Part shown: one piece after another, positions 1 to 64,000 of the stretch
Layout: each line of letters starts with the position of its first letter
Numbering within the stretch: the first letter of the stretch is position 1
DNA from: Hydrogenimonas urashimensis
Lineage (GTDB): Bacteria; Campylobacterota; Campylobacteria; Campylobacterales; Hydrogenimonadaceae
DNA length: 64,000 bases
Reading direction: 5' to 3'
Assembly (NCBI RefSeq): GCF_016593255.1
Contig: NZ_AP023212.1
Span: 2,210,001 to 2,274,000 of the forward strand
Notes under the pieces: generated by a model
What the model was told of the DNA's origin: nothing
Database searches by the model: none
Seen by the model: the letters and a program-made list of their open reading frames with translations, nothing else
Translations under genes and position numbers: made by a program

Positions 1-306
1 ACTGTTGTCGTCGTAGATTTCGCTTTTGGAAGGAATCAGCATACTCTCTTTGAGTATGAGTGTGTCGTCGATCATTGTGGCGAGCAGCTTGCTGACGGGT
101 GTGAAAGCGTTTTTGTTGGTAATAAGGATCAGGTTTCCGCCTCTATCGATCTGCTGCTGCAGAAGCGTGACGATATCGCTGCTCGTTTCGGGTATTTTCG
201 TGATCTGCTCCAGAAAGCCAAGATGTTCCAGATCTCGTTCGATGTATTCCATGAAAGGGGGATTGAGATAGAGGTTCTGTCCGATGATGACGACACGGTT
301 TTTCAT
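1..306 (-). CDS. CinA/MoaB-like molybdopterin-binding-fold protein, 5' part only
   Basis: The first 102 codons of a minus-strand gene whose 3' end lies outside the window; there is no stop codon to base 1. It begins at ATG 306-304 behind a strong AGGAGAG site. The N-terminus (MKNRVVIIGQNLYLNPPF) starts a Rossmann-like beta strand, and further on comes a stretch about locating and retaining unresolved keys (NKNAFTPVSKLLATMIDDT). The style resembles the CinA-related, molybdopterin-binding-like proteins annotated in Campylobacterota. That name rests on recall of the family, not on a diagnostic motif. The gene is divergent from ileS. The reading frame itself is well supported by its ribosome binding site and a promoter-like upstream region; the function is tentative. 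Confidence 0.5.
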   Translation of the reverse strand, partial: MKNRVVIIGQNLYLNPPFMEYIERDLEHLGFLEQITKIPETSSDIVTLLQQQIDRGGNLILITNKNAFTPVSKLLATMIDDTLILKESMLIPSKSEIYDDNS

Positions 307-414
307 AGGGTCCGATCTCTCCTTCTGCCTGCCTGTTTGGCTCTATTATATCGAAATCAGCACATTTTAATTCCCTATTCAATATAATAATCCAATTTTT
401 ATCCGGAGCGATGA
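307..414. promoter_or_regulatory. divergent promoter region between the CinA-like gene and ileS
   Basis: An AT-rich 108-base spacer between divergent genes. A perfect TATAAT lies on the minus strand at 350-345, about 39 bases before the CinA-like start, and a perfect TATAAT lies on the plus strand at 383-388, 26 bases before the ileS ATG. Neither has a convincing TTGACA at 16-18 bases, which is common in Campylobacterota, where -35 boxes are poorly conserved. Inference from sequence only. Confidence 0.5.
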
Positions 415-3171
415 ATGGACTACAAGTCGACGTTGAATCTTCCCAAGACAGATTTTCCGATGCGGGGAAATCTTCCCCAGAACGAACCCAAACGCTACAG
501 CCGCTGGTTTGCGCAGAAGGTCTATGACCGTATGAAAGCCAATCGGGAGGGGGCGGAGCTCTTTACCCTGCACGACGGCCCTCCCTACGCCAACGGTAAA
601 ATCCATATCGGCCATGCCCTGAACAAGATACTTAAGGATATCATCGTCAAGGACAACTACTTCCAGGGACGGGCGGTCCGTTTCACGCCCGGTTGGGACT
701 GTCACGGACTCCCGATCGAACAGCAGGTCGAAAAGAAATTGGGAAAAGCAAAAAAAGAGCAGCTTCCAAAGACGAAAATCCGCCAGCTTTGCCGTGAGCA
801 CGCCGCGAAATTCGTGGAGGTGCAGAAAGAGGGGTTCAAGGCGCTCGGTGTTATCGCCGACTGGGAGAGACCCTACATCACGATGGATTACCGCTTCGAA
901 GCCAACATCTACCGGACCCTATGCCATGTGGCGGCCAAAGGGCTTCTTGTGGAGCGCAACAAACCGGTCTACTGGAGCTGGGCGGAGCGGACCGCCCTGG
1001 CGGAAGCGGAAGTGGAGTACGAAGAGAAAGAGGACTACTCCATCTACGTGGCCTTCGAACTGGGCGACAAAGCCAAGCAGAAGCTCGGTCATCCGGAGGC
1101 GGCGGCGCTGGTCATCTGGACCACCACACCGTGGACACTCCCTGCCAATGTCGGCATCAGCCTCCATCCGGAGGAGATGTACGTATTGACGAAAGACGGC
1201 TACATCGTCGCCGAAAAACTTTTCGACAATCTGGCCGAAAGCGGTGTCGTCGAAGGACCTGTCGAAATGCGCATTCCGGCACGTGACCTCGAAGGGATGA
1301 TCGCCATCAACCCGCTCAACGGACGCCCTTCCCGTATCGTGCTGGGAGAGCATGTTCTGATGGACAACGGTACCGGTGCGGTACACACGGCACCGGGGCA
1401 TGGTGAGGAGGATTATCGTGTCGGTCTGGTAAGCGATCTGGATGTTGTCATGCCGGTTGATGAAGAGGGAAAATATGACGAGACTGTCGTGCGTCTTGGT
1501 CTGCTGCCTGAGCCCGAAAAGTTCGTGGGGATGCACATTTTCGAAGCCAACGAAGCGATCATCGGACTGCTGGGAAAAGCGGTGCTGAAAGTCGAAAAAT
1601 TCACCCACAGCTATCCCCACTGCTGGCGCAGCCACACGCCTCTCATTTTCCGTGCCACAAAGCAGTGGTTCATCAGTGTTGACGGGACACCCGAAGGTGC
1701 CGAAAAGAGTCTGCGCGAAATCGCCCTCGAAGAGATAGGGCGCACATCCTTCTACCCGGAGTGGGGGCGCAACCGCCTGACCTCCATGGTGGAAGGGCGG
1801 CCAGACTGGTGTATCAGCCGTCAGCGCGACTGGGGCGTACCCATCGCCTTTTTCCGCAACAAGAAGACGGGTGAAGTGATCCTGGACGAAAAAGTCCTCA
1901 ATTTCGTCGCGATGATTTTCGAAATGAAGGGGTGCGACGCCTGGTATGAGATGCCGATCGAAGAGCTGCTCTATCCCGGCAGCGGTTACGACCCGAAAGA
2001 TCTTGAAAAGGTGATGGATATTCTCGATGTCTGGTTCGACAGCGGCTCCACCTGGTACGCCGTCCTCAAATCGCGCAACTACGACGCCGGAAAATTCCCG
2101 GCCGATCTCTACCTCGAGGGAAGCGACCAGCACAGAGGATGGTTCCAGAGCTCTTTGTTGCTAGGATGCGCCGTCGAGCACAGAGCTCCTTATAAAGCGA
2201 TACTCACCCACGGTTTCACCGTCGACGAGAAGGGCGAAAAGATGTCCAAATCCAAGGGCAATGTCGTCGCTCCCGACGAAGTGGCGAAAAAGTACGGCAG
2301 CGAGATCCTGCGTCTTTGGGTCGCCATGAGCGAATACAAGAGCGATTTGAAGATAAGCGACGCGATATTGAAACAGGTGGCGGAGAATTATCGAAAGATC
2401 CGCAACACTTTCCGCTTCCTTCTTGCCAATGTCAATGATCTCGAAAAGCTGGTACGGCCCGAGGAGATGGGGGAACTCGACCGCTGGATCGTCAAAAAGG
2501 CGGGCGAAGTTTTCGACGCGATGCGCCAGTCGTTCGATGAGTACGACTTTTCCAAGGGCTTTCACCAGCTCAACAACTTCCTGACCAACGAATTGAGCGG
2601 TATCTACCTCGACATCACGAAAGACCGGCTCTACTGCGACGGAAAAGATGATATCACCCGCCGAAGCAGCCAGACGGCGATGGCGATGATCGCCAGAACG
2701 CTTCTGCCGCTGGTGGCGCCAGTCATCACCTACACGGCGGATGAACTCCTGGAGTATGCGCCCGATGTCATCAAAAAAGAAGCCAAAGACGTATTCGATC
2801 TTGTTTACGAACCTCTTCCAAGGGTGGAGAGCGAGATCGACGAAGAGTACATGATCGCGGCCCGTGAAGCCTTTTTCGAGATCGTCGATCGTCTCAAGAA
2901 AGAGGGGTCCATTAAGCAGACGCTGGAGCTGGGACTCGTGAGCGGAAGTAACATGCTGGATCTTCTCGATGTGAAAGATGCACAGGACTGGTTCGTCGTG
3001 AGCGAAATCACGAAGCAGAGCCAAAGCGAAACGCTGGGGGAATTCGAAGTGAACGGCGATACGTTCCTCATCGTAAGGGCGGGCGGTCACAAATGCCCCC
3101 GTTGCTGGCGTTTCGCGGCACCCGAAGAGGGGGCACTCTGTGAACGCTGTGCGAAGGTGCTGAATGTTTGA
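415..3171 (+). CDS. ileS: isoleucyl-tRNA synthetase
   Basis: Charges tRNA-Ile with isoleucine in the cytoplasm, with a separate editing domain that clears Val-tRNA-Ile. At 918 residues it has the usual bacterial length. The class I HIGH motif is at about residues 64-67 (KIHIGHAL) and KMSKS near residue 609 (GEKMSKSKGN). The insertion between them contains the CP1 editing region (TTTPWTLPANVG). A C-terminal zinc finger with two CxxC pairs (CPRCW and CERC, about residues 895-915) completes the canonical layout. The ATG at 415 follows GGAG at 405-408; an ATG four bases upstream is out of frame. The stop codon overlaps the next small gene by eight bases, so the two are probably cotranscribed. Confidence 0.98.
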   Translation: MDYKSTLNLPKTDFPMRGNLPQNEPKRYSRWFAQKVYDRMKANREGAELFTLHDGPPYANGKIHIGHALNKILKDIIVKDNYFQGRAVRFTPGWDCHGLPIEQQVEKKLGKAKKEQLPKTKIRQLCREHAAKFVEVQKEGFKALGVIADWERPYITMDYRFEANIYRTLCHVAAKGLLVERNKPVYWSWAERTALAEAEVEYEEKEDYSIYVAFELGDKAKQKLGHPEAAALVIWTTTPWTLPANVGISLHPEEMYVLTKDGYIVAEKLFDNLAESGVVEGPVEMRIPARDLEGMIAINPLNGRPSRIVLGEHVLMDNGTGAVHTAPGHGEEDYRVGLVSDLDVVMPVDEEGKYDETVVRLGLLPEPEKFVGMHIFEANEAIIGLLGKAVLKVEKFTHSYPHCWRSHTPLIFRATKQWFISVDGTPEGAEKSLREIALEEIGRTSFYPEWGRNRLTSMVEGRPDWCISRQRDWGVPIAFFRNKKTGEVILDEKVLNFVAMIFEMKGCDAWYEMPIEELLYPGSGYDPKDLEKVMDILDVWFDSGSTWYAVLKSRNYDAGKFPADLYLEGSDQHRGWFQSSLLLGCAVEHRAPYKAILTHGFTVDEKGEKMSKSKGNVVAPDEVAKKYGSEILRLWVAMSEYKSDLKISDAILKQVAENYRKIRNTFRFLLANVNDLEKLVRPEEMGELDRWIVKKAGEVFDAMRQSFDEYDFSKGFHQLNNFLTNELSGIYLDITKDRLYCDGKDDITRRSSQTAMAMIARTLLPLVAPVITYTADELLEYAPDVIKKEAKDVFDLVYEPLPRVESEIDEEYMIAAREAFFEIVDRLKKEGSIKQTLELGLVSGSNMLDLLDVKDAQDWFVVSEITKQSQSETLGEFEVNGDTFLIVRAGGHKCPRCWRFAAPEEGALCERCAKVLNV

Positions 3172-3280
3172 CACGACCCAGCCTGTAAGCTGGCAGGTGA
3201 TCGTTGCCACCATCGGCGTCATCGCCGCTGTGACAGCCGCAGGCATCTATTTCGTCAAGCGGTGCGAAAAGAGACAATGA
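3164..3280 (+). CDS. 38-residue single-pass membrane protein
   Basis: A short open frame, ATG 3164 to TGA 3280, overlapping the ileS stop by eight bases and ending 28 bases before gatA. The product starts MFDTTQPVSW, then has about 20 hydrophobic residues (VIVATIGVIAAVTAAGIYFV), then a basic tail KRCEKRQ: one membrane helix with a positively charged cytoplasmic end. No function is recognised. Support for a real gene is the translational overlap with ileS, the clean helix-plus-basic-tail design and the placement inside an operon. Against it, the peptide is very short and the start has no separate strong ribosome binding site, so it would rely on coupling to ileS translation. Confidence 0.6.
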   Translation: MFDTTQPVSWQVIVATIGVIAAVTAAGIYFVKRCEKRQ

Positions 3281-3308
3281 AAAGAGAGTATTTTTTTAAG
3301 GAGCTGGT

Positions 3309-6118
<2,810 letters not shown>

Positions 6119-6124
6119 CCGAAA

Positions 6125-6235
6125 TAGTGAAAAGTGAAAAGATGGGGTTTTCCGCGCAAAGCGCGGACAAATATTGAAAAAAAAGCGAAGCGGTTTTCCT
6201 CAACTTTTAGTTTTTAACTTTATAACTTTTCACTA
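6125..6235. repeat. heptanucleotide-repeat hairpin element A
   Basis: An intergenic element between the guaB stop and the metY ribosome binding site. The left arm has AGTGAAA repeated at 6126-6139. The right arm (6202-6230) has AACTTTT-type units at roughly seven-base spacing. The outer ends are perfectly complementary: TAGTGAAAAGT at 6125-6135 and ACTTTTCACTA at 6225-6235. The core holds a perfect miniature hairpin at 6151-6167: TCCGCGC, loop AAA, GCGCGGA. The same architecture recurs at 21.7, 24.4 and 46.8 kb. There is no U-tract after the core, so it is not a standard terminator. Confidence 0.75.
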
Positions 6236-6263
6236 AAGGGCGCCTCTAAAAAAAGGATCGACG

Positions 6264-7526
6264 ATGAAACAGCAGACCAATGCACTGCATGCGGGGTATG
6301 AAAAGGATTCTCAGGGCACGATGGTCGTGCCAATCTACCAGACCACGGCCTATGAGTTTCGTGACGTGGAGCATGCGGCCGACCTCTTCGCCCTCAAAGA
6401 GCTGGGCAATATCTATACCCGGCTCAACAATCCGACGACCGATGTTTTCGAAAAACGTTTCGCGGCGTTGGAGGAGGGCGAGGCGGCGCTGGCGACATCC
6501 AGCGGCATGGCGGCGATCTTCTATGCCATCGCCAATGCAGCCGAAGCGGGAGACAATATCGTTTGCGCCACCCAGCTCTATGGCGGCACTCTGACACAGG
6601 CGGCTCATACGCTCAAACGTTTCGGAATCGAAGCCCGATTCTTCAACGTCCACATGCCCGAGCAGATCGAATCGCTCATCGATGGCCGCACCAAGGTGAT
6701 CTTTTTCGAAACATTGACCAATCCGAGCATCGATGTGGCCGATATCGAGGCGATCGTGGAGATCGCCGACAGGCATGGCATACTCACAGTCGTGGACAAT
6801 ACGGTCGCGACACCGGTCATCTGTCAGCCTTTGAAGCACGGCGTTGACGTCGTGGTCCACAGCGCGAGCAAGTACACGACGGGTCAGGGGCTCGCCATAG
6901 GCGGTATCCTGGTGGAGAGGAGAGGATTGGTCGAAAAGATCAAAAGCAATCCCCGCTATCCGCAGTTCAACGAACCCGATGCCAGTTACCATGGCCTGGT
7001 CTACGTGGATGTGCCGCTGCCTCTTTACACACTGCGTGCGAGACTGAGCCTTCTTCGCGATCTTGGCGCCGTCGTTTCGCCTTTCAACAGCTGGCTTTTT
7101 ATTCAGGGACTCGAGACCCTGCCCGTGCGGATGCCGGTCCATTCGGCCAATGCGCAGAAGGTGGCGGAATTTCTTGTGGCCCATCCACGGGTGGAGCATG
7201 TGAATTACCCGGGCCTTGAGAGCGATCCGAACCATGCCATGGCGATGAAATATTTCAAAAACGGCATGTGCAGCGGACTCCTGAGTTTCGATGTGGGAGA
7301 TTTTGAGAGGGCCAAAGAAGTGGTGGACAAAACGGAGATCTTTTCCCTCGTCGTCAACATCGGCGACAGCAAAAGCATCATCACCCATCCGGCGAGTACG
7401 ACCCACCAGCAGCTCAGTTTCGCCGAAATGGAAGCGTGCGGCGTGAAGCCGGGACTTATCCGGCTGAGTATCGGCCTTGAAGACGCAGAGGATCTTATCG
7501 AGGATCTGAAAAAAGCGCTGGGATGA
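6264..7526 (+). CDS. metY: O-acetylhomoserine sulfhydrylase (PLP enzyme)
   Basis: Makes homocysteine (or methionine, with methanethiol) from O-acetylhomoserine and sulfide. The 420-residue product belongs to the Cys/Met-metabolism PLP family: start QTNALHAGY, substrate region YTRLNNPT near 51-58, and the Schiff-base lysine near residue 203 in SASKYTTG. Length and motifs fit MetY rather than the shorter cystathionine synthases. The AAGGA site at about 6253 precedes the ATG. It sits directly upstream of metX, which makes its substrate; together they give a direct-sulfhydrylation methionine route suited to a sulfide-rich habitat. Confidence 0.95.
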   Translation: MKQQTNALHAGYEKDSQGTMVVPIYQTTAYEFRDVEHAADLFALKELGNIYTRLNNPTTDVFEKRFAALEEGEAALATSSGMAAIFYAIANAAEAGDNIVCATQLYGGTLTQAAHTLKRFGIEARFFNVHMPEQIESLIDGRTKVIFFETLTNPSIDVADIEAIVEIADRHGILTVVDNTVATPVICQPLKHGVDVVVHSASKYTTGQGLAIGGILVERRGLVEKIKSNPRYPQFNEPDASYHGLVYVDVPLPLYTLRARLSLLRDLGAVVSPFNSWLFIQGLETLPVRMPVHSANAQKVAEFLVAHPRVEHVNYPGLESDPNHAMAMKYFKNGMCSGLLSFDVGDFERAKEVVDKTEIFSLVVNIGDSKSIITHPASTTHQQLSFAEMEACGVKPGLIRLSIGLEDAEDLIEDLKKALG

Positions 7527-7588
7527 GAGTTGCGTATTTACTTTGCGAACCGTCGGCGGGGCAGTGGAAAATTGATGAAGGTTGACGT

Positions 7589-8695
7589 TTGAAAATCGAG
7601 ACGAAAAAAGAGCTTTTTACCAATGCGCTCTATCTGGAGAGCGGGCGGATTCTCGAGCCGTACGAACTGGTGTATGAAACCTACGGTGAACTGGACGAAG
7701 AGAAGAGCAACGCCATCCTCGTCACCCACGCGCTGAGCGGAAGCCACCATGCGGCGGGACTTTATGAAGGAGACAGAAAGCCGGGATGGTGGGACGGTCT
7801 CATCGGTGACGGCAAAGCGATCGATACGACGAAATTTTTCGTCATCTGTGTCAACGTGATCGGAAGCTGCTACGGTTCGACCGGTCCGATGTCGCAGATG
7901 TATCCCCATGAAGAGCGCTATCGGCTCCGGTTTCCCGTCGTGACTGTCAAAGACATGGTCAAAGCCCAACGGATACTGCTGGACCGCCTCGGTATTGACA
8001 GACTCCATGCCATCGTCGGTGGATCGATGGGGGGTATGCAGGCACTCCGCTTTGCCGTGGAATATCCGGGATTGACGAAACATACCATCGCCATGGCCGC
8101 CACCTACGCCACCCGTCCCTGGGTCATCGCCTTCAACAAAGTCGTTCAAGAGGCGATTGTCAAAGATCCCAAATTCAAAAACGGCAACTACGATCCGAAA
8201 GATTTTGCAGAAGAGGGATTCACGGGGCTCGCCGTGGGAAGAATGGCGGGGCACATCAGTTACCTGAGTCCCGAATCGATGGACAGGAAATTCGGCCGCA
8301 GCTACGTAGAGACCGACGGTCTTTTCGAACTTTTCGGAAAGTTCCAGATCGAGCGCTATCTGGAGTACAACGGATACGGCTTCAGCAAATGGTTCGACCC
8401 CCTCAGTTATCTCTACATTACCAAGGCGATCAACATTTTCGACATCTCCCGGGGCTACGATACCCTCGCCGATGCGCTGAAACGTATCAGAACGGATCTG
8501 CACCTGATCGCCTTCAAACGGGACCTCCTTTTCATGCCCGGCGAGATGCAGGAGATTCAGACCGTGATGAATGCCCAGGGACAGGCAGGCCTGGTGAACT
8601 ACTACGAAGTGGACAGCGATTACGGCCACGACGCTTTTTTGGTGGAACTGGACAAATTTTCCGATTACGTCGCGGACGTCATCGGCAAGCAGTGA
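7589..8695 (+). CDS. metX: homoserine O-acetyltransferase
   Basis: Acetylates homoserine with acetyl-CoA, supplying MetY. The 368-residue alpha/beta-hydrolase protein has the nucleophile elbow GGSMGGMQA with Ser near 145, the oxyanion-region LSGSHHAAG near 50, and the terminal Asp-His segment DYGHDAF near 345. The start is TTG 7589, with AAGG seven bases upstream; the following residues (KIETKKELF) match the usual N-terminus of this family. A five-codon ATG frame (7574-7591) ends across the TTG and could be a tiny coupling leader. The stop codon is part of the repeat element that follows. Confidence 0.93.
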   Translation: MKIETKKELFTNALYLESGRILEPYELVYETYGELDEEKSNAILVTHALSGSHHAAGLYEGDRKPGWWDGLIGDGKAIDTTKFFVICVNVIGSCYGSTGPMSQMYPHEERYRLRFPVVTVKDMVKAQRILLDRLGIDRLHAIVGGSMGGMQALRFAVEYPGLTKHTIAMAATYATRPWVIAFNKVVQEAIVKDPKFKNGNYDPKDFAEEGFTGLAVGRMAGHISYLSPESMDRKFGRSYVETDGLFELFGKFQIERYLEYNGYGFSKWFDPLSYLYITKAINIFDISRGYDTLADALKRIRTDLHLIAFKRDLLFMPGEMQEIQTVMNAQGQAGLVNYYEVDSDYGHDAFLVELDKFSDYVADVIGKQ

Positions 8696-8751
8696 ACAGT
8701 GAAGGAAAATAGAAAAAACGACTATCTCTCTGTTTGCCGTTCACCACTGAC
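8690..8751. repeat. degenerate heptanucleotide-repeat element B
   Basis: CAGTGAA occurs twice in tandem (8690-8703), running through the metX stop codon. Facing it is a GTTCACCACTGAC arm at 8739-8751, giving the complementary pair GTGAAC (8692-8697) and GTTCAC (8739-8744). No GAA/AAA miniature hairpin is seen in its centre. It is shorter and weaker than the elements at 6.1, 21.7, 24.4 and 46.8 kb and may be a decayed copy. Confidence 0.4.
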
Positions 8752-8769
8752 AATCCAAAAAGGAAGAAG

Positions 8770-8982
8770 ATGGAAAAGACACAGGATTTCGAAGCCAAAA
8801 TCGAGGCGGCGAAGAAGATTATGGAGCAGTTGATGGATCCGGAGATTCCGCTGGAGACGAGTGTCAAACTCTACAAAGAGGGGATGGCTCTGTTGAAAGA
8901 GGCGGGTGAGATTTTGGAAAACGCCAAGATCGAGGTGGAGACGATCGAAAAAGAGCAAAGCGACGAAGAGGTTCCGCTATGA
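8770..8982 (+). CDS. xseB: exodeoxyribonuclease VII small subunit
   Basis: Small subunit of exonuclease VII, which degrades single-stranded DNA together with XseA. The 70-residue acidic helical protein has the family pattern: FEAKIEAAKKIMEQL, then LETSVKLYKEGMALLKEAG, then a second helix with IEVET. The ATG at 8770 with AGGAAG at 8761-8766 is preferred to an in-frame upstream start at 8734 that would add an unlikely basic leader from inside the repeat element. xseA is not in this window. Its stop overlaps the start of the next gene by four bases. Confidence 0.9.
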   Translation: MEKTQDFEAKIEAAKKIMEQLMDPEIPLETSVKLYKEGMALLKEAGEILENAKIEVETIEKEQSDEEVPL

Positions 8983-9788
8983 TCAATGTAGCAGCTTTGC
9001 AAATGCCCACCCAGGGAATGGATCCAAAAGCGTTGGAACAGTACTTCAAAACGGCGAAAACAAAGGAGGCGACACTCATACTTCTGGGTGAATATGTGCT
9101 CAACCACTTCTTCAAAGAGCTGGAAACGATGCCTGTGAATATGATCAAAGATCAGAGCGATCACCATCTGGCAATGATCAAGGAGCTGAGCAGAAAATAC
9201 GGAATGGTCGTGGTGGCACCGCTGGTGCTGGTAAAAAACAGAAAATGCTACAAGACGATCGTCAAAGTCACACCCAAAAGCACCCATACCTATCATCAGC
9301 AGATACTCATCGAGTATGGGCACTGGAATGAAGCGAAATTCTTCGCCAACGAAGTGAAACCACTTGAAGACCCTCTGGTCTTTAACCACGAAGGAGTTCG
9401 TTTCGGGGTCATCGGCGGTTTCGAACTCCATTTCAACTGGTTCTTCGACCGTCTGGGCGCACGGGACGTGGATGTTCTGCTGTTGCCTACCGCCGCCACT
9501 TTCGAATCGCACAACCGATGGCGGGAGATTCTAAAGACTCGCGCTTTTTTGCACAATATCTACATTCTGCGTGCCAACCGTGTCGGAGAGTATCTGGACA
9601 AAGATATCAAATGGAAATTCTACGGCGATTCGATGCTGGTCACTCCAATGGGGGAAGTGGAAAACGTGCTGGAAGACAAAGAGTCTCTGATGGTCATAAC
9701 GGTCGATCGCAAAGAGGTGCGCGAAGCCAAGCGGCTCTGGGGATTCGAAAAACAGCTGAAAAAAAGGGAAAAGTCGGGAAATTCGTGA
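8979..9788 (+). CDS. nitrilase-fold (carbon-nitrogen hydrolase) protein lacking catalytic Lys and Cys
   Basis: A 269-residue member of the nitrilase superfamily by fold: ALQMPTQG start, then the Glu of the triad at about 37-38 in LLGEYVL, the EWNEAKFF-like segment GHWNEAKFF, and LLPTAAT. However, the position of the catalytic lysine (normally YRK) reads YHQQ, and the catalytic cysteine segment (normally ICYDLRF) reads IGGFELHF, so Lys and Cys are both absent. As far as recalled, Campylobacterota homologues share this loss, so it is probably a conserved non-hydrolytic protein rather than a decayed gene. ATGA overlaps link it to xseB before and the ThiF-like gene after. Confidence 0.8.
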   Translation: MINVAALQMPTQGMDPKALEQYFKTAKTKEATLILLGEYVLNHFFKELETMPVNMIKDQSDHHLAMIKELSRKYGMVVVAPLVLVKNRKCYKTIVKVTPKSTHTYHQQILIEYGHWNEAKFFANEVKPLEDPLVFNHEGVRFGVIGGFELHFNWFFDRLGARDVDVLLLPTAATFESHNRWREILKTRAFLHNIYILRANRVGEYLDKDIKWKFYGDSMLVTPMGEVENVLEDKESLMVITVDRKEVREAKRLWGFEKQLKKREKSGNS

Positions 9789-10462
9789 TGGAAGGATATG
9801 TACGATATTTCAATCGCCAGGTACTGCTATGGGGTGAGGAGACGCAGCGCTCCTTGCAGAAAAAAAAGATCGTTATCGTCGGCGCCGGCGGATTGGGAAG
9901 TTCACTTGCCATCGCACTGGGTGCGAGCGGTATCGGGGAGATCGACCTGGTCGATTTCGACGAGGTTTCCGAACACAATATCCATCGTCAGATCGCCTTC
10001 AAACTGGGAGATGAAGGAAAATACAAAGCGCAGGCCGCGGCGGAACTGGTAGAGAGCCGTTGCCCCTACGTAAAGGTACGGCCATTTGTCATGCATTTCG
10101 AAGAGTTCGCAAAACGGAAGCCGGCGTGTGATCTGATTCTCGATGCCACCGACAACCTTCCAAGCCGGGCCGAGATCGATGCCTATGCCAAATCGATTGG
10201 CGTGCCATGGGTCTACGGATCGGTCGAGGCATTCAACGGACAGGTCTGCTTCATCGACAAAAGCTCATTCGACGCTTTCAAAATCATGGATCGCGAACCG
10301 GCCGGCATCGCCGCCCCCATCGTCATGCATATCGCCTCTTTGCAGGCCAATCTGGCGCTGCGCTATCTGGCAAAAGAGAGCGTGAAAAAAGATCTCCTCT
10401 ACTACCTTTACTTCAACGACGAAGGGGAACTGATTACCCAGAAATTCAAAATGCCTGTATAA
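9788..10462 (+). CDS. ThiF/MoeB/HesA-family adenylyltransferase-like protein
   Basis: A 224-residue E1-like protein. Seen: N-terminus VRYFNRQVLLWG (the RYxRQ family start), the nucleotide-binding loop GAGGLGSS near 32-39, DFDEVSEHNIHRQ with the Asp, Asn and Arg of the ATP site, and a C-terminal helical stretch IASLQANLALRYL. The two CxxC zinc pairs of MoeB/ThiF are absent and no cysteine occupies the usual thioester position, so it may adenylylate a partner without forming a thioester, or act on a non-ubiquitin-like substrate. The start ATG 9788 overlaps the preceding stop; a longer upstream reading would run through the preceding gene. No ThiS or MoaD partner is adjacent. Confidence 0.82.
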   Translation: MEGYVRYFNRQVLLWGEETQRSLQKKKIVIVGAGGLGSSLAIALGASGIGEIDLVDFDEVSEHNIHRQIAFKLGDEGKYKAQAAAELVESRCPYVKVRPFVMHFEEFAKRKPACDLILDATDNLPSRAEIDAYAKSIGVPWVYGSVEAFNGQVCFIDKSSFDAFKIMDREPAGIAAPIVMHIASLQANLALRYLAKESVKKDLLYYLYFNDEGELITQKFKMPV

Positions 10463-10463
10463 T
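10458..10463 (+). promoter_or_regulatory. -10 box for the phosphagen kinase gene
   Basis: A perfect TATAAT at the very end of the ThiF-like gene, 31 bases before the kinase ATG. The -35 match (TTACCC at 10434) is poor. It suggests the kinase gene can be transcribed independently of the upstream overlapping operon. Inference. Confidence 0.4.
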
Positions 10464-10494
10464 GATTCCAACATAAATCCCGAAGGATACGTCC

Positions 10495-11529
10495 ATGGCA
10501 TTTCCCCGATTCCCCTCCGATTGCCATTCCCTGTTGTGCAAGTATCTGACACCGGAACTTTACAAAAGGCTCAAAGACAAAAAGAGCCGCTACGGCTTCA
10601 CCCTCGAGCATCTCATCCGCTCCGGGGTCGCGAACCCTGACAGCAGCATAGGGGTATACGTTGGGGACGAAGAGAGTTACGACCTTTTCGCGCCGCTGCT
10701 TTATCCCATCATCCGGGAATACCACGGTGTCGACCTCCACGCCCCACACAGGAGCGATATGGACCCGGTCCATCTGGATATCGACAATCCCGACCCCCAG
10801 GGGCGCTTCATTCTCTCCACCCGCATTCGGGTGGGGCGCAACCTTCACTGCTTTCCTTTGGGACCAGCCATCGCCCAAAGAGAGAGGCTGATCGTGGAGT
10901 GTCTGGCTGTCGATGCCCTGAAAACTCTTAAAGGGGATCTGGCGGGAGCCTATTATCCGCTTTCGGGCATGGACGAGAAGACGAAACAGCGGCTCATCGA
11001 AGACCATTTCCTATTCAAAGAGGGGGACCGTTTTCTCGAGGCCGCCGGGCTCAACCGGGACTGGCCCGAAGGTCGTGGCATCTTCCACAACGAAGAGAAA
11101 ACTTTTCTAGCCTGGATCAACGAGGAGGATCAGTTCCGGATCATCTCCATGCAAAAGGGCGGGGATATTCAGATGGTCTTCGAGCGCCTCTCCCGCGCCG
11201 TGAGAAGTTTGCAGCAGCGCCTTACCTTCGCCTACAGCGATCGACTGGGTTACATTACCAGCTGCCCGACCAATCTGGGAACCGCCATGCGGTCCAGCGT
11301 CCATATCAGGCTTCCAGAACTCGGCCGTGACCGAAAAACTTTCGAATCGATCGCTAAAAAGTTTCATCTGCAAATACGCGGCATACATGGCGAGCACAGC
11401 GAAAGCGAAGGCGGTGTCTACGACATCAGCAACCGTCGGCGCCTTGGTGTCACGGAAGTCGAAGCGGTCAAAGAGATGGCCAAAGGGGTGAAGGCGCTGA
11501 TTGAAGAGGAGACGCGAAGAGGCGCATAG
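10495..11529 (+). CDS. full-length phosphagen (arginine-type) kinase
   Basis: An ATP:guanidino phosphotransferase, predicted to transfer phosphate reversibly between ATP and a guanidino compound, most likely arginine, as a cytosolic energy buffer. The 344-residue product contains both the alpha-helical N-terminal domain (guanidino-specificity loop around SSIGVYVGDEESY, about 50-62) and the catalytic domain: STRIRVGRNL near 108-117, EDQFRIISMQKGG near 215, and the diagnostic CPTNLGT with the reactive Cys near 257. Bacterial McsB protein-arginine kinases lack the N-terminal domain, so this is the animal/protist-like type. AAGGA precedes the ATG. Substrate (arginine versus taurocyamine) cannot be fixed from sequence alone. 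Confidence 0.9.
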   Translation: MAFPRFPSDCHSLLCKYLTPELYKRLKDKKSRYGFTLEHLIRSGVANPDSSIGVYVGDEESYDLFAPLLYPIIREYHGVDLHAPHRSDMDPVHLDIDNPDPQGRFILSTRIRVGRNLHCFPLGPAIAQRERLIVECLAVDALKTLKGDLAGAYYPLSGMDEKTKQRLIEDHFLFKEGDRFLEAAGLNRDWPEGRGIFHNEEKTFLAWINEEDQFRIISMQKGGDIQMVFERLSRAVRSLQQRLTFAYSDRLGYITSCPTNLGTAMRSSVHIRLPELGRDRKTFESIAKKFHLQIRGIHGEHSESEGGVYDISNRRRLGVTEVEAVKEMAKGVKALIEEETRRGA

Positions 11530-11540
11530 AAAAATGCGCC
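11521..11540. terminator. hairpin between convergent phosphagen kinase and pit genes
   Basis: GGCGCAT (11521-11527), loop AGAAAA, ATGCGCC (11534-11540): a perfect seven-base-pair stem covering the kinase stop codon and ending five bases from the pit stop. There is no U-tract outside the stem on either strand, though the minus-strand loop is U-rich. Probably a transcription barrier shared by both convergent genes. Confidence 0.45.
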
Positions 11541-11544
11541 CCGA

Positions 11545-13128
11545 TTAGACCATCATGCCTTTGATGATATAGAAGATGACCGCTGCGACCACGGCAGCGG
11601 CGGGAACGGTGATGAGCCATGCCGCGACGATTTTCTGAACGGCCGCACGCTGGACGTATTTGGTTTTGTAGACATTCTTGAGCGCTTTGCTCTCTTTCTT
11701 GACCCGTTTTTCGTATTCGCCGATAAGTTCGAAAAGCTGGACGATGCGTTCGTAATCTTGCTGCGACTTTGTCTCTTTCGCCTCCAGGTTTTCGAGCTCT
11801 TTTTTGAACGCTTCGAGTTTGCTTTTGAGTTCTTCAAGCTTCTGTTTTTCCTCTTTGATGCGGTATTCGAGACGCTGGGTGCGGTCGAGCCATTCGCGCA
11901 GGAAACCGACGCCGAAGACGCCGCCCAGGGCGATGTGGGTGGAACTGACGGGAAGGCCGAGCTGCGAGGCGATGATGACGGTAATGGCCGCCGCCAGCGC
12001 GATGGAGAAAGCGCGAATCTGGTCCAGTTCGGTGATTTCGCTTCCGACGGTTTTGATCAGTTTCGGCCCATAAAGCGCAAGGCCCAGGGAGATGCCGATG
12101 GCGCCGATGACCATAACCCACAAAGGAATCGCCGCTTTGGTGGAGATGGTGGCATGCGCCAGAGCGTCGTAGATGCCCGCCAGGGGGCCGACGGCGTTGG
12201 CGACGTCGTTGGCGCCGTGGGCGAAACTGAGCAGTGCCGCTGCGAAGATGAGAGGAATGGTGAAGAGCCGGTTGACACTCTCCCGTTCGTTCGTGACGGT
12301 GTGCTCATATTTTTTTATGGCACCTTTGACCAGCAGGAAAATGACGGCGGCGCCGATCAGGCCGAAGCCGGCTGCGGCGGGAAAGCCGACCTTGATCATG
12401 TGTTTGAGGCCTTTTAAGACGACATAGGTGATAAAAGCCCAGCCCATGACCGCCACGTAGAGTGGCACCAGTTTCATGGCCGCCTCTTTGGTCTGTTCTT
12501 TGTATATGATGGTCTTTTTGATGGCGTAGAGGAAAGCGGCGGCGATGAGCCCGCCCAGAATAGGCGAGATGACCCAGCTCGCTGCGATTTTGCCCATGGT
12601 GCCCCAGTGCACGATGGCAAAGGTTCCGCCGGCGGCGATGCCACCCCCCATGACGCCTCCGACAATGGAGTGGGTCGTGGAGACCGGAGCTTTAAGCCAG
12701 GTGGCCAGGTTGAGCCAAAGCGCTGCTGCAAGGAGTGCCGCTGTCATGGCCCAGACGAAATATTCCGGGTGCGTGAATGCCGCCGGATCGATGATGCCTT
12801 TTTTTATGGTTCCGGTGACATCGGCCCCGGCGATAAGCGCCCCGGCCGATTCGAAAACCGCCGCGATGATGATGGCACCCATCATTGTCAGCGCTTTGGA
12901 ACCGACAGCCGGCCCGACGTTGTTGGCGACATCGTTGGCACCGATATTCATCGCCATGTACGCGCCAAAGACCGCCGCCACGGCCAGAAACGGGTTGCCG
13001 GGAATCTTGTTCCATGTGGCGATCAGGACGATCGCCATGAAAATGAGTGAGAGACCCAGGCGCAAAAAATCGCCCCGACTTTTCTTTTCCGCCTTTTTCT
13101 GCATTTTTGCGAAAGTTTTTATTTCCAT
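11545..13128 (-). CDS. pit: Pit-family inorganic phosphate transporter
   Basis: A low-affinity, ion-coupled phosphate symporter of the inner membrane. The 527-residue protein shows the duplicated Pit signature: GANDVANNVGPAVGSKAL near 63-80 and AHGANDVANAVGPLAG near 305. There are roughly eleven hydrophobic helices. An unusual feature is a highly charged coiled-coil region of about 90 residues (around 405-494, EEKQKLEELKSKLEAFKKEL) before the last helix, longer than in textbook PitA. It lies downstream of the porin on the same strand, so the two probably form a phosphate uptake unit. An outer-to-inner membrane path is inferred from this pairing. Confidence 0.9.
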   Translation of the reverse strand: MEIKTFAKMQKKAEKKSRGDFLRLGLSLIFMAIVLIATWNKIPGNPFLAVAAVFGAYMAMNIGANDVANNVGPAVGSKALTMMGAIIIAAVFESAGALIAGADVTGTIKKGIIDPAAFTHPEYFVWAMTAALLAAALWLNLATWLKAPVSTTHSIVGGVMGGGIAAGGTFAIVHWGTMGKIAASWVISPILGGLIAAAFLYAIKKTIIYKEQTKEAAMKLVPLYVAVMGWAFITYVVLKGLKHMIKVGFPAAAGFGLIGAAVIFLLVKGAIKKYEHTVTNERESVNRLFTIPLIFAAALLSFAHGANDVANAVGPLAGIYDALAHATISTKAAIPLWVMVIGAIGISLGLALYGPKLIKTVGSEITELDQIRAFSIALAAAITVIIASQLGLPVSSTHIALGGVFGVGFLREWLDRTQRLEYRIKEEKQKLEELKSKLEAFKKELENLEAKETKSQQDYERIVQLFELIGEYEKRVKKESKALKNVYKTKYVQRAAVQKIVAAWLITVPAAAVVAAVIFYIIKGMMV

Positions 13129-13195
13129 AACGTCGCCTTATTCGGAAGTTTTAAATGGTAACAAAGTGATCATTAAATTACTCATAGACGATGCA

Positions 13196-13222
13196 GTGCA
13201 TTGAGTGCAATTACCAATGCAC
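13196..13222. other. hairpin over the porin stop codon
   Basis: GTGCATTG (13196-13203) and CAATGCAC (13215-13222) form a perfect eight-base-pair stem with an 11-base loop. It covers the porin stop codon and lies just before the pit gene. With no U-tract it may act as an attenuator or RNA-processing/stability element that lowers pit expression relative to the abundant porin. Confidence 0.4.
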
Positions 13223-14377
13223 TTCGGTCGTCAACATATATTTGGTCCGATCGACTTTTTTGGGTGCATCATTGTCCGTATCATCGATATCGAAGACGTT
13301 GACGATAAACTTGACATTTTTGTTGTAGGTATAGGCCGCTCCGGCGATGATCTGGTTACGGGTGAGATCTTTTTCGCTGTATTCGAAATCGTCATAGCGT
13401 GCGAAGATGGACCACTTTTCCGCAGGCCGGAACTCTCCGTTGATCGTCCAACCGTTATGGGTGTCGTCATCGTCGTAGTTTTTATAATTGACAAACATCC
13501 CGGCGACCAGGAACATGGGTTGGTTGTAAACCGCGTGCAGTGCGTACCAGTCATACCGCTTCTGATTGTTGATCTGTCCGGTAAAGGAGACGTCGAAGTA
13601 TTCGTCTTCCGTGGCGTGGACATGTTTCTTGCCCGTACCGAGAAGATTGGCGGTCAGGCGCCATTCGTAGGACATGTCGGTATCGGTGTGAGGATGGTGG
13701 TATCCGGCGCCGTTGAAAACGCCGAGTTCGGAACTGAAGTAGTCCATTTTCGTTTTGAAATTGATCCCCAGGTCTGCCGAATCAGTCAGATGGGCGCCTT
13801 CGCCCTCTTCGATGAAAGTTTTGGCGACGGAGCGGTAGAGCCAGCCGTGGTGCTCTTCCCAGTCGATCCAGGGGCGATGCACCTGGCCGAATTCCACACC
13901 GGTGGCGGGGATGTACTCTTTGAGATTTAGATAGATGTAGGCGTATTTCAGGCGTACCAGCCAGCTTCCGTCGCTGTCTTGAAACGTATCGAGCGTGGTG
14001 CGCATGTAATCGGTGTCGTTCCAGTAGGCTTTGACCTGGAAGTAGTTGCGGCGGGTTTCGAATTTGCCCGTGTCCTTGTCGGCGCCGGTATGGTCATCGG
14101 TATAGGTATACCCCAGATAATGGGTGCCGCTGAATTTGAGCGTCGGTACACCCGATTTCACTTTGACGCCGAGAGATTTTTTGACGGCCTGTTCGATCAC
14201 TTTGTCATTTTGTTTTTTCAGTTCCTCCTCACTGACAAAGTTGCCGAGCTTGATGCGGTTTGGGCCCGGTTTGGTGTAGATGGCGCCCGTTTGGGTGTCC
14301 TGATAGAGTGTGATGGAAGCGCTGAGCGCAGTAGCGAGAGCAGATGCCGTGGCCAATGAAAAAAGCGTCTTCTTCAT
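13211..14377 (-). CDS. outer-membrane porin, probably phosphate/anion-selective
   Basis: The 388-residue protein starts with a Sec signal peptide (MKKTLFSLATASALATALSAS), followed by alternating short beta strands rich in Tyr, Trp and Asp, and ends ...TTEVHW with a C-terminal aromatic residue as required by the Bam machinery. It resembles the OprP/OprO-like porins of Campylobacterota (LKFSGTHYLGY, RRNYFQVKAYW). No direct proof of specificity is visible; phosphate is inferred from the neighbouring Pit transporter and PhoB-like regulator. A tandem 11-bp operator lies across its probable promoter. AAGGATC precedes the ATG. Confidence 0.82.
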   Translation of the reverse strand: MKKTLFSLATASALATALSASITLYQDTQTGAIYTKPGPNRIKLGNFVSEEELKKQNDKVIEQAVKKSLGVKVKSGVPTLKFSGTHYLGYTYTDDHTGADKDTGKFETRRNYFQVKAYWNDTDYMRTTLDTFQDSDGSWLVRLKYAYIYLNLKEYIPATGVEFGQVHRPWIDWEEHHGWLYRSVAKTFIEEGEGAHLTDSADLGINFKTKMDYFSSELGVFNGAGYHHPHTDTDMSYEWRLTANLLGTGKKHVHATEDEYFDVSFTGQINNQKRYDWYALHAVYNQPMFLVAGMFVNYKNYDDDDTHNGWTINGEFRPAEKWSIFARYDDFEYSEKDLTRNQIIAGAAYTYNKNVKFIVNVFDIDDTDNDAPKKVDRTKYMLTTEVHW

Positions 14378-14397
14378 TCGATCGATCCTTCTATATG

Positions 14398-14445
14398 TTT
14401 ATACAGTGTGTATTGTATGACATTTTGGATACAATTTGGATACAA
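14398..14445 (-). promoter_or_regulatory. tandem 11-bp operator and -10 box of the porin promoter
   Basis: TTTGGATACAA occurs twice in perfect tandem on the plus strand at 14424-14434 and 14435-14445 (minus-strand reading TTGTATCCAAA twice). A weaker third unit, ATGTCATACAA on the minus strand, abuts it at 14423-14413. A minus-strand TATAAA at 14403-14398 fits a -10 box, placing the repeats over and upstream of the -35 region. Eleven-base-pair direct repeats are the normal footprint of OmpR/PhoB-family regulators, and one is encoded immediately to the right. The inference is PhoB-like activation of the porin, perhaps with autoregulation. Confidence 0.6.
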
Positions 14446-14496
14446 AATCAATAACCGGTATTACGCAGAATATGGAAGGGAACAAAGGATCTGTTT

Positions 14497-15165
14497 TTGG
14501 CGCTGATAGTCGTCATCGAAAATGAACGGGATCTGCTCGAACTTCTCGAGTATCATCTGATGAAGGAAGGGTATGATGTCTTCGCTTCCATTTCGACACA
14601 GGCGGTCGAAAGACTTCTTAAAGAGGAGATGCCCGATCTGATGATCGTGGACAGAAACCTTTCCGGCGAAGAGGGAAGTGAATTTGTTGCGAAATTGCGC
14701 AGTGAAGGGATCGACGTGCCGGTTGTTTTCCTGACTGCCAAAGCTTCGCAACGCGATATCGAAGAGGGATTCGAGCGGGGAGCCGACGACTATGTGACAA
14801 AGCCGTTCAATTTCAGGGAGCTGATGCATCGCATCCGGGCGATTTTAAGACGCAGCAGACCGGAAGAGAGCGAAACGATCCGTTACCGTGACATCACAAT
14901 CAAGCCCACACGGCATGAAGTTGCCATAGAAAACAGGAAGATCGATTTGACCCGACTCGAGTACAACCTGCTTATGGAACTGATCAAAAACAAGAGCAGG
15001 GTAATGAGCCGCGAAGAGCTGTTCGATCGTGTCTGGGGAGGGGAAGGGGCCTACAAGGGCAAGACGGTCAATGTGGCGATCAATCGCCTCAAAGAGAAGA
15101 TCGACCCCGACAAGAGCAAACACTACATCCGATCGGTTCGGGGCGTGGGGTACCAGATGTGCTGA
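14497..15165 (+). CDS. OmpR/PhoB-family response regulator
   Basis: A 222-residue DNA-binding regulator. The receiver domain (about 1-118) has the phosphoacceptor Asp near 51 (LMIVDRNLSG), the conserved Thr/Lys in FLTAKAS and VTKPFN. The winged-helix effector (about 128-222) has LTRLEYNLLMELIKN and RSVRGVGYQ. The acidic pocket reads ENE instead of EDE/DDD. The start is TTG 14497, seven bases after AAAGGA; a nearby ATG at 14472 is out of frame. The stop overlaps the kinase start. Context points to phosphate-starvation control, comparable to PhoB or Campylobacter PhosR, but this is inferred. Confidence 0.9.
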   Translation: MALIVVIENERDLLELLEYHLMKEGYDVFASISTQAVERLLKEEMPDLMIVDRNLSGEEGSEFVAKLRSEGIDVPVVFLTAKASQRDIEEGFERGADDYVTKPFNFRELMHRIRAILRRSRPEESETIRYRDITIKPTRHEVAIENRKIDLTRLEYNLLMELIKNKSRVMSREELFDRVWGGEGAYKGKTVNVAINRLKEKIDPDKSKHYIRSVRGVGYQMC

Positions 15166-16601
15166 ACCGTTATCTCAAACTCTCCCAGATATTTTTCATC
15201 AATTTCATTCTGCTTTTAGGCGGGGTGATGAGCGTCGCGACGTTTGTGATCTACTACTCCATCCAGCAGATCGAAATCGAACAGTACACCAATCAGCTCA
15301 AAAGTGAAATCGCCTATGTGAGTCTGCAGCAGGACAAAGGAAAAACCCTGGAGCAGGCCGCAAAAGAGATGAGTGAGATTATGGGGCGCCCGCTTCGTGT
15401 CACGCTGATTGCCATGGACGGAACACCGCTTTTTGATAACGAAGCCGATACGAAAAAGATGGCAAACCATGCGAATCGTCCAGAAGTGAAAGAGGCAAAA
15501 AGAGAAGGATTCGGTATAGCGGTGCGCTACTCCGAAACTATCGGAAACGACCGTATCTATGCCGCCAAAGTCATAAAGTGGCACGGCAAGCCTGCTATTT
15601 TACGCCTTTCGGTGGCGCTCGATACCGTTATGAGCGATTTTGGAACGCTGTGGGTTCGCATCGCGTTCGTTTTTTTCGTGGCGCTGATGGCCGGATTGTA
15701 CATGAGCTGGATGATACGGTGGCGTATCGATGAGGAACTGGAAAAAATCACCGATTATCTGCAGCATCTGGCGGACAAAAAGTATGGTGCGAGGTTTCTG
15801 CCCGGCTTTACGGCGGAGTTTCGCACCATCGGAAAACTGCTCAAAAAGCTTTCCAAACGGCTGGAAAAGAATGAAAGGAAACGCCGAAAATATACGGCCA
15901 AACTCCGCTTGATCGGCAAACAGCGCAGCGATATCATTTCGGCCATCGGACATGAATTCAAGAATCCGGTGGCGGCGATTATGGGATACACCGAGACGCT
16001 TCTGGGAGATCCCGATCTCTCTTTGCAGATGCGCAAAAAATTTCTTGAACGGATTGAACAAAACAGCCGGAGAATCATCGAAATGATTGACCGTCTCGCT
16101 TTCGTGACCCGTCTTGAAAACAGTGAAATCGAACCCAGGATGAGCAGATTCGATTTCGAAGAACTGGTCAAGGATGTCGCCGCCGCGCTGGAGCAGAAAT
16201 ATGCCGGCAGACATATCCGCATCAAAAGCGCTCCCGTCACGGTGTTTGCCGACAGGACGATGATGGAGATGGCTGTTAGCAACCTGATGGACAACGCCCT
16301 AAAATACTCCCAAGACGATATCGTCGTCGATGTAAACGAAAAGGAGTTCTGCATCGCCGACAGGGGCCAAGGCATAGCAAAGAAGGAGATTGCGGAAATA
16401 ACAAAGAAGTTTTATCGTGTGGACAAAAACAGCTGGGACAACTCCATGGGATTGGGGCTGGCCATCGTCACCTATATTCTCAGGCTGCACCACAGCTTTT
16501 TGAGGATCGAGTCCGATCCCGGTGTGGGAACACACATCTGTTTCGATATTCCCTCGATCTGCGACATCAAAAAAAATGAACGCTCTCGCAAATTTGTTTG
16601 A
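15159..16601 (+). CDS. membrane sensor histidine kinase, partner of the PhoB-like regulator
   Basis: 480 residues, start GTG 15159 overlapping the regulator stop. Seen: transmembrane helix 1 (about 10-30, IFFINFILLLGGVMSVATFV), a periplasmic sensor of about 130 residues, helix 2 (about 165-187, FVFFVALMAGLYMSWMI), a linker with helical heptads, the phosphoacceptor box GHEFKNPVAAIMGYTE with His near 265, the N box NLMDNALKYS, and ATP-lid glycine boxes DRGQGI and MGLGLAI. The sensor domain is larger than in typical PhoR and there is no PAS motif recognised. It should phosphorylate the upstream regulator. Confidence 0.9.
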   Translation: MLNRYLKLSQIFFINFILLLGGVMSVATFVIYYSIQQIEIEQYTNQLKSEIAYVSLQQDKGKTLEQAAKEMSEIMGRPLRVTLIAMDGTPLFDNEADTKKMANHANRPEVKEAKREGFGIAVRYSETIGNDRIYAAKVIKWHGKPAILRLSVALDTVMSDFGTLWVRIAFVFFVALMAGLYMSWMIRWRIDEELEKITDYLQHLADKKYGARFLPGFTAEFRTIGKLLKKLSKRLEKNERKRRKYTAKLRLIGKQRSDIISAIGHEFKNPVAAIMGYTETLLGDPDLSLQMRKKFLERIEQNSRRIIEMIDRLAFVTRLENSEIEPRMSRFDFEELVKDVAAALEQKYAGRHIRIKSAPVTVFADRTMMEMAVSNLMDNALKYSQDDIVVDVNEKEFCIADRGQGIAKKEIAEITKKFYRVDKNSWDNSMGLGLAIVTYILRLHHSFLRIESDPGVGTHICFDIPSICDIKKNERSRKFV

Positions 16602-16783
16602 AACAATGGAAAACTATCGATCCAAAAGTCTCTGATATAAGAAAAATTTCTACAAAAAACTCCTTTTTTAAGTTTCCGTTAATTCTATAACTATAAACTG
16701 AAGTTGTAAACAATTGGCTGTTGTATCGGTGAATTTGATTCTGTTATCAGGTTCATTAGGGCGGCTAATACCAAGGAGGAGTC
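16602..16783 (+). promoter_or_regulatory. promoter region of the molybdoenzyme operon
   Basis: An AT-rich 182-base spacer before a strong AAGGAGG ribosome binding site. A loose Crp/Fnr-type dyad, TTGAT (16735-16739), six bases, ATCAG (16746-16750), is present; the spacing is that of Crp rather than Fnr sites, so the match is weak. TATAAC/TATAAA stretches at 16686-16697 could be -10 boxes. A promoter is expected here because the operon starts here, but no single element is convincing. Confidence 0.4.
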
Positions 16784-17422
16784 ATGAAGCTCGGATTTCT
16801 GGTAGATCTCTCTCTTTGCATGGGATGCAAAGGGTGCGAGGTCTCTTGTAAAGTGGAAAATGAAGTGCCCATCGGAATGTGGCGCCTACGGGTCAAGTAC
16901 GTGGATGTGGGAACGTTTCCCGAAGCGAAGCGGACCTTCACGCCGCTGCGCTGCAACCATTGTGAAAGCGCTCCCTGTGAGCGTATCTGTCCCGTCAGCG
17001 CGCTGCACTATCTTGAAAACGGCATCGTCAATGTCGACAAAGAGCGCTGCATCGGCTGTGCCGGCTGTGTCATGGCCTGTCCCTACGGTGCCATCTACAT
17101 CGATCCGGAAACCAATTCGGCCGACAAGTGCACCTACTGCGCGCACCGAGTTGCTGGCGGCATGATGCCCGCCTGTGTCGTCGCCTGTCCTGTGGAAGCG
17201 AACATCTTCGGCGACCTGGACGACCCGACCAGCAACATCAGCAAGTACATCATGGAGCATCAGGGCGATGTGAAGGTGCGCAAACCCGAAAAGAACACGC
17301 ATCCGAAACATTTCTACGTCGGCGGCGGCGAGGTCAACCTCAATCCGCTGGCCAGCGAGCGTATCGAAGGGTACAACCTCTTCAACAAAATTACGCACCT
17401 GAAACACATAGGAGGTCACTAA
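16784..17422 (+). CDS. four-cluster ferredoxin subunit of a molybdopterin oxidoreductase (PsrB/NrfC/SoeB type)
   Basis: A 212-residue electron-transfer subunit relaying electrons between the membrane quinone subunit and the molybdenum subunit. It has four cysteine sets typical of the DmsB/PsrB/NrfC family: CMGCKGCEVSCK (about 12-23), CNHCESAPCERICP (about 61-74), CIGCAGCVMACPYG (about 92-105) and CTYCAHRVAGGMMPACVVAC (about 115-134). There is no signal peptide of its own, so it would be carried across the membrane with the Tat-targeted catalytic subunit. First gene of the operon in the order FeS, membrane, catalytic. Confidence 0.92.
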   Translation: MKLGFLVDLSLCMGCKGCEVSCKVENEVPIGMWRLRVKYVDVGTFPEAKRTFTPLRCNHCESAPCERICPVSALHYLENGIVNVDKERCIGCAGCVMACPYGAIYIDPETNSADKCTYCAHRVAGGMMPACVVACPVEANIFGDLDDPTSNISKYIMEHQGDVKVRKPEKNTHPKHFYVGGGEVNLNPLASERIEGYNLFNKITHLKHIGGH

Positions 17423-17423
17423 G

Positions 17424-18323
17424 ATGGTTGAACATGCACATGCCGCAACCCAGGCGGTGGTGACACTGGACGTCGCACTTCCCGGCATCGTATGGGGATG
17501 GATGATTACACTCAATATGTGGGCCAAGAGTATCGGTACCGGCGTCATTCTTGTCGGGGTCTATCTTCTGAAAAAGTATGGAGACCGGGTAGCCAGCGTC
17601 AAAACGTCCATGCCGGTTGTTTCGTTTATCTTTTTGAACATCTTCCTGCTTTTTACACTGCTCGATCTGCACCATCCGTTCAGGATGCTCAACATTTTCC
17701 TGCATCCGCACTGGACATCGGCCATTACCGTGGGTGCCTGGCTGGCGACCATCCTGACCGGTATCATCTTCGTGATGGCAGCCGGAAGACTCCTGCACAA
17801 ACTGGATGACGAACCGTTCAACAGACTGATGTGGGCCGCCTTCATTTTCGCCATTCCGGTTACCCTCTATACAGCAACTATCTTGGGTGAAGCAGCGGCA
17901 CGCGAACTGTGGCAGACACCCACCGAACTTTTTCAGATGGCGATGGCCGCGTTTATCGGCGGCTCTGCAACCTATCTGATTCTCGGTGTCGGCGACCAGA
18001 ATGTCAAGCGTGATCTCGGTATCGTTCTGGCTGTGAGTGCGTCTTTGTCTCTAATCGTCTATCTTGGTGAATACTATTTCGGTGCCATGAAAGCGGAAGA
18101 GGTTGCCGCGACGATTGCATTCGTCAAAGAGGGTGGTGCCTACCATACAATGTTCTGGGTCGGCCAGACACTCGGCTATATTCTTCCGATTGTACTGGTC
18201 ATTTTCGGGCTCAGGACCAAAAGCAGCAGTCTTCTTGCGTTGGCGTCGGTTCTGGCCTTGGCGGGGCTCTGGATCGCCAAACATGTATGGCTGGTCATTC
18301 CGCAGCTGATGAATCTTAGCTAA
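17424..18323 (+). CDS. NrfD/PsrC-family quinone-interacting membrane subunit
   Basis: A 299-residue integral membrane protein with about eight hydrophobic helices, opening with GIVWGWMITLNMWAKSIGTG, the usual NrfD-family start with conserved Gly and Trp. Helix-linking residues include LLDLHHPFRML, typical of PsrC/SoeC, where they line the quinone pocket. It anchors the complex and exchanges electrons with menaquinone. GGAGG precedes the ATG, and only one base separates it from the FeS gene stop. Direction of electron flow is not decided by sequence. Confidence 0.9.
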   Translation: MVEHAHAATQAVVTLDVALPGIVWGWMITLNMWAKSIGTGVILVGVYLLKKYGDRVASVKTSMPVVSFIFLNIFLLFTLLDLHHPFRMLNIFLHPHWTSAITVGAWLATILTGIIFVMAAGRLLHKLDDEPFNRLMWAAFIFAIPVTLYTATILGEAAARELWQTPTELFQMAMAAFIGGSATYLILGVGDQNVKRDLGIVLAVSASLSLIVYLGEYYFGAMKAEEVAATIAFVKEGGAYHTMFWVGQTLGYILPIVLVIFGLRTKSSSLLALASVLALAGLWIAKHVWLVIPQLMNLS

Positions 18324-18337
18324 GACAGGAGAAAAAG

Positions 18338-21300
18338 ATGATAAACGAAAGCAGACGAACATTTTTAAAGGGTGCGGCATTCACTGTGGCCGGAGCTTCT
18401 CTGGCGACAGGTGTATTCGAAAGCGTCGTGGAAGCGGCAGAAGAGAGCAGTGCCGAATTTACCAATACACCCGACCATCTCGATTTCTATCCGCCGCTGG
18501 AGAAATGGGACAGCTTCCGCGAACTCGACGGCGACGACTGGAAACGGGGCGGTATCAACCGTCACGGTGTCCGCAGCGAAAAGAATCCCGACGGTATCGA
18601 AGTACACGATTACACCATCGTTCCGTGTGTCTGCTCCAACTGTGAAGCGGGCTGCGGTCTGACGGCGTGGGTCGACAAGAAGACAATGACGGTCCGCAAA
18701 TACATGGGCAACCCGCTGCACAGCGGAAGCCGGGGACGAAACTGTGCCAAAGGGTATGCCGCCGAAAGTCAGATGTACGATCCCGACCGCATTCCCTTTC
18801 CGATCAAACGCGCGCCCGGTTCCAAGCGCGGGGAAGGCAAATGGGTCCGCATATCATGGGACGATGCGCTCAAAGAGATCGGCAAGAAGATGCACGAGAC
18901 TCTCAAAGCGGGAGACGAGATGAGTAAAAAGCTCATCATGTACCATGTTGGCCGACCAAACGAAAACGGATTCAGCGGACGTGTGCCCCATACGATGGGT
19001 CTCGACGGGTTCGACTCACACACCAACATCTGTTCCGCCGGCGCGCGGGAAGGTTCCATTCAATGGGCCAACGACGACCGTAACTCACCCGACTGGGCCA
19101 ACGCGGAGCTCATTTTCCTGCAAAGCTCCCACGCGGCGGATGCGGGTCACTATTTTCAGCAGAGTGCCGGCCTCATCGCCGATGCGAGAAAGAAAGGGGC
19201 GAAGATGGTCGTTATGGATCCCCGCCTCTCCAACTCCGCCGGTATCGCCGACCTTTGGATTCCGGTATGGCCCGGAACCGAAACGGCCCTCTATCTCTAC
19301 CTTGCCAACCGCGTCCTGAACGAAAAAGACAAAAACGGCGACGATTACGTCGATCATGAATTCGTCAGAAACTGGATCAATTGGGACCGCCTGATGGCGA
19401 ACAAAGAGTATCTGAAGTTCATGGTCACCAAAGGGTACATCTCCAAAATGCCCGAAGATGAGAGCTACGAAAGCTTCATCGAAATCATGAAAGAGCTCTA
19501 TGCACCCTATACCAAAGAGTATGTGGTCAAAGAGTGCCGTATGGAGGGCTTTGAGTACAAACTCGACGAACTTTTTGAAATGTTCATCGATGCCGGCCCG
19601 CGTGTCGCCACCTATCTCTGGCGTGCCGGCCCAATCGCCCACCGCGGTGGATGGATGATCACACGCTCCGGCTTCCTGCCGCTGGCACTTCGCGGTGCCC
19701 TGCGCGGCGATATCGGCGGCGTAAGCTGGCACCACTGGCACGAAATCTCCGTCGGAGGCAAAGGGGACAAAGCGACGGTGGCTGGCAAAAAACCGCCGAA
19801 AGTCGATGTCTGGAACGAACTGGCGTGGCCGCCGGAGTATCCGCTCAGCACGTATGAGATGAGCATGCTTCTGCCTCACCTCCTGATGGATGAAGAGTGG
19901 CAGAACAAATGGCGTGCCAAGGGGCTCAACGTCCCGACCAAACTGGCGGTATGGATTCCGCGGATGTACAACCCGGTATGGATCAACCCGGACGGTTTCC
20001 GTTGGATCGAAGCGCTCAAGGATGAGAGTAAATTCGAGATGACCTTCAACCTCTCTCCGACCTGGAGCGAAACCAACTGGTACTGCGACTATGTTCTGCC
20101 CGTCGGTCTGGCGGGTGAACGTCACGACCAGCAGTCCGCGCCCACCAAGCCCGAGCGCTGGACCGCCTTCCGCCAGCCGGTTCTGCGTGTCGCGATGGAG
20201 AAGATGGGATGGAAGCCGAAAGTTCCCTACCGTGGAACCTTGGAAGCCCATATGAAAGCGGGCCTGGGCGAAGTGTGGGAAGAGAACGAATTCTTTGCCG
20301 AACTGCTCTGCCTGCATGTCGATCCGGATGGCAGTCTGGGTGTTCGCCAGTACTGGGAGAGCGCCAAGCATCCCGGTCAACCCGTCACCGTCAAAGAGTA
20401 TTACAACGCGGCGTTCGAACTGCTGCCCAAACTCCGTAAGGCGGCCCATGCGGCGTATCCGAACAGCGAATATCCGTGCTATGAATTCATGCGCGATCGC
20501 GGTGCCTGGACCGAGACGACCAATGTTTACAAACCGCAGGAAGAGGAGCTTCATTTCGACGGCACCTACTATCACGCCCATGGCCACAAGTATCATGAAG
20601 CGGATGTGGAGAAAGACCAGTTCGGCGTCCTCTGGATCACGGATCATGAAGGTCGCAAGCGCTCCATCGGTGTCGAAGTGGATGGCAAGCTCTACCACGG
20701 TTTCCACACGCCCGACAAGAAACTCGACCTCTTCTGTGAGTGGCTGATCGACTGGAAATGGCCCGAATATGCCCTGCCGATCTATCCCCGTAACGAGCGT
20801 GAGTACGACAAGATGATCCACATCATCTCTCAGGTACACCATCGATACATGAAGGCAGATAATGAATTCGCTCTGAACACGGTTTACCGTTTGCCGTACA
20901 ACATTCATACCCGTTCGGTCAACTCCAAACACCTGATGGAGATCAGCCAGAACCACAACCCGGTCTGGATCAATACCAAAGATGCCGAGCGTCTGGGAAT
21001 CAAACGGGGCGACGCCATCAAAGTCCGCATTGTCGATACGGTAAGCAACCTCGAGAGTGGTTACTTTATCGCTATGGCGGTACCGACCGAAGGCACGATG
21101 CCCGGCGTGCTTGCGTGCAGCCATCATGCTGGCCGCTGGAAACTGAAAAATGCTGTCGAGATTCCTGGCTTCAAACATGCCTTGGGGGTCATGGGCGTCG
21201 GTGCGCCACTGTATGAAATGACAATGGATGGCAAAGTCGGAACGCTCAAACCCAAAGAAGGGATCGACAAAGGACTTAATGAGCGTAGGAAGACATGGCG

Positions 21301-21631
21301 CTTCAAAGAGTTCAACAAAGACCTCGACAACATCTGGTGGGACGGCCTCAGCGGTTCCTGGCAGAATGCCGTCGCGCCGGTCCATCCCGACCCGATCGCG
21401 GGCAACCATGCATGGCATCAGAAGGTCATCATCGAAAAAGCGGGCAAAGACGACAAGATCGGCGATATCTGGGTCAATTACGAAAACAACTTTAAGACCT
21501 ACAAGGCTTGGAGAGACGAACTGACCCGTCCGCTCGATGAAAATGACAAAGAGCGACGGCCCTTCTGGATCAAGCGCCCGGTCGTGCCTCTGAGCAAAAA
21601 AGCCTACACCGTCAACATCAAGAAGATGTAA
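18338..21631 (+). CDS. Tat-exported molybdopterin oxidoreductase catalytic subunit (Psr/Soe/Phs/Ttr-like)
   Basis: 1097 residues, catalytic subunit of a quinone-linked complex acting on the periplasmic side. The twin-arginine signal is SRRTFLKGAAF at about 5-15. A [4Fe-4S] site follows near 97-135 (CVCSNCEAGC, then GRNCAKG). The probable molybdenum ligand is Cys in HTNICSAGAREG (near 230), which places it in the Cys-ligated group with polysulfide, thiosulfate, tetrathionate, arsenate and sulfite enzymes. It is clearly longer than PsrA (about 750) and closer to SoeA or TtrA in length. In a sulfur-metabolising Campylobacterota bacterium, sulfite dehydrogenase (SoeABC) or polysulfide reductase are the likeliest roles, but the substrate is not resolved. 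Confidence 0.85.
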   Translation: MINESRRTFLKGAAFTVAGASLATGVFESVVEAAEESSAEFTNTPDHLDFYPPLEKWDSFRELDGDDWKRGGINRHGVRSEKNPDGIEVHDYTIVPCVCSNCEAGCGLTAWVDKKTMTVRKYMGNPLHSGSRGRNCAKGYAAESQMYDPDRIPFPIKRAPGSKRGEGKWVRISWDDALKEIGKKMHETLKAGDEMSKKLIMYHVGRPNENGFSGRVPHTMGLDGFDSHTNICSAGAREGSIQWANDDRNSPDWANAELIFLQSSHAADAGHYFQQSAGLIADARKKGAKMVVMDPRLSNSAGIADLWIPVWPGTETALYLYLANRVLNEKDKNGDDYVDHEFVRNWINWDRLMANKEYLKFMVTKGYISKMPEDESYESFIEIMKELYAPYTKEYVVKECRMEGFEYKLDELFEMFIDAGPRVATYLWRAGPIAHRGGWMITRSGFLPLALRGALRGDIGGVSWHHWHEISVGGKGDKATVAGKKPPKVDVWNELAWPPEYPLSTYEMSMLLPHLLMDEEWQNKWRAKGLNVPTKLAVWIPRMYNPVWINPDGFRWIEALKDESKFEMTFNLSPTWSETNWYCDYVLPVGLAGERHDQQSAPTKPERWTAFRQPVLRVAMEKMGWKPKVPYRGTLEAHMKAGLGEVWEENEFFAELLCLHVDPDGSLGVRQYWESAKHPGQPVTVKEYYNAAFELLPKLRKAAHAAYPNSEYPCYEFMRDRGAWTETTNVYKPQEEELHFDGTYYHAHGHKYHEADVEKDQFGVLWITDHEGRKRSIGVEVDGKLYHGFHTPDKKLDLFCEWLIDWKWPEYALPIYPRNEREYDKMIHIISQVHHRYMKADNEFALNTVYRLPYNIHTRSVNSKHLMEISQNHNPVWINTKDAERLGIKRGDAIKVRIVDTVSNLESGYFIAMAVPTEGTMPGVLACSHHAGRWKLKNAVEIPGFKHALGVMGVGAPLYEMTMDGKVGTLKPKEGIDKGLNERRKTWRFKEFNKDLDNIWWDGLSGSWQNAVAPVHPDPIAGNHAWHQKVIIEKAGKDDKIGDIWVNYENNFKTYKAWRDELTRPLDENDKERRPFWIKRPVVPLSKKAYTVNIKKM

Positions 21632-21636
21632 CCCTC

Positions 21637-21667
21637 ACCGCAAAGCGGGGCGTAAGCCCCGTGCGGT
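21637..21667 (+). terminator. terminator-like hairpin after the catalytic subunit
   Basis: An outer stem ACCGCA (21637-21642) with TGCGGT (21662-21667) and an inner stem GGGGC (21647-21651), loop GTAA, GCCCC (21656-21660), followed by AUAAUUUCC. It starts six bases after the stop codon. An alternative fold, CCGC-AAA-GCGG (21638-21648), matches the triloop hairpins seen in the heptanucleotide elements. It would lower read-through into the chaperone gene. Confidence 0.5.
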
Positions 21668-21680
21668 ATAATTTCCTAAT

Positions 21681-21755
21681 AGTGGGAAGTGAGAAGTGGG
21701 AAGTTCTTTGTCTCCCCACTTCTCACTCCTCACTTTGAACTTTCCTAAATTCCCA
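21681..21755. repeat. heptanucleotide-repeat hairpin element C
   Basis: The left arm has three heptads (GTGGGAA, GTGAGAA, GTGGGAA; 21682-21702). The right arm has CCCCACT, TCTCACT, CCTCACT and three decayed units (21714-21755). The arms pair over 22 bases (21681-21702 with 21713-21734) with three mismatches around a ten-base loop. It lies between the terminator-like hairpin and the ribosome binding site of the TorD-like gene, so it may add an attenuator or RNase barrier within the operon. Confidence 0.7.
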
Positions 21756-21774
21756 CAAGATAAAAAGGTATTTG

Positions 21775-22425
21775 ATGAACGACGTTTTGACCAAACAATT
21801 GGCGCGTATCAATCTCTATGCATTGATCTCCAGAATTCTGATGAAAGAGGTCGACGAAGATTTTCTGGAGAAATTCGAAGGCGATGAGATGATTCTCTCT
21901 TTTTTCCCCAACTATCAGACGTGGGAGAAGAGAAAGGAGATTGATCATAAGCGACTGCTGGAGCAGTTTTTGAATGTCGATTTCACCAATCTGTTCGTCC
22001 TGCATATGATCCCCTACGAATCCTTCTACCGACGGGACGACCAGATGTTGGAGACCGGAGGGAGCAACCCGGTGCTGCAGTTTTATAACGAATACGACTT
22101 CCGTGCCCAGCTCGACGTCGCCCGTGCCGTCAGCCCAGATCATATCGGCATCGAACTGGAATTCATGTACATGCTCGCCTCTTCGGAGTATAAAGCACTC
22201 GAAAACGAAGATGTCAAAGCGGCCTGTGAAATCGCGAAAATCGAAAGAGATTTTCTCAAAGAGCATCTGCTGGAGTGGGCACCGATGTTTTTGATGAACA
22301 TGAAAGCGGAAGCCGGCACGCCTTTTTACTTCGATGCCGCTTCCCTGGCCCTGGAGTTCATGCTCAGCGATTACGAATACCTGAACGAACTGATCGGCGA
22401 AGAGGGATGTAACTACCGGGCATGA
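21775..22425 (+). CDS. TorD/DmsD-family molybdoenzyme chaperone
   Basis: A 216-residue all-helical cytoplasmic protein of the TorD family, which binds the Tat signal of a molybdoenzyme and holds it for cofactor insertion. Seen: RINLYALISRILM near the N-terminus, the family segment YESFYRRDD near 84-92 and DHIGIELEFMYML near 120-132, which corresponds to the conserved ExxFLxxL helix region. ATG 21775 is chosen over the adjacent TTG. It is very probably dedicated to the catalytic subunit encoded just upstream. Its stop overlaps the following gene by four bases. Confidence 0.87.
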   Translation: MNDVLTKQLARINLYALISRILMKEVDEDFLEKFEGDEMILSFFPNYQTWEKRKEIDHKRLLEQFLNVDFTNLFVLHMIPYESFYRRDDQMLETGGSNPVLQFYNEYDFRAQLDVARAVSPDHIGIELEFMYMLASSEYKALENEDVKAACEIAKIERDFLKEHLLEWAPMFLMNMKAEAGTPFYFDAASLALEFMLSDYEYLNELIGEEGCNYRA

Positions 22426-23591
22426 GTACACTGATTTTCGATACGGCACGCTGCGTCAGGAGTGTCACCAAATTTTCCGAATGTACCAAGTGCGCCGACA
22501 TCTGCCCTGTCGAGACGATGACGATCGCCGAGAACAACCTCCCCGCCTTCGTCCCCTCCGCCTGCGTTGACTGCGGCGGTTGTCTGGGGGTCTGCCCAAC
22601 GGAGAGTTTCACGCTCAAAGATTTCGACCCCACCGAATTCTTCTTCGAATTCGCCGCCGAACCCTCACCTCTCATCTCCTGCCGCATCAACGTCCCTTGT
22701 ATCATGGCACTCTCCACCGAGCACCTGATCTCCCTGGCACTGGTGAAAGAAAAACCTCTTATTCTCGATATCGGCCATTGCCACACCTGCCCCTACAAAG
22801 AGCCCCTGTACGCCAACATTTTAAAAAGCGTGGAAGAGGCCAACTATCTGCTGGAAGCCATAGAGAGCGGCAAGAAGATCGAAGTGGAGGCCATCGCCGC
22901 GCAGGAGCAGGGGATGGACGAAAACGTGGACCAGAGCGACCGGCGCGCTTTTTTGGAGAGGCTCTCGCTCAAAGGGGCGATCCAGTCGAAAGTACAGTTC
23001 GAGGAGCTGGTGGAGGGGGCCAGCGACGAGATGCGCGAACACGCTTTAGGGTTGGCCGAAATCGCCCGGATTAGGCAAAAAGAGCTTCCCGACAAACGGA
23101 AGATTCTCTTTACGGCACTCAAACGCGCCCCCAAGCCGCAGCAGTACCATACGATCGCCGAAGAGGATATCTCTTTCGCTTCCCAGAAATTTATCGATAT
23201 GCAGACTTGCACCAACTGCCAGATGTGCTACCGCATCTGTCCCACCGGGGCGCTCAGCTCCGACGCGAAGAACAGCAAAATCTTTTTCGACGCGATGATG
23301 TGCGTCAAATGCCGGGCCTGCCATGACACCTGCGAACCCGACAGCCTGAAGCTGCAGCCCACCTTCGAACTGAAAGAGTTTTTCGAACCGACCCAGCGCC
23401 TTTTGGCGGCCTTCAAACTGGTTCGTTGCGACGAGTGCGGTGTTCATTTCACTTCGGTCCGGGGCGAACGGGTCTGTCCCCGATGCGCGGTGGAAGAGGA
23501 AGAGGCCATGGAACTCTGGGGGCTGGAAGAAAAACCCGACGGAAGCATCTGGTTTGTCGAAGAGGATAAGACATCGGAGGATAAAATATGA
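22422..23591 (+). CDS. multi-cluster 4Fe-4S ferredoxin-like protein with C-terminal zinc ribbon
   Basis: A 389-residue cytoplasmic protein with no signal peptide. N-terminal CxxCxxxCP sets (CTKCADICP near 22-30, CVDCGGCLGVCP near 48-59), a middle region of about 150 residues with extra Cys (CHTCPYKEP), a second ferredoxin pair (CTNCQMCYRICP near 262-273 and CVKCRACHDTCEP near 293-305), and a C-terminal ribbon (CDECG and CPRC near 335-355). Similar proteins sit beside formate dehydrogenase or Psr-type operons in Campylobacterota; a role in electron delivery during assembly is inferred. It overlaps both neighbours by four bases. Confidence 0.75.
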   Translation: MSTLIFDTARCVRSVTKFSECTKCADICPVETMTIAENNLPAFVPSACVDCGGCLGVCPTESFTLKDFDPTEFFFEFAAEPSPLISCRINVPCIMALSTEHLISLALVKEKPLILDIGHCHTCPYKEPLYANILKSVEEANYLLEAIESGKKIEVEAIAAQEQGMDENVDQSDRRAFLERLSLKGAIQSKVQFEELVEGASDEMREHALGLAEIARIRQKELPDKRKILFTALKRAPKPQQYHTIAEEDISFASQKFIDMQTCTNCQMCYRICPTGALSSDAKNSKIFFDAMMCVKCRACHDTCEPDSLKLQPTFELKEFFEPTQRLLAAFKLVRCDECGVHFTSVRGERVCPRCAVEEEEAMELWGLEEKPDGSIWFVEEDKTSEDKI

Positions 23592-24421
23592 TTGACGAAG
23601 GCATCCTTTCCAAAGAGAGTCGGCTGATCGCGCTTTATGGGGTCAATGCCCAATCCTCCTCCTTCCTGCAAGTTTTGAACCGGACTTTCAAAAACCTGGG
23701 ACTCAACGATTTCGCCATCGGCCTCAACATCAAACCGGACGATTTCGCCTATATGGTCAAGGGCATGCCCAACTCCAAAGTGACGATGGCCCTCTACGAG
23801 CCGGAGTACCAGGAGGAGGTAGAGCCCCTGCTGGACCTGCGGGATAGCTGTACGCAAAGAAGCGGTCTTTGCGACGGGGCGCAGGCGGTTGACGGCAAAC
23901 TGGCGGGTGTCTGCTTCTACCCCGAAAGTTTCGAACGGATGGCGGCGTGCGAGGGGGTCGATTTTCGGGGCAAGCGGCTGCTGCTCCTGGGGGGCGGTGC
24001 GGTGACCCGTGCGCTTTTGCCCCTCTTAGGAACGCTTGGCGTGGCATTTATCGAAGTGGCCGACGAGACGGTGGAGCGGGCTGCGGAGGCTCTGGAGGGC
24101 GCGAAAGAGGCGCTTTTTGGCGTGGAGACCGACATCGCCCGTTTTCAGCGGGGGATGGCGGTCGAGGCCGGCCGCTACGACATCGTCGTCAATGCGGTGG
24201 ACAGATACGCCCATGAGGGGGTGAAACTGCTGGAAATGGAAGGCGAGGGTGCGCACCTGACCCTCATCGATTTGGTCCGGGGCAAAAGCGCCTTTGACAC
24301 CCTGGCCGCTAAACTTAAATGCCGGAAAATTGGCGGCGAGCAGTTCATGCACGCCCAGGCGCTGAGTGTCGCGAAAAAGTGGCTGGGCGCCGAGATTTCA
24401 TGTGACGACTACAACAACTAA
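23588..24421 (+). CDS. AroE-fold (shikimate dehydrogenase-like) protein in the molybdoenzyme operon
   Basis: A 277-residue protein with the two-domain layout of shikimate dehydrogenase: an N-terminal domain with VTMALYEPEY where AroE has VTxPxK, and a Rossmann domain with GKRLLLLGGGAVTRALL (about 119-135) and VVNAVDRYA near 205. The AroE catalytic Lys and Asp and the NTDG substrate motif are missing (positions read YEPEY and GVCFYPESF), so shikimate reduction is unlikely. It is translationally coupled (ATGA) to the ferredoxin-like gene and preceded by GGAGG. A nucleotide- or pterin-related role in enzyme maturation is a guess from context only. Confidence 0.7.
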   Translation: MIDEGILSKESRLIALYGVNAQSSSFLQVLNRTFKNLGLNDFAIGLNIKPDDFAYMVKGMPNSKVTMALYEPEYQEEVEPLLDLRDSCTQRSGLCDGAQAVDGKLAGVCFYPESFERMAACEGVDFRGKRLLLLGGGAVTRALLPLLGTLGVAFIEVADETVERAAEALEGAKEALFGVETDIARFQRGMAVEAGRYDIVVNAVDRYAHEGVKLLEMEGEGAHLTLIDLVRGKSAFDTLAAKLKCRKIGGEQFMHAQALSVAKKWLGAEISCDDYNN

Positions 24422-24510
24422 AAACTAAAAACTAAATGTTGTGGATGGTCGCTTCGCTCCCTTTTACTTTAATAATTGGCCGCGAAGCGGCATACCGAAG
24501 TTTTTAGTTG
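24415..24510. repeat. heptanucleotide-repeat hairpin element D
   Basis: ACTAAAA is repeated in three heptads (24417-24437), starting inside the stop codon of the AroE-like gene. The right end AGTTTTTAGTTG (24499-24510) is perfectly complementary over 12 bases to CAACTAAAAACT (24415-24426). The core has a miniature hairpin GCCGC-GAA-GCGGC at 24479-24491 and a second palindromic TCGCTTCGCT nearby. The element ends exactly at the ribosome binding site of the next gene. Confidence 0.75.
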
Positions 24511-24522
24511 AAAAGGAATAAA

Positions 24523-24969
24523 ATGGAAGATTTGAGGAAAGAGTTCGAAAACTATCTTCAGGATCGCTGCGTTACTAGCGAGTGTGAAACGGAGGAGGAC
24601 AATTACGACTATCCCGACTATGTGGAGGCGATCAACGCCGAACTGATGCCCCCTTCCAAAAGCGGAGTCTACATCAGCCGGTGGGATTTGAAAATGGTGG
24701 GAGATGCCATCGACGCCTCCATCGCCATGGATGCCAGGGCGCGGATGTTCAAAATGCTGATGCGCTCGGTGCACGATCGTGAGACGATGGGGCAGTTGTT
24801 GGGAGCCTTCAGCTCCCTGATCGACGCCAAGATCGAACCTTACCGGGAGATGATGGAAAACTATCCCGCTTCGAAAGAGATTTTTCAGGAGATGGTCGAT
24901 AAAGCGGAGCATACCAAAGCTTATCTGGAAACGATTATCGAGACCTATTTCCCGCAAGAGCATGCTTAA
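24523..24969 (+). CDS. conserved-looking hypothetical protein, 148 residues
   Basis: Not recognised. An acidic, mainly helical, soluble protein with no signal peptide, no membrane segment and only two cysteines near the N-terminus (RCVTSEC). The middle has KSGVYISRWDLKMVGDAID, then a long amphipathic helix region with MLMRSVHDRETMGQLLGAF. The start ATG 24523 follows AAAAGGAAT; an in-frame TTG 15 bases upstream lies in the repeat arm and is rejected. Same strand and last gene after the molybdoenzyme maturation genes, so possibly a further accessory factor, but the repeat element separates it from them. Confidence 0.65.
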   Translation: MEDLRKEFENYLQDRCVTSECETEEDNYDYPDYVEAINAELMPPSKSGVYISRWDLKMVGDAIDASIAMDARARMFKMLMRSVHDRETMGQLLGAFSSLIDAKIEPYREMMENYPASKEIFQEMVDKAEHTKAYLETIIETYFPQEHA

Positions 24970-24996
24970 GTAGTAAAGCACCACCCATGAAAGCTC

Positions 24997-25102
24997 AACG
25001 GGCTGCTAAAACGTCGGAATCCGATAGTCACGGATTTCATTGGAAAACTGCCCGTTCTTAACATCCATCTAAACTCCGAAATCAAAGATTTCAGAATGGA
25101 GT
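24997..25102. other. double hairpin in the intergenic region before the efflux operon
   Basis: First structure: AACGGGC (24997-25003) pairs with GCCCGTT (25050-25056), enclosing AATCCG (25018-25023) and CGGATT (25031-25036). Second: ACTCC (25073-25077) with GGAGT (25098-25102), enclosing GAAATC-AAA-GATTTC (25078-25092). The AAA triloop repeats the pattern of the miniature hairpins in the heptanucleotide elements. No U-tract follows. The 238-base gap otherwise holds only the promoter and leader described next. Confidence 0.5.
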
Positions 25103-25114
25103 ATATAAAAAATC

Positions 25115-25173
25115 TGTTACAATAGATACGTCCAATAACCCATGTCCACCATGGCTTGGCATGGGGTGTTGGA
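25115..25173 (+). promoter_or_regulatory. extended -10 promoter and structured leader of the RND efflux operon
   Basis: TGTTACAAT at 25115-25123 is an extended -10 box (TGn plus TACAAT). The predicted leader of about 75 bases contains a long hairpin: TCCAA (25131-25135) and ACCCATG (25138-25144) pair with CATGGGGT (25160-25167) and TTGGA (25169-25173). This could regulate pump expression post-initiation; no regulator gene is adjacent. Confidence 0.45.
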
Positions 25174-25207
25174 TGCGCCCATAATTTAATGCTGGCAAAG
25201 GGAATGT

Positions 25208-26335
25208 ATGCTTTGGAACAGATTGGTTATAGGGGGACTGGGAGTGCTTTTGCTTTTGGGCGGATGCGGCAAGGTTGAAACCAAAGAGGAGAGCGTGAAA
25301 ACTTCTCCTATCAAGGTACGAGTCCATACCCTCAAAGCCGGGAGCTATCCGATATGGACCTATTTCACCGGCAAGACCGAAGCGGTTGACGCCGTCGATG
25401 TCGTGGCACGTGTGGGGGGCGAGCTGAGAGAAGTCCACTATACGCCCGGACATACCGTAAAGCGTGGCGAGAGCCTCTTTCAAATCGATCCCAGCGAATA
25501 TAAAGCGAAATACGACCGTCTGCTGGCGGTACTTGAGAAAGATGAAGCCTCTTACAGGCTGGCCAAAGTGACATTCGAGAGGTATCGTCCGCTGGTTGAA
25601 GATCAGCTGGCACCCCAGGCCAAACTTGACGAACTCAACGCGTCACTTCATCAGTATCTATCTTTGCTCAAAGCCGATAAGGCCGTACTTGAAAATGCGG
25701 CGATTGAGCTGGGTTACTGCAATGTCGTAGCTCCCATCGATGGGGTGGCCGGACAGCCGGAAATAGTTGTGGGCAATTTCGTCAAACCCGGTACAGTGTT
25801 GACTCGAATCGTCAAAGACGGGCGTTTGTATGTACATTTCAATCCCTCGTTCGAAGAGGTCGCACTCATTAGACGTTACAGTGAGTCGCCCCTTCCGCCG
25901 GTTCGTATTTCGCTGCGTGGCATGATCGATCTTAACGCGACACTGAATGGGCGTGTCGATTTTATCGACAGTGAAACCGATCCAGAAACGGGAACCGTGG
26001 CGATGCGTGCCATTGTCGACAATCCCAAACGCCTCGTCTCTCCCGGTGCTTTTGTGAAAGTGGCGCTTTTTTTGGGACGCAAACCGTCGCTTATTGCCGT
26101 GCATCCCGACCAGATCTTTCATGATCAGAAGGGACAACATGTCTATGTCGTAGATGGCAGCAATCGTGTGCATGTACGTTATGTCCACCCCATTTTTGCC
26201 AACAGTGAGCTGGTTGTCGTCGGAAAAAAGGAGCTCAGGCCCGGGGAACGGGTCGTCGTGGATATCCCGATGGCGCTTACCGATGGTCTGATTGTAACGC
26301 CTGTAGAAACACCCAATCCGGTTCAGGTGAAGTAG
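25208..26335 (+). CDS. RND efflux periplasmic adaptor lipoprotein (AcrA/MexA type)
   Basis: Membrane fusion protein linking the inner-membrane pump to the outer-membrane channel. 375 residues with a lipoprotein signal: hydrophobic core LVIGGLGVLLLLGGC with the lipobox Cys near 20. It has the family barrel-sandwich segments VVARVGGELREVHYTPGHTVKRG and GYCNVVAPIDGVAG, flanking a short helical hairpin, and the beta-barrel segment VDFIDSETDPETGTVAMRA. The ATG at 25208 is preceded by AAAGGGA. It begins a three-gene operon in the standard order adaptor, pump, channel. Confidence 0.94.
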   Translation: MLWNRLVIGGLGVLLLLGGCGKVETKEESVKTSPIKVRVHTLKAGSYPIWTYFTGKTEAVDAVDVVARVGGELREVHYTPGHTVKRGESLFQIDPSEYKAKYDRLLAVLEKDEASYRLAKVTFERYRPLVEDQLAPQAKLDELNASLHQYLSLLKADKAVLENAAIELGYCNVVAPIDGVAGQPEIVVGNFVKPGTVLTRIVKDGRLYVHFNPSFEEVALIRRYSESPLPPVRISLRGMIDLNATLNGRVDFIDSETDPETGTVAMRAIVDNPKRLVSPGAFVKVALFLGRKPSLIAVHPDQIFHDQKGQHVYVVDGSNRVHVRYVHPIFANSELVVVGKKELRPGERVVVDIPMALTDGLIVTPVETPNPVQVK

Positions 26336-26338
26336 GCG

Positions 26339-29300
26339 ATGTTTTCTCTCTTTTTCATCCGTCGGCCGGTTGTGGCGAAAGTGATCTCCATACTGATCGT
26401 CCTGGTGGGTCTGATTGCCCTCAAAAATCTTCCCATCGCCCAATTTCCGCAGATCGTTCCACCGACAATCCAGGTACAGGCCCGCTATCCCGGAGGCAGT
26501 GCGGATGCGGTAGAAAAGCTTGTGACAACACCGATCGAAGAGCGTCTCAATGGTGCGGAAGGACTGGTTTACACGACTTCTACATCTGCTTCCGACGGCA
26601 CCGCAACCATTAAGGCCTATTTCAAACTTGGAACCGATCTCGATACGGCGGCAGTCGACGTACAAAACCGTGTCGCACTGGCGATGCCTACATTGCCCGA
26701 AGAGGTCAAACGCCAGGGTGTCGTGACCAAAAAGCTCTCCTCTTCTGTGTTGGAGATCCTGGCGGTACGCTCCGATGATCCACTGCATGATGCGCTTTTT
26801 CTCTCCAACTTCGCCGCGCTCAACATTGTCGAAGAGCTCAAGCGTATCGACGGCGTGTCGGATGTGGTTATTTTCGGTGAACACAGGTACGCGATGCGAA
26901 TCTGGCTCGATCCTGACAGGATGGCGGCACTGGGTGTGAGTGTCGACGAGGTCATCAACTCGATTCGGTCACAGAATCTTGAAGTATCACTGGGCAGTAT
27001 CGGTGATATGGCCGCAAGCGACAAGAGCCGCTACCGTTATACACTGGTGGCAAAAACCCGCCTGGAAACTCCCAAAATGTTCGGGCGCATCATCATACGT
27101 CAAAATACCAATGGTACGAAAATACGCCTTCGGGACATTGCGCGCATAGAACTTGGGTCGGAAACCTACAGCTCTTCGGCTTATTTGAACAACAGACCCA
27201 GCGCCCAGCTGGGTATATTTCTGCTACCGGATGCCAATGCACTGAACGCGGCCGAAAAGATCGCGGAGACGATCAAACATCTTTCGGTACGCTTTCCGAA
27301 AGGTGTTCATGTCGAACCTACGTACGATACGACCAAATTTGTCAAAGCCTCGATCGAAGAGGTAGTGCAAACACTTTTCGAAGCACTGGTGTTGGTGCTT
27401 TTGGTCGTGTTCCTCTTTCTTCAGTCCCTGCGTGCGACAATCATCCCTGCCGTGGCGATCCCCGTATCGCTCGTCGGTACCTTCGCGGCGATGTATCTGA
27501 CGGGATTTAGCATCAATACGCTGACGCTTTTTGGTTTGATCCTCGCCATTGGCATCGTCGTCGACGATGCGATTTTGGTGGTCGAAAACGTCGAGGCCAA
27601 TCTTCAAAAGGATCCTTCATTAAGTATCAAAGACGCCACCGCCCGGGCGATGAAGGAGATATTCGCACCTGTGATCTCCACAACACTTGTCTTGCTGGCC
27701 GTTTTTGTCCCGGTCGCTCTCATTCCCGGTATATCCGGTGCGCTCTACCGGCAATTCGCGATGACGATCGCCTTTTCTGTGCTCATTTCGGCGATTGTCG
27801 CACTCACACTCTCGCCGGCACTTGCGGCGACGATTCTCAAACGTTCAACCGGAGAGAAAAACCGTTTTTTCCTTCTTTTTGATCGGGCATTGGAAGGATT
27901 GAAAAAAGGCTATCGCACGCTGCTGGGTTTCCTGATCCAACGCAAAGGTTGGGTGCTCGGTTTTTATGTTCTATTGCTGGCGGCGACGTGGTGGATTTTC
28001 AAGTCGGTACCTACGGGTTTTCTACCCGAAGAGGATCAGGGAGCGATCATCGCGGCAGTTTCCATGCAGCCGGGAACAACGCTTCAACGTTTGGAAAAGA
28101 CAACAGCCAGGCTGGTCGAGAAGATCGAAAAGGTACCTGGAGTCAAAGAGGTGTCATCTATCAACGGCTACAGTACGGTTACAGGGGTGGGCGATTCGTC
28201 GGTAGGGACATTCTACATCATACTGGATGACTGGCAAAACCGTACAACATCGGAAACATCGATCGGCGCACTGATAAAAAAGATCGAAAAAATCGCCAAA
28301 GCAACCGTCCCCGAAGCCCAGGTGAAGCTCTTTTCTCCCCCTTCCATTCCGGGACTCTCCGCTGTCGGAGGCTTTGAAGTGAACTTGGAAAACAGCGGCG
28401 CTGTGCCGCTTGATCATTTTGAAAAAGAGGTGCGCGCATATATCGAGGCCCTAAACGCCGATGCGCGTATCGCTTCGGCCTATACGATGTTCAATGCCGA
28501 CTATCCGCAGATCGAGGTCGATGTCGACCGCGACAAGACATATGCGTTAGGGATCGCTCTGAACGATCTGTTCGCGGTACTGCAGACCTATCTTAGTGCA
28601 TACTACGTCAATGATTTCAACAAATTCGGAAAAACCTACCGTGTGCTTCTTCAGGCCGATCCGGCCTATCGCAACATCCAGAACGATATATCCGCCTTTT
28701 TCGTACGCAACCGCTATGGCAGGATGATACCACTCAGTACCGTCGTGGCACTGAATCGTTCCATCGGACCCAATGCCGTGACCCATTTCAACGGCTATCA
28801 GTCGATCGCCGTCAACGGTGTGCACAATGTGCCAAAAGGTTACAGTTCCGGCGACGCGCTGGCTGCCATTGAAGAGACGGCACAAAAGGTACTACCCAAA
28901 AACGTGGCGCTCGGATACGGCGGCATGACGCTTCAGGAAAAAGAGGCCGGCAACGCCGCAGCACCTATTTTCGCGCTATCGCTTTTCATTGTCTTTTTGG
29001 TGCTTTCGGCACAGTACGAAAGCTGGCTGACACCGCTGATGATCATGCTGCCAATTCCCGCGGTGATGTTCGGTGCGCTGGGGACAAATGTAATGGCGGG
29101 ACTGATCAACGATATCTACACACAGATCGGGTTGGTGCTGCTGATCGGCATGGCAAGCAAGAACGCGATTTTGATCGTAGAGTTCGCCAAAGAGATGCAC
29201 GAGGGGGGAATGGAGATTGTCGAGGCTGCCATTGAGGCTTCGATACTTCGGATGCGTGCGATTTTGATGACGGCATTCGCCTTTTTGCTGGGAATTTTGC

Positions 29301-29464
29301 CGCTGGTTTTCGCCTCCGGTGCGGGAGCGGCATCGAGGCGTTCCCTTGGTACGGCTGTGTTTGGAGGCATGGCAATGTCCACCTTGCTTACCTTTTTGCT
29401 TACCCCGGTGCTCTTTGTGGTACTGCAGAGTCTCAAAACACGCTTCTTGAAGGAGCGGGGATGA
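26339..29464 (+). CDS. RND multidrug efflux transporter (HAE-1, AcrB/MexB type)
   Basis: A 1041-residue proton-driven drug exporter of the inner membrane, full length for the family with 12 predicted membrane helices and two large periplasmic loops. Proton-relay residues are present: Asp-Asp in GIVVDDAILVVENVE near 405 and Lys in GMASKNAILIVEFAKEM near 940. The N-terminus (FFIRRPVVAKVISILIVLVG) and LPIAQFPQIVPPTIQV match AcrB-type pumps rather than metal pumps. Three bases separate it from the adaptor; it overlaps the channel gene by four. Substrate range is not predictable. Confidence 0.96.
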   Translation: MFSLFFIRRPVVAKVISILIVLVGLIALKNLPIAQFPQIVPPTIQVQARYPGGSADAVEKLVTTPIEERLNGAEGLVYTTSTSASDGTATIKAYFKLGTDLDTAAVDVQNRVALAMPTLPEEVKRQGVVTKKLSSSVLEILAVRSDDPLHDALFLSNFAALNIVEELKRIDGVSDVVIFGEHRYAMRIWLDPDRMAALGVSVDEVINSIRSQNLEVSLGSIGDMAASDKSRYRYTLVAKTRLETPKMFGRIIIRQNTNGTKIRLRDIARIELGSETYSSSAYLNNRPSAQLGIFLLPDANALNAAEKIAETIKHLSVRFPKGVHVEPTYDTTKFVKASIEEVVQTLFEALVLVLLVVFLFLQSLRATIIPAVAIPVSLVGTFAAMYLTGFSINTLTLFGLILAIGIVVDDAILVVENVEANLQKDPSLSIKDATARAMKEIFAPVISTTLVLLAVFVPVALIPGISGALYRQFAMTIAFSVLISAIVALTLSPALAATILKRSTGEKNRFFLLFDRALEGLKKGYRTLLGFLIQRKGWVLGFYVLLLAATWWIFKSVPTGFLPEEDQGAIIAAVSMQPGTTLQRLEKTTARLVEKIEKVPGVKEVSSINGYSTVTGVGDSSVGTFYIILDDWQNRTTSETSIGALIKKIEKIAKATVPEAQVKLFSPPSIPGLSAVGGFEVNLENSGAVPLDHFEKEVRAYIEALNADARIASAYTMFNADYPQIEVDVDRDKTYALGIALNDLFAVLQTYLSAYYVNDFNKFGKTYRVLLQADPAYRNIQNDISAFFVRNRYGRMIPLSTVVALNRSIGPNAVTHFNGYQSIAVNGVHNVPKGYSSGDALAAIEETAQKVLPKNVALGYGGMTLQEKEAGNAAAPIFALSLFIVFLVLSAQYESWLTPLMIMLPIPAVMFGALGTNVMAGLINDIYTQIGLVLLIGMASKNAILIVEFAKEMHEGGMEIVEAAIEASILRMRAILMTAFAFLLGILPLVFASGAGAASRRSLGTAVFGGMAMSTLLTFLLTPVLFVVLQSLKTRFLKERG

Positions 29465-30753
29465 AATCTATCTATCGATTGTTCACCGGACTATTCACGG
29501 TGACTCTGTTGCATGCGGGAGTACACGTGGTCGATGTGGATGATCTCATAGAACTTGCACTCACCCACAGCCCGGACATCGACAGCAGCCGTTTCGATTT
29601 CGAAGCGGCAAAGGCGCGTGCGAAATATGCCGAAGGCTTCTATCTGCCGCGGATCGATCTGAGTGCCGAAGCGGGCGAACAAGAGAGCAAAATGATTGAG
29701 CACTCGACACAGAATGTCGATCTGTTTACCGGTACGATAGCCGCCTCCCAGCTTCTTTACGATTTTGGAAAAACTTCGGGAATTGTGGGAAGGAGTCGGG
29801 AAGAGACCCTGGCATTAAAAGCAAAGATGCAGCAAACCGTTTCGGACAAAATCTTCAAAATCAAAAAACTCTATTACGAAATTCTCAAAAGTCGACGCAT
29901 CATCGAGGTGCAAAAGAAAAGTGTCGCGCTTCAGCGGCAGCAGCTCTATCGTGCGCAACGCTACCTCAAAGCGGGGATCAGGACCATTATTGATGTGACC
30001 GATGCCAAGGTCAGGCTTGCACAGGCACAACTGGATCTGAAAAATGCACGATACGCGCTGCAGACAAGACGAGCCGAGCTCGAAGAGGAGATTGGAGTCA
30101 TTCCCCACGACGGCCACTATCGCCTTTATACGCCACAACTCCCGTTGCCGCACATAAGTGACAATCTTCCAAAATTGCAACATCCCCTCGAATGGTATGA
30201 AAGATTCGCCTATACACACAGATATCTTCTCGTGAGTTTGAAGCGGTACACAGAAAGTGCGAAGTTCGCTGTCGAAAGTGTGGAGGGTGAATATTATCCT
30301 ACGCTTTCCCTTGAAGGCATCTATACGAAGCAGCATGTGGATGAAGATGTTAGAGAGATTACTCCTACCGATCAGGGGACGCTGGCCCTTCAGATGCGGT
30401 GGAATATTTTTGGTGGCTATCAGACCGCCGCAAAAATGGAAGAGGCGAAAGTCGGTGTGCTTAAGGCCGCGTCTCAGACAAAACGAATCAAGCTGGCGAT
30501 CACACGGGAGGTAACTGAAAGCTACATCGCCATTCGCCGTGCCGAAGAGAGTATCAAGCTCTCGGAACGTATCTCGATATCCAGTAAAAAAAAGCTCGAG
30601 CAGGCGCAGAGGCGGTACGAGAACGACCTGGGCGACTATATTCAATTGCAAGAGGCACAGCAGGGTTACATCCAGGCTCTTTCAAATCTCGTCAACGACT
30701 ATTACGACTATTTTATTGCACTTGCCCAGCTCGATCATGCCGCAGGCCGATAG
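29461..30753 (+). CDS. TolC-family outer-membrane efflux protein
   Basis: A 430-residue outer-membrane channel completing the tripartite pump. A Sec signal (about 1-19, ending LLHAG) is followed by two TolC repeats rich in long helices: LIELALTHSPDI near 30 and the second half beginning around 230. Coiled-coil heptads such as KVRLAQAQLDLKNARYAL and the terminal SNLVNDYYDYFIALAQL are typical. There is no N-terminal lipobox, so it is TolC-like rather than OprM-like. AAGGAG precedes the ATG, which overlaps the pump stop. Confidence 0.94.
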   Translation: MKSIYRLFTGLFTVTLLHAGVHVVDVDDLIELALTHSPDIDSSRFDFEAAKARAKYAEGFYLPRIDLSAEAGEQESKMIEHSTQNVDLFTGTIAASQLLYDFGKTSGIVGRSREETLALKAKMQQTVSDKIFKIKKLYYEILKSRRIIEVQKKSVALQRQQLYRAQRYLKAGIRTIIDVTDAKVRLAQAQLDLKNARYALQTRRAELEEEIGVIPHDGHYRLYTPQLPLPHISDNLPKLQHPLEWYERFAYTHRYLLVSLKRYTESAKFAVESVEGEYYPTLSLEGIYTKQHVDEDVREITPTDQGTLALQMRWNIFGGYQTAAKMEEAKVGVLKAASQTKRIKLAITREVTESYIAIRRAEESIKLSERISISSKKKLEQAQRRYENDLGDYIQLQEAQQGYIQALSNLVNDYYDYFIALAQLDHAAGR

Positions 30754-30779
30754 AATCCATTCCGGGAAGAGCGCCAATA

Positions 30780-30788
30780 TGCTATAAT
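30780..30788 (+). promoter_or_regulatory. extended -10 promoter of the Bat operon
   Basis: TGCTATAAT at 30780-30788 is a perfect extended -10 (TGn-TATAAT) located 50-60 bases before the first von Willebrand gene. The -35 position (TTCCGG) is poor, as usual for extended -10 promoters. It separates the Bat operon from the efflux operon. Confidence 0.5.
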
Positions 30789-30812
30789 TAAACATGATTA
30801 ACCGATCTCTTT

Positions 30813-31742
30813 TTGATAAAAAATACTGAAGGAATTCATCTGCATTTTACATTTGAGTATGCCTGGATATTTTCACTATTGCTTTTGATTCCCTGCTTCT
30901 GGCGCTGTCCCGCCGGCGTCATGAAGCTCTATTTTCCCAAAATCTCCTATGTCCGACTCTCCCGCTTCTCCTTTTCCAAAGAGCCGCTGCTGTTTGCGGC
31001 GGTCTACGCACTGGCGGTCGCGGCGCTGGCGTCGCCGGTGACCTACGACCGCCTGGCCGCCAGCGAACGGCATGGGCGTGACCTCGTTCTGGCCCTGGAT
31101 ACCAGCGGTTCCATGGCCGAATCGGGGTTCGACGAAGCGCATCCGATGCGCCGGAAGTTCGATGCAATCATCGATCTGGTCAAAGGTTTCCTGACGACCC
31201 GGCATGACGACAATATCGGCCTGGTGCTCTTCGGCTCCTTCGCTTTTGCCGCCTCACCTGTGACCTACGACCTGGCGGCACTGCAGATGATCGTCGACAC
31301 GGCCGACGTGGGTATCGCCGGGCAGAGTACCGCCATCGGGGAGGGGATCGACCAGGCGCTTCGGGCCCTCTCTTTCTCCCACGCCAAGAAGAAGGTGATC
31401 GTCCTGATGACCGACGGATACCAGAACGCCGGGTCGGTCTCCATCAAAGAGGCGGTGGCGAAAGCGAAAAAACGGGGCGTGAAAATCTATACCATCGGTA
31501 TCGGAAAACCGGGGGACTACGATGCCAAACTGCTGGAAAGAATCGCGAAGGAGACGGGGGGCAAAAGCTTTTCGGCACGAAACGCCGAAGATCTGAAAGC
31601 GGTCTTCGAAGAGATTGAGAGCCTGGAACCCAGCCCCATCCGTTCCCGCACGATGATCAACCGCCGCCCCCTCTACCAATGGCCTTTGATCGGGGCGATG
31701 ATTCTGCTGATCGGGTATCTTTCCTTTAGGAGAGTGGCATGA
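30813..31742 (+). CDS. batA: BatA-like von Willebrand factor A membrane protein
   Basis: Up to 309 residues. Two N-terminal membrane helices, then a periplasm- or membrane-proximal vWA domain with an intact MIDAS: DTSGSMAES near 94-102, the Thr in QSTAIGEG, and DGYQNAG, then a C-terminal helix (WPLIGAMILLIGYL). Bat proteins act with a MoxR ATPase in envelope or oxidative-stress processes; no moxR is nearby. The start is uncertain: TTG 30813 has no ribosome binding site, while CTG 30840 lies seven bases after AAGGA at 30829-30833 and would give a product beginning at the first helix. It overlaps the next gene by four bases. Confidence 0.85.
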   Translation: MIKNTEGIHLHFTFEYAWIFSLLLLIPCFWRCPAGVMKLYFPKISYVRLSRFSFSKEPLLFAAVYALAVAALASPVTYDRLAASERHGRDLVLALDTSGSMAESGFDEAHPMRRKFDAIIDLVKGFLTTRHDDNIGLVLFGSFAFAASPVTYDLAALQMIVDTADVGIAGQSTAIGEGIDQALRALSFSHAKKKVIVLMTDGYQNAGSVSIKEAVAKAKKRGVKIYTIGIGKPGDYDAKLLERIAKETGGKSFSARNAEDLKAVFEEIESLEPSPIRSRTMINRRPLYQWPLIGAMILLIGYLSFRRVA

Positions 31743-33331
31743 GCTTCCTCCATCCCTTCTTCCTCTGGTTGTTGTTGCCGCTGGGCCTTTTTACATGGCT
31801 GCGTTTCAGGCAGGAGCGGCGAAACAGCCTTCCCCTGCACCCCAGGGTGATTTTGGAGAACCGCCGGACGCTTCTGGTGCGCCTGGCCCCTTTTTTGGCG
31901 CTGGGATGGATGGTGGTGGCGCTTGCCAGGCCCGTGACGAAAGAGGCTATCACCATTACGGCACCCACCGGCGGGACACTCTGCCTGGCCATCGATGCTT
32001 CCCGGTCGATGATGGCCACAGACCGCAAACCGAATCGGTTCGCATTCGCCAAAGCGGCCACCTTGAATCTGGTGAACCGCGACAGCCGCCACAAATATGC
32101 CCTCATCGCCTTCACCACCAACGCCCTGATCCTTTCGCCTCCCACCGAAGACAAAGCGTTGATTCACGCGGCACTGGAAGCTTTTCGTCCCGACTACATT
32201 CTCACCCACGGCACCTCCATCGAAGCGCTGCTTCGCTATGTCGGCCGCTTGGGTGGGGAAAACAAGGACCTCGTCATTTTCAGTGACGGTGGTGACGAAG
32301 AGGATCTGGCCAAACTGGCGGAGGTGGCCAGGAAGAACCATATCCGAATTTTCGGTGTGGCGTGCGGATCGCGTCGCGGCAGCACGATTCCCTCGGAAAG
32401 CGGATGGCTCAGGGATAAAAACGGACGGTTGGTCGTTTCGACGCAGAATCCCATTCTCGAAAACCTGGCGGAGGCGACGGGGGGCGCTTTCATCGACGAA
32501 TCGACGCCCGATGCGGCGGCGGATGCGATTTTGGAGCAGGTGGACGACCAGCTGAAACGCCAGAGTGCCCGGCGTACCGCCTACAGAGAGTGGTTTTGGC
32601 TGCCGCTGCTTCTTGGGATCGGCTTTTTCCTTGCGGGAACCCTCTCGACAGCCGGCCTTATGCGGCGCCTGTGGCCGCTGCTGGCACTCCTGGGCATTCA
32701 TGCCCAAGCGGGGCTGCTGGATTACTACCATCTTTCCAAAGGGATCGAGCTTTACCATAAGGGGGCGTACGAAAAGGCGGCGAAAGCCTTCGCCAAAGTG
32801 GACCCGCCACTGCTGGAGAGCCGTTACGGCCTGGGGGCGTCGCTCTACAAGATGGGAGCCTACAAAAAAGCGGGCCGGGTATTCGCGTCGATCAAAAGCA
32901 GCGATCCGGCCGTCAAAGCGGCCATCTTCTACAACCTGGGCAACTGCGCCGTCAAAATCGGCCGTTTCAAGAGTGCACGCGACTATTACGTCAAAGCGCT
33001 CCAACTCACCTTAGACCCCGACGCGAAAGCCAACCTGCAGAAGGTCCTTTTCCTGCTGGAAAAGCGGCGGTCGAAGGTGCAACCCAAAGCCAACCGCCAC
33101 GTCAAAGCCGCAACTGATGGCGGATCGAGCGCCGAGCGAAAAGAGAAGGGGGCGAAAAAGAGCGATTCGCAACATCGCATGGGGCAGGGCAGCGGCGCCC
33201 AGTCGGCGACCAAATCGATGCGCATTGGCATTCAGAAAGGCGCCAGCCAGACGACCCCGCGCCATCCACTCTCCTCCAAGGTTTACGAGATGATCAACAA
33301 AGGGTATGTGCATGAAGAGAGGCCGTGGTGA
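31739..33331 (+). CDS. batB: BatB-BatC fusion: vWA domain plus TPR protein
   Basis: A 530-residue protein. N-terminal membrane helices (about 1-65), a vWA domain with MIDAS AIDASRSMM near 88-96 and SDGGDEED, a further helix pair around 285-325 (LPLLLGIGFFLAGTL), then at least three TPR-like repeats (around 335-440; ELYHKGAYEKAAKAFAKV, FYNLGNCAVKIGRFKSARDY). It ends in a basic, Ser/Gly/Gln-rich low-complexity tail (about 445-510). In Bacteroides and Leptospira BatB and BatC are separate, so this reads as a natural fusion. It overlaps batA and the next gene. Confidence 0.86.
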   Translation: MSFLHPFFLWLLLPLGLFTWLRFRQERRNSLPLHPRVILENRRTLLVRLAPFLALGWMVVALARPVTKEAITITAPTGGTLCLAIDASRSMMATDRKPNRFAFAKAATLNLVNRDSRHKYALIAFTTNALILSPPTEDKALIHAALEAFRPDYILTHGTSIEALLRYVGRLGGENKDLVIFSDGGDEEDLAKLAEVARKNHIRIFGVACGSRRGSTIPSESGWLRDKNGRLVVSTQNPILENLAEATGGAFIDESTPDAAADAILEQVDDQLKRQSARRTAYREWFWLPLLLGIGFFLAGTLSTAGLMRRLWPLLALLGIHAQAGLLDYYHLSKGIELYHKGAYEKAAKAFAKVDPPLLESRYGLGASLYKMGAYKKAGRVFASIKSSDPAVKAAIFYNLGNCAVKIGRFKSARDYYVKALQLTLDPDAKANLQKVLFLLEKRRSKVQPKANRHVKAATDGGSSAERKEKGAKKSDSQHRMGQGSGAQSATKSMRIGIQKGASQTTPRHPLSSKVYEMINKGYVHEERPW

Positions 33332-34539
33332 TGGTGTGGGGTGAGAAGGTGAGCGGTCGTTGGTCGTTGGTCGTTGGTATTCGCAAGTCTTTGACCGGTT
33401 TTCTACCCTTTCTTCTCTTGATTTTTGCTTTTCTGCCGGCGATGGGGGCCGAGGATTACCGCTATACCCTCACGCTCGACAAATCGCGGGCGATGGTCAA
33501 AACGCCGATGATACTGACGGTAGATATCGAGCAGACGGACCCTTCCAAAGTCCTCTTTTTCGATTTCGAACCCTCCGGGAACGGCCGTTTCCTCTTTCAT
33601 CGGCTCGACAAGAAAGTCAATGACGACATGCACCACCGCAGGGAGCGGTTCGACTATCTGGTCTACGGTTTGCAAAGCGGCGAATGGTCCATCGGTGGCA
33701 GGATACGGGTGCAGCGCACCAACGAAGAGCGTATCGTCGACAGTACCATCGTGGACCAGTTCAACGCCCGGACCCTGCAGAGCGAAGAGAGTCTGGAGCC
33801 GGTGACGCCGGTGAAAGTGACGATCGACCCTCTGCCCGTCCCGGCCGATCTGGTCGGGGATTTCCACCTGGAAAGCTCGCTGGACCGCCGGCAGACGGAA
33901 GCGTTTCGGCCCATCCACCTCTCTTTGCATCTAAAAGGCGTCGGTTTTCCGCCGCCCGGGAATCTCTTTGGCTGGAATATTCCCGGCGTGCAGGTGTTCG
34001 CCGACAAGCCGGCGATCCGTCTGCACTACACGTCACGGGGGGTAGAAGTCGATGCCACCTACACCTTCGCTTTCAGCAGCGACCACGATTTTACGATTCC
34101 TCTCCGCATGGTGCGCCTCTACTCTCCTACCCGGCACCAAAGCGAACGCATTGGTTTTCCGGGGGCAACGATATGCGTGGTGACGCCGCCATCCCTGCGC
34201 AAAGCGCTGCTCGATCCTAAAAACGACCCGCCCAGCATCTACGACCGTATCGCCACATGGAAAGCTTTCGGCATCGATACGCTGGTGGTTCTGCTTGGGT
34301 TTATAAGCGCATTTTTCGTCGAGTGGCTGAAAAGCCGGTTGAAAAGGTTTTTCGCCAAAGACCCATTCGTCGAGAAGGTACGTGCCGCCAAAGACCCACG
34401 CGCTTTGCTGATGCTGCTCATCCGCGCCGATGCCAAAAGGTGTGCCCCCTGGATCGACCGGATCGAAGCGGCGCTGCACGAAAAGCGGAAGATCGACCTG
34501 AAAAAGATAAAGCGGGAGATTGTGAGGGGGTGTCGATGA
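33331..34539 (+). CDS. BatD-like protein, paralogue 1
   Basis: About 402 residues: an unusual N-terminus, a hydrophobic export/anchor segment (LTGFLPFLLLIFAFLPAMG), then a periplasmic Ig-like beta region (YTLTLDKSRAMVKTPMIL, VLFFDFEP, LVGDFHLE), a membrane helix near 315 (IDTLVVLLGFISAFFVEWL) and a basic cytoplasmic tail. This is the BatD architecture. The start is chosen as ATG 33331 (GTG 33325 and 33328 are possible); the region before the signal helix contains three perfect ggtcgtt heptads, so the present N-terminus may have been created by a repeat insertion. The next gene is a diverged tandem copy. Confidence 0.75.
   Translation: MVWGEKVSGRWSLVVGIRKSLTGFLPFLLLIFAFLPAMGAEDYRYTLTLDKSRAMVKTPMILTVDIEQTDPSKVLFFDFEPSGNGRFLFHRLDKKVNDDMHHRRERFDYLVYGLQSGEWSIGGRIRVQRTNEERIVDSTIVDQFNARTLQSEESLEPVTPVKVTIDPLPVPADLVGDFHLESSLDRRQTEAFRPIHLSLHLKGVGFPPPGNLFGWNIPGVQVFADKPAIRLHYTSRGVEVDATYTFAFSSDHDFTIPLRMVRLYSPTRHQSERIGFPGATICVVTPPSLRKALLDPKNDPPSIYDRIATWKAFGIDTLVVLLGFISAFFVEWLKSRLKRFFAKDPFVEKVRAAKDPRALLMLLIRADAKRCAPWIDRIEAALHEKRKIDLKKIKREIVRGCR
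33355..33377 (+). repeat. GGTCGTT heptad array inside the first BatD-like gene
   Basis: Three exact tandem copies of GGTCGTT (33355-33375) plus GG, translated as part of the residues just before the export helix (GRWSLVVG). The same word, in opposite orientation, forms the arms of the element at 46.8 kb. No complementary arm is visible downstream. Confidence 0.7.
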
Positions 34540-35507
34540 GATTGGGTATAGGCCTTTGGCTTCTGGTCATCGGGATGATGCTTCCCGTGGCGGGTATGGG
34601 GGCGGATTTTCGCTATTCGCTATCGCTGGATCGGCATGAAGCGTGGGTCAAAGCGCCGATCGTGCTCCGTTTCAGTGTGGAGCAGACCGATGCGTCGAAA
34701 GTGATGTTTTTCGATTTCAAACCCCTTGGAAAGGGGAGCTTAAAGGCGATTCGTCTCGACAAGAAGATCGACAACGCCCCCCACCACCGGAAGGTGGATT
34801 TTACCTACCTCCTTTTCGGTCTGAAACCGGGAACCGCAACGCTGATGTTCGACCTGCTGGTGCGGCGGACCAACGAGGAGACCATCGCCCAGAGCACCAC
34901 CGGCGGGCGCTACAATGTCAAAGATGTGGAGACGCAGGATACCCACGAACCGATTCCGCCCGAAACGATCCGCCTCAAGCCCCTGCCGGCACCGGTGGAG
35001 CTGGTGGGCGATTTCACCCTTACCGGCCGTGTCAGCGCCAAAGAGACCCGTGCCGGGGAGCCCATTTATCTGACCGTGCGGCTCAAAGGGGTCGGCTACC
35101 CACCACCGAAACGGTTGATCCACTTAAGGCTGCCGGGGGTCGACATTTTCGAAGATGCCCCGAAAGTGTCGCTTCGCTACGCTTCCAATGGAGCCCGTTA
35201 CGACGCCACCTACACCTACGCCCTCAAAGCGGACCACGATTTTTCCATTCCATCTTTTGTGCTGAAAGCCTTTTCGCCAACTTCGGGAGAGCTCTATCGT
35301 TTGAAAACAAAGAAGATTGACATCCATGTGCTGCCTGTGAAAAAAACCGAAACCCCTGTGCGGAACGAAATGATCGAAAAGGAGAAAACCGCCACCGATG
35401 GGTGGGAAACCTTGAAAGAGGTGCTTTTTTACGGGGCGCTTTTTTTGATAGGATACATCAGCGGACACCTATGGATCAAAATATCAAGGATACGAAATGA
35501 AAAATAG
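34536..35507 (+). CDS. BatD-like protein, paralogue 2
   Basis: 323 residues, ATG 34536 overlapping the preceding stop. Signal peptide (MRLGIGLWLLVIGMMLPVAGMG), then a periplasmic domain that parallels paralogue 1 segment by segment: YSLSLDRHEAWVKAPIVL, VMFFDFKPLG, RRTNEET, LVGDFTLTG, LKGVGYPPPK, ATYTYALKADHDFSIP, and a C-terminal helix (VLFYGALFLIGYISGHLWI). It lacks the long cytoplasmic tail of paralogue 1. The shared blocks show tandem duplication followed by divergence. Membrane partner of the vWA proteins by inference. Confidence 0.8.
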   Translation: MRLGIGLWLLVIGMMLPVAGMGADFRYSLSLDRHEAWVKAPIVLRFSVEQTDASKVMFFDFKPLGKGSLKAIRLDKKIDNAPHHRKVDFTYLLFGLKPGTATLMFDLLVRRTNEETIAQSTTGGRYNVKDVETQDTHEPIPPETIRLKPLPAPVELVGDFTLTGRVSAKETRAGEPIYLTVRLKGVGYPPPKRLIHLRLPGVDIFEDAPKVSLRYASNGARYDATYTYALKADHDFSIPSFVLKAFSPTSGELYRLKTKKIDIHVLPVKKTETPVRNEMIEKEKTATDGWETLKEVLFYGALFLIGYISGHLWIKISRIRNEK

Positions 35508-35859
35508 CTTTCTCTGGATGATCGGATTGGCCCTGGTGCCGCTCTTCGGTGCCCAGAACGGGGAGCAGATCTATATGGGCAAAGGGTGTTACGGCTGCCA
35601 TGGGACCCGGGGTGAGGGGATCGGCGACTATCCCCGCCTGGCGGGGCGTTCCCGGGCGGAACTGATGCGACTCCTCGAGCAGCTCAAAAAAGGGATCGGC
35701 CACACCAGCAAGCGGGAGATGATGATCCCCTTCGCCAAAGCGCTCGACAAGGCCCAGATGGAGGCGGTGACGCGGTATCTCAGCGCTCAGAATCCCCACG
35801 CCGAGGAGGATGAGTCGCTGGAAACCCCGGAAGATATTCTGGGTGGATCGGATATGTGA
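35497..35859 (+). CDS. small periplasmic c-type cytochrome
   Basis: 120 residues with a signal peptide ending FGAQ (about 1-20), one heme site CYGCH near 31-35, and a distal Met in REMMIPFAKAL near 79-83 as probable sixth ligand: a class I monoheme cytochrome. It starts inside the second BatD-like gene (11-base overlap) and its stop overlaps the NosD-like gene, so it belongs to the same transcript. The tail (EEDESLETPEDILGGSDM) is very acidic, suiting docking to a basic partner. Which enzyme it serves is not visible here. Confidence 0.88.
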   Translation: MKNSFLWMIGLALVPLFGAQNGEQIYMGKGCYGCHGTRGEGIGDYPRLAGRSRAELMRLLEQLKKGIGHTSKREMMIPFAKALDKAQMEAVTRYLSAQNPHAEEDESLETPEDILGGSDM

Positions 35860-37145
35860 GTAGTATGGTCATTGGTTATTGGTTATTGGTCATTGGGGAG
35901 CGTCTTCGGCGCTTTTTGCGCCATGTGGGTCGCTACCTTCTTACCTTTTCGCTTTTTCTACATGTCGTGTATGCCCAATCTCTGCAAAGCGTCATCGACG
36001 CGGCACCGGCGGGGGCGCGGGTCGATCTGCCCTCGGGGGTCTTTCGGGGGGCGATCGTCATCGACAAGCCGTTGATGCTGGTTGGCTCGAAAAAAGGCGA
36101 GAGTGTTATCGACGGGGGTGGCGGCGGTAGTGTGGTGACGGTCCGCGCCTCCCACGTGACGCTGAAAAATCTGACGATCGTCGGCAGCGGTCGACGGCGG
36201 GATGTGTTGGATGCGGCGGTGAAGATGGCCGGTGTGGCGGATGTGACGGTGCTAGATTGCCGGATGAAAAAAGATCTCTTCGGGGTCGTGGTGGAGACGA
36301 GCCGGGATGTGAAGATTCTGGACAATACGATCCGCTCCTACCGCGACAAAGTGGTGGACAACCGGGGTGACGGGGTACGGATATGGGGATCACATGACGT
36401 GAAGGTCGAGGGGAACCGCTTCATGCAGACCCGCGATATCGCCGTCACCCGCTCCTATGACGTCAAAATTTTAAAAAACCGTATCCGAAACGCCCGTTAC
36501 GGGGTGCTTCTGGATATGAGCCGGCAGGTCGAGGTGAAAGGCAACGATATCACCGACATTTACGCGGGGGTACGGACCAAAGGGGGGATGGGGCTGAACA
36601 TCGAGGGTAACACCATCTTCGATACCCGTTTGGAGACGGGGGTGGGCATACTGCTGGCCCACGGCAAAGCGGTGCGCGTGCGCCGCAACCGCATCAGCGG
36701 CTGCGCACAGGCGATTTACATCGATTCCAGTCCTGCCGAAGAGGGGATGCGCCGCTATATCGAACGAAACGCCATCGTCAACAACAACGAAGCCTTCCAC
36801 TTCCACGCCGCCATTCAGAATAACACGATCCGCCACAACGACGTGGTAGGCAACCTGGACGATGTGGTGCTGGACATTCCCAGAGCCAAACGGTGTAATA
36901 ACGACATCGGCTACAACTACTGGGACCGCTATCAGGGGTTCGACCGCAACCATGATGGCATCGGCGACACCCCTTACGTCGTGCTCATCTTCGCCGACAA
37001 ACTGTGGCAATACAACCATCACGCCAAATTTTTCTATGGCTCGCCGGTGCTGAGCATGCTCGATTTCATCGAACGCATTGCACCGCTTACGCAACCCGAC
37101 GAACTGCTCAGAGACCCGAAGCCGAGGATGAAACGTAATTTTTAA
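35856..37145 (+). CDS. NosD-like periplasmic right-handed beta-helix protein
   Basis: Up to 429 residues with an export signal ending VVYAQ. The body is a parallel beta-helix of about 22-residue turns with repeated N/D-x-I patterns (DVKILDNTIRSY, DVKVEGNRFMQT, DVKILKNRIRNA, EVKGNDITDIYAG, GLNIEGNTIFDT), and near the C-terminus NYWDRYQGFDRNHDGIGDTPY, a hallmark of NosD, the factor that loads copper into nitrous oxide reductase. No nosZ or other nos gene is in the window, so NosD activity is uncertain. The start is GTG 35856 or ATG 35865; the first 13 codons after it are heptad repeat. The stop is shared palindromically with the convergent gene. Confidence 0.8.
   Translation: MSSMVIGYWLLVIGERLRRFLRHVGRYLLTFSLFLHVVYAQSLQSVIDAAPAGARVDLPSGVFRGAIVIDKPLMLVGSKKGESVIDGGGGGSVVTVRASHVTLKNLTIVGSGRRRDVLDAAVKMAGVADVTVLDCRMKKDLFGVVVETSRDVKILDNTIRSYRDKVVDNRGDGVRIWGSHDVKVEGNRFMQTRDIAVTRSYDVKILKNRIRNARYGVLLDMSRQVEVKGNDITDIYAGVRTKGGMGLNIEGNTIFDTRLETGVGILLAHGKAVRVRRNRISGCAQAIYIDSSPAEEGMRRYIERNAIVNNNEAFHFHAAIQNNTIRHNDVVGNLDDVVLDIPRAKRCNNDIGYNYWDRYQGFDRNHDGIGDTPYVVLIFADKLWQYNHHAKFFYGSPVLSMLDFIERIAPLTQPDELLRDPKPRMKRNF
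35867..35922 (+). repeat. heptad array plus miniature hairpin inside the NosD-like gene
   Basis: Four tandem heptads GGTCATT, GGTTATT, GGTTATT, GGTCATT (35867-35894), followed by the hairpin GGCGC-TTTTT-GCGCC (35908-35922). This is the left arm and core layout of the intergenic elements, without a matching right arm, and it is read in frame as the start of the signal peptide. Confidence 0.7.
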
Positions 37146-37879
37146 AAGATTATACGCAGGGGAAAGAGCATCGGCACCCGTTTTCGGTAGTCGATGTAAG
37201 GTTTTCCCAGGGTTTTGATGAGGTCTTTCTCTTCGAAATGGAGGCCGATGAGAATGTAGAGGGTGAAGGCGGCGGCGAAGAGCAGGTGGCCAGTGCTCAT
37301 GTGGGGGGTGGCCCAGAGTCCCAGCAGTGTGCCGGCCTGGATGGGGTGGCGCACGAAGCGGTAGAAGCCCTTCTCCTGAAACCGCTCCGGCGGTTCGGGT
37401 ATGCCATGAAAAGCCCGCCATGCCTGTGTGAGACCGAAAAGTCCGAAATGGTCGATCTGAAACGTGGCGGCGACGGCGATGCCCCAACCCAGAAAGTAAA
37501 GCAGTGTCATCGCCCAGAAGCCGATGCCGCCCCTAAAATCCCAGACGGTTCCGGGCAGCAGTTGCCAGAAAAGCAAAATTGCCGCCAGAGTCACAGCGGA
37601 GGCAAGGGTGTAGAGACTGCGCTGGGCCTGTGCGGGCACGTAGCGCTCGAACCACCGTTTGAAGCCAGGGCGGACCATCAGGGAGTGTTGCAACCCGAAA
37701 AGTGCGATGAGACCCACGTCGACGGCAACGGCCAAAAGGGCAGGGAAACGGGGTGTGCCGCTGTCAATGGTGGTCGGCATCCAGCTCCAGGGGTAGAGCC
37801 AGAAGAGCATGACAACCAGTGTTCCCAGGCCGATGAGGTAGGAGACAAGGCCCAAAAGCAAGAGGGCGAAATGTTTCAC
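37142..37879 (-). CDS. mddA: MddA-like methanethiol S-methyltransferase (NnrU/isoprenylcysteine methyltransferase superfamily)
   Basis: A 245-residue protein with about five to six membrane helices. It matches the remembered MddA pattern closely: GLQHSLMVRPGFKRWFERYV, RSLYTLASAVT, FGLFGLTQAW, FYRFVRHPIQAGTLLGLWAT and LHFEEKDLIKTLGKPYIDYR with the terminal RVPMLFPL. MddA uses S-adenosylmethionine to methylate methanethiol to dimethyl sulfide. The alternative reading is a generic NnrU-family protein. The GTG start overlaps the stop of the small minus-strand gene upstream by four bases; its stop shares a TTAA with the convergent NosD-like gene. Confidence 0.75.
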   Translation of the reverse strand: MKHFALLLLGLVSYLIGLGTLVVMLFWLYPWSWMPTTIDSGTPRFPALLAVAVDVGLIALFGLQHSLMVRPGFKRWFERYVPAQAQRSLYTLASAVTLAAILLFWQLLPGTVWDFRGGIGFWAMTLLYFLGWGIAVAATFQIDHFGLFGLTQAWRAFHGIPEPPERFQEKGFYRFVRHPIQAGTLLGLWATPHMSTGHLLFAAAFTLYILIGLHFEEKDLIKTLGKPYIDYRKRVPMLFPLRIIF

Positions 37880-38093
37880 GGCTTCAGTTCCTTCATCAGA
37901 AATTTTGCCACCGTCTCTTCGTCATTGCATCGGGACCGCTTCGGGTGGTGGGTATGGAGAGTCTGTGCCTTCTTTTCGCCACTTCGTTTGAGACATATCG
38001 GCTGAAATCGCCGATGCTCAGGTTGAAGCGGAAGAAGGTTGTGTCCGGGTCGGACAGATAGAAAGGTTGCATCCTCAGCTGCAACGCCACCAC
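37876..38093 (-). pseudogene. small gene with an apparent single-base frameshift
   Basis: Reading from GTG 38093 or ATG 38072, the frame gives MQPFYLSDPDTTFFRFNLSI followed by GDFSRYVSNEVAKRR and SIPTTRSGPDA, with codon use like neighbouring genes. It then runs into unlikely sequence and a stop at 37896. The -1 frame from the same spot gives DEETVAKFLMKELKP and a stop (37878-37876) that overlaps the mddA-like GTG by four bases, as genes in this genome usually do. Adding one base near 37922-37930 would join both into one protein of about 65 residues. Either a true frameshift or a sequencing error. Function unknown. Confidence 0.5.
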
Positions 38094-40432
38094 AGCAGCG
38101 CCGGCTCCAACCGAATGTCGCTGCGCCTGGGTTTGATGAAGAAAGTGTCGATGGGATAGGCCTCCACACTGAATTTTTCGTCCAATTCGTCAAGTTTCTC
38201 TTCCAGCTCCGTTTTAAGGGCCTCGATTCGCTCTTCTATGGCATTGAGCGCCTCCTGTGCCCTTTGGACGTCAGCCTTTTCATCCAGTACATGGCGCCCT
38301 TTTTTCAGCACCTGTCCTACTTTGGAAGCGGCAGAACGTTTCGAACCAAACAGGGAGCCGAAGATGGCCAATCCTGCGTCGATGAGCGATTCGGTGGTTT
38401 TTGAGCTGACATCCTCCCGCTCTTTTTGCAATCTCTGCAGGGCGCGCTGCCGTCTGGATTCAAGAGTTTGCAGTTTTTTTGCATAGCGGGTTTGAAGCTT
38501 TTCGGCCGCTGCGCTCCTCTTCTCTTCCAAAATCTCCTGCAGGCGCTGTTTGAATCGCTCCAGGCTCTCTCTAGGCTCCGATTCGGCTTTGAGAGGGCGA
38601 CAGCGGTAAAGGGTGAGGCGCTTTTGGGCATAGAGGCGGTCACTAAAGGCTTTTTCGACCGATTTTAGGCTGCGGGCATTGGCGACGAACGAGGGAAGCG
38701 CTGCGAAATCACAGGATTTGGCTGGCGATTTGGGAAGAGTGGCCGGGTCGGTTTCGCAGCTTTCGGCCCTTTCGAAATCGCAACCTTCGTCGCTCTCCTC
38801 CAGTGGGAGATGCAGGCAAATCTCTTCCTTTTCGTCGATGCCGCGGGAAGCGTTGAAGTAGCGCACTTCGGCTTTGAGATGAAGCCAGGGGGTGTAGAGC
38901 CCGCCATCGGAGGCGGGGATGTCGAAAGTTTGGGGAATGTTGGAAGAGAGAATGGGACGGGCGGTGGAAGATTCGGCGGGACTGAAGTGTGGTCGGTGCA
39001 GGGTTTGCGTTTTTGCGGACTCTTTTTTTCTCTTTTTTGAAGCCATGCATCGGGCGATATCCTGCTTTTTCATGGGACCTTTGAGGTAGCTGAGCACCCA
39101 GCGGGTCTGAAAGAGGCGGATGCCCGGCATGTGGGCGCTTTTTAAAAAAAAGGTGCGCTTGGGAAGGGTGCGGATGATGTCGGAGATTCGCTTCTTGTCG
39201 AATTCCTCCTCCGCCTGGCCCGCCAGGCCGTCGACCACTTTGGCGATATCCTGCCTCGTTTGGAGCTTGCCGATGTACCAGATGCCGATGTTGGAGAGCC
39301 CCTTGTAGTCCAGGTCCACCGGATTCTGGGTGCTGAGCACCATCCCGACACCGAAAGCCCTGGCCTGTTTGAGCATCAGCATCATCGGCGTTTTGGAAGG
39401 CGGGTTTTTGGACGGAGGAAAATAGCCGTAGATTTCGTCCATATAAACCAGTGCCCGCAGGCGGTTCGTACCGCTTTGACGGCGCATCCAGCCCAGAATC
39501 TTGTTCAAAAGCAGGGTAACGAAGAACATCCGCTCCGCATCGCCGAGATGGGCGATGGAGAAGATGGCGATTTTTGATTTTCCCTTTTCGTCGTACATCA
39601 GGGCATCGATATCGAGGGCATCGCCTTTAAGCCAGTTTTCGAAGGTAGGGCTGGCCAGGACATTGTTGAAACGTGACGCAAGTTTGAAGCGCTCCTGCGG
39701 TGGGTAGAAACTCTCAAGCGGCAGCACGCCGATTCTGGAGAAGGGCGGGTTGATGATCTGCGAGATCAGGGTGCCTATATCCATGGAAGCTTCCTCTCTC
39801 CACCCTTTCTTGAGAATCTGCGCAATGAGAATGTACTCCCGGCTCTCAAGCGGGTCGGCCTCAATGCCGATGAGCGCCAGCAGGGAGGAGACGGTGGAAC
39901 CGATGGCCGAGGCGAGGGCGTCGGCATCCTCGAGAATTGTACGGTCCGGTACATTGAGGCTACCCAGGACATTGACAGGAATGCCCGCTTCGCTTCCAGG
40001 GGTGTAGATGGTGGTGTCGTGGGCTTTGAAACGGCGGATTCTCTCGGGAGTCTGGTCGAAACTTTCGATACCGTTTTTCCACATTTCGGCGATTTTTTTG
40101 GCGTAAGCTTCAGGGTTTTCTCCCTTTTGGTGCGCCTCCTCCTCGACCCAGGGCAGGAAATCTTCGGGTGTGAGGTTTTCAAAAGCGAGACAGAGATTGC
40201 CCATGTCCCCTTTGGGGTCGATGGCGATGACGGGGATGTTGTCGATGGCCGCCTCTTCGAGCAGATCGATGCCCAGACCCGTTTTGCCGCTGCCGGTCAT
40301 TCCGATGATCGCCGCATGGGTCGTGAAGTTTTTCGACTTGACGAGTGTCGGCGTATCGGTGGCCTGCATTGTTCCCGGGTCAAGGTCCCGTCCCAGGTAG
40401 AAGATGCCCAGTTTTTCGAAAATGCTGTTCAT
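38075..40432 (-). CDS. HerA/DUF853-like ATPase with C-terminal coiled coil
   Basis: A 785-residue P-loop ATPase of the HerA/VirB4 superfamily. Walker A GMTGSGKTG near 44-52, AIDPKGDMGN near 70, Walker B LVYMDEIYG near 326, and a sensor-like STQNPVDLDY. The family is annotated as helicase HerA-like; role in DNA or protein translocation is not established. The C-terminal 300 residues are distinct: a linker, then a long charged coiled coil (around 600-680, LQTRYAKKLQTLESRRQRAL), a short Gly/Ser hydrophobic stretch (LIDAGLAIFGSLFGS) and another coil. AAAGGAG precedes the ATG. Confidence 0.8.
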   Translation of the reverse strand: MNSIFEKLGIFYLGRDLDPGTMQATDTPTLVKSKNFTTHAAIIGMTGSGKTGLGIDLLEEAAIDNIPVIAIDPKGDMGNLCLAFENLTPEDFLPWVEEEAHQKGENPEAYAKKIAEMWKNGIESFDQTPERIRRFKAHDTTIYTPGSEAGIPVNVLGSLNVPDRTILEDADALASAIGSTVSSLLALIGIEADPLESREYILIAQILKKGWREEASMDIGTLISQIINPPFSRIGVLPLESFYPPQERFKLASRFNNVLASPTFENWLKGDALDIDALMYDEKGKSKIAIFSIAHLGDAERMFFVTLLLNKILGWMRRQSGTNRLRALVYMDEIYGYFPPSKNPPSKTPMMLMLKQARAFGVGMVLSTQNPVDLDYKGLSNIGIWYIGKLQTRQDIAKVVDGLAGQAEEEFDKKRISDIIRTLPKRTFFLKSAHMPGIRLFQTRWVLSYLKGPMKKQDIARCMASKKRKKESAKTQTLHRPHFSPAESSTARPILSSNIPQTFDIPASDGGLYTPWLHLKAEVRYFNASRGIDEKEEICLHLPLEESDEGCDFERAESCETDPATLPKSPAKSCDFAALPSFVANARSLKSVEKAFSDRLYAQKRLTLYRCRPLKAESEPRESLERFKQRLQEILEEKRSAAAEKLQTRYAKKLQTLESRRQRALQRLQKEREDVSSKTTESLIDAGLAIFGSLFGSKRSAASKVGQVLKKGRHVLDEKADVQRAQEALNAIEERIEALKTELEEKLDELDEKFSVEAYPIDTFFIKPRRSDIRLEPALLWWRCS

Positions 40433-40639
40433 GGAACTCCTTTGTCTTGTGTCTGTTGCTCACCCCAGCGGTATCCGATTCGCTTTTTCGCGACCATGTC
40501 CGTACTTTTCTTTGGTTCCAAGCATGTACACCCTTTGAGCCTTTTTGGTCGTTGATGCTCTTTGAGGCCAAAAGCCACGAGAATTTCCGGAGTCGGTTTT
40601 TTGCGTCAAGAGGGCTTGTTTGGCAACGTTGGAATTATT
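40433..40639. other. non-coding spacer between the ATPase and RNA methyltransferase genes
   Basis: A 207-base minus-strand spacer presumed to hold the ATPase promoter. A minus-strand TTGACG occurs near 40610, but without a good -10 partner. An imperfect dyad, GGAATTAT and ATAATTTCC around 40629-40661, lies at the end of the methyltransferase gene. Nothing else is recognised; open frames here have no coding character. Confidence 0.3.
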
Positions 40640-41572
40640 TTACGATAATTTCCTTAGTTTACACAGAAAAAAACCATCCATCGTCTCGGTTGGCAGAACC
40701 CTCACGCAGTGTGCCACTTCGGAAGAGAAACGTTTTTTCTTCCATTGGAGGAGACCGTTTCGGAGATTTTCGAGAGGAAGAGCGATCGGTTCGATCGCCA
40801 GGGCGGCATCTTTTTTTAAGATTCGGTCGATGATCGCCTCATTCTCTTCCGGGGCGAAGGAGCAGGTGGCATAAAGAAGGGTACCTCCCGGTTTGAGACT
40901 TTTGAGGGCGGAGACAATAAGACGTTGTTGAAGCCGGCTCATCTCCCTGATTTTACGTTCGCTCCAATAGGTAAAGGTCTTCGGAGTGTCGCTTTTGAAT
41001 TTCGCTTCGGTGGAGCAGGGGGCATCGAGCATGACACGGTCGAACATCGCCGGACATTTGCCGCCGACGCTTCGTCCGTCGGTCATGTAGTAATGGGCGA
41101 TGGTGACGCCGCCACGTTCGAGGTTCGCCTTCAGACGGAAAAAACGGTCTCTTCCCGGTTCTACGACCGATAGCCACCCTCTGTTCTTCATCTGCGCCGC
41201 CATCATCAGCGATTTGCCTCCGGGAGCCGCGGTGAGATCGAGGATAGTCTCGCCGGGTTGGGGGTTTAGAGCGAGGGGTGCGAGCATGGAGGAGAGACTT
41301 TGGATATAGATTTCTCCCTCTTGAAAGAGAGGTGAGCGGGTCAGTCCGTCACGCTCTTCGAAAGGCACAGTGAAGGCGTACCTGTACCAGGGAACGGGTT
41401 GGAGGCAGAAGCCTGCCCGTTTGAGTCTTTCTGTGGCGGATTCGACAGTCGTTTTAAGCGGGTTGATACGAAACGACACAGGTTTGGGGAGGTCGAAGGT
41501 TTTCAGCAGTTCTTGGGCATCCTTTGGATAGATGGCTTGGAACCGTTCTACGAAAGACTCTGGCAGTGCCAT
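40640..41572 (-). CDS. NOL1/NOP2/Sun-family RNA m5C methyltransferase (RsmB/RsmF-like)
   Basis: A 310-residue SAM-dependent methyltransferase that modifies cytosine in rRNA or tRNA. Seen: SAM motif LDLTAAPGGKS near 104-114, motif IV with the first catalytic Cys, MLDAPCSTE near 176-184, and motif VI with the nucleophile, YATCSFAPEENE near 228-239. The N-terminal NusB-like RNA domain of RsmB and the PUA domain of RsmF are both missing or short, so the exact target is open. ATG 41572 is used; the longer frame upstream runs through pgpA. It follows pgpA after two bases. Confidence 0.88.
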   Translation of the reverse strand: MALPESFVERFQAIYPKDAQELLKTFDLPKPVSFRINPLKTTVESATERLKRAGFCLQPVPWYRYAFTVPFEERDGLTRSPLFQEGEIYIQSLSSMLAPLALNPQPGETILDLTAAPGGKSLMMAAQMKNRGWLSVVEPGRDRFFRLKANLERGGVTIAHYYMTDGRSVGGKCPAMFDRVMLDAPCSTEAKFKSDTPKTFTYWSERKIREMSRLQQRLIVSALKSLKPGGTLLYATCSFAPEENEAIIDRILKKDAALAIEPIALPLENLRNGLLQWKKKRFSSEVAHCVRVLPTETMDGFFLCKLRKLS

Positions 41573-41574
41573 GG

Positions 41575-42048
41575 TCAAAGCGCGATGCCGAAATAGCGGA
41601 TAGCCTGCAGGACGAGAGCGCTGCTGAGACCCGCTGCCGCACCGGCGACGATATCGTCGCCCATGACACCCCATCCGCCTGGCGCATCGCGGTCGATACG
41701 TCCGATGAGAGAGGGTTTCCAGATGTCATAGAGGCGAAAGAAGAGGAAACTGAAAAACGCCGCAGGCAGCGTCGCTCCGCTGATGCAAAGCGCCAACCAG
41801 ATGCCGGCGATTTCGTCGATGACAATACGTGAATCGTCATGGATGCCCGTCCGCACTTCGTAGAGAGAGGTCATTTTGACTCCGAAGAGAAACACGAGAA
41901 TCGTCAGAAGAAAAAGGGTTTCTGCGGGAAAATAGCGCAACATCGCGATACCCAGTATTAGCCCGACGAGAGTTCCCCATGTTCCAGGAGCCTTGGGCAA
42001 AAAACCGCTCCCAAGGCCTGCGAGAAAGAGTTTTTCCTGTAAATTCAT
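41575..42048 (-). CDS. pgpA: phosphatidylglycerophosphatase A
   Basis: Dephosphorylates phosphatidylglycerol phosphate in the inner membrane, the last step of phosphatidylglycerol synthesis. The 157-residue protein has the PgpA pattern: GLGSGFLPKAPGTWGTLVG near 11-29, DDSRIVIDEIAGIW near 71-84 with the metal-binding acidic residues, FFRLYDIWKPSLIGRID, and GGWGVMGDDIVAG near 123-135. About four membrane helices. It sits just upstream of the RNA methyltransferase on the same strand. Confidence 0.94.
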   Translation of the reverse strand: MNLQEKLFLAGLGSGFLPKAPGTWGTLVGLILGIAMLRYFPAETLFLLTILVFLFGVKMTSLYEVRTGIHDDSRIVIDEIAGIWLALCISGATLPAAFFSFLFFRLYDIWKPSLIGRIDRDAPGGWGVMGDDIVAGAAAGLSSALVLQAIRYFGIAL

Positions 42049-42090
42049 GATGAAAACCTCCGGATTGTTATCATGAGAGGGACACCGCTT

Positions 42091-43287
42091 CTATTTCAAT
42101 GACGAAGTCTGATAGAGCTTCATCAATTTGATGTAGAACTCCTCTTCGCTCTGGCTTTCCAACAGGCCGGAGCCTGGCATCAGGTCGTAATAGAGTTTCT
42201 CCAGGTTTTCGAAACGGTTTGGGAAGAGATGGGCGAGGATCATCGCAGAGATCTCTTTGCGTATCAGAACCGCCGGCGGCAGGAGCCCTTCTTTGAGCAG
42301 TTCCAGGATCGAGTCGGCATGATAGGAGATGTGGTGATGTTCGCCGTGGGGACATGTTTTGTTGCTCACCAGTGTGCGGCAGATGTCGCAGTAGGCATAT
42401 TCGGGTGCCGTTTCGATTTGTATGCTGAATCCCTTGAGATGATCGAAGACCGACTGGATGCGATTCTTGTCGTAGAAGCTTCCCAACCCTGCGTGGTTCT
42501 GGCCGATGACCAGTTCGTCGCACCCGAAGTTTTCGGCGACGAGGGCGTCGAGAATCACTTCGTTGTAACCGGCGAAGATGTAGGTGTATTCCAGCGGCAC
42601 GATGAGAACGCGGCTTGCCGGCAGGTAGTTTTTGACGAAGTAGTCCATCGACCGGTAGCGCAGGTCGTAGGGAAGGGCGGGATCTTCGCGGTAGGGTTTG
42701 AAAAGGAAGATCACCACGAGGTCGGAGCGGTCGAGCGTGGTGCGGATAAGCCGCTCGTGAGCCCGGTGGAGGGGACGGGCCGCCATCATCAGCGCGCTGG
42801 TCTTTTTCGCGCCTATCCGGTTTTTTGCCGTCTGTATCTTCTCCTTGATTTGTCTGTACCCGGGGTATTCGACGTGGTAATGTCCGCTGATGGCGTAATG
42901 CCCGAGGCGTTTCAGGGTCGCCTGGACACCGGGATGGGAGGGGTTCTGGGTGCCGTAGATTTCCCGCACACGCGCCTGGGGGTCAATCTCGAAAACCTCT
43001 TGCGTTTCGATCCAGCCGACCGGTTCGTGGTCGACCATCAGGATTACCTTCTCTCCGGGATGGAGCGATTTGAGCATCTCTTCGTTGCGTCGTCCTTTGG
43101 GTGCCAGGATGAAAGGGAAGGGAAAGCTATGGTTTTTGTAGCATTTGCTTTTTGTCACCTCTTCCGCGGTTTTTTGATCCATCAGACCATCGACCGGTTT
43201 GAGCAGTCCCTCCTGGACCAGCGCCAGTGTGGAGAGCGCTTCGCGATCGATATAGAGGGTTTTTTCACTTCTTTTTGAAGATGCCAT
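42091..43287 (-). CDS. ATP-sulfurylase-like protein (divergent Sat)
   Basis: 398 residues related to sulfate adenylyltransferase: an N-terminal PUA-like domain (FILAPKGRR, VFEIDPQARV, IYGTQNPSHPGV) and a nucleotidyltransferase domain. Key motifs differ from standard Sat: the QxRNPxHxxH loop reads MMAARPLHRAHER, keeping both His but losing Gln and Asn, and GRDHAGxG reads IGQNHAGLG. A zinc-like site CDICRT, CPHGEHHH is retained. The arrangement with the following receiver-HTH gene is, from recall, conserved in Campylobacterota. It may be a sulfur-oxidation ATP sulfurylase running towards ATP, or have changed function. ATG 43287 overlaps the regulator's 3' end. Confidence 0.75.
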   Translation of the reverse strand: MASSKRSEKTLYIDREALSTLALVQEGLLKPVDGLMDQKTAEEVTKSKCYKNHSFPFPFILAPKGRRNEEMLKSLHPGEKVILMVDHEPVGWIETQEVFEIDPQARVREIYGTQNPSHPGVQATLKRLGHYAISGHYHVEYPGYRQIKEKIQTAKNRIGAKKTSALMMAARPLHRAHERLIRTTLDRSDLVVIFLFKPYREDPALPYDLRYRSMDYFVKNYLPASRVLIVPLEYTYIFAGYNEVILDALVAENFGCDELVIGQNHAGLGSFYDKNRIQSVFDHLKGFSIQIETAPEYAYCDICRTLVSNKTCPHGEHHHISYHADSILELLKEGLLPPAVLIRKEISAMILAHLFPNRFENLEKLYYDLMPGSGLLESQSEEEFYIKLMKLYQTSSLK

Positions 43288-44161
43288 ACTTTTTCCTCTT
43301 TTCCCAGAGTGATTTTCGGGAGATGCCAAGCTTTTTGCTCAACTCCGTGTCGGGAAATTTGCTCTGGTAGTTGTGGATGATGAATTTGACGTAATCGTCA
43401 ATCGTAAGAATCTCCGTGCGGTCGAAGATTTTGTGTTCGCTTACCAGCTCAAGGGTTTTCAGACCCGCCACCTCGTCTTCGAATTTCTCTGTCGTGGATG
43501 TGATGACGTCCCGACCTGCGATCGCTTCGAGAAAGGCTTCCCTTTCGCTTTTTTTGAGAGTCTGGAACTCCGGCATATAGGCGATATAGTCATCGTCCAG
43601 CGTCTTTAGCGCCTCCAGGGAGGATGAATCGCCCAGGGGAAGGTATTTCAAAGGGCGTTCCAATTCCTCTGCGAGTTTGAAGGCGTATGCGTCGGCCTGT
43701 TTCTGGTAGTTGGTCTTGACCATCAGGGGAAGAGAAGAGAGCAGGGAGTCAGGCAGCTGGATATTCTTGAGCTGGTGGTCGAGATACTCTTCGTAGAAAG
43801 CGCACCGTTTCTGAAGCTTTCTGAAATCGTGATAGTGGTTGATCTTACGGATCAGCTCTTCGATCATGAAGGGTTTTTGGATATAGTCGTGCGCACCGGC
43901 CTTGAGAGGGTCGGTGACGGTATCGTTGCTGATGTAAGAGACCATCAGAAGAATGATTTCGTTCGCAAAACTTTGGATGACAGGGTAGAAATCCTGCCCC
44001 GAAAGATTGGTGGATAGCAAGATTACATCGTAGCGTCCGCTGTTCTCGTTGAGGGCGTCGTTGACAGTCGCGTAAATATCGCATTCGTGGCCGAAGTCGA
44101 TCAGTTTGCCTGCAATGCTCTGGGCAAGGTAGATTTCATCTTCGATAATCAGTATTCTCAT
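43265..44161 (-). CDS. atypical receiver-domain regulator with Fis-type HTH, lacking the phosphoacceptor Asp
   Basis: 298 residues. Receiver domain (1-115) with the acidic pair in ILIIEDE and Lys in YIQKPF, but the phosphorylated aspartate is replaced by serine (VILLSTNLSG, near residue 53). A middle region of about 130 residues has no recognised domain. The C-terminus (around 270-295, LSKKLGISRKSLWEKRKKYG) is a Fis-type helix-turn-helix like that of NtrC regulators, but the AAA+ domain is absent. It overlaps both the ATP-sulfurylase-like gene and ispDF. Regulation by something other than phosphorylation is inferred. Confidence 0.82.
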   Translation of the reverse strand: MRILIIEDEIYLAQSIAGKLIDFGHECDIYATVNDALNENSGRYDVILLSTNLSGQDFYPVIQSFANEIILLMVSYISNDTVTDPLKAGAHDYIQKPFMIEELIRKINHYHDFRKLQKRCAFYEEYLDHQLKNIQLPDSLLSSLPLMVKTNYQKQADAYAFKLAEELERPLKYLPLGDSSSLEALKTLDDDYIAYMPEFQTLKKSEREAFLEAIAGRDVITSTTEKFEDEVAGLKTLELVSEHKIFDRTEILTIDDYVKFIIHNYQSKFPDTELSKKLGISRKSLWEKRKKYGIFKKK

Positions 44162-45291
44162 GGTCGTGTCCAGTCAAAAAGTTTCAAAGTGGCAGATGCC
44201 TGAACAGCGACACCCTCTTTCCGGCCGACGAAACCGAGTTTTTCTGTTGTCGTCGCCTTGATATTCATATATTGCGGAGAAATGCCGAGCAGTTCGGCGA
44301 GCCGGAAACGCATGGAATCTTTGTAAGGGCCGATTTTCGGGATTTGGGCCATGATCGTGATGTCGGCTTGGAGAATTTCGAAACCGGTATGGGTGAGCAG
44401 ATGGACCACATGGCGAAGAAGTTTGGCCGAATCGGCGCCGGCCCATGCCGCTTCGGTGTCGGGGAAAAGTTCACCGATGTCGCCCATCCCGGCAGCGCCC
44501 ATCAGAGCGTCGATAAGTGCATGAATGGCGACATCGCCGTCGGAGTGGGCCCTGAAGCCGTAAGGCGCGTCAACCTGCACGCCGCCCAGGAGCATCGGTT
44601 TGTTCTCTTCGAAAGCGTGCACATCGAAACCCGTCCCCGTAAAACGAGCCGTCATGTCGGGAGGGGTGAGGCACGGAAGCAGTGCAATGTCTTCGCTGAA
44701 GGTGAGCTTGTGCAAAGAGGCGTCGCCGCCGACAAATGCTACTTTTCCACCCATTTGATGGATGGCGCTGCTTTCGTCGGTGAATTCCCGCTCCGTGGCG
44801 AGGGCTTTTTTCAGCATTGCCGTTCGGCTGAGCTGAGGTGTCTGGATGCGTAACAGATGTTTGCGGTCGATGGGCCTGCCCTCGTAATAGACAGTGTCGG
44901 GTACCGGCAGGGCCGGAACGGCACAGTCGGCCGTTTCGACAGCCGCCTGAAGGGTTTTGCACAGGGTCTTGTTGACACAGGGACGCGCCACGTCGCTGAC
45001 CAGTACCAGCGGCGTATGGACCGTTTCGAGGGCATTTTTCAAAGAGGCGTGCCGGCTTGCCCCTCCTTCGACGAAAGTGACCTTCCTGTCGTCGATATGC
45101 CTTTTCATATAATGGAGTTCGTCCGAATGCCCGACAACAATGAGATCTTTGAACAGACGCATGGCCCGGAAGGTTTCAAGAACATGTAGCCAAAGAGGGA
45201 CGCTTCCGATGCGAAGCCACTGTTTTTTGACAGGTTTTTGAAATCGGGTCGCTTCGCCTGCCGCGAGCAGCACGAGTGTTAAATCAGACAA
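44158..45291 (-). CDS. ispDF: bifunctional IspD/IspF isoprenoid enzyme
   Basis: A 377-residue fusion for two steps of the methylerythritol phosphate pathway. The N-terminal IspD cytidylyltransferase (1-210) has LVLLAAGEATRFQKPVKKQW and VLVSDVARPCV. The C-terminal IspF cyclodiphosphate synthase (215-377) has GTGFDVHAFEENKPMLLGG with the metal-binding Asp-x-His, RAHSDGDVAIHALIDAL, and ATTTEKLGFVGRKEG. IspDF fusion is characteristic of Campylobacterota and alphaproteobacteria. The start is TTG 45291 with AGGAG at good distance. Divergent from thiC. Confidence 0.96.
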   Translation of the reverse strand: MSDLTLVLLAAGEATRFQKPVKKQWLRIGSVPLWLHVLETFRAMRLFKDLIVVGHSDELHYMKRHIDDRKVTFVEGGASRHASLKNALETVHTPLVLVSDVARPCVNKTLCKTLQAAVETADCAVPALPVPDTVYYEGRPIDRKHLLRIQTPQLSRTAMLKKALATEREFTDESSAIHQMGGKVAFVGGDASLHKLTFSEDIALLPCLTPPDMTARFTGTGFDVHAFEENKPMLLGGVQVDAPYGFRAHSDGDVAIHALIDALMGAAGMGDIGELFPDTEAAWAGADSAKLLRHVVHLLTHTGFEILQADITIMAQIPKIGPYKDSMRFRLAELLGISPQYMNIKATTTEKLGFVGRKEGVAVQASATLKLFDWTRP

Positions 45292-46868
<1,577 letters not shown>

Positions 46869-46894
46869 AAATTTAAAACCAAGGAGAAATCTGT

Positions 46895-48034
46895 ATGACC
46901 GAAGAAAAAGTCAAAGAAGTACTGTCTACCGTTACCTATCCGGGATTCACGAAAGATGTCGTAACATTCGGATTTGTCAAAGGCATCGAAATCGACGGAG
47001 GCCGGGTGGCGGTGACGCTGGATATCACCTCCAGTGCACAGGAAGTGAAACAGCAGCTCGAAGATGAGATTCGCGAAAAACTGACACGCGAAGGCGCAGC
47101 GGAAGTGATCGTCATGATCCAGCAGCCCAAAATGCCCCGGGAAACCTCCAGCCACGGCAAGAACATCGCACCGCAGGTGAAGAACTTCGTCATGGTCAGC
47201 TCAGGAAAAGGGGGTGTTGGCAAGTCCACCACATCGGTCAACCTGGCGATCGCGCTGGCGATGGAAGGGAAAAAAGTGGGACTTCTTGATGCCGATATTT
47301 ACGGCCCGAATGTTCCGCGGATGATGGGAATCGAAGAGATGCGCCCCGAAGTGGTCGGCAACAAAGTCAAGCCCATCCAGGCCTATGGCGTGGAAGTGAT
47401 GAGTATGGGTGTGTTGATGGAGGAGGGGCAGTCGCTCATCTGGCGGGGTGCCATGATTATGAAGGCAATCGAACAGTTCCTGCGCGACATTCTCTGGAGC
47501 GATCTGGACGTGTTGGTCATCGACATGCCTCCGGGAACGGGTGATGCGCAGCTGACCCTGGCCCAGAGCGTGCCGGTGACCGCCGGTATCACGGTCACGA
47601 CGCCCCAGAAAGTCTCCCTGGACGACTCCCGCCGGAGCCTTGATATGTTCAAGAAACTCCATATCCCCATCGCCGGTGTCGTGGAGAATATGAGCGGTTT
47701 CATCTGCCCCAACTGTGGCACCGAGAGCGACATTTTCGGTCGCGGCACCGCCCAGGCGGTGGCCCAAGAGTACGGAACGACCCTGCTCGCGCAGATTCCC
47801 ATCGAACCGGCAGTGCGCGAAGGGGGTGACGAAGGCAAGCCCATCACCTATCACTATCCTGAAAGCGAAACGGCCAAACGTTACATGAAAGCGGCCGAGA
47901 ATCTGTGGCAGACGATTGAACAGATCAACGAAGAGGGCGGTGTGAGCAACGAAGCGATTCAGCCCACGACCCCTCCCGGTGTCAGCGCCTGCTCCACCGG
48001 CGGCCACAGCGGTGGAAGCTGCGGCACCCACTGA
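46895..48034 (+). CDS. Mrp/ApbC-family iron-sulfur cluster carrier ATPase
   Basis: Loads or transfers Fe-S clusters to target proteins in the cytoplasm. The 379-residue product has an N-terminal DUF59/MIP18-like domain (1-95; VTYPGFTKDVVTFGFV), a deviant Walker A SSGKGGVGKSTTSVNL near 102-117, DADIYGPNVPRMMG, IDMPPGTGDAQLT, and the cluster-binding CxxC in FICPNCGTE near 270. A Gly/Ser/Cys/His-rich tail (SACSTGGHSGGSCGTH) may add ligands. Strong AAGGAG before the ATG. Position after thiC suits supply of clusters to radical SAM enzymes, though the repeat element separates them. Confidence 0.93.
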   Translation: MTEEKVKEVLSTVTYPGFTKDVVTFGFVKGIEIDGGRVAVTLDITSSAQEVKQQLEDEIREKLTREGAAEVIVMIQQPKMPRETSSHGKNIAPQVKNFVMVSSGKGGVGKSTTSVNLAIALAMEGKKVGLLDADIYGPNVPRMMGIEEMRPEVVGNKVKPIQAYGVEVMSMGVLMEEGQSLIWRGAMIMKAIEQFLRDILWSDLDVLVIDMPPGTGDAQLTLAQSVPVTAGITVTTPQKVSLDDSRRSLDMFKKLHIPIAGVVENMSGFICPNCGTESDIFGRGTAQAVAQEYGTTLLAQIPIEPAVREGGDEGKPITYHYPESETAKRYMKAAENLWQTIEQINEEGGVSNEAIQPTTPPGVSACSTGGHSGGSCGTH

Positions 48035-48058
48035 TTACTTCTCGTTTTATAACCGTAC

Positions 48059-48099
48059 CTTCTCCCTTGCCTGTGGCGGCAGAGGAGAAGCACTTTTTT
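48059..48099 (+). terminator. rho-independent terminator after mrp
   Basis: CTTCTCC (48059-48065) pairs with GGAGAAG (48084-48090), with an inner GCC/GGC pairing, followed by CAC and TTTTTT (48094-48099). It lies 25 bases after the mrp stop and is the clearest intrinsic terminator in the window. Confidence 0.7.
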
Positions 48100-48154
48100 C
48101 TACTGCATGAAAAATACTGCAACTTCTACGATTCCACGAGTCAGCTTTTTAAAA

Positions 48155-48395
48155 AACTGATGTCACGCAGTATACACCACCATCCGCCCAGCGAGAATGT
48201 ATGCAATGCGAGGCGAAAAGGTTTGGGCGTAGCAGTGAATGCGTTATCGTTGGACCCCGAAAGGGCGGCACCATCGCCGCACAATCTCCGCGTTGCGACG
48301 GCATCGGCGTAGCTTTGGCTACGCCTCACCGTCGCGCCTTGCGCTTGCACGACGCTGATGCTGCGAAAGATGGTGTATATTGCGTAATATCAGTT
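48155..48395. repeat. 241-bp palindromic intergenic element
   Basis: This is the main content of the 405-base gene-free stretch 48035-48439. The outer 25-base ends, AACTGATGTCACGCAGTATA plus CACCA at 48155-48179 and its complement at 48371-48395, match at 22 of 25 positions. The interior has a hairpin GGCGTAGC-TTTG-GCTACGCC (48306-48325) nested in CGACGG (48297-48302) with CCGTCG (48329-48334). Open frames crossing it (48067-48312 plus, 48350-48141 minus) lack ribosome sites and protein-like sequence. It resembles a miniature inverted-repeat element or a large REP-like cruciform. Confidence 0.7.
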
Positions 48396-48439
48396 AAAAA
48401 AATGTTATACTTGGCGGCTCTTGAAGAAGGATCTTGCTT

Positions 48440-49444
48440 ATGAATGGAAGATTTTTTTCACTGATACTATTGTTACTCTCTTTCTCCCTCTTTGCCCAGG
48501 AATCGGAATATAAACTTGGCAGAGGTATCAGAGTGGGGAAGCTCCCTCTTTATGCTGGGGGGTACTTTTCGTTGATGTATGAAGATCGTTCCCATGCTGG
48601 CAGGACATTGAAACTCGACGACGTTTCCCTGATGCTTTACGGAGAAAGCGGTCATTTTGGATATTTGGCCGAGATGGAAGCCAATGATGTCTACCGGGAG
48701 GATATTGGCGGCCCGGAGGCGGATGAAACGGTTCATGACCATTTTCATATCGAACGTCTCTATATCGACTATACTTTCGATGAAACGTATACGTTAAGAG
48801 GCGGGAAGTTCAATTCTCCCATCGGTTTTTGGAATCTGACGCCGATCAACGTTCTTCGCGATACCACGTCCAACCCCGTGGTGACGGAAATTCTTTTTCC
48901 CCGGTTTACGACAGGGGTGGATCTGCAATACAACGATTTCGAACATGCAACGACGATGGATTTAATGCTGCAGGCGACGAAAGATATGGATACGCTTCTT
49001 AGCCGTGAAGTCTACAACAACGTCGATCTAAATAGACATTTCGCCTTGGGTCTGTCCGGCAACCGGGAAAACTGGAGTTACCATCTAAACGGCGGCTATT
49101 TCCGTCTCGTCGATGAAAAATCCTATTACTATCTCTGTGCATCGGCCCAATATCTCTACCGAAAATGGAAAGTGCAGGGGGAGGTCGGTTCCCGGTTTGA
49201 CAAGGAGAAGGCGGTTGTTCCCTATGTGGGGTATCTCCAGCTGCGATACCGCATCCAAGAGGGGCATGACGCGATCGTCAGGGTCGAAAGTTACGACAAT
49301 CGGCAAAAAAAGCAAAGAGACACTTTCGGTGTTTTCGCCTACACCTACAGGCCATGGTATCCCGTCGCCATCAAAGGAGAGTATCAGTGGCATGCCATCG
49401 GTAGAAATGACAGATTCCTACTCTCCTTTTCCATGCTCTTTTAG
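48440..49444 (+). CDS. outer-membrane beta-barrel (porin-like) protein
   Basis: 334 residues with a Sec signal (NGRFFSLILLLLSFSLFA), then alternating hydrophobic/polar strands rich in Tyr and a C-terminal Phe (LLSFSMLF). The region GGKFNSPIGFWNLTPINVL resembles the segment of OprP-like and copper/phosphate-type porins. ATG 48440 with AAGGA at 48427-48431 is preferred over the TTG upstream. It is followed by a periplasmic binding protein and sensor kinase, so it may supply the ligand they sense. No specificity can be read from sequence. Confidence 0.75.
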   Translation: MNGRFFSLILLLLSFSLFAQESEYKLGRGIRVGKLPLYAGGYFSLMYEDRSHAGRTLKLDDVSLMLYGESGHFGYLAEMEANDVYREDIGGPEADETVHDHFHIERLYIDYTFDETYTLRGGKFNSPIGFWNLTPINVLRDTTSNPVVTEILFPRFTTGVDLQYNDFEHATTMDLMLQATKDMDTLLSREVYNNVDLNRHFALGLSGNRENWSYHLNGGYFRLVDEKSYYYLCASAQYLYRKWKVQGEVGSRFDKEKAVVPYVGYLQLRYRIQEGHDAIVRVESYDNRQKKQRDTFGVFAYTYRPWYPVAIKGEYQWHAIGRNDRFLLSFSMLF

Positions 49445-49452
49445 GAATAGAC

Positions 49453-49866
49453 ATGGTAAGGCGGTTGGCTTTCATCCTTTTGCTTGGCCTCATACTAAGG
49501 GCTGAAGATCTGCTTGTCGTGACCAATCCCTCCAACGATATAGGCCCGCTCGACGCGGTGCAGCTGCGGCAAATTTACCTTGGGAAACGGCGTTACTGGA
49601 AAACGTTGAAACTCTTTCCGATCAATCTTCCGCCTGGCAATCCGCTGCGAAGAAAATTTGAAATCCATCTTTTGCATATGACACCTTCGGCTTTGGATGC
49701 CTACTGGATGAAAGAGCATTACCTCGGTCGCCGTCCGCCATATCGCGTGGAATCAATTGAAAGTGTCATACGTTTCGTGAAAAAACTCAAAGGTGCCATC
49801 GGCTATATTCCACAGCATCGCATGAGCCGGGATCTGAAAGTGATATATCGGATTGAAGATGAATGA
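49453..49866 (+). CDS. short PstS-like periplasmic substrate-binding domain protein
   Basis: 137 residues, signal peptide ending LILRAED. The body resembles one lobe of the PBP-like domain found in phosphate-binding PstS homologues: LLVVTNPSNDIGPLDAVQLR, then IYLGKRRYWKTL, and a terminal AIGYIPQHRM segment. Such short proteins often pair with porins and sensor proteins, which fits here. Likely role: ligand capture (possibly an oxyanion) for the kinase encoded next, whose start overlaps this stop by eight bases. Family placement is confident; ligand is unknown. Confidence 0.75.
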   Translation: MVRRLAFILLLGLILRAEDLLVVTNPSNDIGPLDAVQLRQIYLGKRRYWKTLKLFPINLPPGNPLRRKFEIHLLHMTPSALDAYWMKEHYLGRRPPYRVESIESVIRFVKKLKGAIGYIPQHRMSRDLKVIYRIEDE

Positions 49867-51937
49867 GTTACTTGCAAGCGTGGTGCCGTATTCATTGAAA
49901 AACAAACTGCGCATCGCATTATTTCTTATCGGAATCATCCCTTTTATCTTCATACTTCTTTATCTGCACAACCTTGGGCGTCAGAAAATTCTGGACGATA
50001 CCCTGGCCGTTCAACATGCCCAGATGCGGCTGGTGAAAAAGACGATCGAACAGCATCTCGTTTCGCTGGAAAAGGAGCTTCGGTTCCTTGCATCGTTGGA
50101 GATAATGAACGATATTGTCGTGGATGACGTGGATAAGCGGATTGCCGGATTGCTGAGTCAGAAAAAGCGTGATCTTGGCGACAAAGTCGATCTGTTCGCA
50201 TTGAATGAGCATATGACCACAGTGGCTTCGACCACCCCAAGAGCCCACCCTTTCCCTTATGCCAAGCCTATGCAAAAAGCTTTGCGCCGAAAAAAGAATC
50301 ACTTTTACGAGGGGAAATTTCTCATCTTCTTTACACCGGTCAAGACCTCTTTGCAAAAAGAAAAACCCTTGGGCTATCTCGTGCTCCGTTATGATTTGCA
50401 GGATCTGAAACGCTTTACATTGAAACAAAGAGGTCTTCAGACGATCTTCTATTTTCCCCAAAACGGTTTGCAAATCGCAGAGAATTCCCTTTCCCTGAAA
50501 TGGAAACCGAAAAGCTGTGGGAAAGATCGGATCACCGAAAAATATCTTGTGCTATGTGAGCATTTCGGCGGTCCCCTTGGAGCAGGTGTCATCGTCAATG
50601 TGGTGGACAAAGTGACCGCTCTATCTTTTCTCGATCATTTCATACGGTTTTTGTGGATACTCTTTTCCATCGGATTTGGGCTTATCGCCATCTTTTCCTG
50701 GTGGGTCGGGGAACGGATTTTAAAACCCGTGGAAAAGTTGACCGATGCAACCCGGCATATCGTCCAGACAAGAGACTACGGTACCAGGGTCGACGTCGAA
50801 TCCCGTGACGAGATAGCACAACTCGCGCGCCATTTCAATGTGATGGTTGCAGAGACACAGCGTACGCTGAGAATGTTGGAAGAAGAGAGCCGTCAGCGGC
50901 TTTTGCGCTTTGTTCAGTTGATCGCATTCTTCAACAAAATTATCCGGACCGAAAACGAACAGGCCTGTATCGAAACGGCTCTGGAAGAGCTTGGAAAACT
51001 GATGCCCACAAAACGCTTCTTTTTTACCTGGAAAGATCCTGAAAAAGAGGAAGCGACCATCAACCTGCCGCTGTATGTGAAAGATTTCGAAAAAGGTGGA
51101 AATGTTCTATATGGCGTGATCGTTCTGCGCGATCAAGCGGACGGAATCGATGTACACGAGATGGAATTTTACCGTTCCGTTGCCAAAATGATCATGCTGC
51201 AGCTCGATCAAATCCGGCTCATTAAAGGGATCAAAGCGGTCTCTTTGGCCAAATCGACCTTCATTTCACACATGTCCCACGAATTACGCACCCCTTTGCA
51301 TACCATTTTGAGTGCCACGCAGTATCTCATCGGTTACGAGGGACTCTCGGCGTCGCAGCAGGACAGGGTATCGACCATCGAAGCGGCTGCGGGGCATCTG
51401 CTGGGAATGATCAACGATATTCTGGATCTGGTACAGATCGAAGCGGGAAAGGTGCCTGTCAACAAAAAAGAGTATACCTGTGGCGAGATTGCAAAGGTGG
51501 TGGAAGAGGCGATCGAAATGCTCAGGGTGCTGGCAGAGGAAAAAGAACTGGCCTTGACATTCCAAAACCGTCTGCAAAAAGAGCAAAAGGTGGTAGCCGA
51601 TGTCGATCTTCTCAAACAGATTCTTATCAATCTGCTTTCCAATGCCATCAAATTCACCGAAAAGGGCAGGGTGGAAGTGGTACTGCGTCTTTGCGGCACG
51701 CATTGTTGCATCGAAATCTCGGATACGGGTGTTGGACTCTCGCAAGAGGAGATCGCGGCTCTTTTCGAAGAGTTCGGCCGAGTAGAAAAAGGGGTGGAAG
51801 GCAATCAAAAAGGCAGTGGGCTGGGACTGGCGATCAGCCGGAAGCTGGCCCGTCTTTTCGGAGGAGATATCGAAATTCATAGCGAAGGAGCGGGCAAGGG
51901 GGTGACGGCGGTGTTGTCGATACCGGTATCAAAGTAA
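49859..51937 (+). CDS. membrane sensor histidine kinase with HAMP and GAF-like regions
   Basis: About 692 residues. Transmembrane helix 1 (around 18-40, LRIALFLIGIIPFIFILLYL), a 210-residue periplasmic sensor with helical start and Cache-like content, helix 2 (around 260-282, FLWILFSIGFGLIAIFSWWV), HAMP (PVEKLTDATRHIV), a GAF-like middle, HisKA with phosphoacceptor His in SHMSHELRTPLHTIL near 475, and HATPase boxes NLLSNAIKF, DTGVGL and GSGLGLAI. Start ATG 49859 lies inside the preceding gene with a weak ribosome site, suggesting coupling. The convergent OmpR-type regulator downstream is its likely partner. Confidence 0.88.
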   Translation: MNELLASVVPYSLKNKLRIALFLIGIIPFIFILLYLHNLGRQKILDDTLAVQHAQMRLVKKTIEQHLVSLEKELRFLASLEIMNDIVVDDVDKRIAGLLSQKKRDLGDKVDLFALNEHMTTVASTTPRAHPFPYAKPMQKALRRKKNHFYEGKFLIFFTPVKTSLQKEKPLGYLVLRYDLQDLKRFTLKQRGLQTIFYFPQNGLQIAENSLSLKWKPKSCGKDRITEKYLVLCEHFGGPLGAGVIVNVVDKVTALSFLDHFIRFLWILFSIGFGLIAIFSWWVGERILKPVEKLTDATRHIVQTRDYGTRVDVESRDEIAQLARHFNVMVAETQRTLRMLEEESRQRLLRFVQLIAFFNKIIRTENEQACIETALEELGKLMPTKRFFFTWKDPEKEEATINLPLYVKDFEKGGNVLYGVIVLRDQADGIDVHEMEFYRSVAKMIMLQLDQIRLIKGIKAVSLAKSTFISHMSHELRTPLHTILSATQYLIGYEGLSASQQDRVSTIEAAAGHLLGMINDILDLVQIEAGKVPVNKKEYTCGEIAKVVEEAIEMLRVLAEEKELALTFQNRLQKEQKVVADVDLLKQILINLLSNAIKFTEKGRVEVVLRLCGTHCCIEISDTGVGLSQEEIAALFEEFGRVEKGVEGNQKGSGLGLAISRKLARLFGGDIEIHSEGAGKGVTAVLSIPVSK

Positions 51938-51942
51938 ATGTA

Positions 51943-52605
51943 TTACTCTTTGATGGTATAGCCGATGCCGCGGACCGTGACGATGAGGTTTTTAAGGCCG
52001 GTTTTTTTTCTGATATTTTTGATATGGACATCGAGTATATTGCTCTGCTTGAGGCTGGAGTATTCTCTACATAGATGCTCGTTGAGCTGATAGCGGGTCA
52101 GAACGATGTTTTTGTTTCGAAGCAGAAGTTCCAACAGATCGAATTCCGTAGGGCTAAGGGTAACGGTTTCGTTGTTGACTTTCACTTCTTTGCTCTTGGT
52201 ATCAAGACTTAGGGGTCCGCTTTCAAGAACCGTGCGCTTTTGTGGTGCTTCTCTTCGCAGTAACGCACGGATTCTGGCCAGAAGTTCGATGTTGGAGTAG
52301 GGTTTGCAAAGATAGTCGTCGCCGCCGGCATCGAGGACTGTCACACGGTCGTCCACTTCGCTTTTGGCCGAAAGCATGAGCACGGGTGTCGCGATTTCCA
52401 TATCGCGCAACTCTTTCAGCAAAGTCAAGCCACTCCCATCGGGCAGGTTCCAATCAAGTAGAATGAGATCATACCGTTTTTCATCACAGTAGCCCATCGC
52501 CTCTTTGTAATCGTAAGCGACGTCGCATCGGTATTTTTCCTGTTCCAGCAACGCTTTGAGTTGATTGGCGACGCTTTTTTCATCTTCTACGATCAGCAGG
52601 TGCAC
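51943..52605 (-). CDS. OmpR-family response regulator
   Basis: 220 residues. Receiver domain with LLIVEDE, phosphoacceptor Asp near 51 (LILLDWNLPDG), conserved Ser and Lys in LMLSAKS and LCKPYS, then a winged helix (LSPTEFDLLELLLRN, VRGIGYTIKE). It is convergent with the sensor kinase (five-base gap), so the two are likely a pair though transcribed separately. OmpR-type proteins bind 11-bp direct repeats; such repeats (TTCAT at 11-bp spacing) lie upstream of the two plus-strand operons that begin at 52804 and 59733. AAGGGG precedes the ATG. Confidence 0.9.
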   Translation of the reverse strand: MHLLIVEDEKSVANQLKALLEQEKYRCDVAYDYKEAMGYCDEKRYDLILLDWNLPDGSGLTLLKELRDMEIATPVLMLSAKSEVDDRVTVLDAGGDDYLCKPYSNIELLARIRALLRREAPQKRTVLESGPLSLDTKSKEVKVNNETVTLSPTEFDLLELLLRNKNIVLTRYQLNEHLCREYSSLKQSNILDVHIKNIRKKTGLKNLIVTVRGIGYTIKE

Positions 52606-52738
52606 ATTCCCCCCTTCATTGATTTTGGGTAGCTTAGTATAAAAGTTTTTCTCTTAAGGACATCTCTTTCAAGTCACAAAAGCGCCGGTTGAGGCTTAGG
52701 AGATGGGTTGGGATGAGTCTGGGGTATTGGAAACGCCG

Positions 52739-52770
52739 TTCATGAAAACTTCATGTTTCTCCTTTACACT
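52739..52770 (+). promoter_or_regulatory. predicted OmpR-type box and -10 of the P460 operon
   Basis: TTCATGAAAACTTCAT at 52739-52754: two TTCAT half-sites exactly 11 bp apart. The downstream sequence includes TACACT (52765-52770) as a possible -10 box. The first base of the box is 65 nt before the start codon at 52804. A copy differing at one base stands exactly 65 nt before the start at 59733. The layout resembles PmrA-type boxes (two six-base half-sites with five bases between) overlapping the -35 region. Confidence 0.6.
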
Positions 52771-52803
52771 TCGAACCATGAAATTCTTTTTCAAAGGTTC
52801 GTT

Positions 52804-53826
52804 ATGAAATACATCTTCAGCGTCCCCTTATCGACGGTTGCGTTTCTTCTTCTTTTCTCAGCGGAATTTGGCTACTACCTTCTGATTTTGCAAACCGGAA
52901 TCGTCCAGTATCACCATTCTATTTTGTCCGAAATTTGGACAATGCCTGTCGGTGGGATGGTTGGGTTGGTATGGTCCGTTAAACTCTATCCCAATAGGCA
53001 TTGGCTGATGCCTTCGCTGCTTTTTTTACAGCTGATTCTTTCACTCTATTATGCTTCCGCCAATGAACTTGCACTCTTTCTTTTGGGGTTGATAAGCGGT
53101 CTGACGGCGCCGATTCTCATTGCGATGGTGCCCAGGCTGTGGGTCGCCGTTGTCGCACTGGCATTCTCCTACATTTTTAGTACCTATGTATTCGATGTGC
53201 CCGCAATAGATAGAACTTTCATCGCATTGTTGCTCTCCGCAGTGGCTTTTGGCGCGTCGTTACTGAGCGACGTGCAGACAGAAGCAGGAAAGCATGGGAC
53301 GGTTTCGTTTCACGATCTGCGAAACATATTTCTCTGGCTGTTGCTCGATGCCACACTCTTTGAGACCCTATCCAGGGATGTCGTCATGCATCTGTGGGGA
53401 GATGAGGGTTTTGTTTTCACGATTATCGTCTTCCATCTCGTCGGCCTTGTTGTCGCTTACCATATGCGCTCCCATCGGCACAATAACGCTCTGCTTCTGG
53501 TATTTTTCGCCCTCACTTATGTGGCCTACGCATCTGGTAGTCGGTACAGTCTGTCCGTGATCTATCCATTTGTCATCTCCTACTACAATGTTGTTATTTT
53601 GGCAAAATTGATCCATCTTCCCTATCCCAAAATCGCCGTGGCTTCCTCGAGTCTGTGGGCCGCATCGGGTTTGGGGCTTTTGATTGCCCTTTCGCATACT
53701 TTTGTGATTGCATGGATCGTTTTGGCCGCCTTGTTTTTCAATTATGTAGCCGATATGGTCCGTAAAAAACCGATCTTTTGTCCGATCTTGAAACCTTTCA
53801 ATCTTAATACAGGAGGATCACTATGA
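52804..53826 (+). CDS. polytopic membrane protein of unknown function, first gene of the P460 operon
   Basis: 340 residues with about ten to eleven hydrophobic helices, compatible with an MFS-like or 7TM-type transporter but without a recognisable signature. Notable polar positions within or between helices include HHSILSEIW, RLWVAVV and HDLRNIF. It ends with a short hydrophilic tail. ATG 52804 is used; an in-frame ATG 51 bases upstream lies between the operator and promoter region and would be untranslated. It overlaps the cytochrome P460 gene by four bases, so the two are coupled. Role unknown. Confidence 0.7.
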   Translation: MKYIFSVPLSTVAFLLLFSAEFGYYLLILQTGIVQYHHSILSEIWTMPVGGMVGLVWSVKLYPNRHWLMPSLLFLQLILSLYYASANELALFLLGLISGLTAPILIAMVPRLWVAVVALAFSYIFSTYVFDVPAIDRTFIALLLSAVAFGASLLSDVQTEAGKHGTVSFHDLRNIFLWLLLDATLFETLSRDVVMHLWGDEGFVFTIIVFHLVGLVVAYHMRSHRHNNALLLVFFALTYVAYASGSRYSLSVIYPFVISYYNVVILAKLIHLPYPKIAVASSSLWAASGLGLLIALSHTFVIAWIVLAALFFNYVADMVRKKPIFCPILKPFNLNTGGSL

Positions 53827-54332
53827 AACAAACGACACGCCTACTGGCGGGTTCACTTTTACTTGGCATGACGCTTTTTGCTTCGGAAGCATCCCATACG
53901 CCGGCACCTTGCAACGGCATCGACTATCCCGTTGGATGGCGACATTGGAGTGTTATCGCCCTATCCCATAGGATCGACAACCACACCGAACGCGTGATTC
54001 TTGGCAACGATGTCGCCATCGAGGCTATACGCCACCATCAAACCAATCCATGGCCCGATGGTGCGATTCTTGCAAAAGTCGTTTGGAAAGAGCGCCGACT
54101 CAAACGGTGGCACGATGCGGTAGTACCGAGGCAATTCGTTCATGCGGAATTCATGTTCAAAAATGCGACGAAATATCGCAAAACCCATGGTTGGGGATGG
54201 GCCCGATGGGTATCTGAAAAGTTACAACCTTTCCGTGGGGGAGACCATGTCTGTATGAATTGTCACAAACCTGTCGCTTCACATGATTGGGTCTATACCG
54301 AACCGGCTCAATTCCCCAAGCGTGTTCGGTAA
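53823..54332 (+). CDS. cytochrome P460-family periplasmic heme protein
   Basis: 169 residues: signal peptide (to about 21), then the P460 fold hallmarks WRHWSVIALSHR, an ILGND motif, WPDGAILAKVVWKE with the lysine that may cross-link to heme, FVHAEFMFK, GWGWARW, and heme-binding CMNCHKPV near 140. P460 proteins oxidise hydroxylamine and bind NO; others of this domain family are cytochrome c' beta proteins handling NO. AGGAGG precedes the ATG. The neighbours (YceI, heme-copper-like protein) suggest periplasmic nitrogen-oxide or reactive-species chemistry, which is inference. Confidence 0.87.
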   Translation: MKQTTRLLAGSLLLGMTLFASEASHTPAPCNGIDYPVGWRHWSVIALSHRIDNHTERVILGNDVAIEAIRHHQTNPWPDGAILAKVVWKERRLKRWHDAVVPRQFVHAEFMFKNATKYRKTHGWGWARWVSEKLQPFRGGDHVCMNCHKPVASHDWVYTEPAQFPKRVR

Positions 54333-54342
54333 GGAGCGTTGC

Positions 54343-54873
54343 ATGTTACGAAATATCATTGTGATTCTGTTGGCCGTTTCTTCTCTTTTTGCGGCACATC
54401 TGTCGGTTTTGAATGGGGTCGTTCGGGCCCATACGGAGGTATTTGGTGACTCGACGATCGATCCGCAGACACGTGGTGTCGTTTCGCATCTGAGGATGGA
54501 TGGTGATGTCGAAACGATGAAAGGGCGCGTCGAGGTTTCAATGGCCGATCTAAAAAGCGACAATGCCAAAAGAGACGAACATATGATGCAAACGATCGAA
54601 GCGAATCGATTTCCCCATGCGACCTATAGGTTTGAAAAAGTGACCAAAAAGCGAGGGGATCATTATGTGGTCGAGGGGGTATTGACCTTCCACGGTGTTC
54701 AAAGGCCATTGCGAATCGACGCCCAGATCCAAAACGGTGCACACACCCTCGCTTTTTTGGGACATAGCGTTTTCAAGATGTCCGATTATGGTGTCAAGCC
54801 ACCTAAGCTTTTCTTTTTGACGGTGCGCGACCGCATCGATTTAACGATCGATGTGACGTTAAAAAAAGAGTAA
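54343..54873 (+). CDS. YceI-family periplasmic lipocalin-like protein
   Basis: 176 residues with a signal peptide (MLRNIIVILLAVSSLFAA). YceI-type beta-barrel features: KGRVEVSMADLKSDNAKRDE, HMMQTIEANRFPHATYRF, VVEGVLTFHGVQRPL and LGHSVFKMSDYG. These proteins bind long isoprenoid/quinone-like or lipid ligands in the periplasm; here a quinone-related role beside respiratory-type proteins is conceivable. AAGGAG at 54331-54336 starts in the preceding stop codon. ATG 54343 is chosen because the longer frame upstream lies within the P460 gene. Confidence 0.87.
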   Translation: MLRNIIVILLAVSSLFAAHLSVLNGVVRAHTEVFGDSTIDPQTRGVVSHLRMDGDVETMKGRVEVSMADLKSDNAKRDEHMMQTIEANRFPHATYRFEKVTKKRGDHYVVEGVLTFHGVQRPLRIDAQIQNGAHTLAFLGHSVFKMSDYGVKPPKLFFLTVRDRIDLTIDVTLKKE

Positions 54874-54885
54874 GGAAAAGGTGGC

Positions 54886-55956
54886 ATGTTCAAATCCTAT
54901 CTGCGTTACAAAACCAAAACGTCGCTGATTTTGCTCTCGGCGGTCTCTGCCATCGCTTCGATTTTCATGATTACGGCACTTGGCAACGGCATCATCGACA
55001 TGTATGCCTCCATGCTTAGAACGGATGGCGATCTTATTGTCATGCAAAAAGGGGTTGCCGATACCTTTTTTTCCGATGTCAACCGCTCTTTGATCGCACC
55101 GATTTCAAAAATCGATCGTATCCGATCGGTGCAGGGGGTCATCGTAGGCGCCGGAGCGATCGATTCGGTGCCGATTGCGGGCATCTATGGGGTGACGCAA
55201 AACCGTTTTAAAAATTACGCGCTTAAAAGTGGCCGATACCCAAAAGAAAAAGAGGCCATCATCGGGGAGAGTATCGCCAATCTTTTGGACAACCCTCGTC
55301 AAATTCATTTGATGGGTCAACCTTTCAAGGTTTCGGGCATTTATCATAGCGATATAGGGTTTGAAAACGGCGGTGTTGTCATCAACATCGCCGATGGGGA
55401 GAAGCTCTTTAAAAAACGTGCCTCTTTTTTGCTCGTTTCTCTCAAAGATCTTGGCGAGGGGGTCGACGGAATCATCGCCAAAATCGAAAAACTCGACAAA
55501 GATATCGAAGTGAAGTCGACGGAGGCTTTCATCGACAATTACAACCAATTCAAAATCATACGTATCTCCAGCGGTGTGATCGCTTCCATCTCCTTTTTCA
55601 TGGGATTTTTGGCGATTGTCAGTCTTATGAGCATGATGATCAACGATCGGCGTTATGAATTTGGTATCAAGCGAGCGATGGGTATTTCGCAATGGAGGAT
55701 CGTTTGGGAGATCGTCGTTGAGGTGGTGGTGCTGATTTTGATTGCCTTTACGGTGGCGTATGGGATCAGCCTTCTGCTTTTGGATTGGTTGCAGCATATC
55801 CCGAAATTTCAGGGGTATTTAAGTGGAAAGATCGACCTGCCGCTGTTTGTTAAACTGCTGATCGGCTCTCTTGCGATGGCTTTAACTGGAGCGCTCATTC
55901 CCGCTTTTCTTGCGGCGCGGATCGATCCGATCATTCTCATTCACAGGGGGCAGTAG
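54886..55956 (+). CDS. MacB/FtsX-type ABC transporter permease
   Basis: 356 residues with four membrane helices: one at the N-terminus (ILLSAVSAIASIFMITALG), a periplasmic domain of about 200 residues (MacB-PCD type, with YALKSGRYPKEKEAIIGE), then three helices (SISFFMGFLAIVSLMSMMI, VVVLILIAFTVAYGISLLL, LLIGSLAMALTGALIPAFLA) and the typical NDRRYEFGIKRAMG loop. MacB-type transporters move lipoproteins or couple mechanical force across the periplasm. Its ATPase is encoded next, with a one-base overlap. Substrate unknown. Confidence 0.88.
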   Translation: MFKSYLRYKTKTSLILLSAVSAIASIFMITALGNGIIDMYASMLRTDGDLIVMQKGVADTFFSDVNRSLIAPISKIDRIRSVQGVIVGAGAIDSVPIAGIYGVTQNRFKNYALKSGRYPKEKEAIIGESIANLLDNPRQIHLMGQPFKVSGIYHSDIGFENGGVVINIADGEKLFKKRASFLLVSLKDLGEGVDGIIAKIEKLDKDIEVKSTEAFIDNYNQFKIIRISSGVIASISFFMGFLAIVSLMSMMINDRRYEFGIKRAMGISQWRIVWEIVVEVVVLILIAFTVAYGISLLLLDWLQHIPKFQGYLSGKIDLPLFVKLLIGSLAMALTGALIPAFLAARIDPIILIHRGQ

Positions 55957-56567
55957 TGTTGCGCGTTGAACATGTGTCACATCGGTATGGAAACGAGTCG
56001 GTGCTGTATAACATATCCTTTGACTTCGAACCGGGCGGTTTTTATGTGGTCAGTGGTGAAAGCGGCAGTGGAAAATCGACGCTTCTATCCATAGTTTCTA
56101 CCCTTTTGAAGCCTTCCGAAGGCGTAATCTACTACAACGGTGTGGCGTTGGAAAAGATTCGCAATATCGATCGTTTCAGAAATCGCAATATCGGTTTCGT
56201 TTTTCAGTTTCACTATCTTATCGGCCACTTGAGCGTCTATGAAAACGTCGCGATAGCCACGAAAAAAGGGCGAAAGGAGATCATGTCGCTTTTGGATCGT
56301 CTTGGCATCGTCGATTTGGCATCGAAATATCCCGACCAAATCTCCGGTGGACAGCGCCAGCGCGCTGCGATCGCAAGGGCGTTGATCAACGACCCGCGCT
56401 ACCTTTTTGCCGATGAACCGACTGGCAATCTCGATTCGAAAAATTCCCAAAAAGTTTTCGAACTGCTTCGTCAAACCGATGCGACCCGAATCGTTGTGAC
56501 CCACGATAAGAGTGTTATTGAACCTACGGATTGTCTTATTGAGCTTAAGGATGGTAGGCTATGTTGA
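55956..56567 (+). CDS. ABC transporter ATPase (LolD/MacB type)
   Basis: A 203-residue nucleotide-binding subunit for the preceding permease. Walker A GESGSGKST near 36-44, Q-loop VFQFHYLIG, signature ISGGQRQRAAIARAL near 129-143, Walker B YLFADEPTGNLD near 149-160, and the His switch VVTHDKS. Length and the DEPTGNLD motif place it with LolD/MacB. GTG start at 55956 shares its first base with the permease stop. It overlaps the heme-copper-like gene by seven bases. Confidence 0.93.
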   Translation: MLRVEHVSHRYGNESVLYNISFDFEPGGFYVVSGESGSGKSTLLSIVSTLLKPSEGVIYYNGVALEKIRNIDRFRNRNIGFVFQFHYLIGHLSVYENVAIATKKGRKEIMSLLDRLGIVDLASKYPDQISGGQRQRAAIARALINDPRYLFADEPTGNLDSKNSQKVFELLRQTDATRIVVTHDKSVIEPTDCLIELKDGRLC

Positions 56568-58123
56568 AAGAACGACTCGTGCCTTATGTCAAATTTTCTT
56601 ATCTTTTTCTTGTGATGGCCGCTTTTTTTGGCCTTTTGTACGCCCTTCAGCTACTGGGATTCGGGATCGATCTGATTCGTCCGGATTTGACGCGATCGTT
56701 GCATATTTCACTGATGCTTTATGGTTTCATTCCTCTTATGATGAGCCTGTTGCCTTTTGCCCTGTTCGATAAAGATGGGGTGATCAACGAGAAGGCGATC
56801 GCTTCTTTGGAGCGTTTTTTGTGGCTATGGACCATTTTTCTCGTATTTATGATTTTCTCGATTTTGGCCGGTGCCACACGTGGACTGCCTTTTTACGATT
56901 TTGCCTATGAGCTCAATTTTCTTTTGGCCATGGCAGGGATTTTCTATATTACAGCGATTTTTAAAAGCATCGCCCATTACGAAAAGAAGCCGCTTTGGGT
57001 TCAAGTTTCCTTGGTTGCGGTTATCGTCAGTCCTATAGCGCTATTGGTGTTGATGCATCCAAAATATGGACAAGTAGAAAAAATGCTGATGGGACCCCAT
57101 GGGGACAATACTTTGGGCATGAGTTTCGCACTGGTTGTCATCTACTATCTCGCGGTGAAACTCGCTTCGCCCAATCCCGCGTTTAAAACCCGATGGCATT
57201 TGCTGTGGATCGTCCCTTTGGCTGGATATATAGGAAGTGTCCTCTATCGATCTTTTATCGGTTCACTCTCCTATGATGCCGAATGGTTCTTGCAATACCT
57301 GACACTGTTTTATATTCCCCTTTTTGTCGTTTGGTGGAAAGATGCGAAACTTTCGATAAAAAAACATTTAACGCTTTTTATCTCCATGGCGGCTTTTCTC
57401 TTTGCGGATGCGGAGGGTAACATCTTGTTCATTCCTCACCTGCGCGCTCTCTTTCATCGAAACGATCTGGTGGTGGGGCACGCCCATGTGGCGGTTGGAA
57501 TCGGATTGCTGTTTCTTGCGCTTTCCATCATCGAACCCTTCGTCAAAATTTCCATAAAGCGAGCCTTGTATTTGACGATGACGCTATGTATGATGGCACT
57601 CGTTCTTTCCATCAGCGGTTTTGCTCAGGCCGGATTTTTACCCATGCATATCGAGACGATGTGGGCGTTGCGCGCCCTTTTTGGGCTCTTTTTTATCGTG
57701 GGGTTGCTCTATCGATTACCGGTGCATTTTCTTCGACGGATGCGAAGCGTGGATTGGTACAACATGGCCGGATTTCTATCCGATGGAATCAGTGGATTCG
57801 TTTTGGTTCTTTTTGGCGGTTGGTTGTATTCTTTTATCGCACAAGATTATGCCCCCGGGTATCAGCAGGTCGTCTTTGGTTTTGTCATGGGGGTAGGGTG
57901 TATGCATCTTCTGGGGCTTCTGTTTTTTCGATACGCCCATGCCATGGCACAGGCGACGGTGATTGTAAGAACTTTGACGGCTGCCGGTTTTTTTGCGCTA
58001 TATAAAGTGGGCGTTTTGGGATGGATCGCGCTTGTGATCGCCTTGGTTGATTTTTTCTTCGTGTTGGTCTATCTGTTTAAAGTGAAAGATCAAGCAAGAC
58101 TTTGCAGGGTGGAGGCCGTATGA
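56561..58123 (+). CDS. heme-copper oxidase subunit I-like membrane protein lacking the CuB ligands
   Basis: 520 residues, about 12 membrane helices. The pattern follows CcoN/NorB: a helix-II-like heme ligand in RSLHISLMLYGF near 45-56, and a helix-X-like pair in LVVGHAHVAVGIGLLF near 305-320 that would ligate both hemes. Where cbb3 oxidase has GHNAVGFFLT (first CuB His plus Tyr helix) this has GDNTLGMSFA, i.e. His to Asp, and the HH pair of helix VII is missing. It could be a heme-only quinol-linked or NO-reacting protein rather than an oxidase. Starts inside the ABC gene. No partner subunit II/CcoO or NorC is present. Confidence 0.65.
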   Translation: MLKERLVPYVKFSYLFLVMAAFFGLLYALQLLGFGIDLIRPDLTRSLHISLMLYGFIPLMMSLLPFALFDKDGVINEKAIASLERFLWLWTIFLVFMIFSILAGATRGLPFYDFAYELNFLLAMAGIFYITAIFKSIAHYEKKPLWVQVSLVAVIVSPIALLVLMHPKYGQVEKMLMGPHGDNTLGMSFALVVIYYLAVKLASPNPAFKTRWHLLWIVPLAGYIGSVLYRSFIGSLSYDAEWFLQYLTLFYIPLFVVWWKDAKLSIKKHLTLFISMAAFLFADAEGNILFIPHLRALFHRNDLVVGHAHVAVGIGLLFLALSIIEPFVKISIKRALYLTMTLCMMALVLSISGFAQAGFLPMHIETMWALRALFGLFFIVGLLYRLPVHFLRRMRSVDWYNMAGFLSDGISGFVLVLFGGWLYSFIAQDYAPGYQQVVFGFVMGVGCMHLLGLLFFRYAHAMAQATVIVRTLTAAGFFALYKVGVLGWIALVIALVDFFFVLVYLFKVKDQARLCRVEAV

Positions 58124-58599
58124 AAAGGTTGCTGCTTCTTTTATGGGTGGTTGGGGTTGGATTGTTCGCCCAGATTCGTGTGGGTGATACGTTTCCCGAT
58201 ATGACGCTGCCGGATCAATTCGGGAAAAAACACCCCGTAAGCTCAGAAGATAGAATGGTTCTGATCGCTTTTGAAAAAGATCTTTTTCTTGCCATGAGTC
58301 AAAAGTTCAAGCATGAAAAAAAGGGATTTTTAAAAAAACATGCCATCAAAGTGATCGCCGATATCAGCGGTATACCTGTTTTCATCGCCAGGATGTTCGC
58401 CATACCGAAAATGCGCACCTATCCATTCTCTATTCTACTTATTCGGGACGATTCGGGGAAGCGATTTGAGCGAAGAAAAGGAAAAGTGACGCTTTATATT
58501 TTGCAAAACAAAAAAGTGTGCGATGTTAGATTTGTCTCACCTGCAAATCTTGACACCATCATTACACATGACGGGCAAAAAAACAGAGCCGGCATTTGA
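58120..58599 (+). CDS. thioredoxin-fold periplasmic protein without CxxC
   Basis: 159 residues, signal peptide (RLLLLLWVVGVGLFA), then a peroxiredoxin/thioredoxin-like opening (VGDTFPDMTLPDQFGKKHPV, MVLIAFEKD). The redox CxxC expected after the first strand is absent; the only cysteine is near 142 (KKVCDVRF). FALIK-type basic stretches follow. A chaperone or ligand-binding role within the operon is more plausible than oxidoreductase activity. GGAGG before ATG 58120, which overlaps the preceding stop by four bases. Similar proteins with FAS/AhpC-like folds are annotated near respiratory genes. Confidence 0.6.
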   Translation: MKRLLLLLWVVGVGLFAQIRVGDTFPDMTLPDQFGKKHPVSSEDRMVLIAFEKDLFLAMSQKFKHEKKGFLKKHAIKVIADISGIPVFIARMFAIPKMRTYPFSILLIRDDSGKRFERRKGKVTLYILQNKKVCDVRFVSPANLDTIITHDGQKNRAGI

Positions 58600-59508
58600 A
58601 TGATACGGTTTCAAAACGGAAGATTTGTTGGAAAATACGACACTTCCGACTATGGAGGAGTCTTCCAGATTCTAAAATGGAAGCTTTTTTACAGACGCAA
58701 AAACGTAGAGGATGGCAGTACTTTAAAACCGGTCGATATGTCCGAAAAATTGGCCAGTAAGGAAGATTTTCTTTGCTGGATTTCCCACGCTTCCTTTCTT
58801 GTGCAGCTCAACCACAAGCGCATTTTGATCGACCCCGTTTTTGGCAATATCCCTTTTTACCGACGCGCGATCCCCGCTGCTTATGCGCCACACATGCTTG
58901 GCAAGATCGACTATCTTCTTATCTCCCATACCCACTACGATCACTTCGATGCCCCTTCGATCGCGGAGATTTCGAAAACGTCACCGGTGGCGATCGTGCC
59001 GCTACGTATGGACAAACCATTGAAGCGAATCGTTCCTAAACTTGAGTGTATTCGGCTTGGGTGGTATGAGTGCCATGAACAGGATGGAATAAAAATCACA
59101 CTCGTTCCCGCCAGACACTGGGGAAGGCGCGGCCTGTTTGATAAAAATCGTGTCCTTTGGGGTGGTTACATCATTCAAAGCGCTGATATAACCATCTATT
59201 TTGCGGGAGATACGGCTGTGGGTGAGCATTTTCAAGAGATCGGCAAGCGCTTTTCCATCGATTGGGCACTTTTGCCTATCGGTGCGTATGAGCCGGAATT
59301 TGTGATGAAACATCACCATCTCAATCCCGAAGAAGCCTTCGGCGCCTACCGGCAGCTTGGAGCGAAAAAGATGATCCCTATGCATTACGGCACTTTCCGG
59401 CTCAGTGACGAACCTCTGGGTGAGCCGTTGAAACGGATCGAAAAGATCGCCGCGACACATCCCGGAATGCTGGAGATTCTCAAGCCGGGTGAAGTAATGA
59501 GATTGTGA
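58600..59508 (+). CDS. metallo-beta-lactamase-fold hydrolase (NAPE-PLD/UlaG-like)
   Basis: 302 residues, cytoplasmic (no signal). Metal motifs: ISHTHYDHFD near 106-115 (HxHxDH with H shifted), the following His near HWGRRG, FAGDTAVG near 203-210 and MHYGTF near 262-267. The HWG and GAYEPE segments match NAPE-PLD-like phospholipid-processing enzymes and UlaG lactonases. Its ATG directly abuts the preceding stop, so it ends the operon. Substrate unknown; phospholipid or lactone hydrolysis is inferred from family only. Confidence 0.8.
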   Translation: MIRFQNGRFVGKYDTSDYGGVFQILKWKLFYRRKNVEDGSTLKPVDMSEKLASKEDFLCWISHASFLVQLNHKRILIDPVFGNIPFYRRAIPAAYAPHMLGKIDYLLISHTHYDHFDAPSIAEISKTSPVAIVPLRMDKPLKRIVPKLECIRLGWYECHEQDGIKITLVPARHWGRRGLFDKNRVLWGGYIIQSADITIYFAGDTAVGEHFQEIGKRFSIDWALLPIGAYEPEFVMKHHHLNPEEAFGAYRQLGAKKMIPMHYGTFRLSDEPLGEPLKRIEKIAATHPGMLEILKPGEVMRL

Positions 59509-59606
59509 AATGTTTGAATTGTAACCATTTTTTCGGTGCGTTGGCAGTTGCGTGTGCATGAAAGCCCTATGCGGTCCATGTGACGTAGAAGATGGCAGAA
59601 ACTGTG

Positions 59607-59647
59607 CGATGCCTGCGTCTTGTTACGTGGTGCACCATCGTTTTTTT
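59607..59647 (+). terminator. possible intrinsic terminator after the P460 operon
   Basis: CGATG (59607-59611) with CATCG (59636-59640), plus an inner CGT/ACG pairing, followed by seven T (59641-59647). The stem is short and imperfect, so it is a moderate candidate. The 224-base gap 59509-59732 otherwise holds only the operator described next. Confidence 0.35.
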
Positions 59648-59667
59648 CCGTCACTTCCCCTCAGCCC

Positions 59668-59699
59668 TTCATGAAAAATTCATATTCATCCTCTAATTT
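59668..59699 (+). promoter_or_regulatory. predicted OmpR-type box and -10 of the lipid-sugar operon
   Basis: TTCATGAAAAATTCAT at 59668-59683, with TTCAT half-sites 11 bp apart and an extra TTCAT at 59685. It differs from the box at 52739 at one of 16 bases, and again lies exactly 65 nt before the start codon (59733). The downstream TAATTT (59694-59699) stands where TACACT is in the other copy. Shared control of both operons by one OmpR-family protein is inferred. Confidence 0.6.
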
Positions 59700-59732
59700 A
59701 GAGGCACAAATACAAAAATTTAGGAACAGCGT

Positions 59733-60455
59733 ATGAAAAAATTCGAGTTGACCATTATCGTACCTGTATACAACGAAATTGAGAACCTCCCGCGGTTGGG
59801 TGCGGTTTTGCGGAACTATCTTGACAGAGCATCCAGAAAAAGCTGTGTACTGTTTGTAGATGACGGTTCCACCGATGGAAGCGGCAGTGCGATCCATAAA
59901 CTTTGTAGAGAAGAGGAACGTTTCTTCTGTATCTCTTTTCGTCAAAACCGTGGGCTCAGTACGGCGATCAAAGCGGGAATCGACTATTGTGATACCCCGA
60001 TATTGGGCTATATCGATGCAGATCTGCAGACCACGCCGGAAGATTTTGAATTGTTGCTACCCTTTATCGAAGAGTATGATGCCGTGGTCGGTTATCGCAC
60101 CAAACGAAAAGATAGTTGGAGCAAAAAGATACAGTCCAAAATCGCCAATGCCATCCGGCGATGTATGATCGATGACGGGATTATCGACACCGGATGCCCG
60201 CTCAAACTTTTTCGCACCGATATATGCAAAAAAATTCCCTTTTTCGATGGCATGCACCGCTTCTGGGCGGCACTTGTACTGCTTGAAAACGGCCGTGTGA
60301 AGCAGGTGCCCGTCCGGCATTTCGAACGTATCGCCGGAAAATCGAAATTCAACTTTTTCAACCGATCCATCCGACCTTTGCAGGATATGTTGGCGTTTCG
60401 CTGGATGAAAAACCGATATATTCACTATGTCTTCGTTTCGGAGATACTGCCTTGA
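59733..60455 (+). CDS. family 2 glycosyltransferase (polyprenyl-phosphate sugar synthase type)
   Basis: 240 residues with the GT-A fold: TIIVPVYNEIENLPRL, VLFVDDGSTDGSG near 40-52, QNRGLSTAIKAGIDY and GYIDADLQTTPEDF near 91-104 with the DxD-like site. It has no C-terminal membrane helices, unlike ArnC or GtrB. Predicted to make a polyprenyl-phosphate-linked sugar for the ArnT-like transferase two genes downstream. Its stop overlaps the next TTG start. First gene of the operon behind the predicted box. Confidence 0.88.
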   Translation: MKKFELTIIVPVYNEIENLPRLGAVLRNYLDRASRKSCVLFVDDGSTDGSGSAIHKLCREEERFFCISFRQNRGLSTAIKAGIDYCDTPILGYIDADLQTTPEDFELLLPFIEEYDAVVGYRTKRKDSWSKKIQSKIANAIRRCMIDDGIIDTGCPLKLFRTDICKKIPFFDGMHRFWAALVLLENGRVKQVPVRHFERIAGKSKFNFFNRSIRPLQDMLAFRWMKNRYIHYVFVSEILP

Positions 60456-61105
60456 GCTTCTCCTGGTGGATTTACGGCATAGGGTTTTTGGCCCAGGCAC
60501 TCTTTTCTGCCCGGCTGCTGGTGCAGTGGATTCACTCCGAACGGATGCGACGCGTGATGACACCGGAGCTTTTCTGGGAGTTGAGTCTGCTGGCCTCTTT
60601 TTTGATGTTCGTCTACGGTTGGCTCCATGACGATTTCGCCATCGTGCTGGGACAGAGTGTCAGTTATTTCATCTACATCCGCAATATGCAGCTGCAAGGG
60701 ACGTGGTCCCGGCTCTCCAGGACACTTCGGGGCTTTTTGCTTCTTTTTCCGTTGCTGGTGTTGGGATATGGGTTCAATAACGGCGAAATCGATAGCGCCC
60801 GTTTTTTTCACAATCCGGCCATTCCGAACTGGCTGCTTGTGTGGGGCAGTGCGGGACAGCTGCTCTTTACATTCCGTTTCGTCTACCAGTGGTTGCTTTC
60901 GGAACGGGCACGCCATTCGCACCTTCCCGTGGGATTCTGGCTCATCAGCCTTGCAGGCTCTTCGATGATACTTCTGTATGCCATATGGCGCCGTGATCCG
61001 GTGCTTTTTATTGGGCAGATTTTCGGTTTTGTCGTCTATGGCCGTAATCTTTGGCTCTATTTTCTCGCAAAAGGGAGGCGCATTCCTGATGAAAACCGGA
61101 TTTGA
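60452..61105 (+). CDS. lipid A biosynthesis N-terminal (LABN) domain protein, two tandem LABN units
   Basis: 217 residues, about six membrane helices. The LABN pattern occurs twice: GFLAQALFSARLLVQWIHSE with GQSVSYFIYIRNMQ (about 8-78) and GQLLFTFRFVYQWLLSE with GQIFGFVVYGRNLW (about 132-205). So the protein is an internal duplication of a three-helix unit. LABN proteins accompany glycosyltransferases in lipid A and polyprenyl-sugar modification. The start is TTG 60452, overlapping the GT2 stop. It overlaps the ArnT-like gene by 17 bases. Confidence 0.88.
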   Translation: MSFSWWIYGIGFLAQALFSARLLVQWIHSERMRRVMTPELFWELSLLASFLMFVYGWLHDDFAIVLGQSVSYFIYIRNMQLQGTWSRLSRTLRGFLLLFPLLVLGYGFNNGEIDSARFFHNPAIPNWLLVWGSAGQLLFTFRFVYQWLLSERARHSHLPVGFWLISLAGSSMILLYAIWRRDPVLFIGQIFGFVVYGRNLWLYFLAKGRRIPDENRI

Positions 61106-62717
61106 TCGAAGCATGGCGCTTTTTTTGTTTTTTGCGGCGGTGGTACTTCTTATGGGTGCGGGAAGTTACGGGGTGATCGAAACGAGTGACGCCCGTTACG
61201 CCGAAATTGCACGGGAGATGCTGCATGGCGAAGACTGGCTCCATCCTTCTTTACTTGGGATACACCATTATCACAAGCCGCCGTTGACCTATCAGATCAC
61301 GGCGCTTGGATATGAGATTTTCGGTATCAATCCATTCGGCGCACGTTTTTTCCTCCAGATTTCGGTCTTGCTGCAACTGTGGGTTGTCTATGCGATGGCA
61401 AGGGCGTTGGGGTTGAGAGAGCAGCCCGCCCGTAGGGCGGCCATCATCTATTTTACTTTTCCCCTCGTGCTGGCCTCTTCGCGCGACCTGACGACCGATT
61501 CCTTTTTGACCACATTCGCACTGGCGACCATGTATGCCTGGATTCGGTATCGACGGCAGGGTCGTGTAGGGTGGCTCTATCTTTTCGCTCTTTTTCTGGG
61601 GTTGGGTTTCTTGACCAAAGGACCGGTCGTTCTGATCGCACCCGGGCTTTTGGCTCTTTTGTGGCGGCCGGAAATGCCACGGCATAAGGTTTCAAAACGC
61701 CATCGATTCGCAGCTTTCGCCCTGTTCGTATTGCTGGCGGGGTCCTGGTTCGTCTATTTGGCATGGGAAAATCCCGCGTTTTGGAACTATTTCATCGAAC
61801 GCCAAACCGTCCAGCGTTTTGGTAGCAACGTTTTTCATCGGCATGAACCCTTCTGGTATTACTGGGTTTTCGCTCCGTTGGTCGGCCTGCCCTGGCTGGC
61901 GGCACTGCCGTGGTTGTTGGTGAAGGCAGGAGAAAGAGGCAGGAAAGAGAAGCTTCTTAGTACACTCTTGTTGGCCGGTGGCATCGGCATCCTCTTTTTC
62001 TCACTCTCTTCTTCCAAACGGATCTTCTATATTCTTCCTCTTTTCGTTTTTTTCGCCCTGGCGACCGCCATCTTGATCGACCGGTTGGAGAACCGGGAGA
62101 GCCGTCGCCTGGCGAAAGGAATGACATTTTATACCGTGGGAGCTGCCATGCTCTTTTTCCTCATGCCGTGGTTGCCTTTGAAAAATGTGCATGTTCCTCC
62201 CATCGTCGACCTTTATGCGTTGGGGGCGCTGGCGGCGACAGGATGGATGTGGCGTTATGTCGATTCCAGCAAAAGCCGGGCGGTGCTGACGGCATCCATC
62301 GCGTCTGTGGTATTGCTTTTGTCGGCTACGGCGACGCTCTCGCTCTCTTCCGCCTCTTTCAAAATCGCCGACCCTGTGGCGAAATGGATTCGTCTCCATC
62401 ACCTGCAGAATCGGACACTACTGGTTTACGACAGGCGTCTTCCTTCGCTGGCTTTCGCCCTGGACAAACCGATTGTCTCCCTCTATGACGGCAGTCGCGA
62501 TCTTGACCGGGAGACACAGTTCGAACGGAGTGATCGATGGAAAAAAACGCTTTACAATCTTAAAGATCCCGAAGATGAGAAGCGACTGAAACGTGCACTC
62601 TCTGGCACTTCCTATTTATTGGTTCTTTATAGAAAAAGATTGCCCAAAAATCGGCAGTGGCTCATGGAAAATCTTGGGCATCAACAAAAAATCGGTCGGT
62701 GGAAGCTCTATTTTTGA
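61089..62717 (+). CDS. ArnT-like GT-C glycosyltransferase
   Basis: 542 residues with about 11-12 membrane helices and a C-terminal periplasmic domain. The N-terminal loop ETSDARYAEIAREML (about 28-42) carries the acidic residue typical of ArnT/PMT catalysis, followed by HHYHKPPLTYQ. ArnT moves aminoarabinose from undecaprenyl phosphate to lipid A. Here a GT2 and LABN protein precede it, so transfer of some polyprenyl-linked sugar to lipid A or another envelope target is likely; aminoarabinose genes are absent. ATG 61089 is used; an in-frame upstream start lies within the LABN gene. Confidence 0.88.
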   Translation: MKTGFDRSMALFLFFAAVVLLMGAGSYGVIETSDARYAEIAREMLHGEDWLHPSLLGIHHYHKPPLTYQITALGYEIFGINPFGARFFLQISVLLQLWVVYAMARALGLREQPARRAAIIYFTFPLVLASSRDLTTDSFLTTFALATMYAWIRYRRQGRVGWLYLFALFLGLGFLTKGPVVLIAPGLLALLWRPEMPRHKVSKRHRFAAFALFVLLAGSWFVYLAWENPAFWNYFIERQTVQRFGSNVFHRHEPFWYYWVFAPLVGLPWLAALPWLLVKAGERGRKEKLLSTLLLAGGIGILFFSLSSSKRIFYILPLFVFFALATAILIDRLENRESRRLAKGMTFYTVGAAMLFFLMPWLPLKNVHVPPIVDLYALGALAATGWMWRYVDSSKSRAVLTASIASVVLLLSATATLSLSSASFKIADPVAKWIRLHHLQNRTLLVYDRRLPSLAFALDKPIVSLYDGSRDLDRETQFERSDRWKKTLYNLKDPEDEKRLKRALSGTSYLLVLYRKRLPKNRQWLMENLGHQQKIGRWKLYF

Positions 62718-62739
62718 GCCTTTAGATTTTCCATCGAAT

Positions 62740-64000
62740 CTATGTTTTGGAGTGATCTGAATGGGATGACGAATCAGTCAACTTCTTGACGATGAGATCC
62801 CTGTTTTCGCAGAATTTCCCGTTTTTTTCGATCAAAAAGAGGTCGTTGACCCGGTCTTTCCGTGTCGTGATGACCGCCGTGGCGATATCGATGCCCAGTT
62901 CGTCGAAGTAGTGGGCCACGTAAGCCATCAGTCCGCGCTGATTGGCGGTTTTGATCTGCATCAAGGCGTAAGTTTTCGTATGCTCGCAGTCGATGGTGAT
63001 CTCCCTGGGTTTGATGAGTGGTTTCTTGAGTTTGATTTTTTTGTTCATGTCGAACGAATCGTGAATAATCTGCTCGACCATCGGAATCTCTTCGTCGGCG
63101 ATGGTGTCGTTGAACTCCAGAACGAAATATTTGACCCCGTCAAAGAGTTTGAAAATCTCCATCGTGACCAGTTCCAAGTGGCTCAGTTTTCCCAACAGAT
63201 AGCCGAGATTGATAGGGATTTTCCGGTAAATTTCGATTTTCAGCGTCTCACCTGCCGTAATCTGCATATCGTAGTCAAGAACGGTGCGCGCCCTTTTGGC
63301 GATATCGAGAATCTCTTTCGTTGAATGTTTGATGAAAAAGAGGTTGGATTCGATTGAAAGAATCTTCTTCTGCAGGGACCTGGGAAGCTCCTTGAACTCA
63401 AGAATGCGTCTGAGTGCGTGCTCCCTTCGCAAACGTTTGGCCGTTTCGTCGATAATGGCGGGTTTTTCAAGCATTTCGACTGCGGCAAAATAGAGGGTCT
63501 TGAGCATCCGCTCGGTAAAGGCGTTGTAGACATTTTCCCCGACGGCGTTAACATCGCAATAGGTGAGAATGAAGAGCATATCCAGCAGTTTGCGATTGCT
63601 CAGAGGTGCGACGAATCGGGAGACGGTCGACTCGTCGTAGATATCTTCGTTATGGATTGTATAGGTCATGCGCGTATGGTGTCGGATAAGCAAAATGCCC
63701 TCTTTGATGAGCTCTTCGCCAAGGCCGAGTTTCTTCGCATAGATTTTAAAAAGGTCCGCTCCGACATCTCGATGGTCCCTGATGCGTCCCTTGCCGGCAT
63801 CGTGGAGCAGAGCGACGAGTTTCAGCATCGCCCGGGAGTCTCTGTCGAGTCCTTCGAACATCGGCTTGAGAAGTTCGTGCCGGAGATTGTCCAGTGCGAG
63901 CAGTGTATGGTAGGAGTGCAGGTCCACAGGGTAGTGGTGGTATCCGTCGAACTGCGGCAGATACATGATGCGTTTCATCGGCGGGATGGTCTGGGGAAGT
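62740..64000 (-). CDS. glnD: [protein-PII] uridylyltransferase GlnD, C-terminal part
   Basis: The frame stays open to the window edge, so the N-terminal nucleotidyltransferase domain is outside. The visible 420 residues hold the HD domain, with DGYHHYPVDLHSYHTL and ALLHDAGKGR (metal-binding HD), and ACT-type ligand domains at the end (YALMQIKTANQRGLMAYVAH). GlnD senses glutamine and adds or removes UMP on PII. It is convergent with the ArnT-like gene, 22 bases apart. The tail is Ser/His-rich. Confidence 0.9.
   Translation of the reverse strand, partial: LPQTIPPMKRIMYLPQFDGYHHYPVDLHSYHTLLALDNLRHELLKPMFEGLDRDSRAMLKLVALLHDAGKGRIRDHRDVGADLFKIYAKKLGLGEELIKEGILLIRHHTRMTYTIHNEDIYDESTVSRFVAPLSNRKLLDMLFILTYCDVNAVGENVYNAFTERMLKTLYFAAVEMLEKPAIIDETAKRLRREHALRRILEFKELPRSLQKKILSIESNLFFIKHSTKEILDIAKRARTVLDYDMQITAGETLKIEIYRKIPINLGYLLGKLSHLELVTMEIFKLFDGVKYFVLEFNDTIADEEIPMVEQIIHDSFDMNKKIKLKKPLIKPREITIDCEHTKTYALMQIKTANQRGLMAYVAHYFDELGIDIATAVITTRKDRVNDLFLIEKNGKFCENRDLIVKKLTDSSSHSDHSKT

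Follow-up and report, generated by a model that had tools for sequence, protein, structure and literature searches.

Within the window, that is, the whole stretch of 64,000 nucleotides of Hydrogenimonas urashimensis DNA that was analysed, two operons are preceded by nearly identical short repeats, and a two-component system is encoded next to the first of them. Thus, the question raised by this locus was whether the repeats form an operator through which the neighbouring regulator controls both operons. Judged from sequence comparisons, the boxes are very probably the operator of the adjacent OmpR/PhoB-type regulator, which would switch on both operons of the window together.

Box 1 (52739-52754, forward strand, TTCATGAAAACTTCAT) lies between the divergently transcribed regulator gene and operon 1, and box 2 (59668-59683, forward strand, TTCATGAAAAATTCAT) is located 5' of the lipid-sugar operon. 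Both have the form TTCAT-N6-TTCAT. The initial annotation had described the boxes as identical at 15 of 16 bases, with half-sites offset by 11 bp, with starts 65 nt 5' of the ATG codons at 52804 and 59733, and with a common TTnnTCCTnTA motif in the downstream flanks, and re-reading of the letters gave the same result on each point. Predicted -10 elements on the forward strand follow exactly 10 nt past each box, namely, TACACT (52765-52770), placed by the N10 rule across operon 1 copies, and TAATTT (59694-59699), placed by the geometry of nearly all aligned sites. On these predicted elements, the fear that the box could lie outside the promoter was not borne out, as the box would cover the -35 region. 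No consensus sigma-70 promoter was called at the box 1 or box 2 site, which agrees with an activator-dependent promoter. An Rfam scan of positions 48000-64000 found no known RNA.

The rarity of the boxes was determined by pattern searches of the window's own genome (2,297,889 bp, one contig). The box with its trailing motif gave two perfect matches, which were the reported pair, and the next-best site had 3 mismatches, while the reversed control of the same pattern gave 0 matches in the whole genome. The alignment-derived pattern TTCAT-N6-TTCAT-N10-TANNNT was also matched exactly at two places, boxes 1 and 2. Accordingly, the many random matches that had been named as grounds for rejection did not appear with either pattern.

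Comparison with relatives makes TTCAT-N6-TTCAT-N10-TANNNT a well-supported candidate operator across the Campylobacterales, in which the half-sites appear to take the place of the -35, with a constant distance to the -10. The exact TTCAT-N6-TTCAT lay within 300 bp of 24 of the 43 orthologues of the adjacent regulator gene, whereas any other half-site spacer occurred there at most 3 times; these and the following conservation counts were drawn from genomes that are not independent samples. The complete promoter preceded 48 of the 66 copies of operon 1 (47 found by script and the window's copy), and 53 of 66 when one mismatch was allowed. The N6 spacer was present in 51/66 operon 1 promoters (any other spacer in at most 5), and the N10 gap to TANNNT in 47/66 (other gaps in at most 3). 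Thus, the rigid features are the 11-bp repeat (N6) and the N10 gap. Leader length was not rigid (mostly 54-79 with a median of 62, and exactly 65 in 8/78), and the shared 65-nt leader carries little weight because it is close to what such promoters usually have. The box 1 site was also found 5' of operon 1 in other families, so the suspicion that the boxes would not be conserved upstream of orthologues was not confirmed. The aligned promoter in G008, for example, is TTCACACAATCTTCAT (L035:12458), and in relatives one of the half-sites may instead read TTCAC (L035:12458 and L112). The regulator, box and operon 1 are adjacent in G355, G337, G301, G167 and Sulfurovaceae BB41, and near one another in G008 and G206. 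Most f16 copies of operon 1 have no box.

Operon 1 is read on the forward strand. Its first gene here encodes a multi-pass membrane protein of no known family (52804-53826), which is conserved in 65 operon copies, and is followed by genes for a cytochrome P460 (53823-54332; Pfam, 1e-30), a YceI-domain periplasmic protein conserved among operon copies (54343-54873), and a MacB-like ABC permease and ATPase (54886-55956 and 55956-56567), which belong to the conserved operon core. A haem-copper-oxidase-like membrane protein (56561-58123) was assigned from a weak COX1 match and conservation, including conserved H48, H180, H299, H307, H309 and H449. Its structural model was poor (pLDDT 62), and the best fold match, a cbb3 oxidase with an E-value of 0.016, is a hint only. 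An exported protein with no assigned family (58117-58599) and a metallo-beta-lactamase-fold protein (58600-59508) are encoded next. By predicted gene content, the conserved core of operon 1 is a MacB-like ABC transporter, the oxidase-like protein, a second membrane protein and YceI. P460 had no match in the other 65 copies and was found in the window's copy only (1/66). Since the core lies elsewhere, P460 is a poor label for operon 1, and the earlier idea of P460/heme chemistry as its theme had to be given up. Within the P460 gene, a box-like site, TTCATGCGGAATTCAT, lies at 54139; it was set aside as a third operator, as it has no -10 and lies inside coding sequence.

Among relatives, the commonest neighbouring target of the regulator is a nine-haem MtrC-like outer-membrane lipoprotein. 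In the window's genome, only partial N-terminal matches (37-39%) to this multihaem gene were detected, and no site with up to 2 mismatches was found beside them. Therefore, the gene was placed outside the target set of this genome.

The lipid-sugar operon, also on the forward strand, encodes a GT2 glycosyltransferase (59733-60455), a LAB_N protein (60452-61105) and an ArnT-like glycosyltransferase (61092-62717), all assigned with Pfam; the ArnT-like protein scored 177 bits against NCBIfam ArnT and did not reach the cut-off of 567. Nine promoters of this operon were testable, of which three had the exact box (G000, G021 and G105), one had a degenerate box, one was reached indirectly, and four had none (G012, G319, G276 and G301). 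G301 and G276 nonetheless encode a related regulator. As for the proposed regulon joining both operons, the box is present at both here, but it is not universal at the lipid-sugar operon. The absence from four of nine testable relatives would suit a reading in which the regulator acts on operon 1 alone, with box 2 a chance match or a relic and the lipid-sugar operon under other control. However, this is unlikely, as box 2 is perfect with a correctly placed -10, exact boxes precede orthologous lipid-sugar operons in two other families (G021 and G105), and the lipid-sugar operon of G008 lies directly 3' of a boxed gene.

The proposed reader of the boxes is an OmpR/PhoB-family response regulator encoded on the reverse strand (51943-52605), with Pfam matches to Response_reg (7e-30) and Trans_reg_C (1e-18). 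It possesses both a receiver with a phospho-acceptor Asp and a C-terminal winged helix, and D51 and K101 of the receiver are invariant in the orthologue alignment (A1). The two direct half-sites 11 bp apart, one helical turn, are those expected of an OmpR/PhoB operator. The regulator gene is transcribed away from box 1 and towards the convergent kinase gene, and their stop codons are separated by 5 bp. The likely partner histidine kinase (49859-51937, forward strand) was recognised from Pfam matches, its model and its neighbourhood, and has a periplasmic double-Cache-like sensor, HAMP, HisKA and HATPase domains. Its model (pLDDT 82) matched Cache sensors in the PDB, and the modelled sensor suggests a small periplasmic ligand as the signal. 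Upstream on the same strand, a small exported protein (49453-49866) weakly resembles PstS and accompanies the kinase at almost every complete locus, and a porin-like outer-membrane protein with a weak Porin_O_P match (48434-49444) belongs to a conserved porin/PBP/HK/RR module. In most clade-I loci, porin-PBP-HK is convergent with or beside RR, which makes a stable kinase-regulator neighbourhood.

These neighbours could also point to a Pho-type switch, in which a PhoB-like regulator with PstS-like and phosphate-porin-like proteins would direct lipid remodelling under phosphate scarcity. Among NCBIfam models, the regulator indeed matches PhoB best, and a PHO box comprises a pair of direct repeats of 11 nt, 7 bases of each being conserved (PMC4415409), comparable to TCTTCAT-N4-TCTTCAT here. 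However, the box sequence differs, the PhoB (191 vs 296 bits), PstS and Porin_O_P matches are all under the curated cut-offs, and exporters and cytochromes, instead of phosphate genes, make up the conserved targets. Moreover, phosphate uptake genes fall outside the target set because the genome has only two sites. This reading was therefore considered about as improbable as a relic box 2. The analogy with enteric PmrA drawn previously was kept in shape, a direct repeat 5' of an ArnT-like gene, but was otherwise dropped, since PmrA half-sites are YTTAAK/TTTAAG (PMC10927774) instead of TTCAT and the regulator scored 179 bits against the PmrA cut-off of 330.

Slightly less likely still, the boxes could be read here by another OmpR-family paralogue, with the neighbouring regulator linked by inheritance only. 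In other families, the boxed operon 1 adjoins members of a second regulator clade, 37-42% identical and with a different kinase, so that box and regulator do not pair one-to-one. In addition, one or more further OmpR-type regulators are encoded in this genome, one of them at 36% identity. However, no second regulator exceeds 36% among the matches of this genome, and in the window's clade the box flanks the regulator gene on either side in many genera. Chance likeness of two short A/T-rich strings has a negligible probability, for although a search with only the 16-base box, allowing 3 mismatches, gave 5 matches in the window against 2.7 expected, this reading was refuted by spacing statistics, half-site permutations and conservation.

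For control by the adjacent regulator, the conserved operator, the rigid -10 spacing, the link to the regulator gene and the position before orthologous operons can be read directly from the genomes. From these, we infer the kinase partnership, binding by this regulator and activation on binding. The kinase would phosphorylate the regulator, a dimer of which would bind the two half-sites head-to-tail over the -35 region and recruit sigma-70 RNA polymerase to the -10 exactly 10 nt downstream. The MacB-ABC/oxidase-like/membrane/YceI operon, here with P460, and the GT2-LAB_N-ArnT-like operon would thereby be activated jointly. As the same operon and box stand beside either of two regulator-kinase pairs, we tentatively propose that the operator code was fixed across Campylobacterales while its two-component reader was exchanged, and that different genomes recruited MtrC-like cytochromes, P460 and lipid-sugar transferases around it into one envelope/redox-surface programme.

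The system belongs to neither the PmrA nor the PhoB type. Judged by regulator family, box and targets, its closest parallel is DccRS of Campylobacter jejuni, in which DccR is Cj1223c. The DccR box is reportedly wTTCAC-N6-TTCACw, over the -35 (Wosten, 2010). The half-site there is thus TTCAC instead of the TTCAT of both window sites. In the same phylum, the OmpR-type DccR also has periplasmic and membrane targets, namely, six such protein genes and dccR itself (PMC7118207), and DccRS is linked to the MacABC exporter Cj0606-0608 (PMC11365321), whereas the targets here include an oxidase-like protein and lipid-sugar genes, with MtrC-like cytochromes in relatives. The OmpR-type PceSP of Sulfurospirillum (tetrachloroethene) has CTATA repeats with 6-nt gaps overlapping the -35 at activated promoters, as determined by gel shift (PMC7755780), but differs in half-site, outer spacing (CTATW-N17-CTATW) and regulon. 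Helicobacter pylori HP1043, an OmpR/PhoB-family activator, has two half-sites between -42 and -26, approximately one turn from each other (PMC8345958), but these are TTTAAG, its receiver is degenerate, and its binding was modelled as head-to-head.

Literature searches for a description of this proposed membrane/export/cell-surface regulon found none. The operator, sharply defined and shared across the order, makes the targets of a so far unstudied two-component system readable from genomes. In environmental Campylobacterota, it also links operon 1, conserved but functionally uncharacterised, with genes for surface sugars and with multihaem cytochromes of the outer membrane. Since DccRS is used by C. 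jejuni in host colonisation, work on either system could inform the other. Elsewhere in the genome, a site with the same core but no -10, TTCATGAAATCTTCAT, lies at 1393218, where two surface-polysaccharide-type genes meet.

Two candidate operators, TTCAT-N6-TTCAT, are located at 52739-52754 (box 1) and 59668-59683 (box 2). Inspection of the sequence confirmed that the boxes are identical in 15 of 16 bases, that their TTCAT half-sites are 11 bp apart, and that each box starts 65 nt ahead of an ATG (52804 and 59733, respectively). Box and common trailing motif were matched perfectly at these two places only in the 2,297,889-bp genome, which is one contig, and the reversed control gave 0 matches over the whole genome. 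The initial annotation had rightly picked a true operator from raw sequence; its reading of the regulon as a P460 and a lipid-sugar operon was partly wrong. Separately, a box of the same core, TTCATGAAATCTTCAT, was observed at G000:C1:1393218 (locus L003) in the same genome, where two surface-polysaccharide-type genes meet, and carries no -10 at N10.

To define the operator, orthologues of the adjacent OmpR/PhoB-family regulator (51943-52605, minus strand) were taken from relatives and a named genome collection, and the DNA flanking each gene was read on both sides. The exact box was found divergently upstream of the regulator gene in approximately nine loci, as in the window, and just 3' of its stop codon, pointing away from the gene, in eight others. 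Among regulators of ≥42% identity, the exact box lay ≤300 bp from the gene in 24 of 43, while each of the other spacers of 2-12 occurred at ≤3 and permuted half-sites at ≤6 of the same genes, the top permutation, ATCTT, being the TTCAT repeat read in another register. Site alignment revealed a -10-like TANNNT exactly 10 nt 3' of the box. The clade consensus, TCTTCAT-N-AAA-TCTTCAT, comprises two units of 7 bases each that repeat every 11 bases, which is the geometry of the PHO box (PMC4415409).

The oxidase-like protein (56561-58123) of the operon starting at 52804 (operon 1) was present in 67/399 genomes of the order Campylobacterales; its loci were fetched, and 66 operon copies were analysed. 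A script detected the full promoter, TTCAT-N6-TTCAT-N10-TANNNT, no more than 250 bp before the first recognised gene of 47 of the 66 copies, and the window is the 48th copy, missed because an extra P460 gene interrupts its gene chain. With one mismatch allowed, the promoter was found at 53 copies. The N6 spacer occurred in 51 copies versus ≤5 for any other spacer, and the N10 gap in 47 versus ≤3, with 0 copies carrying the reversed pattern. The operon typically encodes a MacB-like permease, an ATPase, the oxidase-like protein, a membrane protein, YceI, and often the exported 58117 protein. As no copy among the 66 other than the window's gave a P460 hit, "P460 operon" is a misnomer. In family f16, most copies had no promoter, which suggests loss or change of the regulator. 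In f16 loci L269-L271, L280, L305, L311, L312, L315, and L316, the operon is headed by the 58117 gene and has no box, as in most genomes of the family; the box is retained in L273 and L297. Three half-sites in 11-bp phase (TTCAT-N6-TTCAT-N6-TTCAT) were observed upstream of the MacB operon in many f8 genomes and in L052 of f20 (L048:3599-3641, L052:14004-14046, L272, L275, L276, and others), and extra exact promoter-pattern sites close to operon 1 at L266:10253 and L262:1411, in genomes G301 and G206. The family of the oxidase-like protein is widespread and has no curated name; the protein itself matches COX1 weakly. Histidines H48, H180, H299, H307, H309, and H449, including an HAH motif, are kept, and no His-His pair resembling that of the copper site was visible among the conserved residues.

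In relatives, the commonest gene behind the regulator-side box encodes a lipoprotein that carries nine CXXCH haem motifs together with Pfam domains of the MtrC/MtrF type, a likeness that holds for those scanned. Such genes immediately follow the regulator-side box at L035:6996-9254, L036:7919-10147, L047:7280-9541, L095:7722-9953, L101:10729-12507, L105:3761-5512, and L112:7686-9926. Possibly, these are outer-membrane electron-transfer proteins under this two-component system in many Campylobacterota. In Sulfurovaceae BB41, this box is followed by the gene for the membrane protein also found in the window. In G355, G337, G301, and G167, a divergent regulator is followed by the box and operon 1, and in G206 two boxes separate the regulator from the operon. 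In one Sulfurimonas genome (L113), the box precedes one run of genes for the regulator, the porin, PBP (a small exported, weakly PstS-like protein), the kinase, the MacB pair, and the oxidase-like protein. The module of porin, PBP, kinase, and regulator is conserved. In a tree of 82 regulators, whose deep branches are uncertain, the window's clade, with this module, was separate from a second clade located at the 3' end of operon 1, mainly in f8, with a different kinase. The same operator accompanies both clades, and in several genomes the second-clade regulator gene itself also has the box in front of it. Two clades with one operator suggest that operon 1 swapped its regulator under a retained operator.

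The LAB_N protein of the lipid-sugar operon (operon 2, from 59733) was present in 10/399 genomes, and the promoter was checked in the nine operons with readable upstream DNA. It was exact in the window, G021, and G105; G081 had a site with two mismatches in the same place. In G008, a boxed multihaem gene lies <100 bp upstream of the start of operon 2, so transcription could read through into the operon. The promoter was absent upstream of operon 2 in G012, G319, G276, and G301; no related regulator above threshold was found in G012 or G319, and one is encoded in G276 and G301 despite the box-less operon. Thus, the link between box and operon 2 recurs in distant families and is not universal. 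G021, boxed at both operons, is independent support for a joint regulon.

Membership of the PmrA group was rejected on curated family score and half-site sequence, and that of PhoB on curated family score. As a lead, the DccR box of C. jejuni is reportedly TTCAC-N6-TTCAC over the -35. DccRS is the nearest parallel; its few targets encode periplasmic and membrane proteins (PMC7118207), and it has been linked to MacABC (PMC11365321). The mechanism type of the TTCAT-N6-TTCAT operator is ordinary, and its regulon appears undescribed within the literature searched.

The receiver Asp and Lys of the regulator are retained. With the -10 placed at -12 to -7, the box would cover about -38 to -23, near the -42 to -26 site of the activator HP1043 (PMC8345958) and the PceP sites overlapping -35 (PMC7755780). 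Because of this resemblance, and since promoter calling gave no consensus sigma-70 promoter at box 1 or box 2, the regulator is best read as a putative activator, although it may repress from the box. The signal would pass through the kinase (49859-51937, plus strand), the periplasmic part of which was modelled as a double-Cache-like domain (pLDDT 82) with PDB matches (best E ~1e-6) to the sensor domains of Mlp24, DctB, and KinD; this model makes a small periplasmic ligand the likely signal. The kinase and regulator genes of the window are convergent, with stop codons 5 bp apart (51937-51943), which is unusual for a two-component pair, and this arrangement is kept in many relatives.
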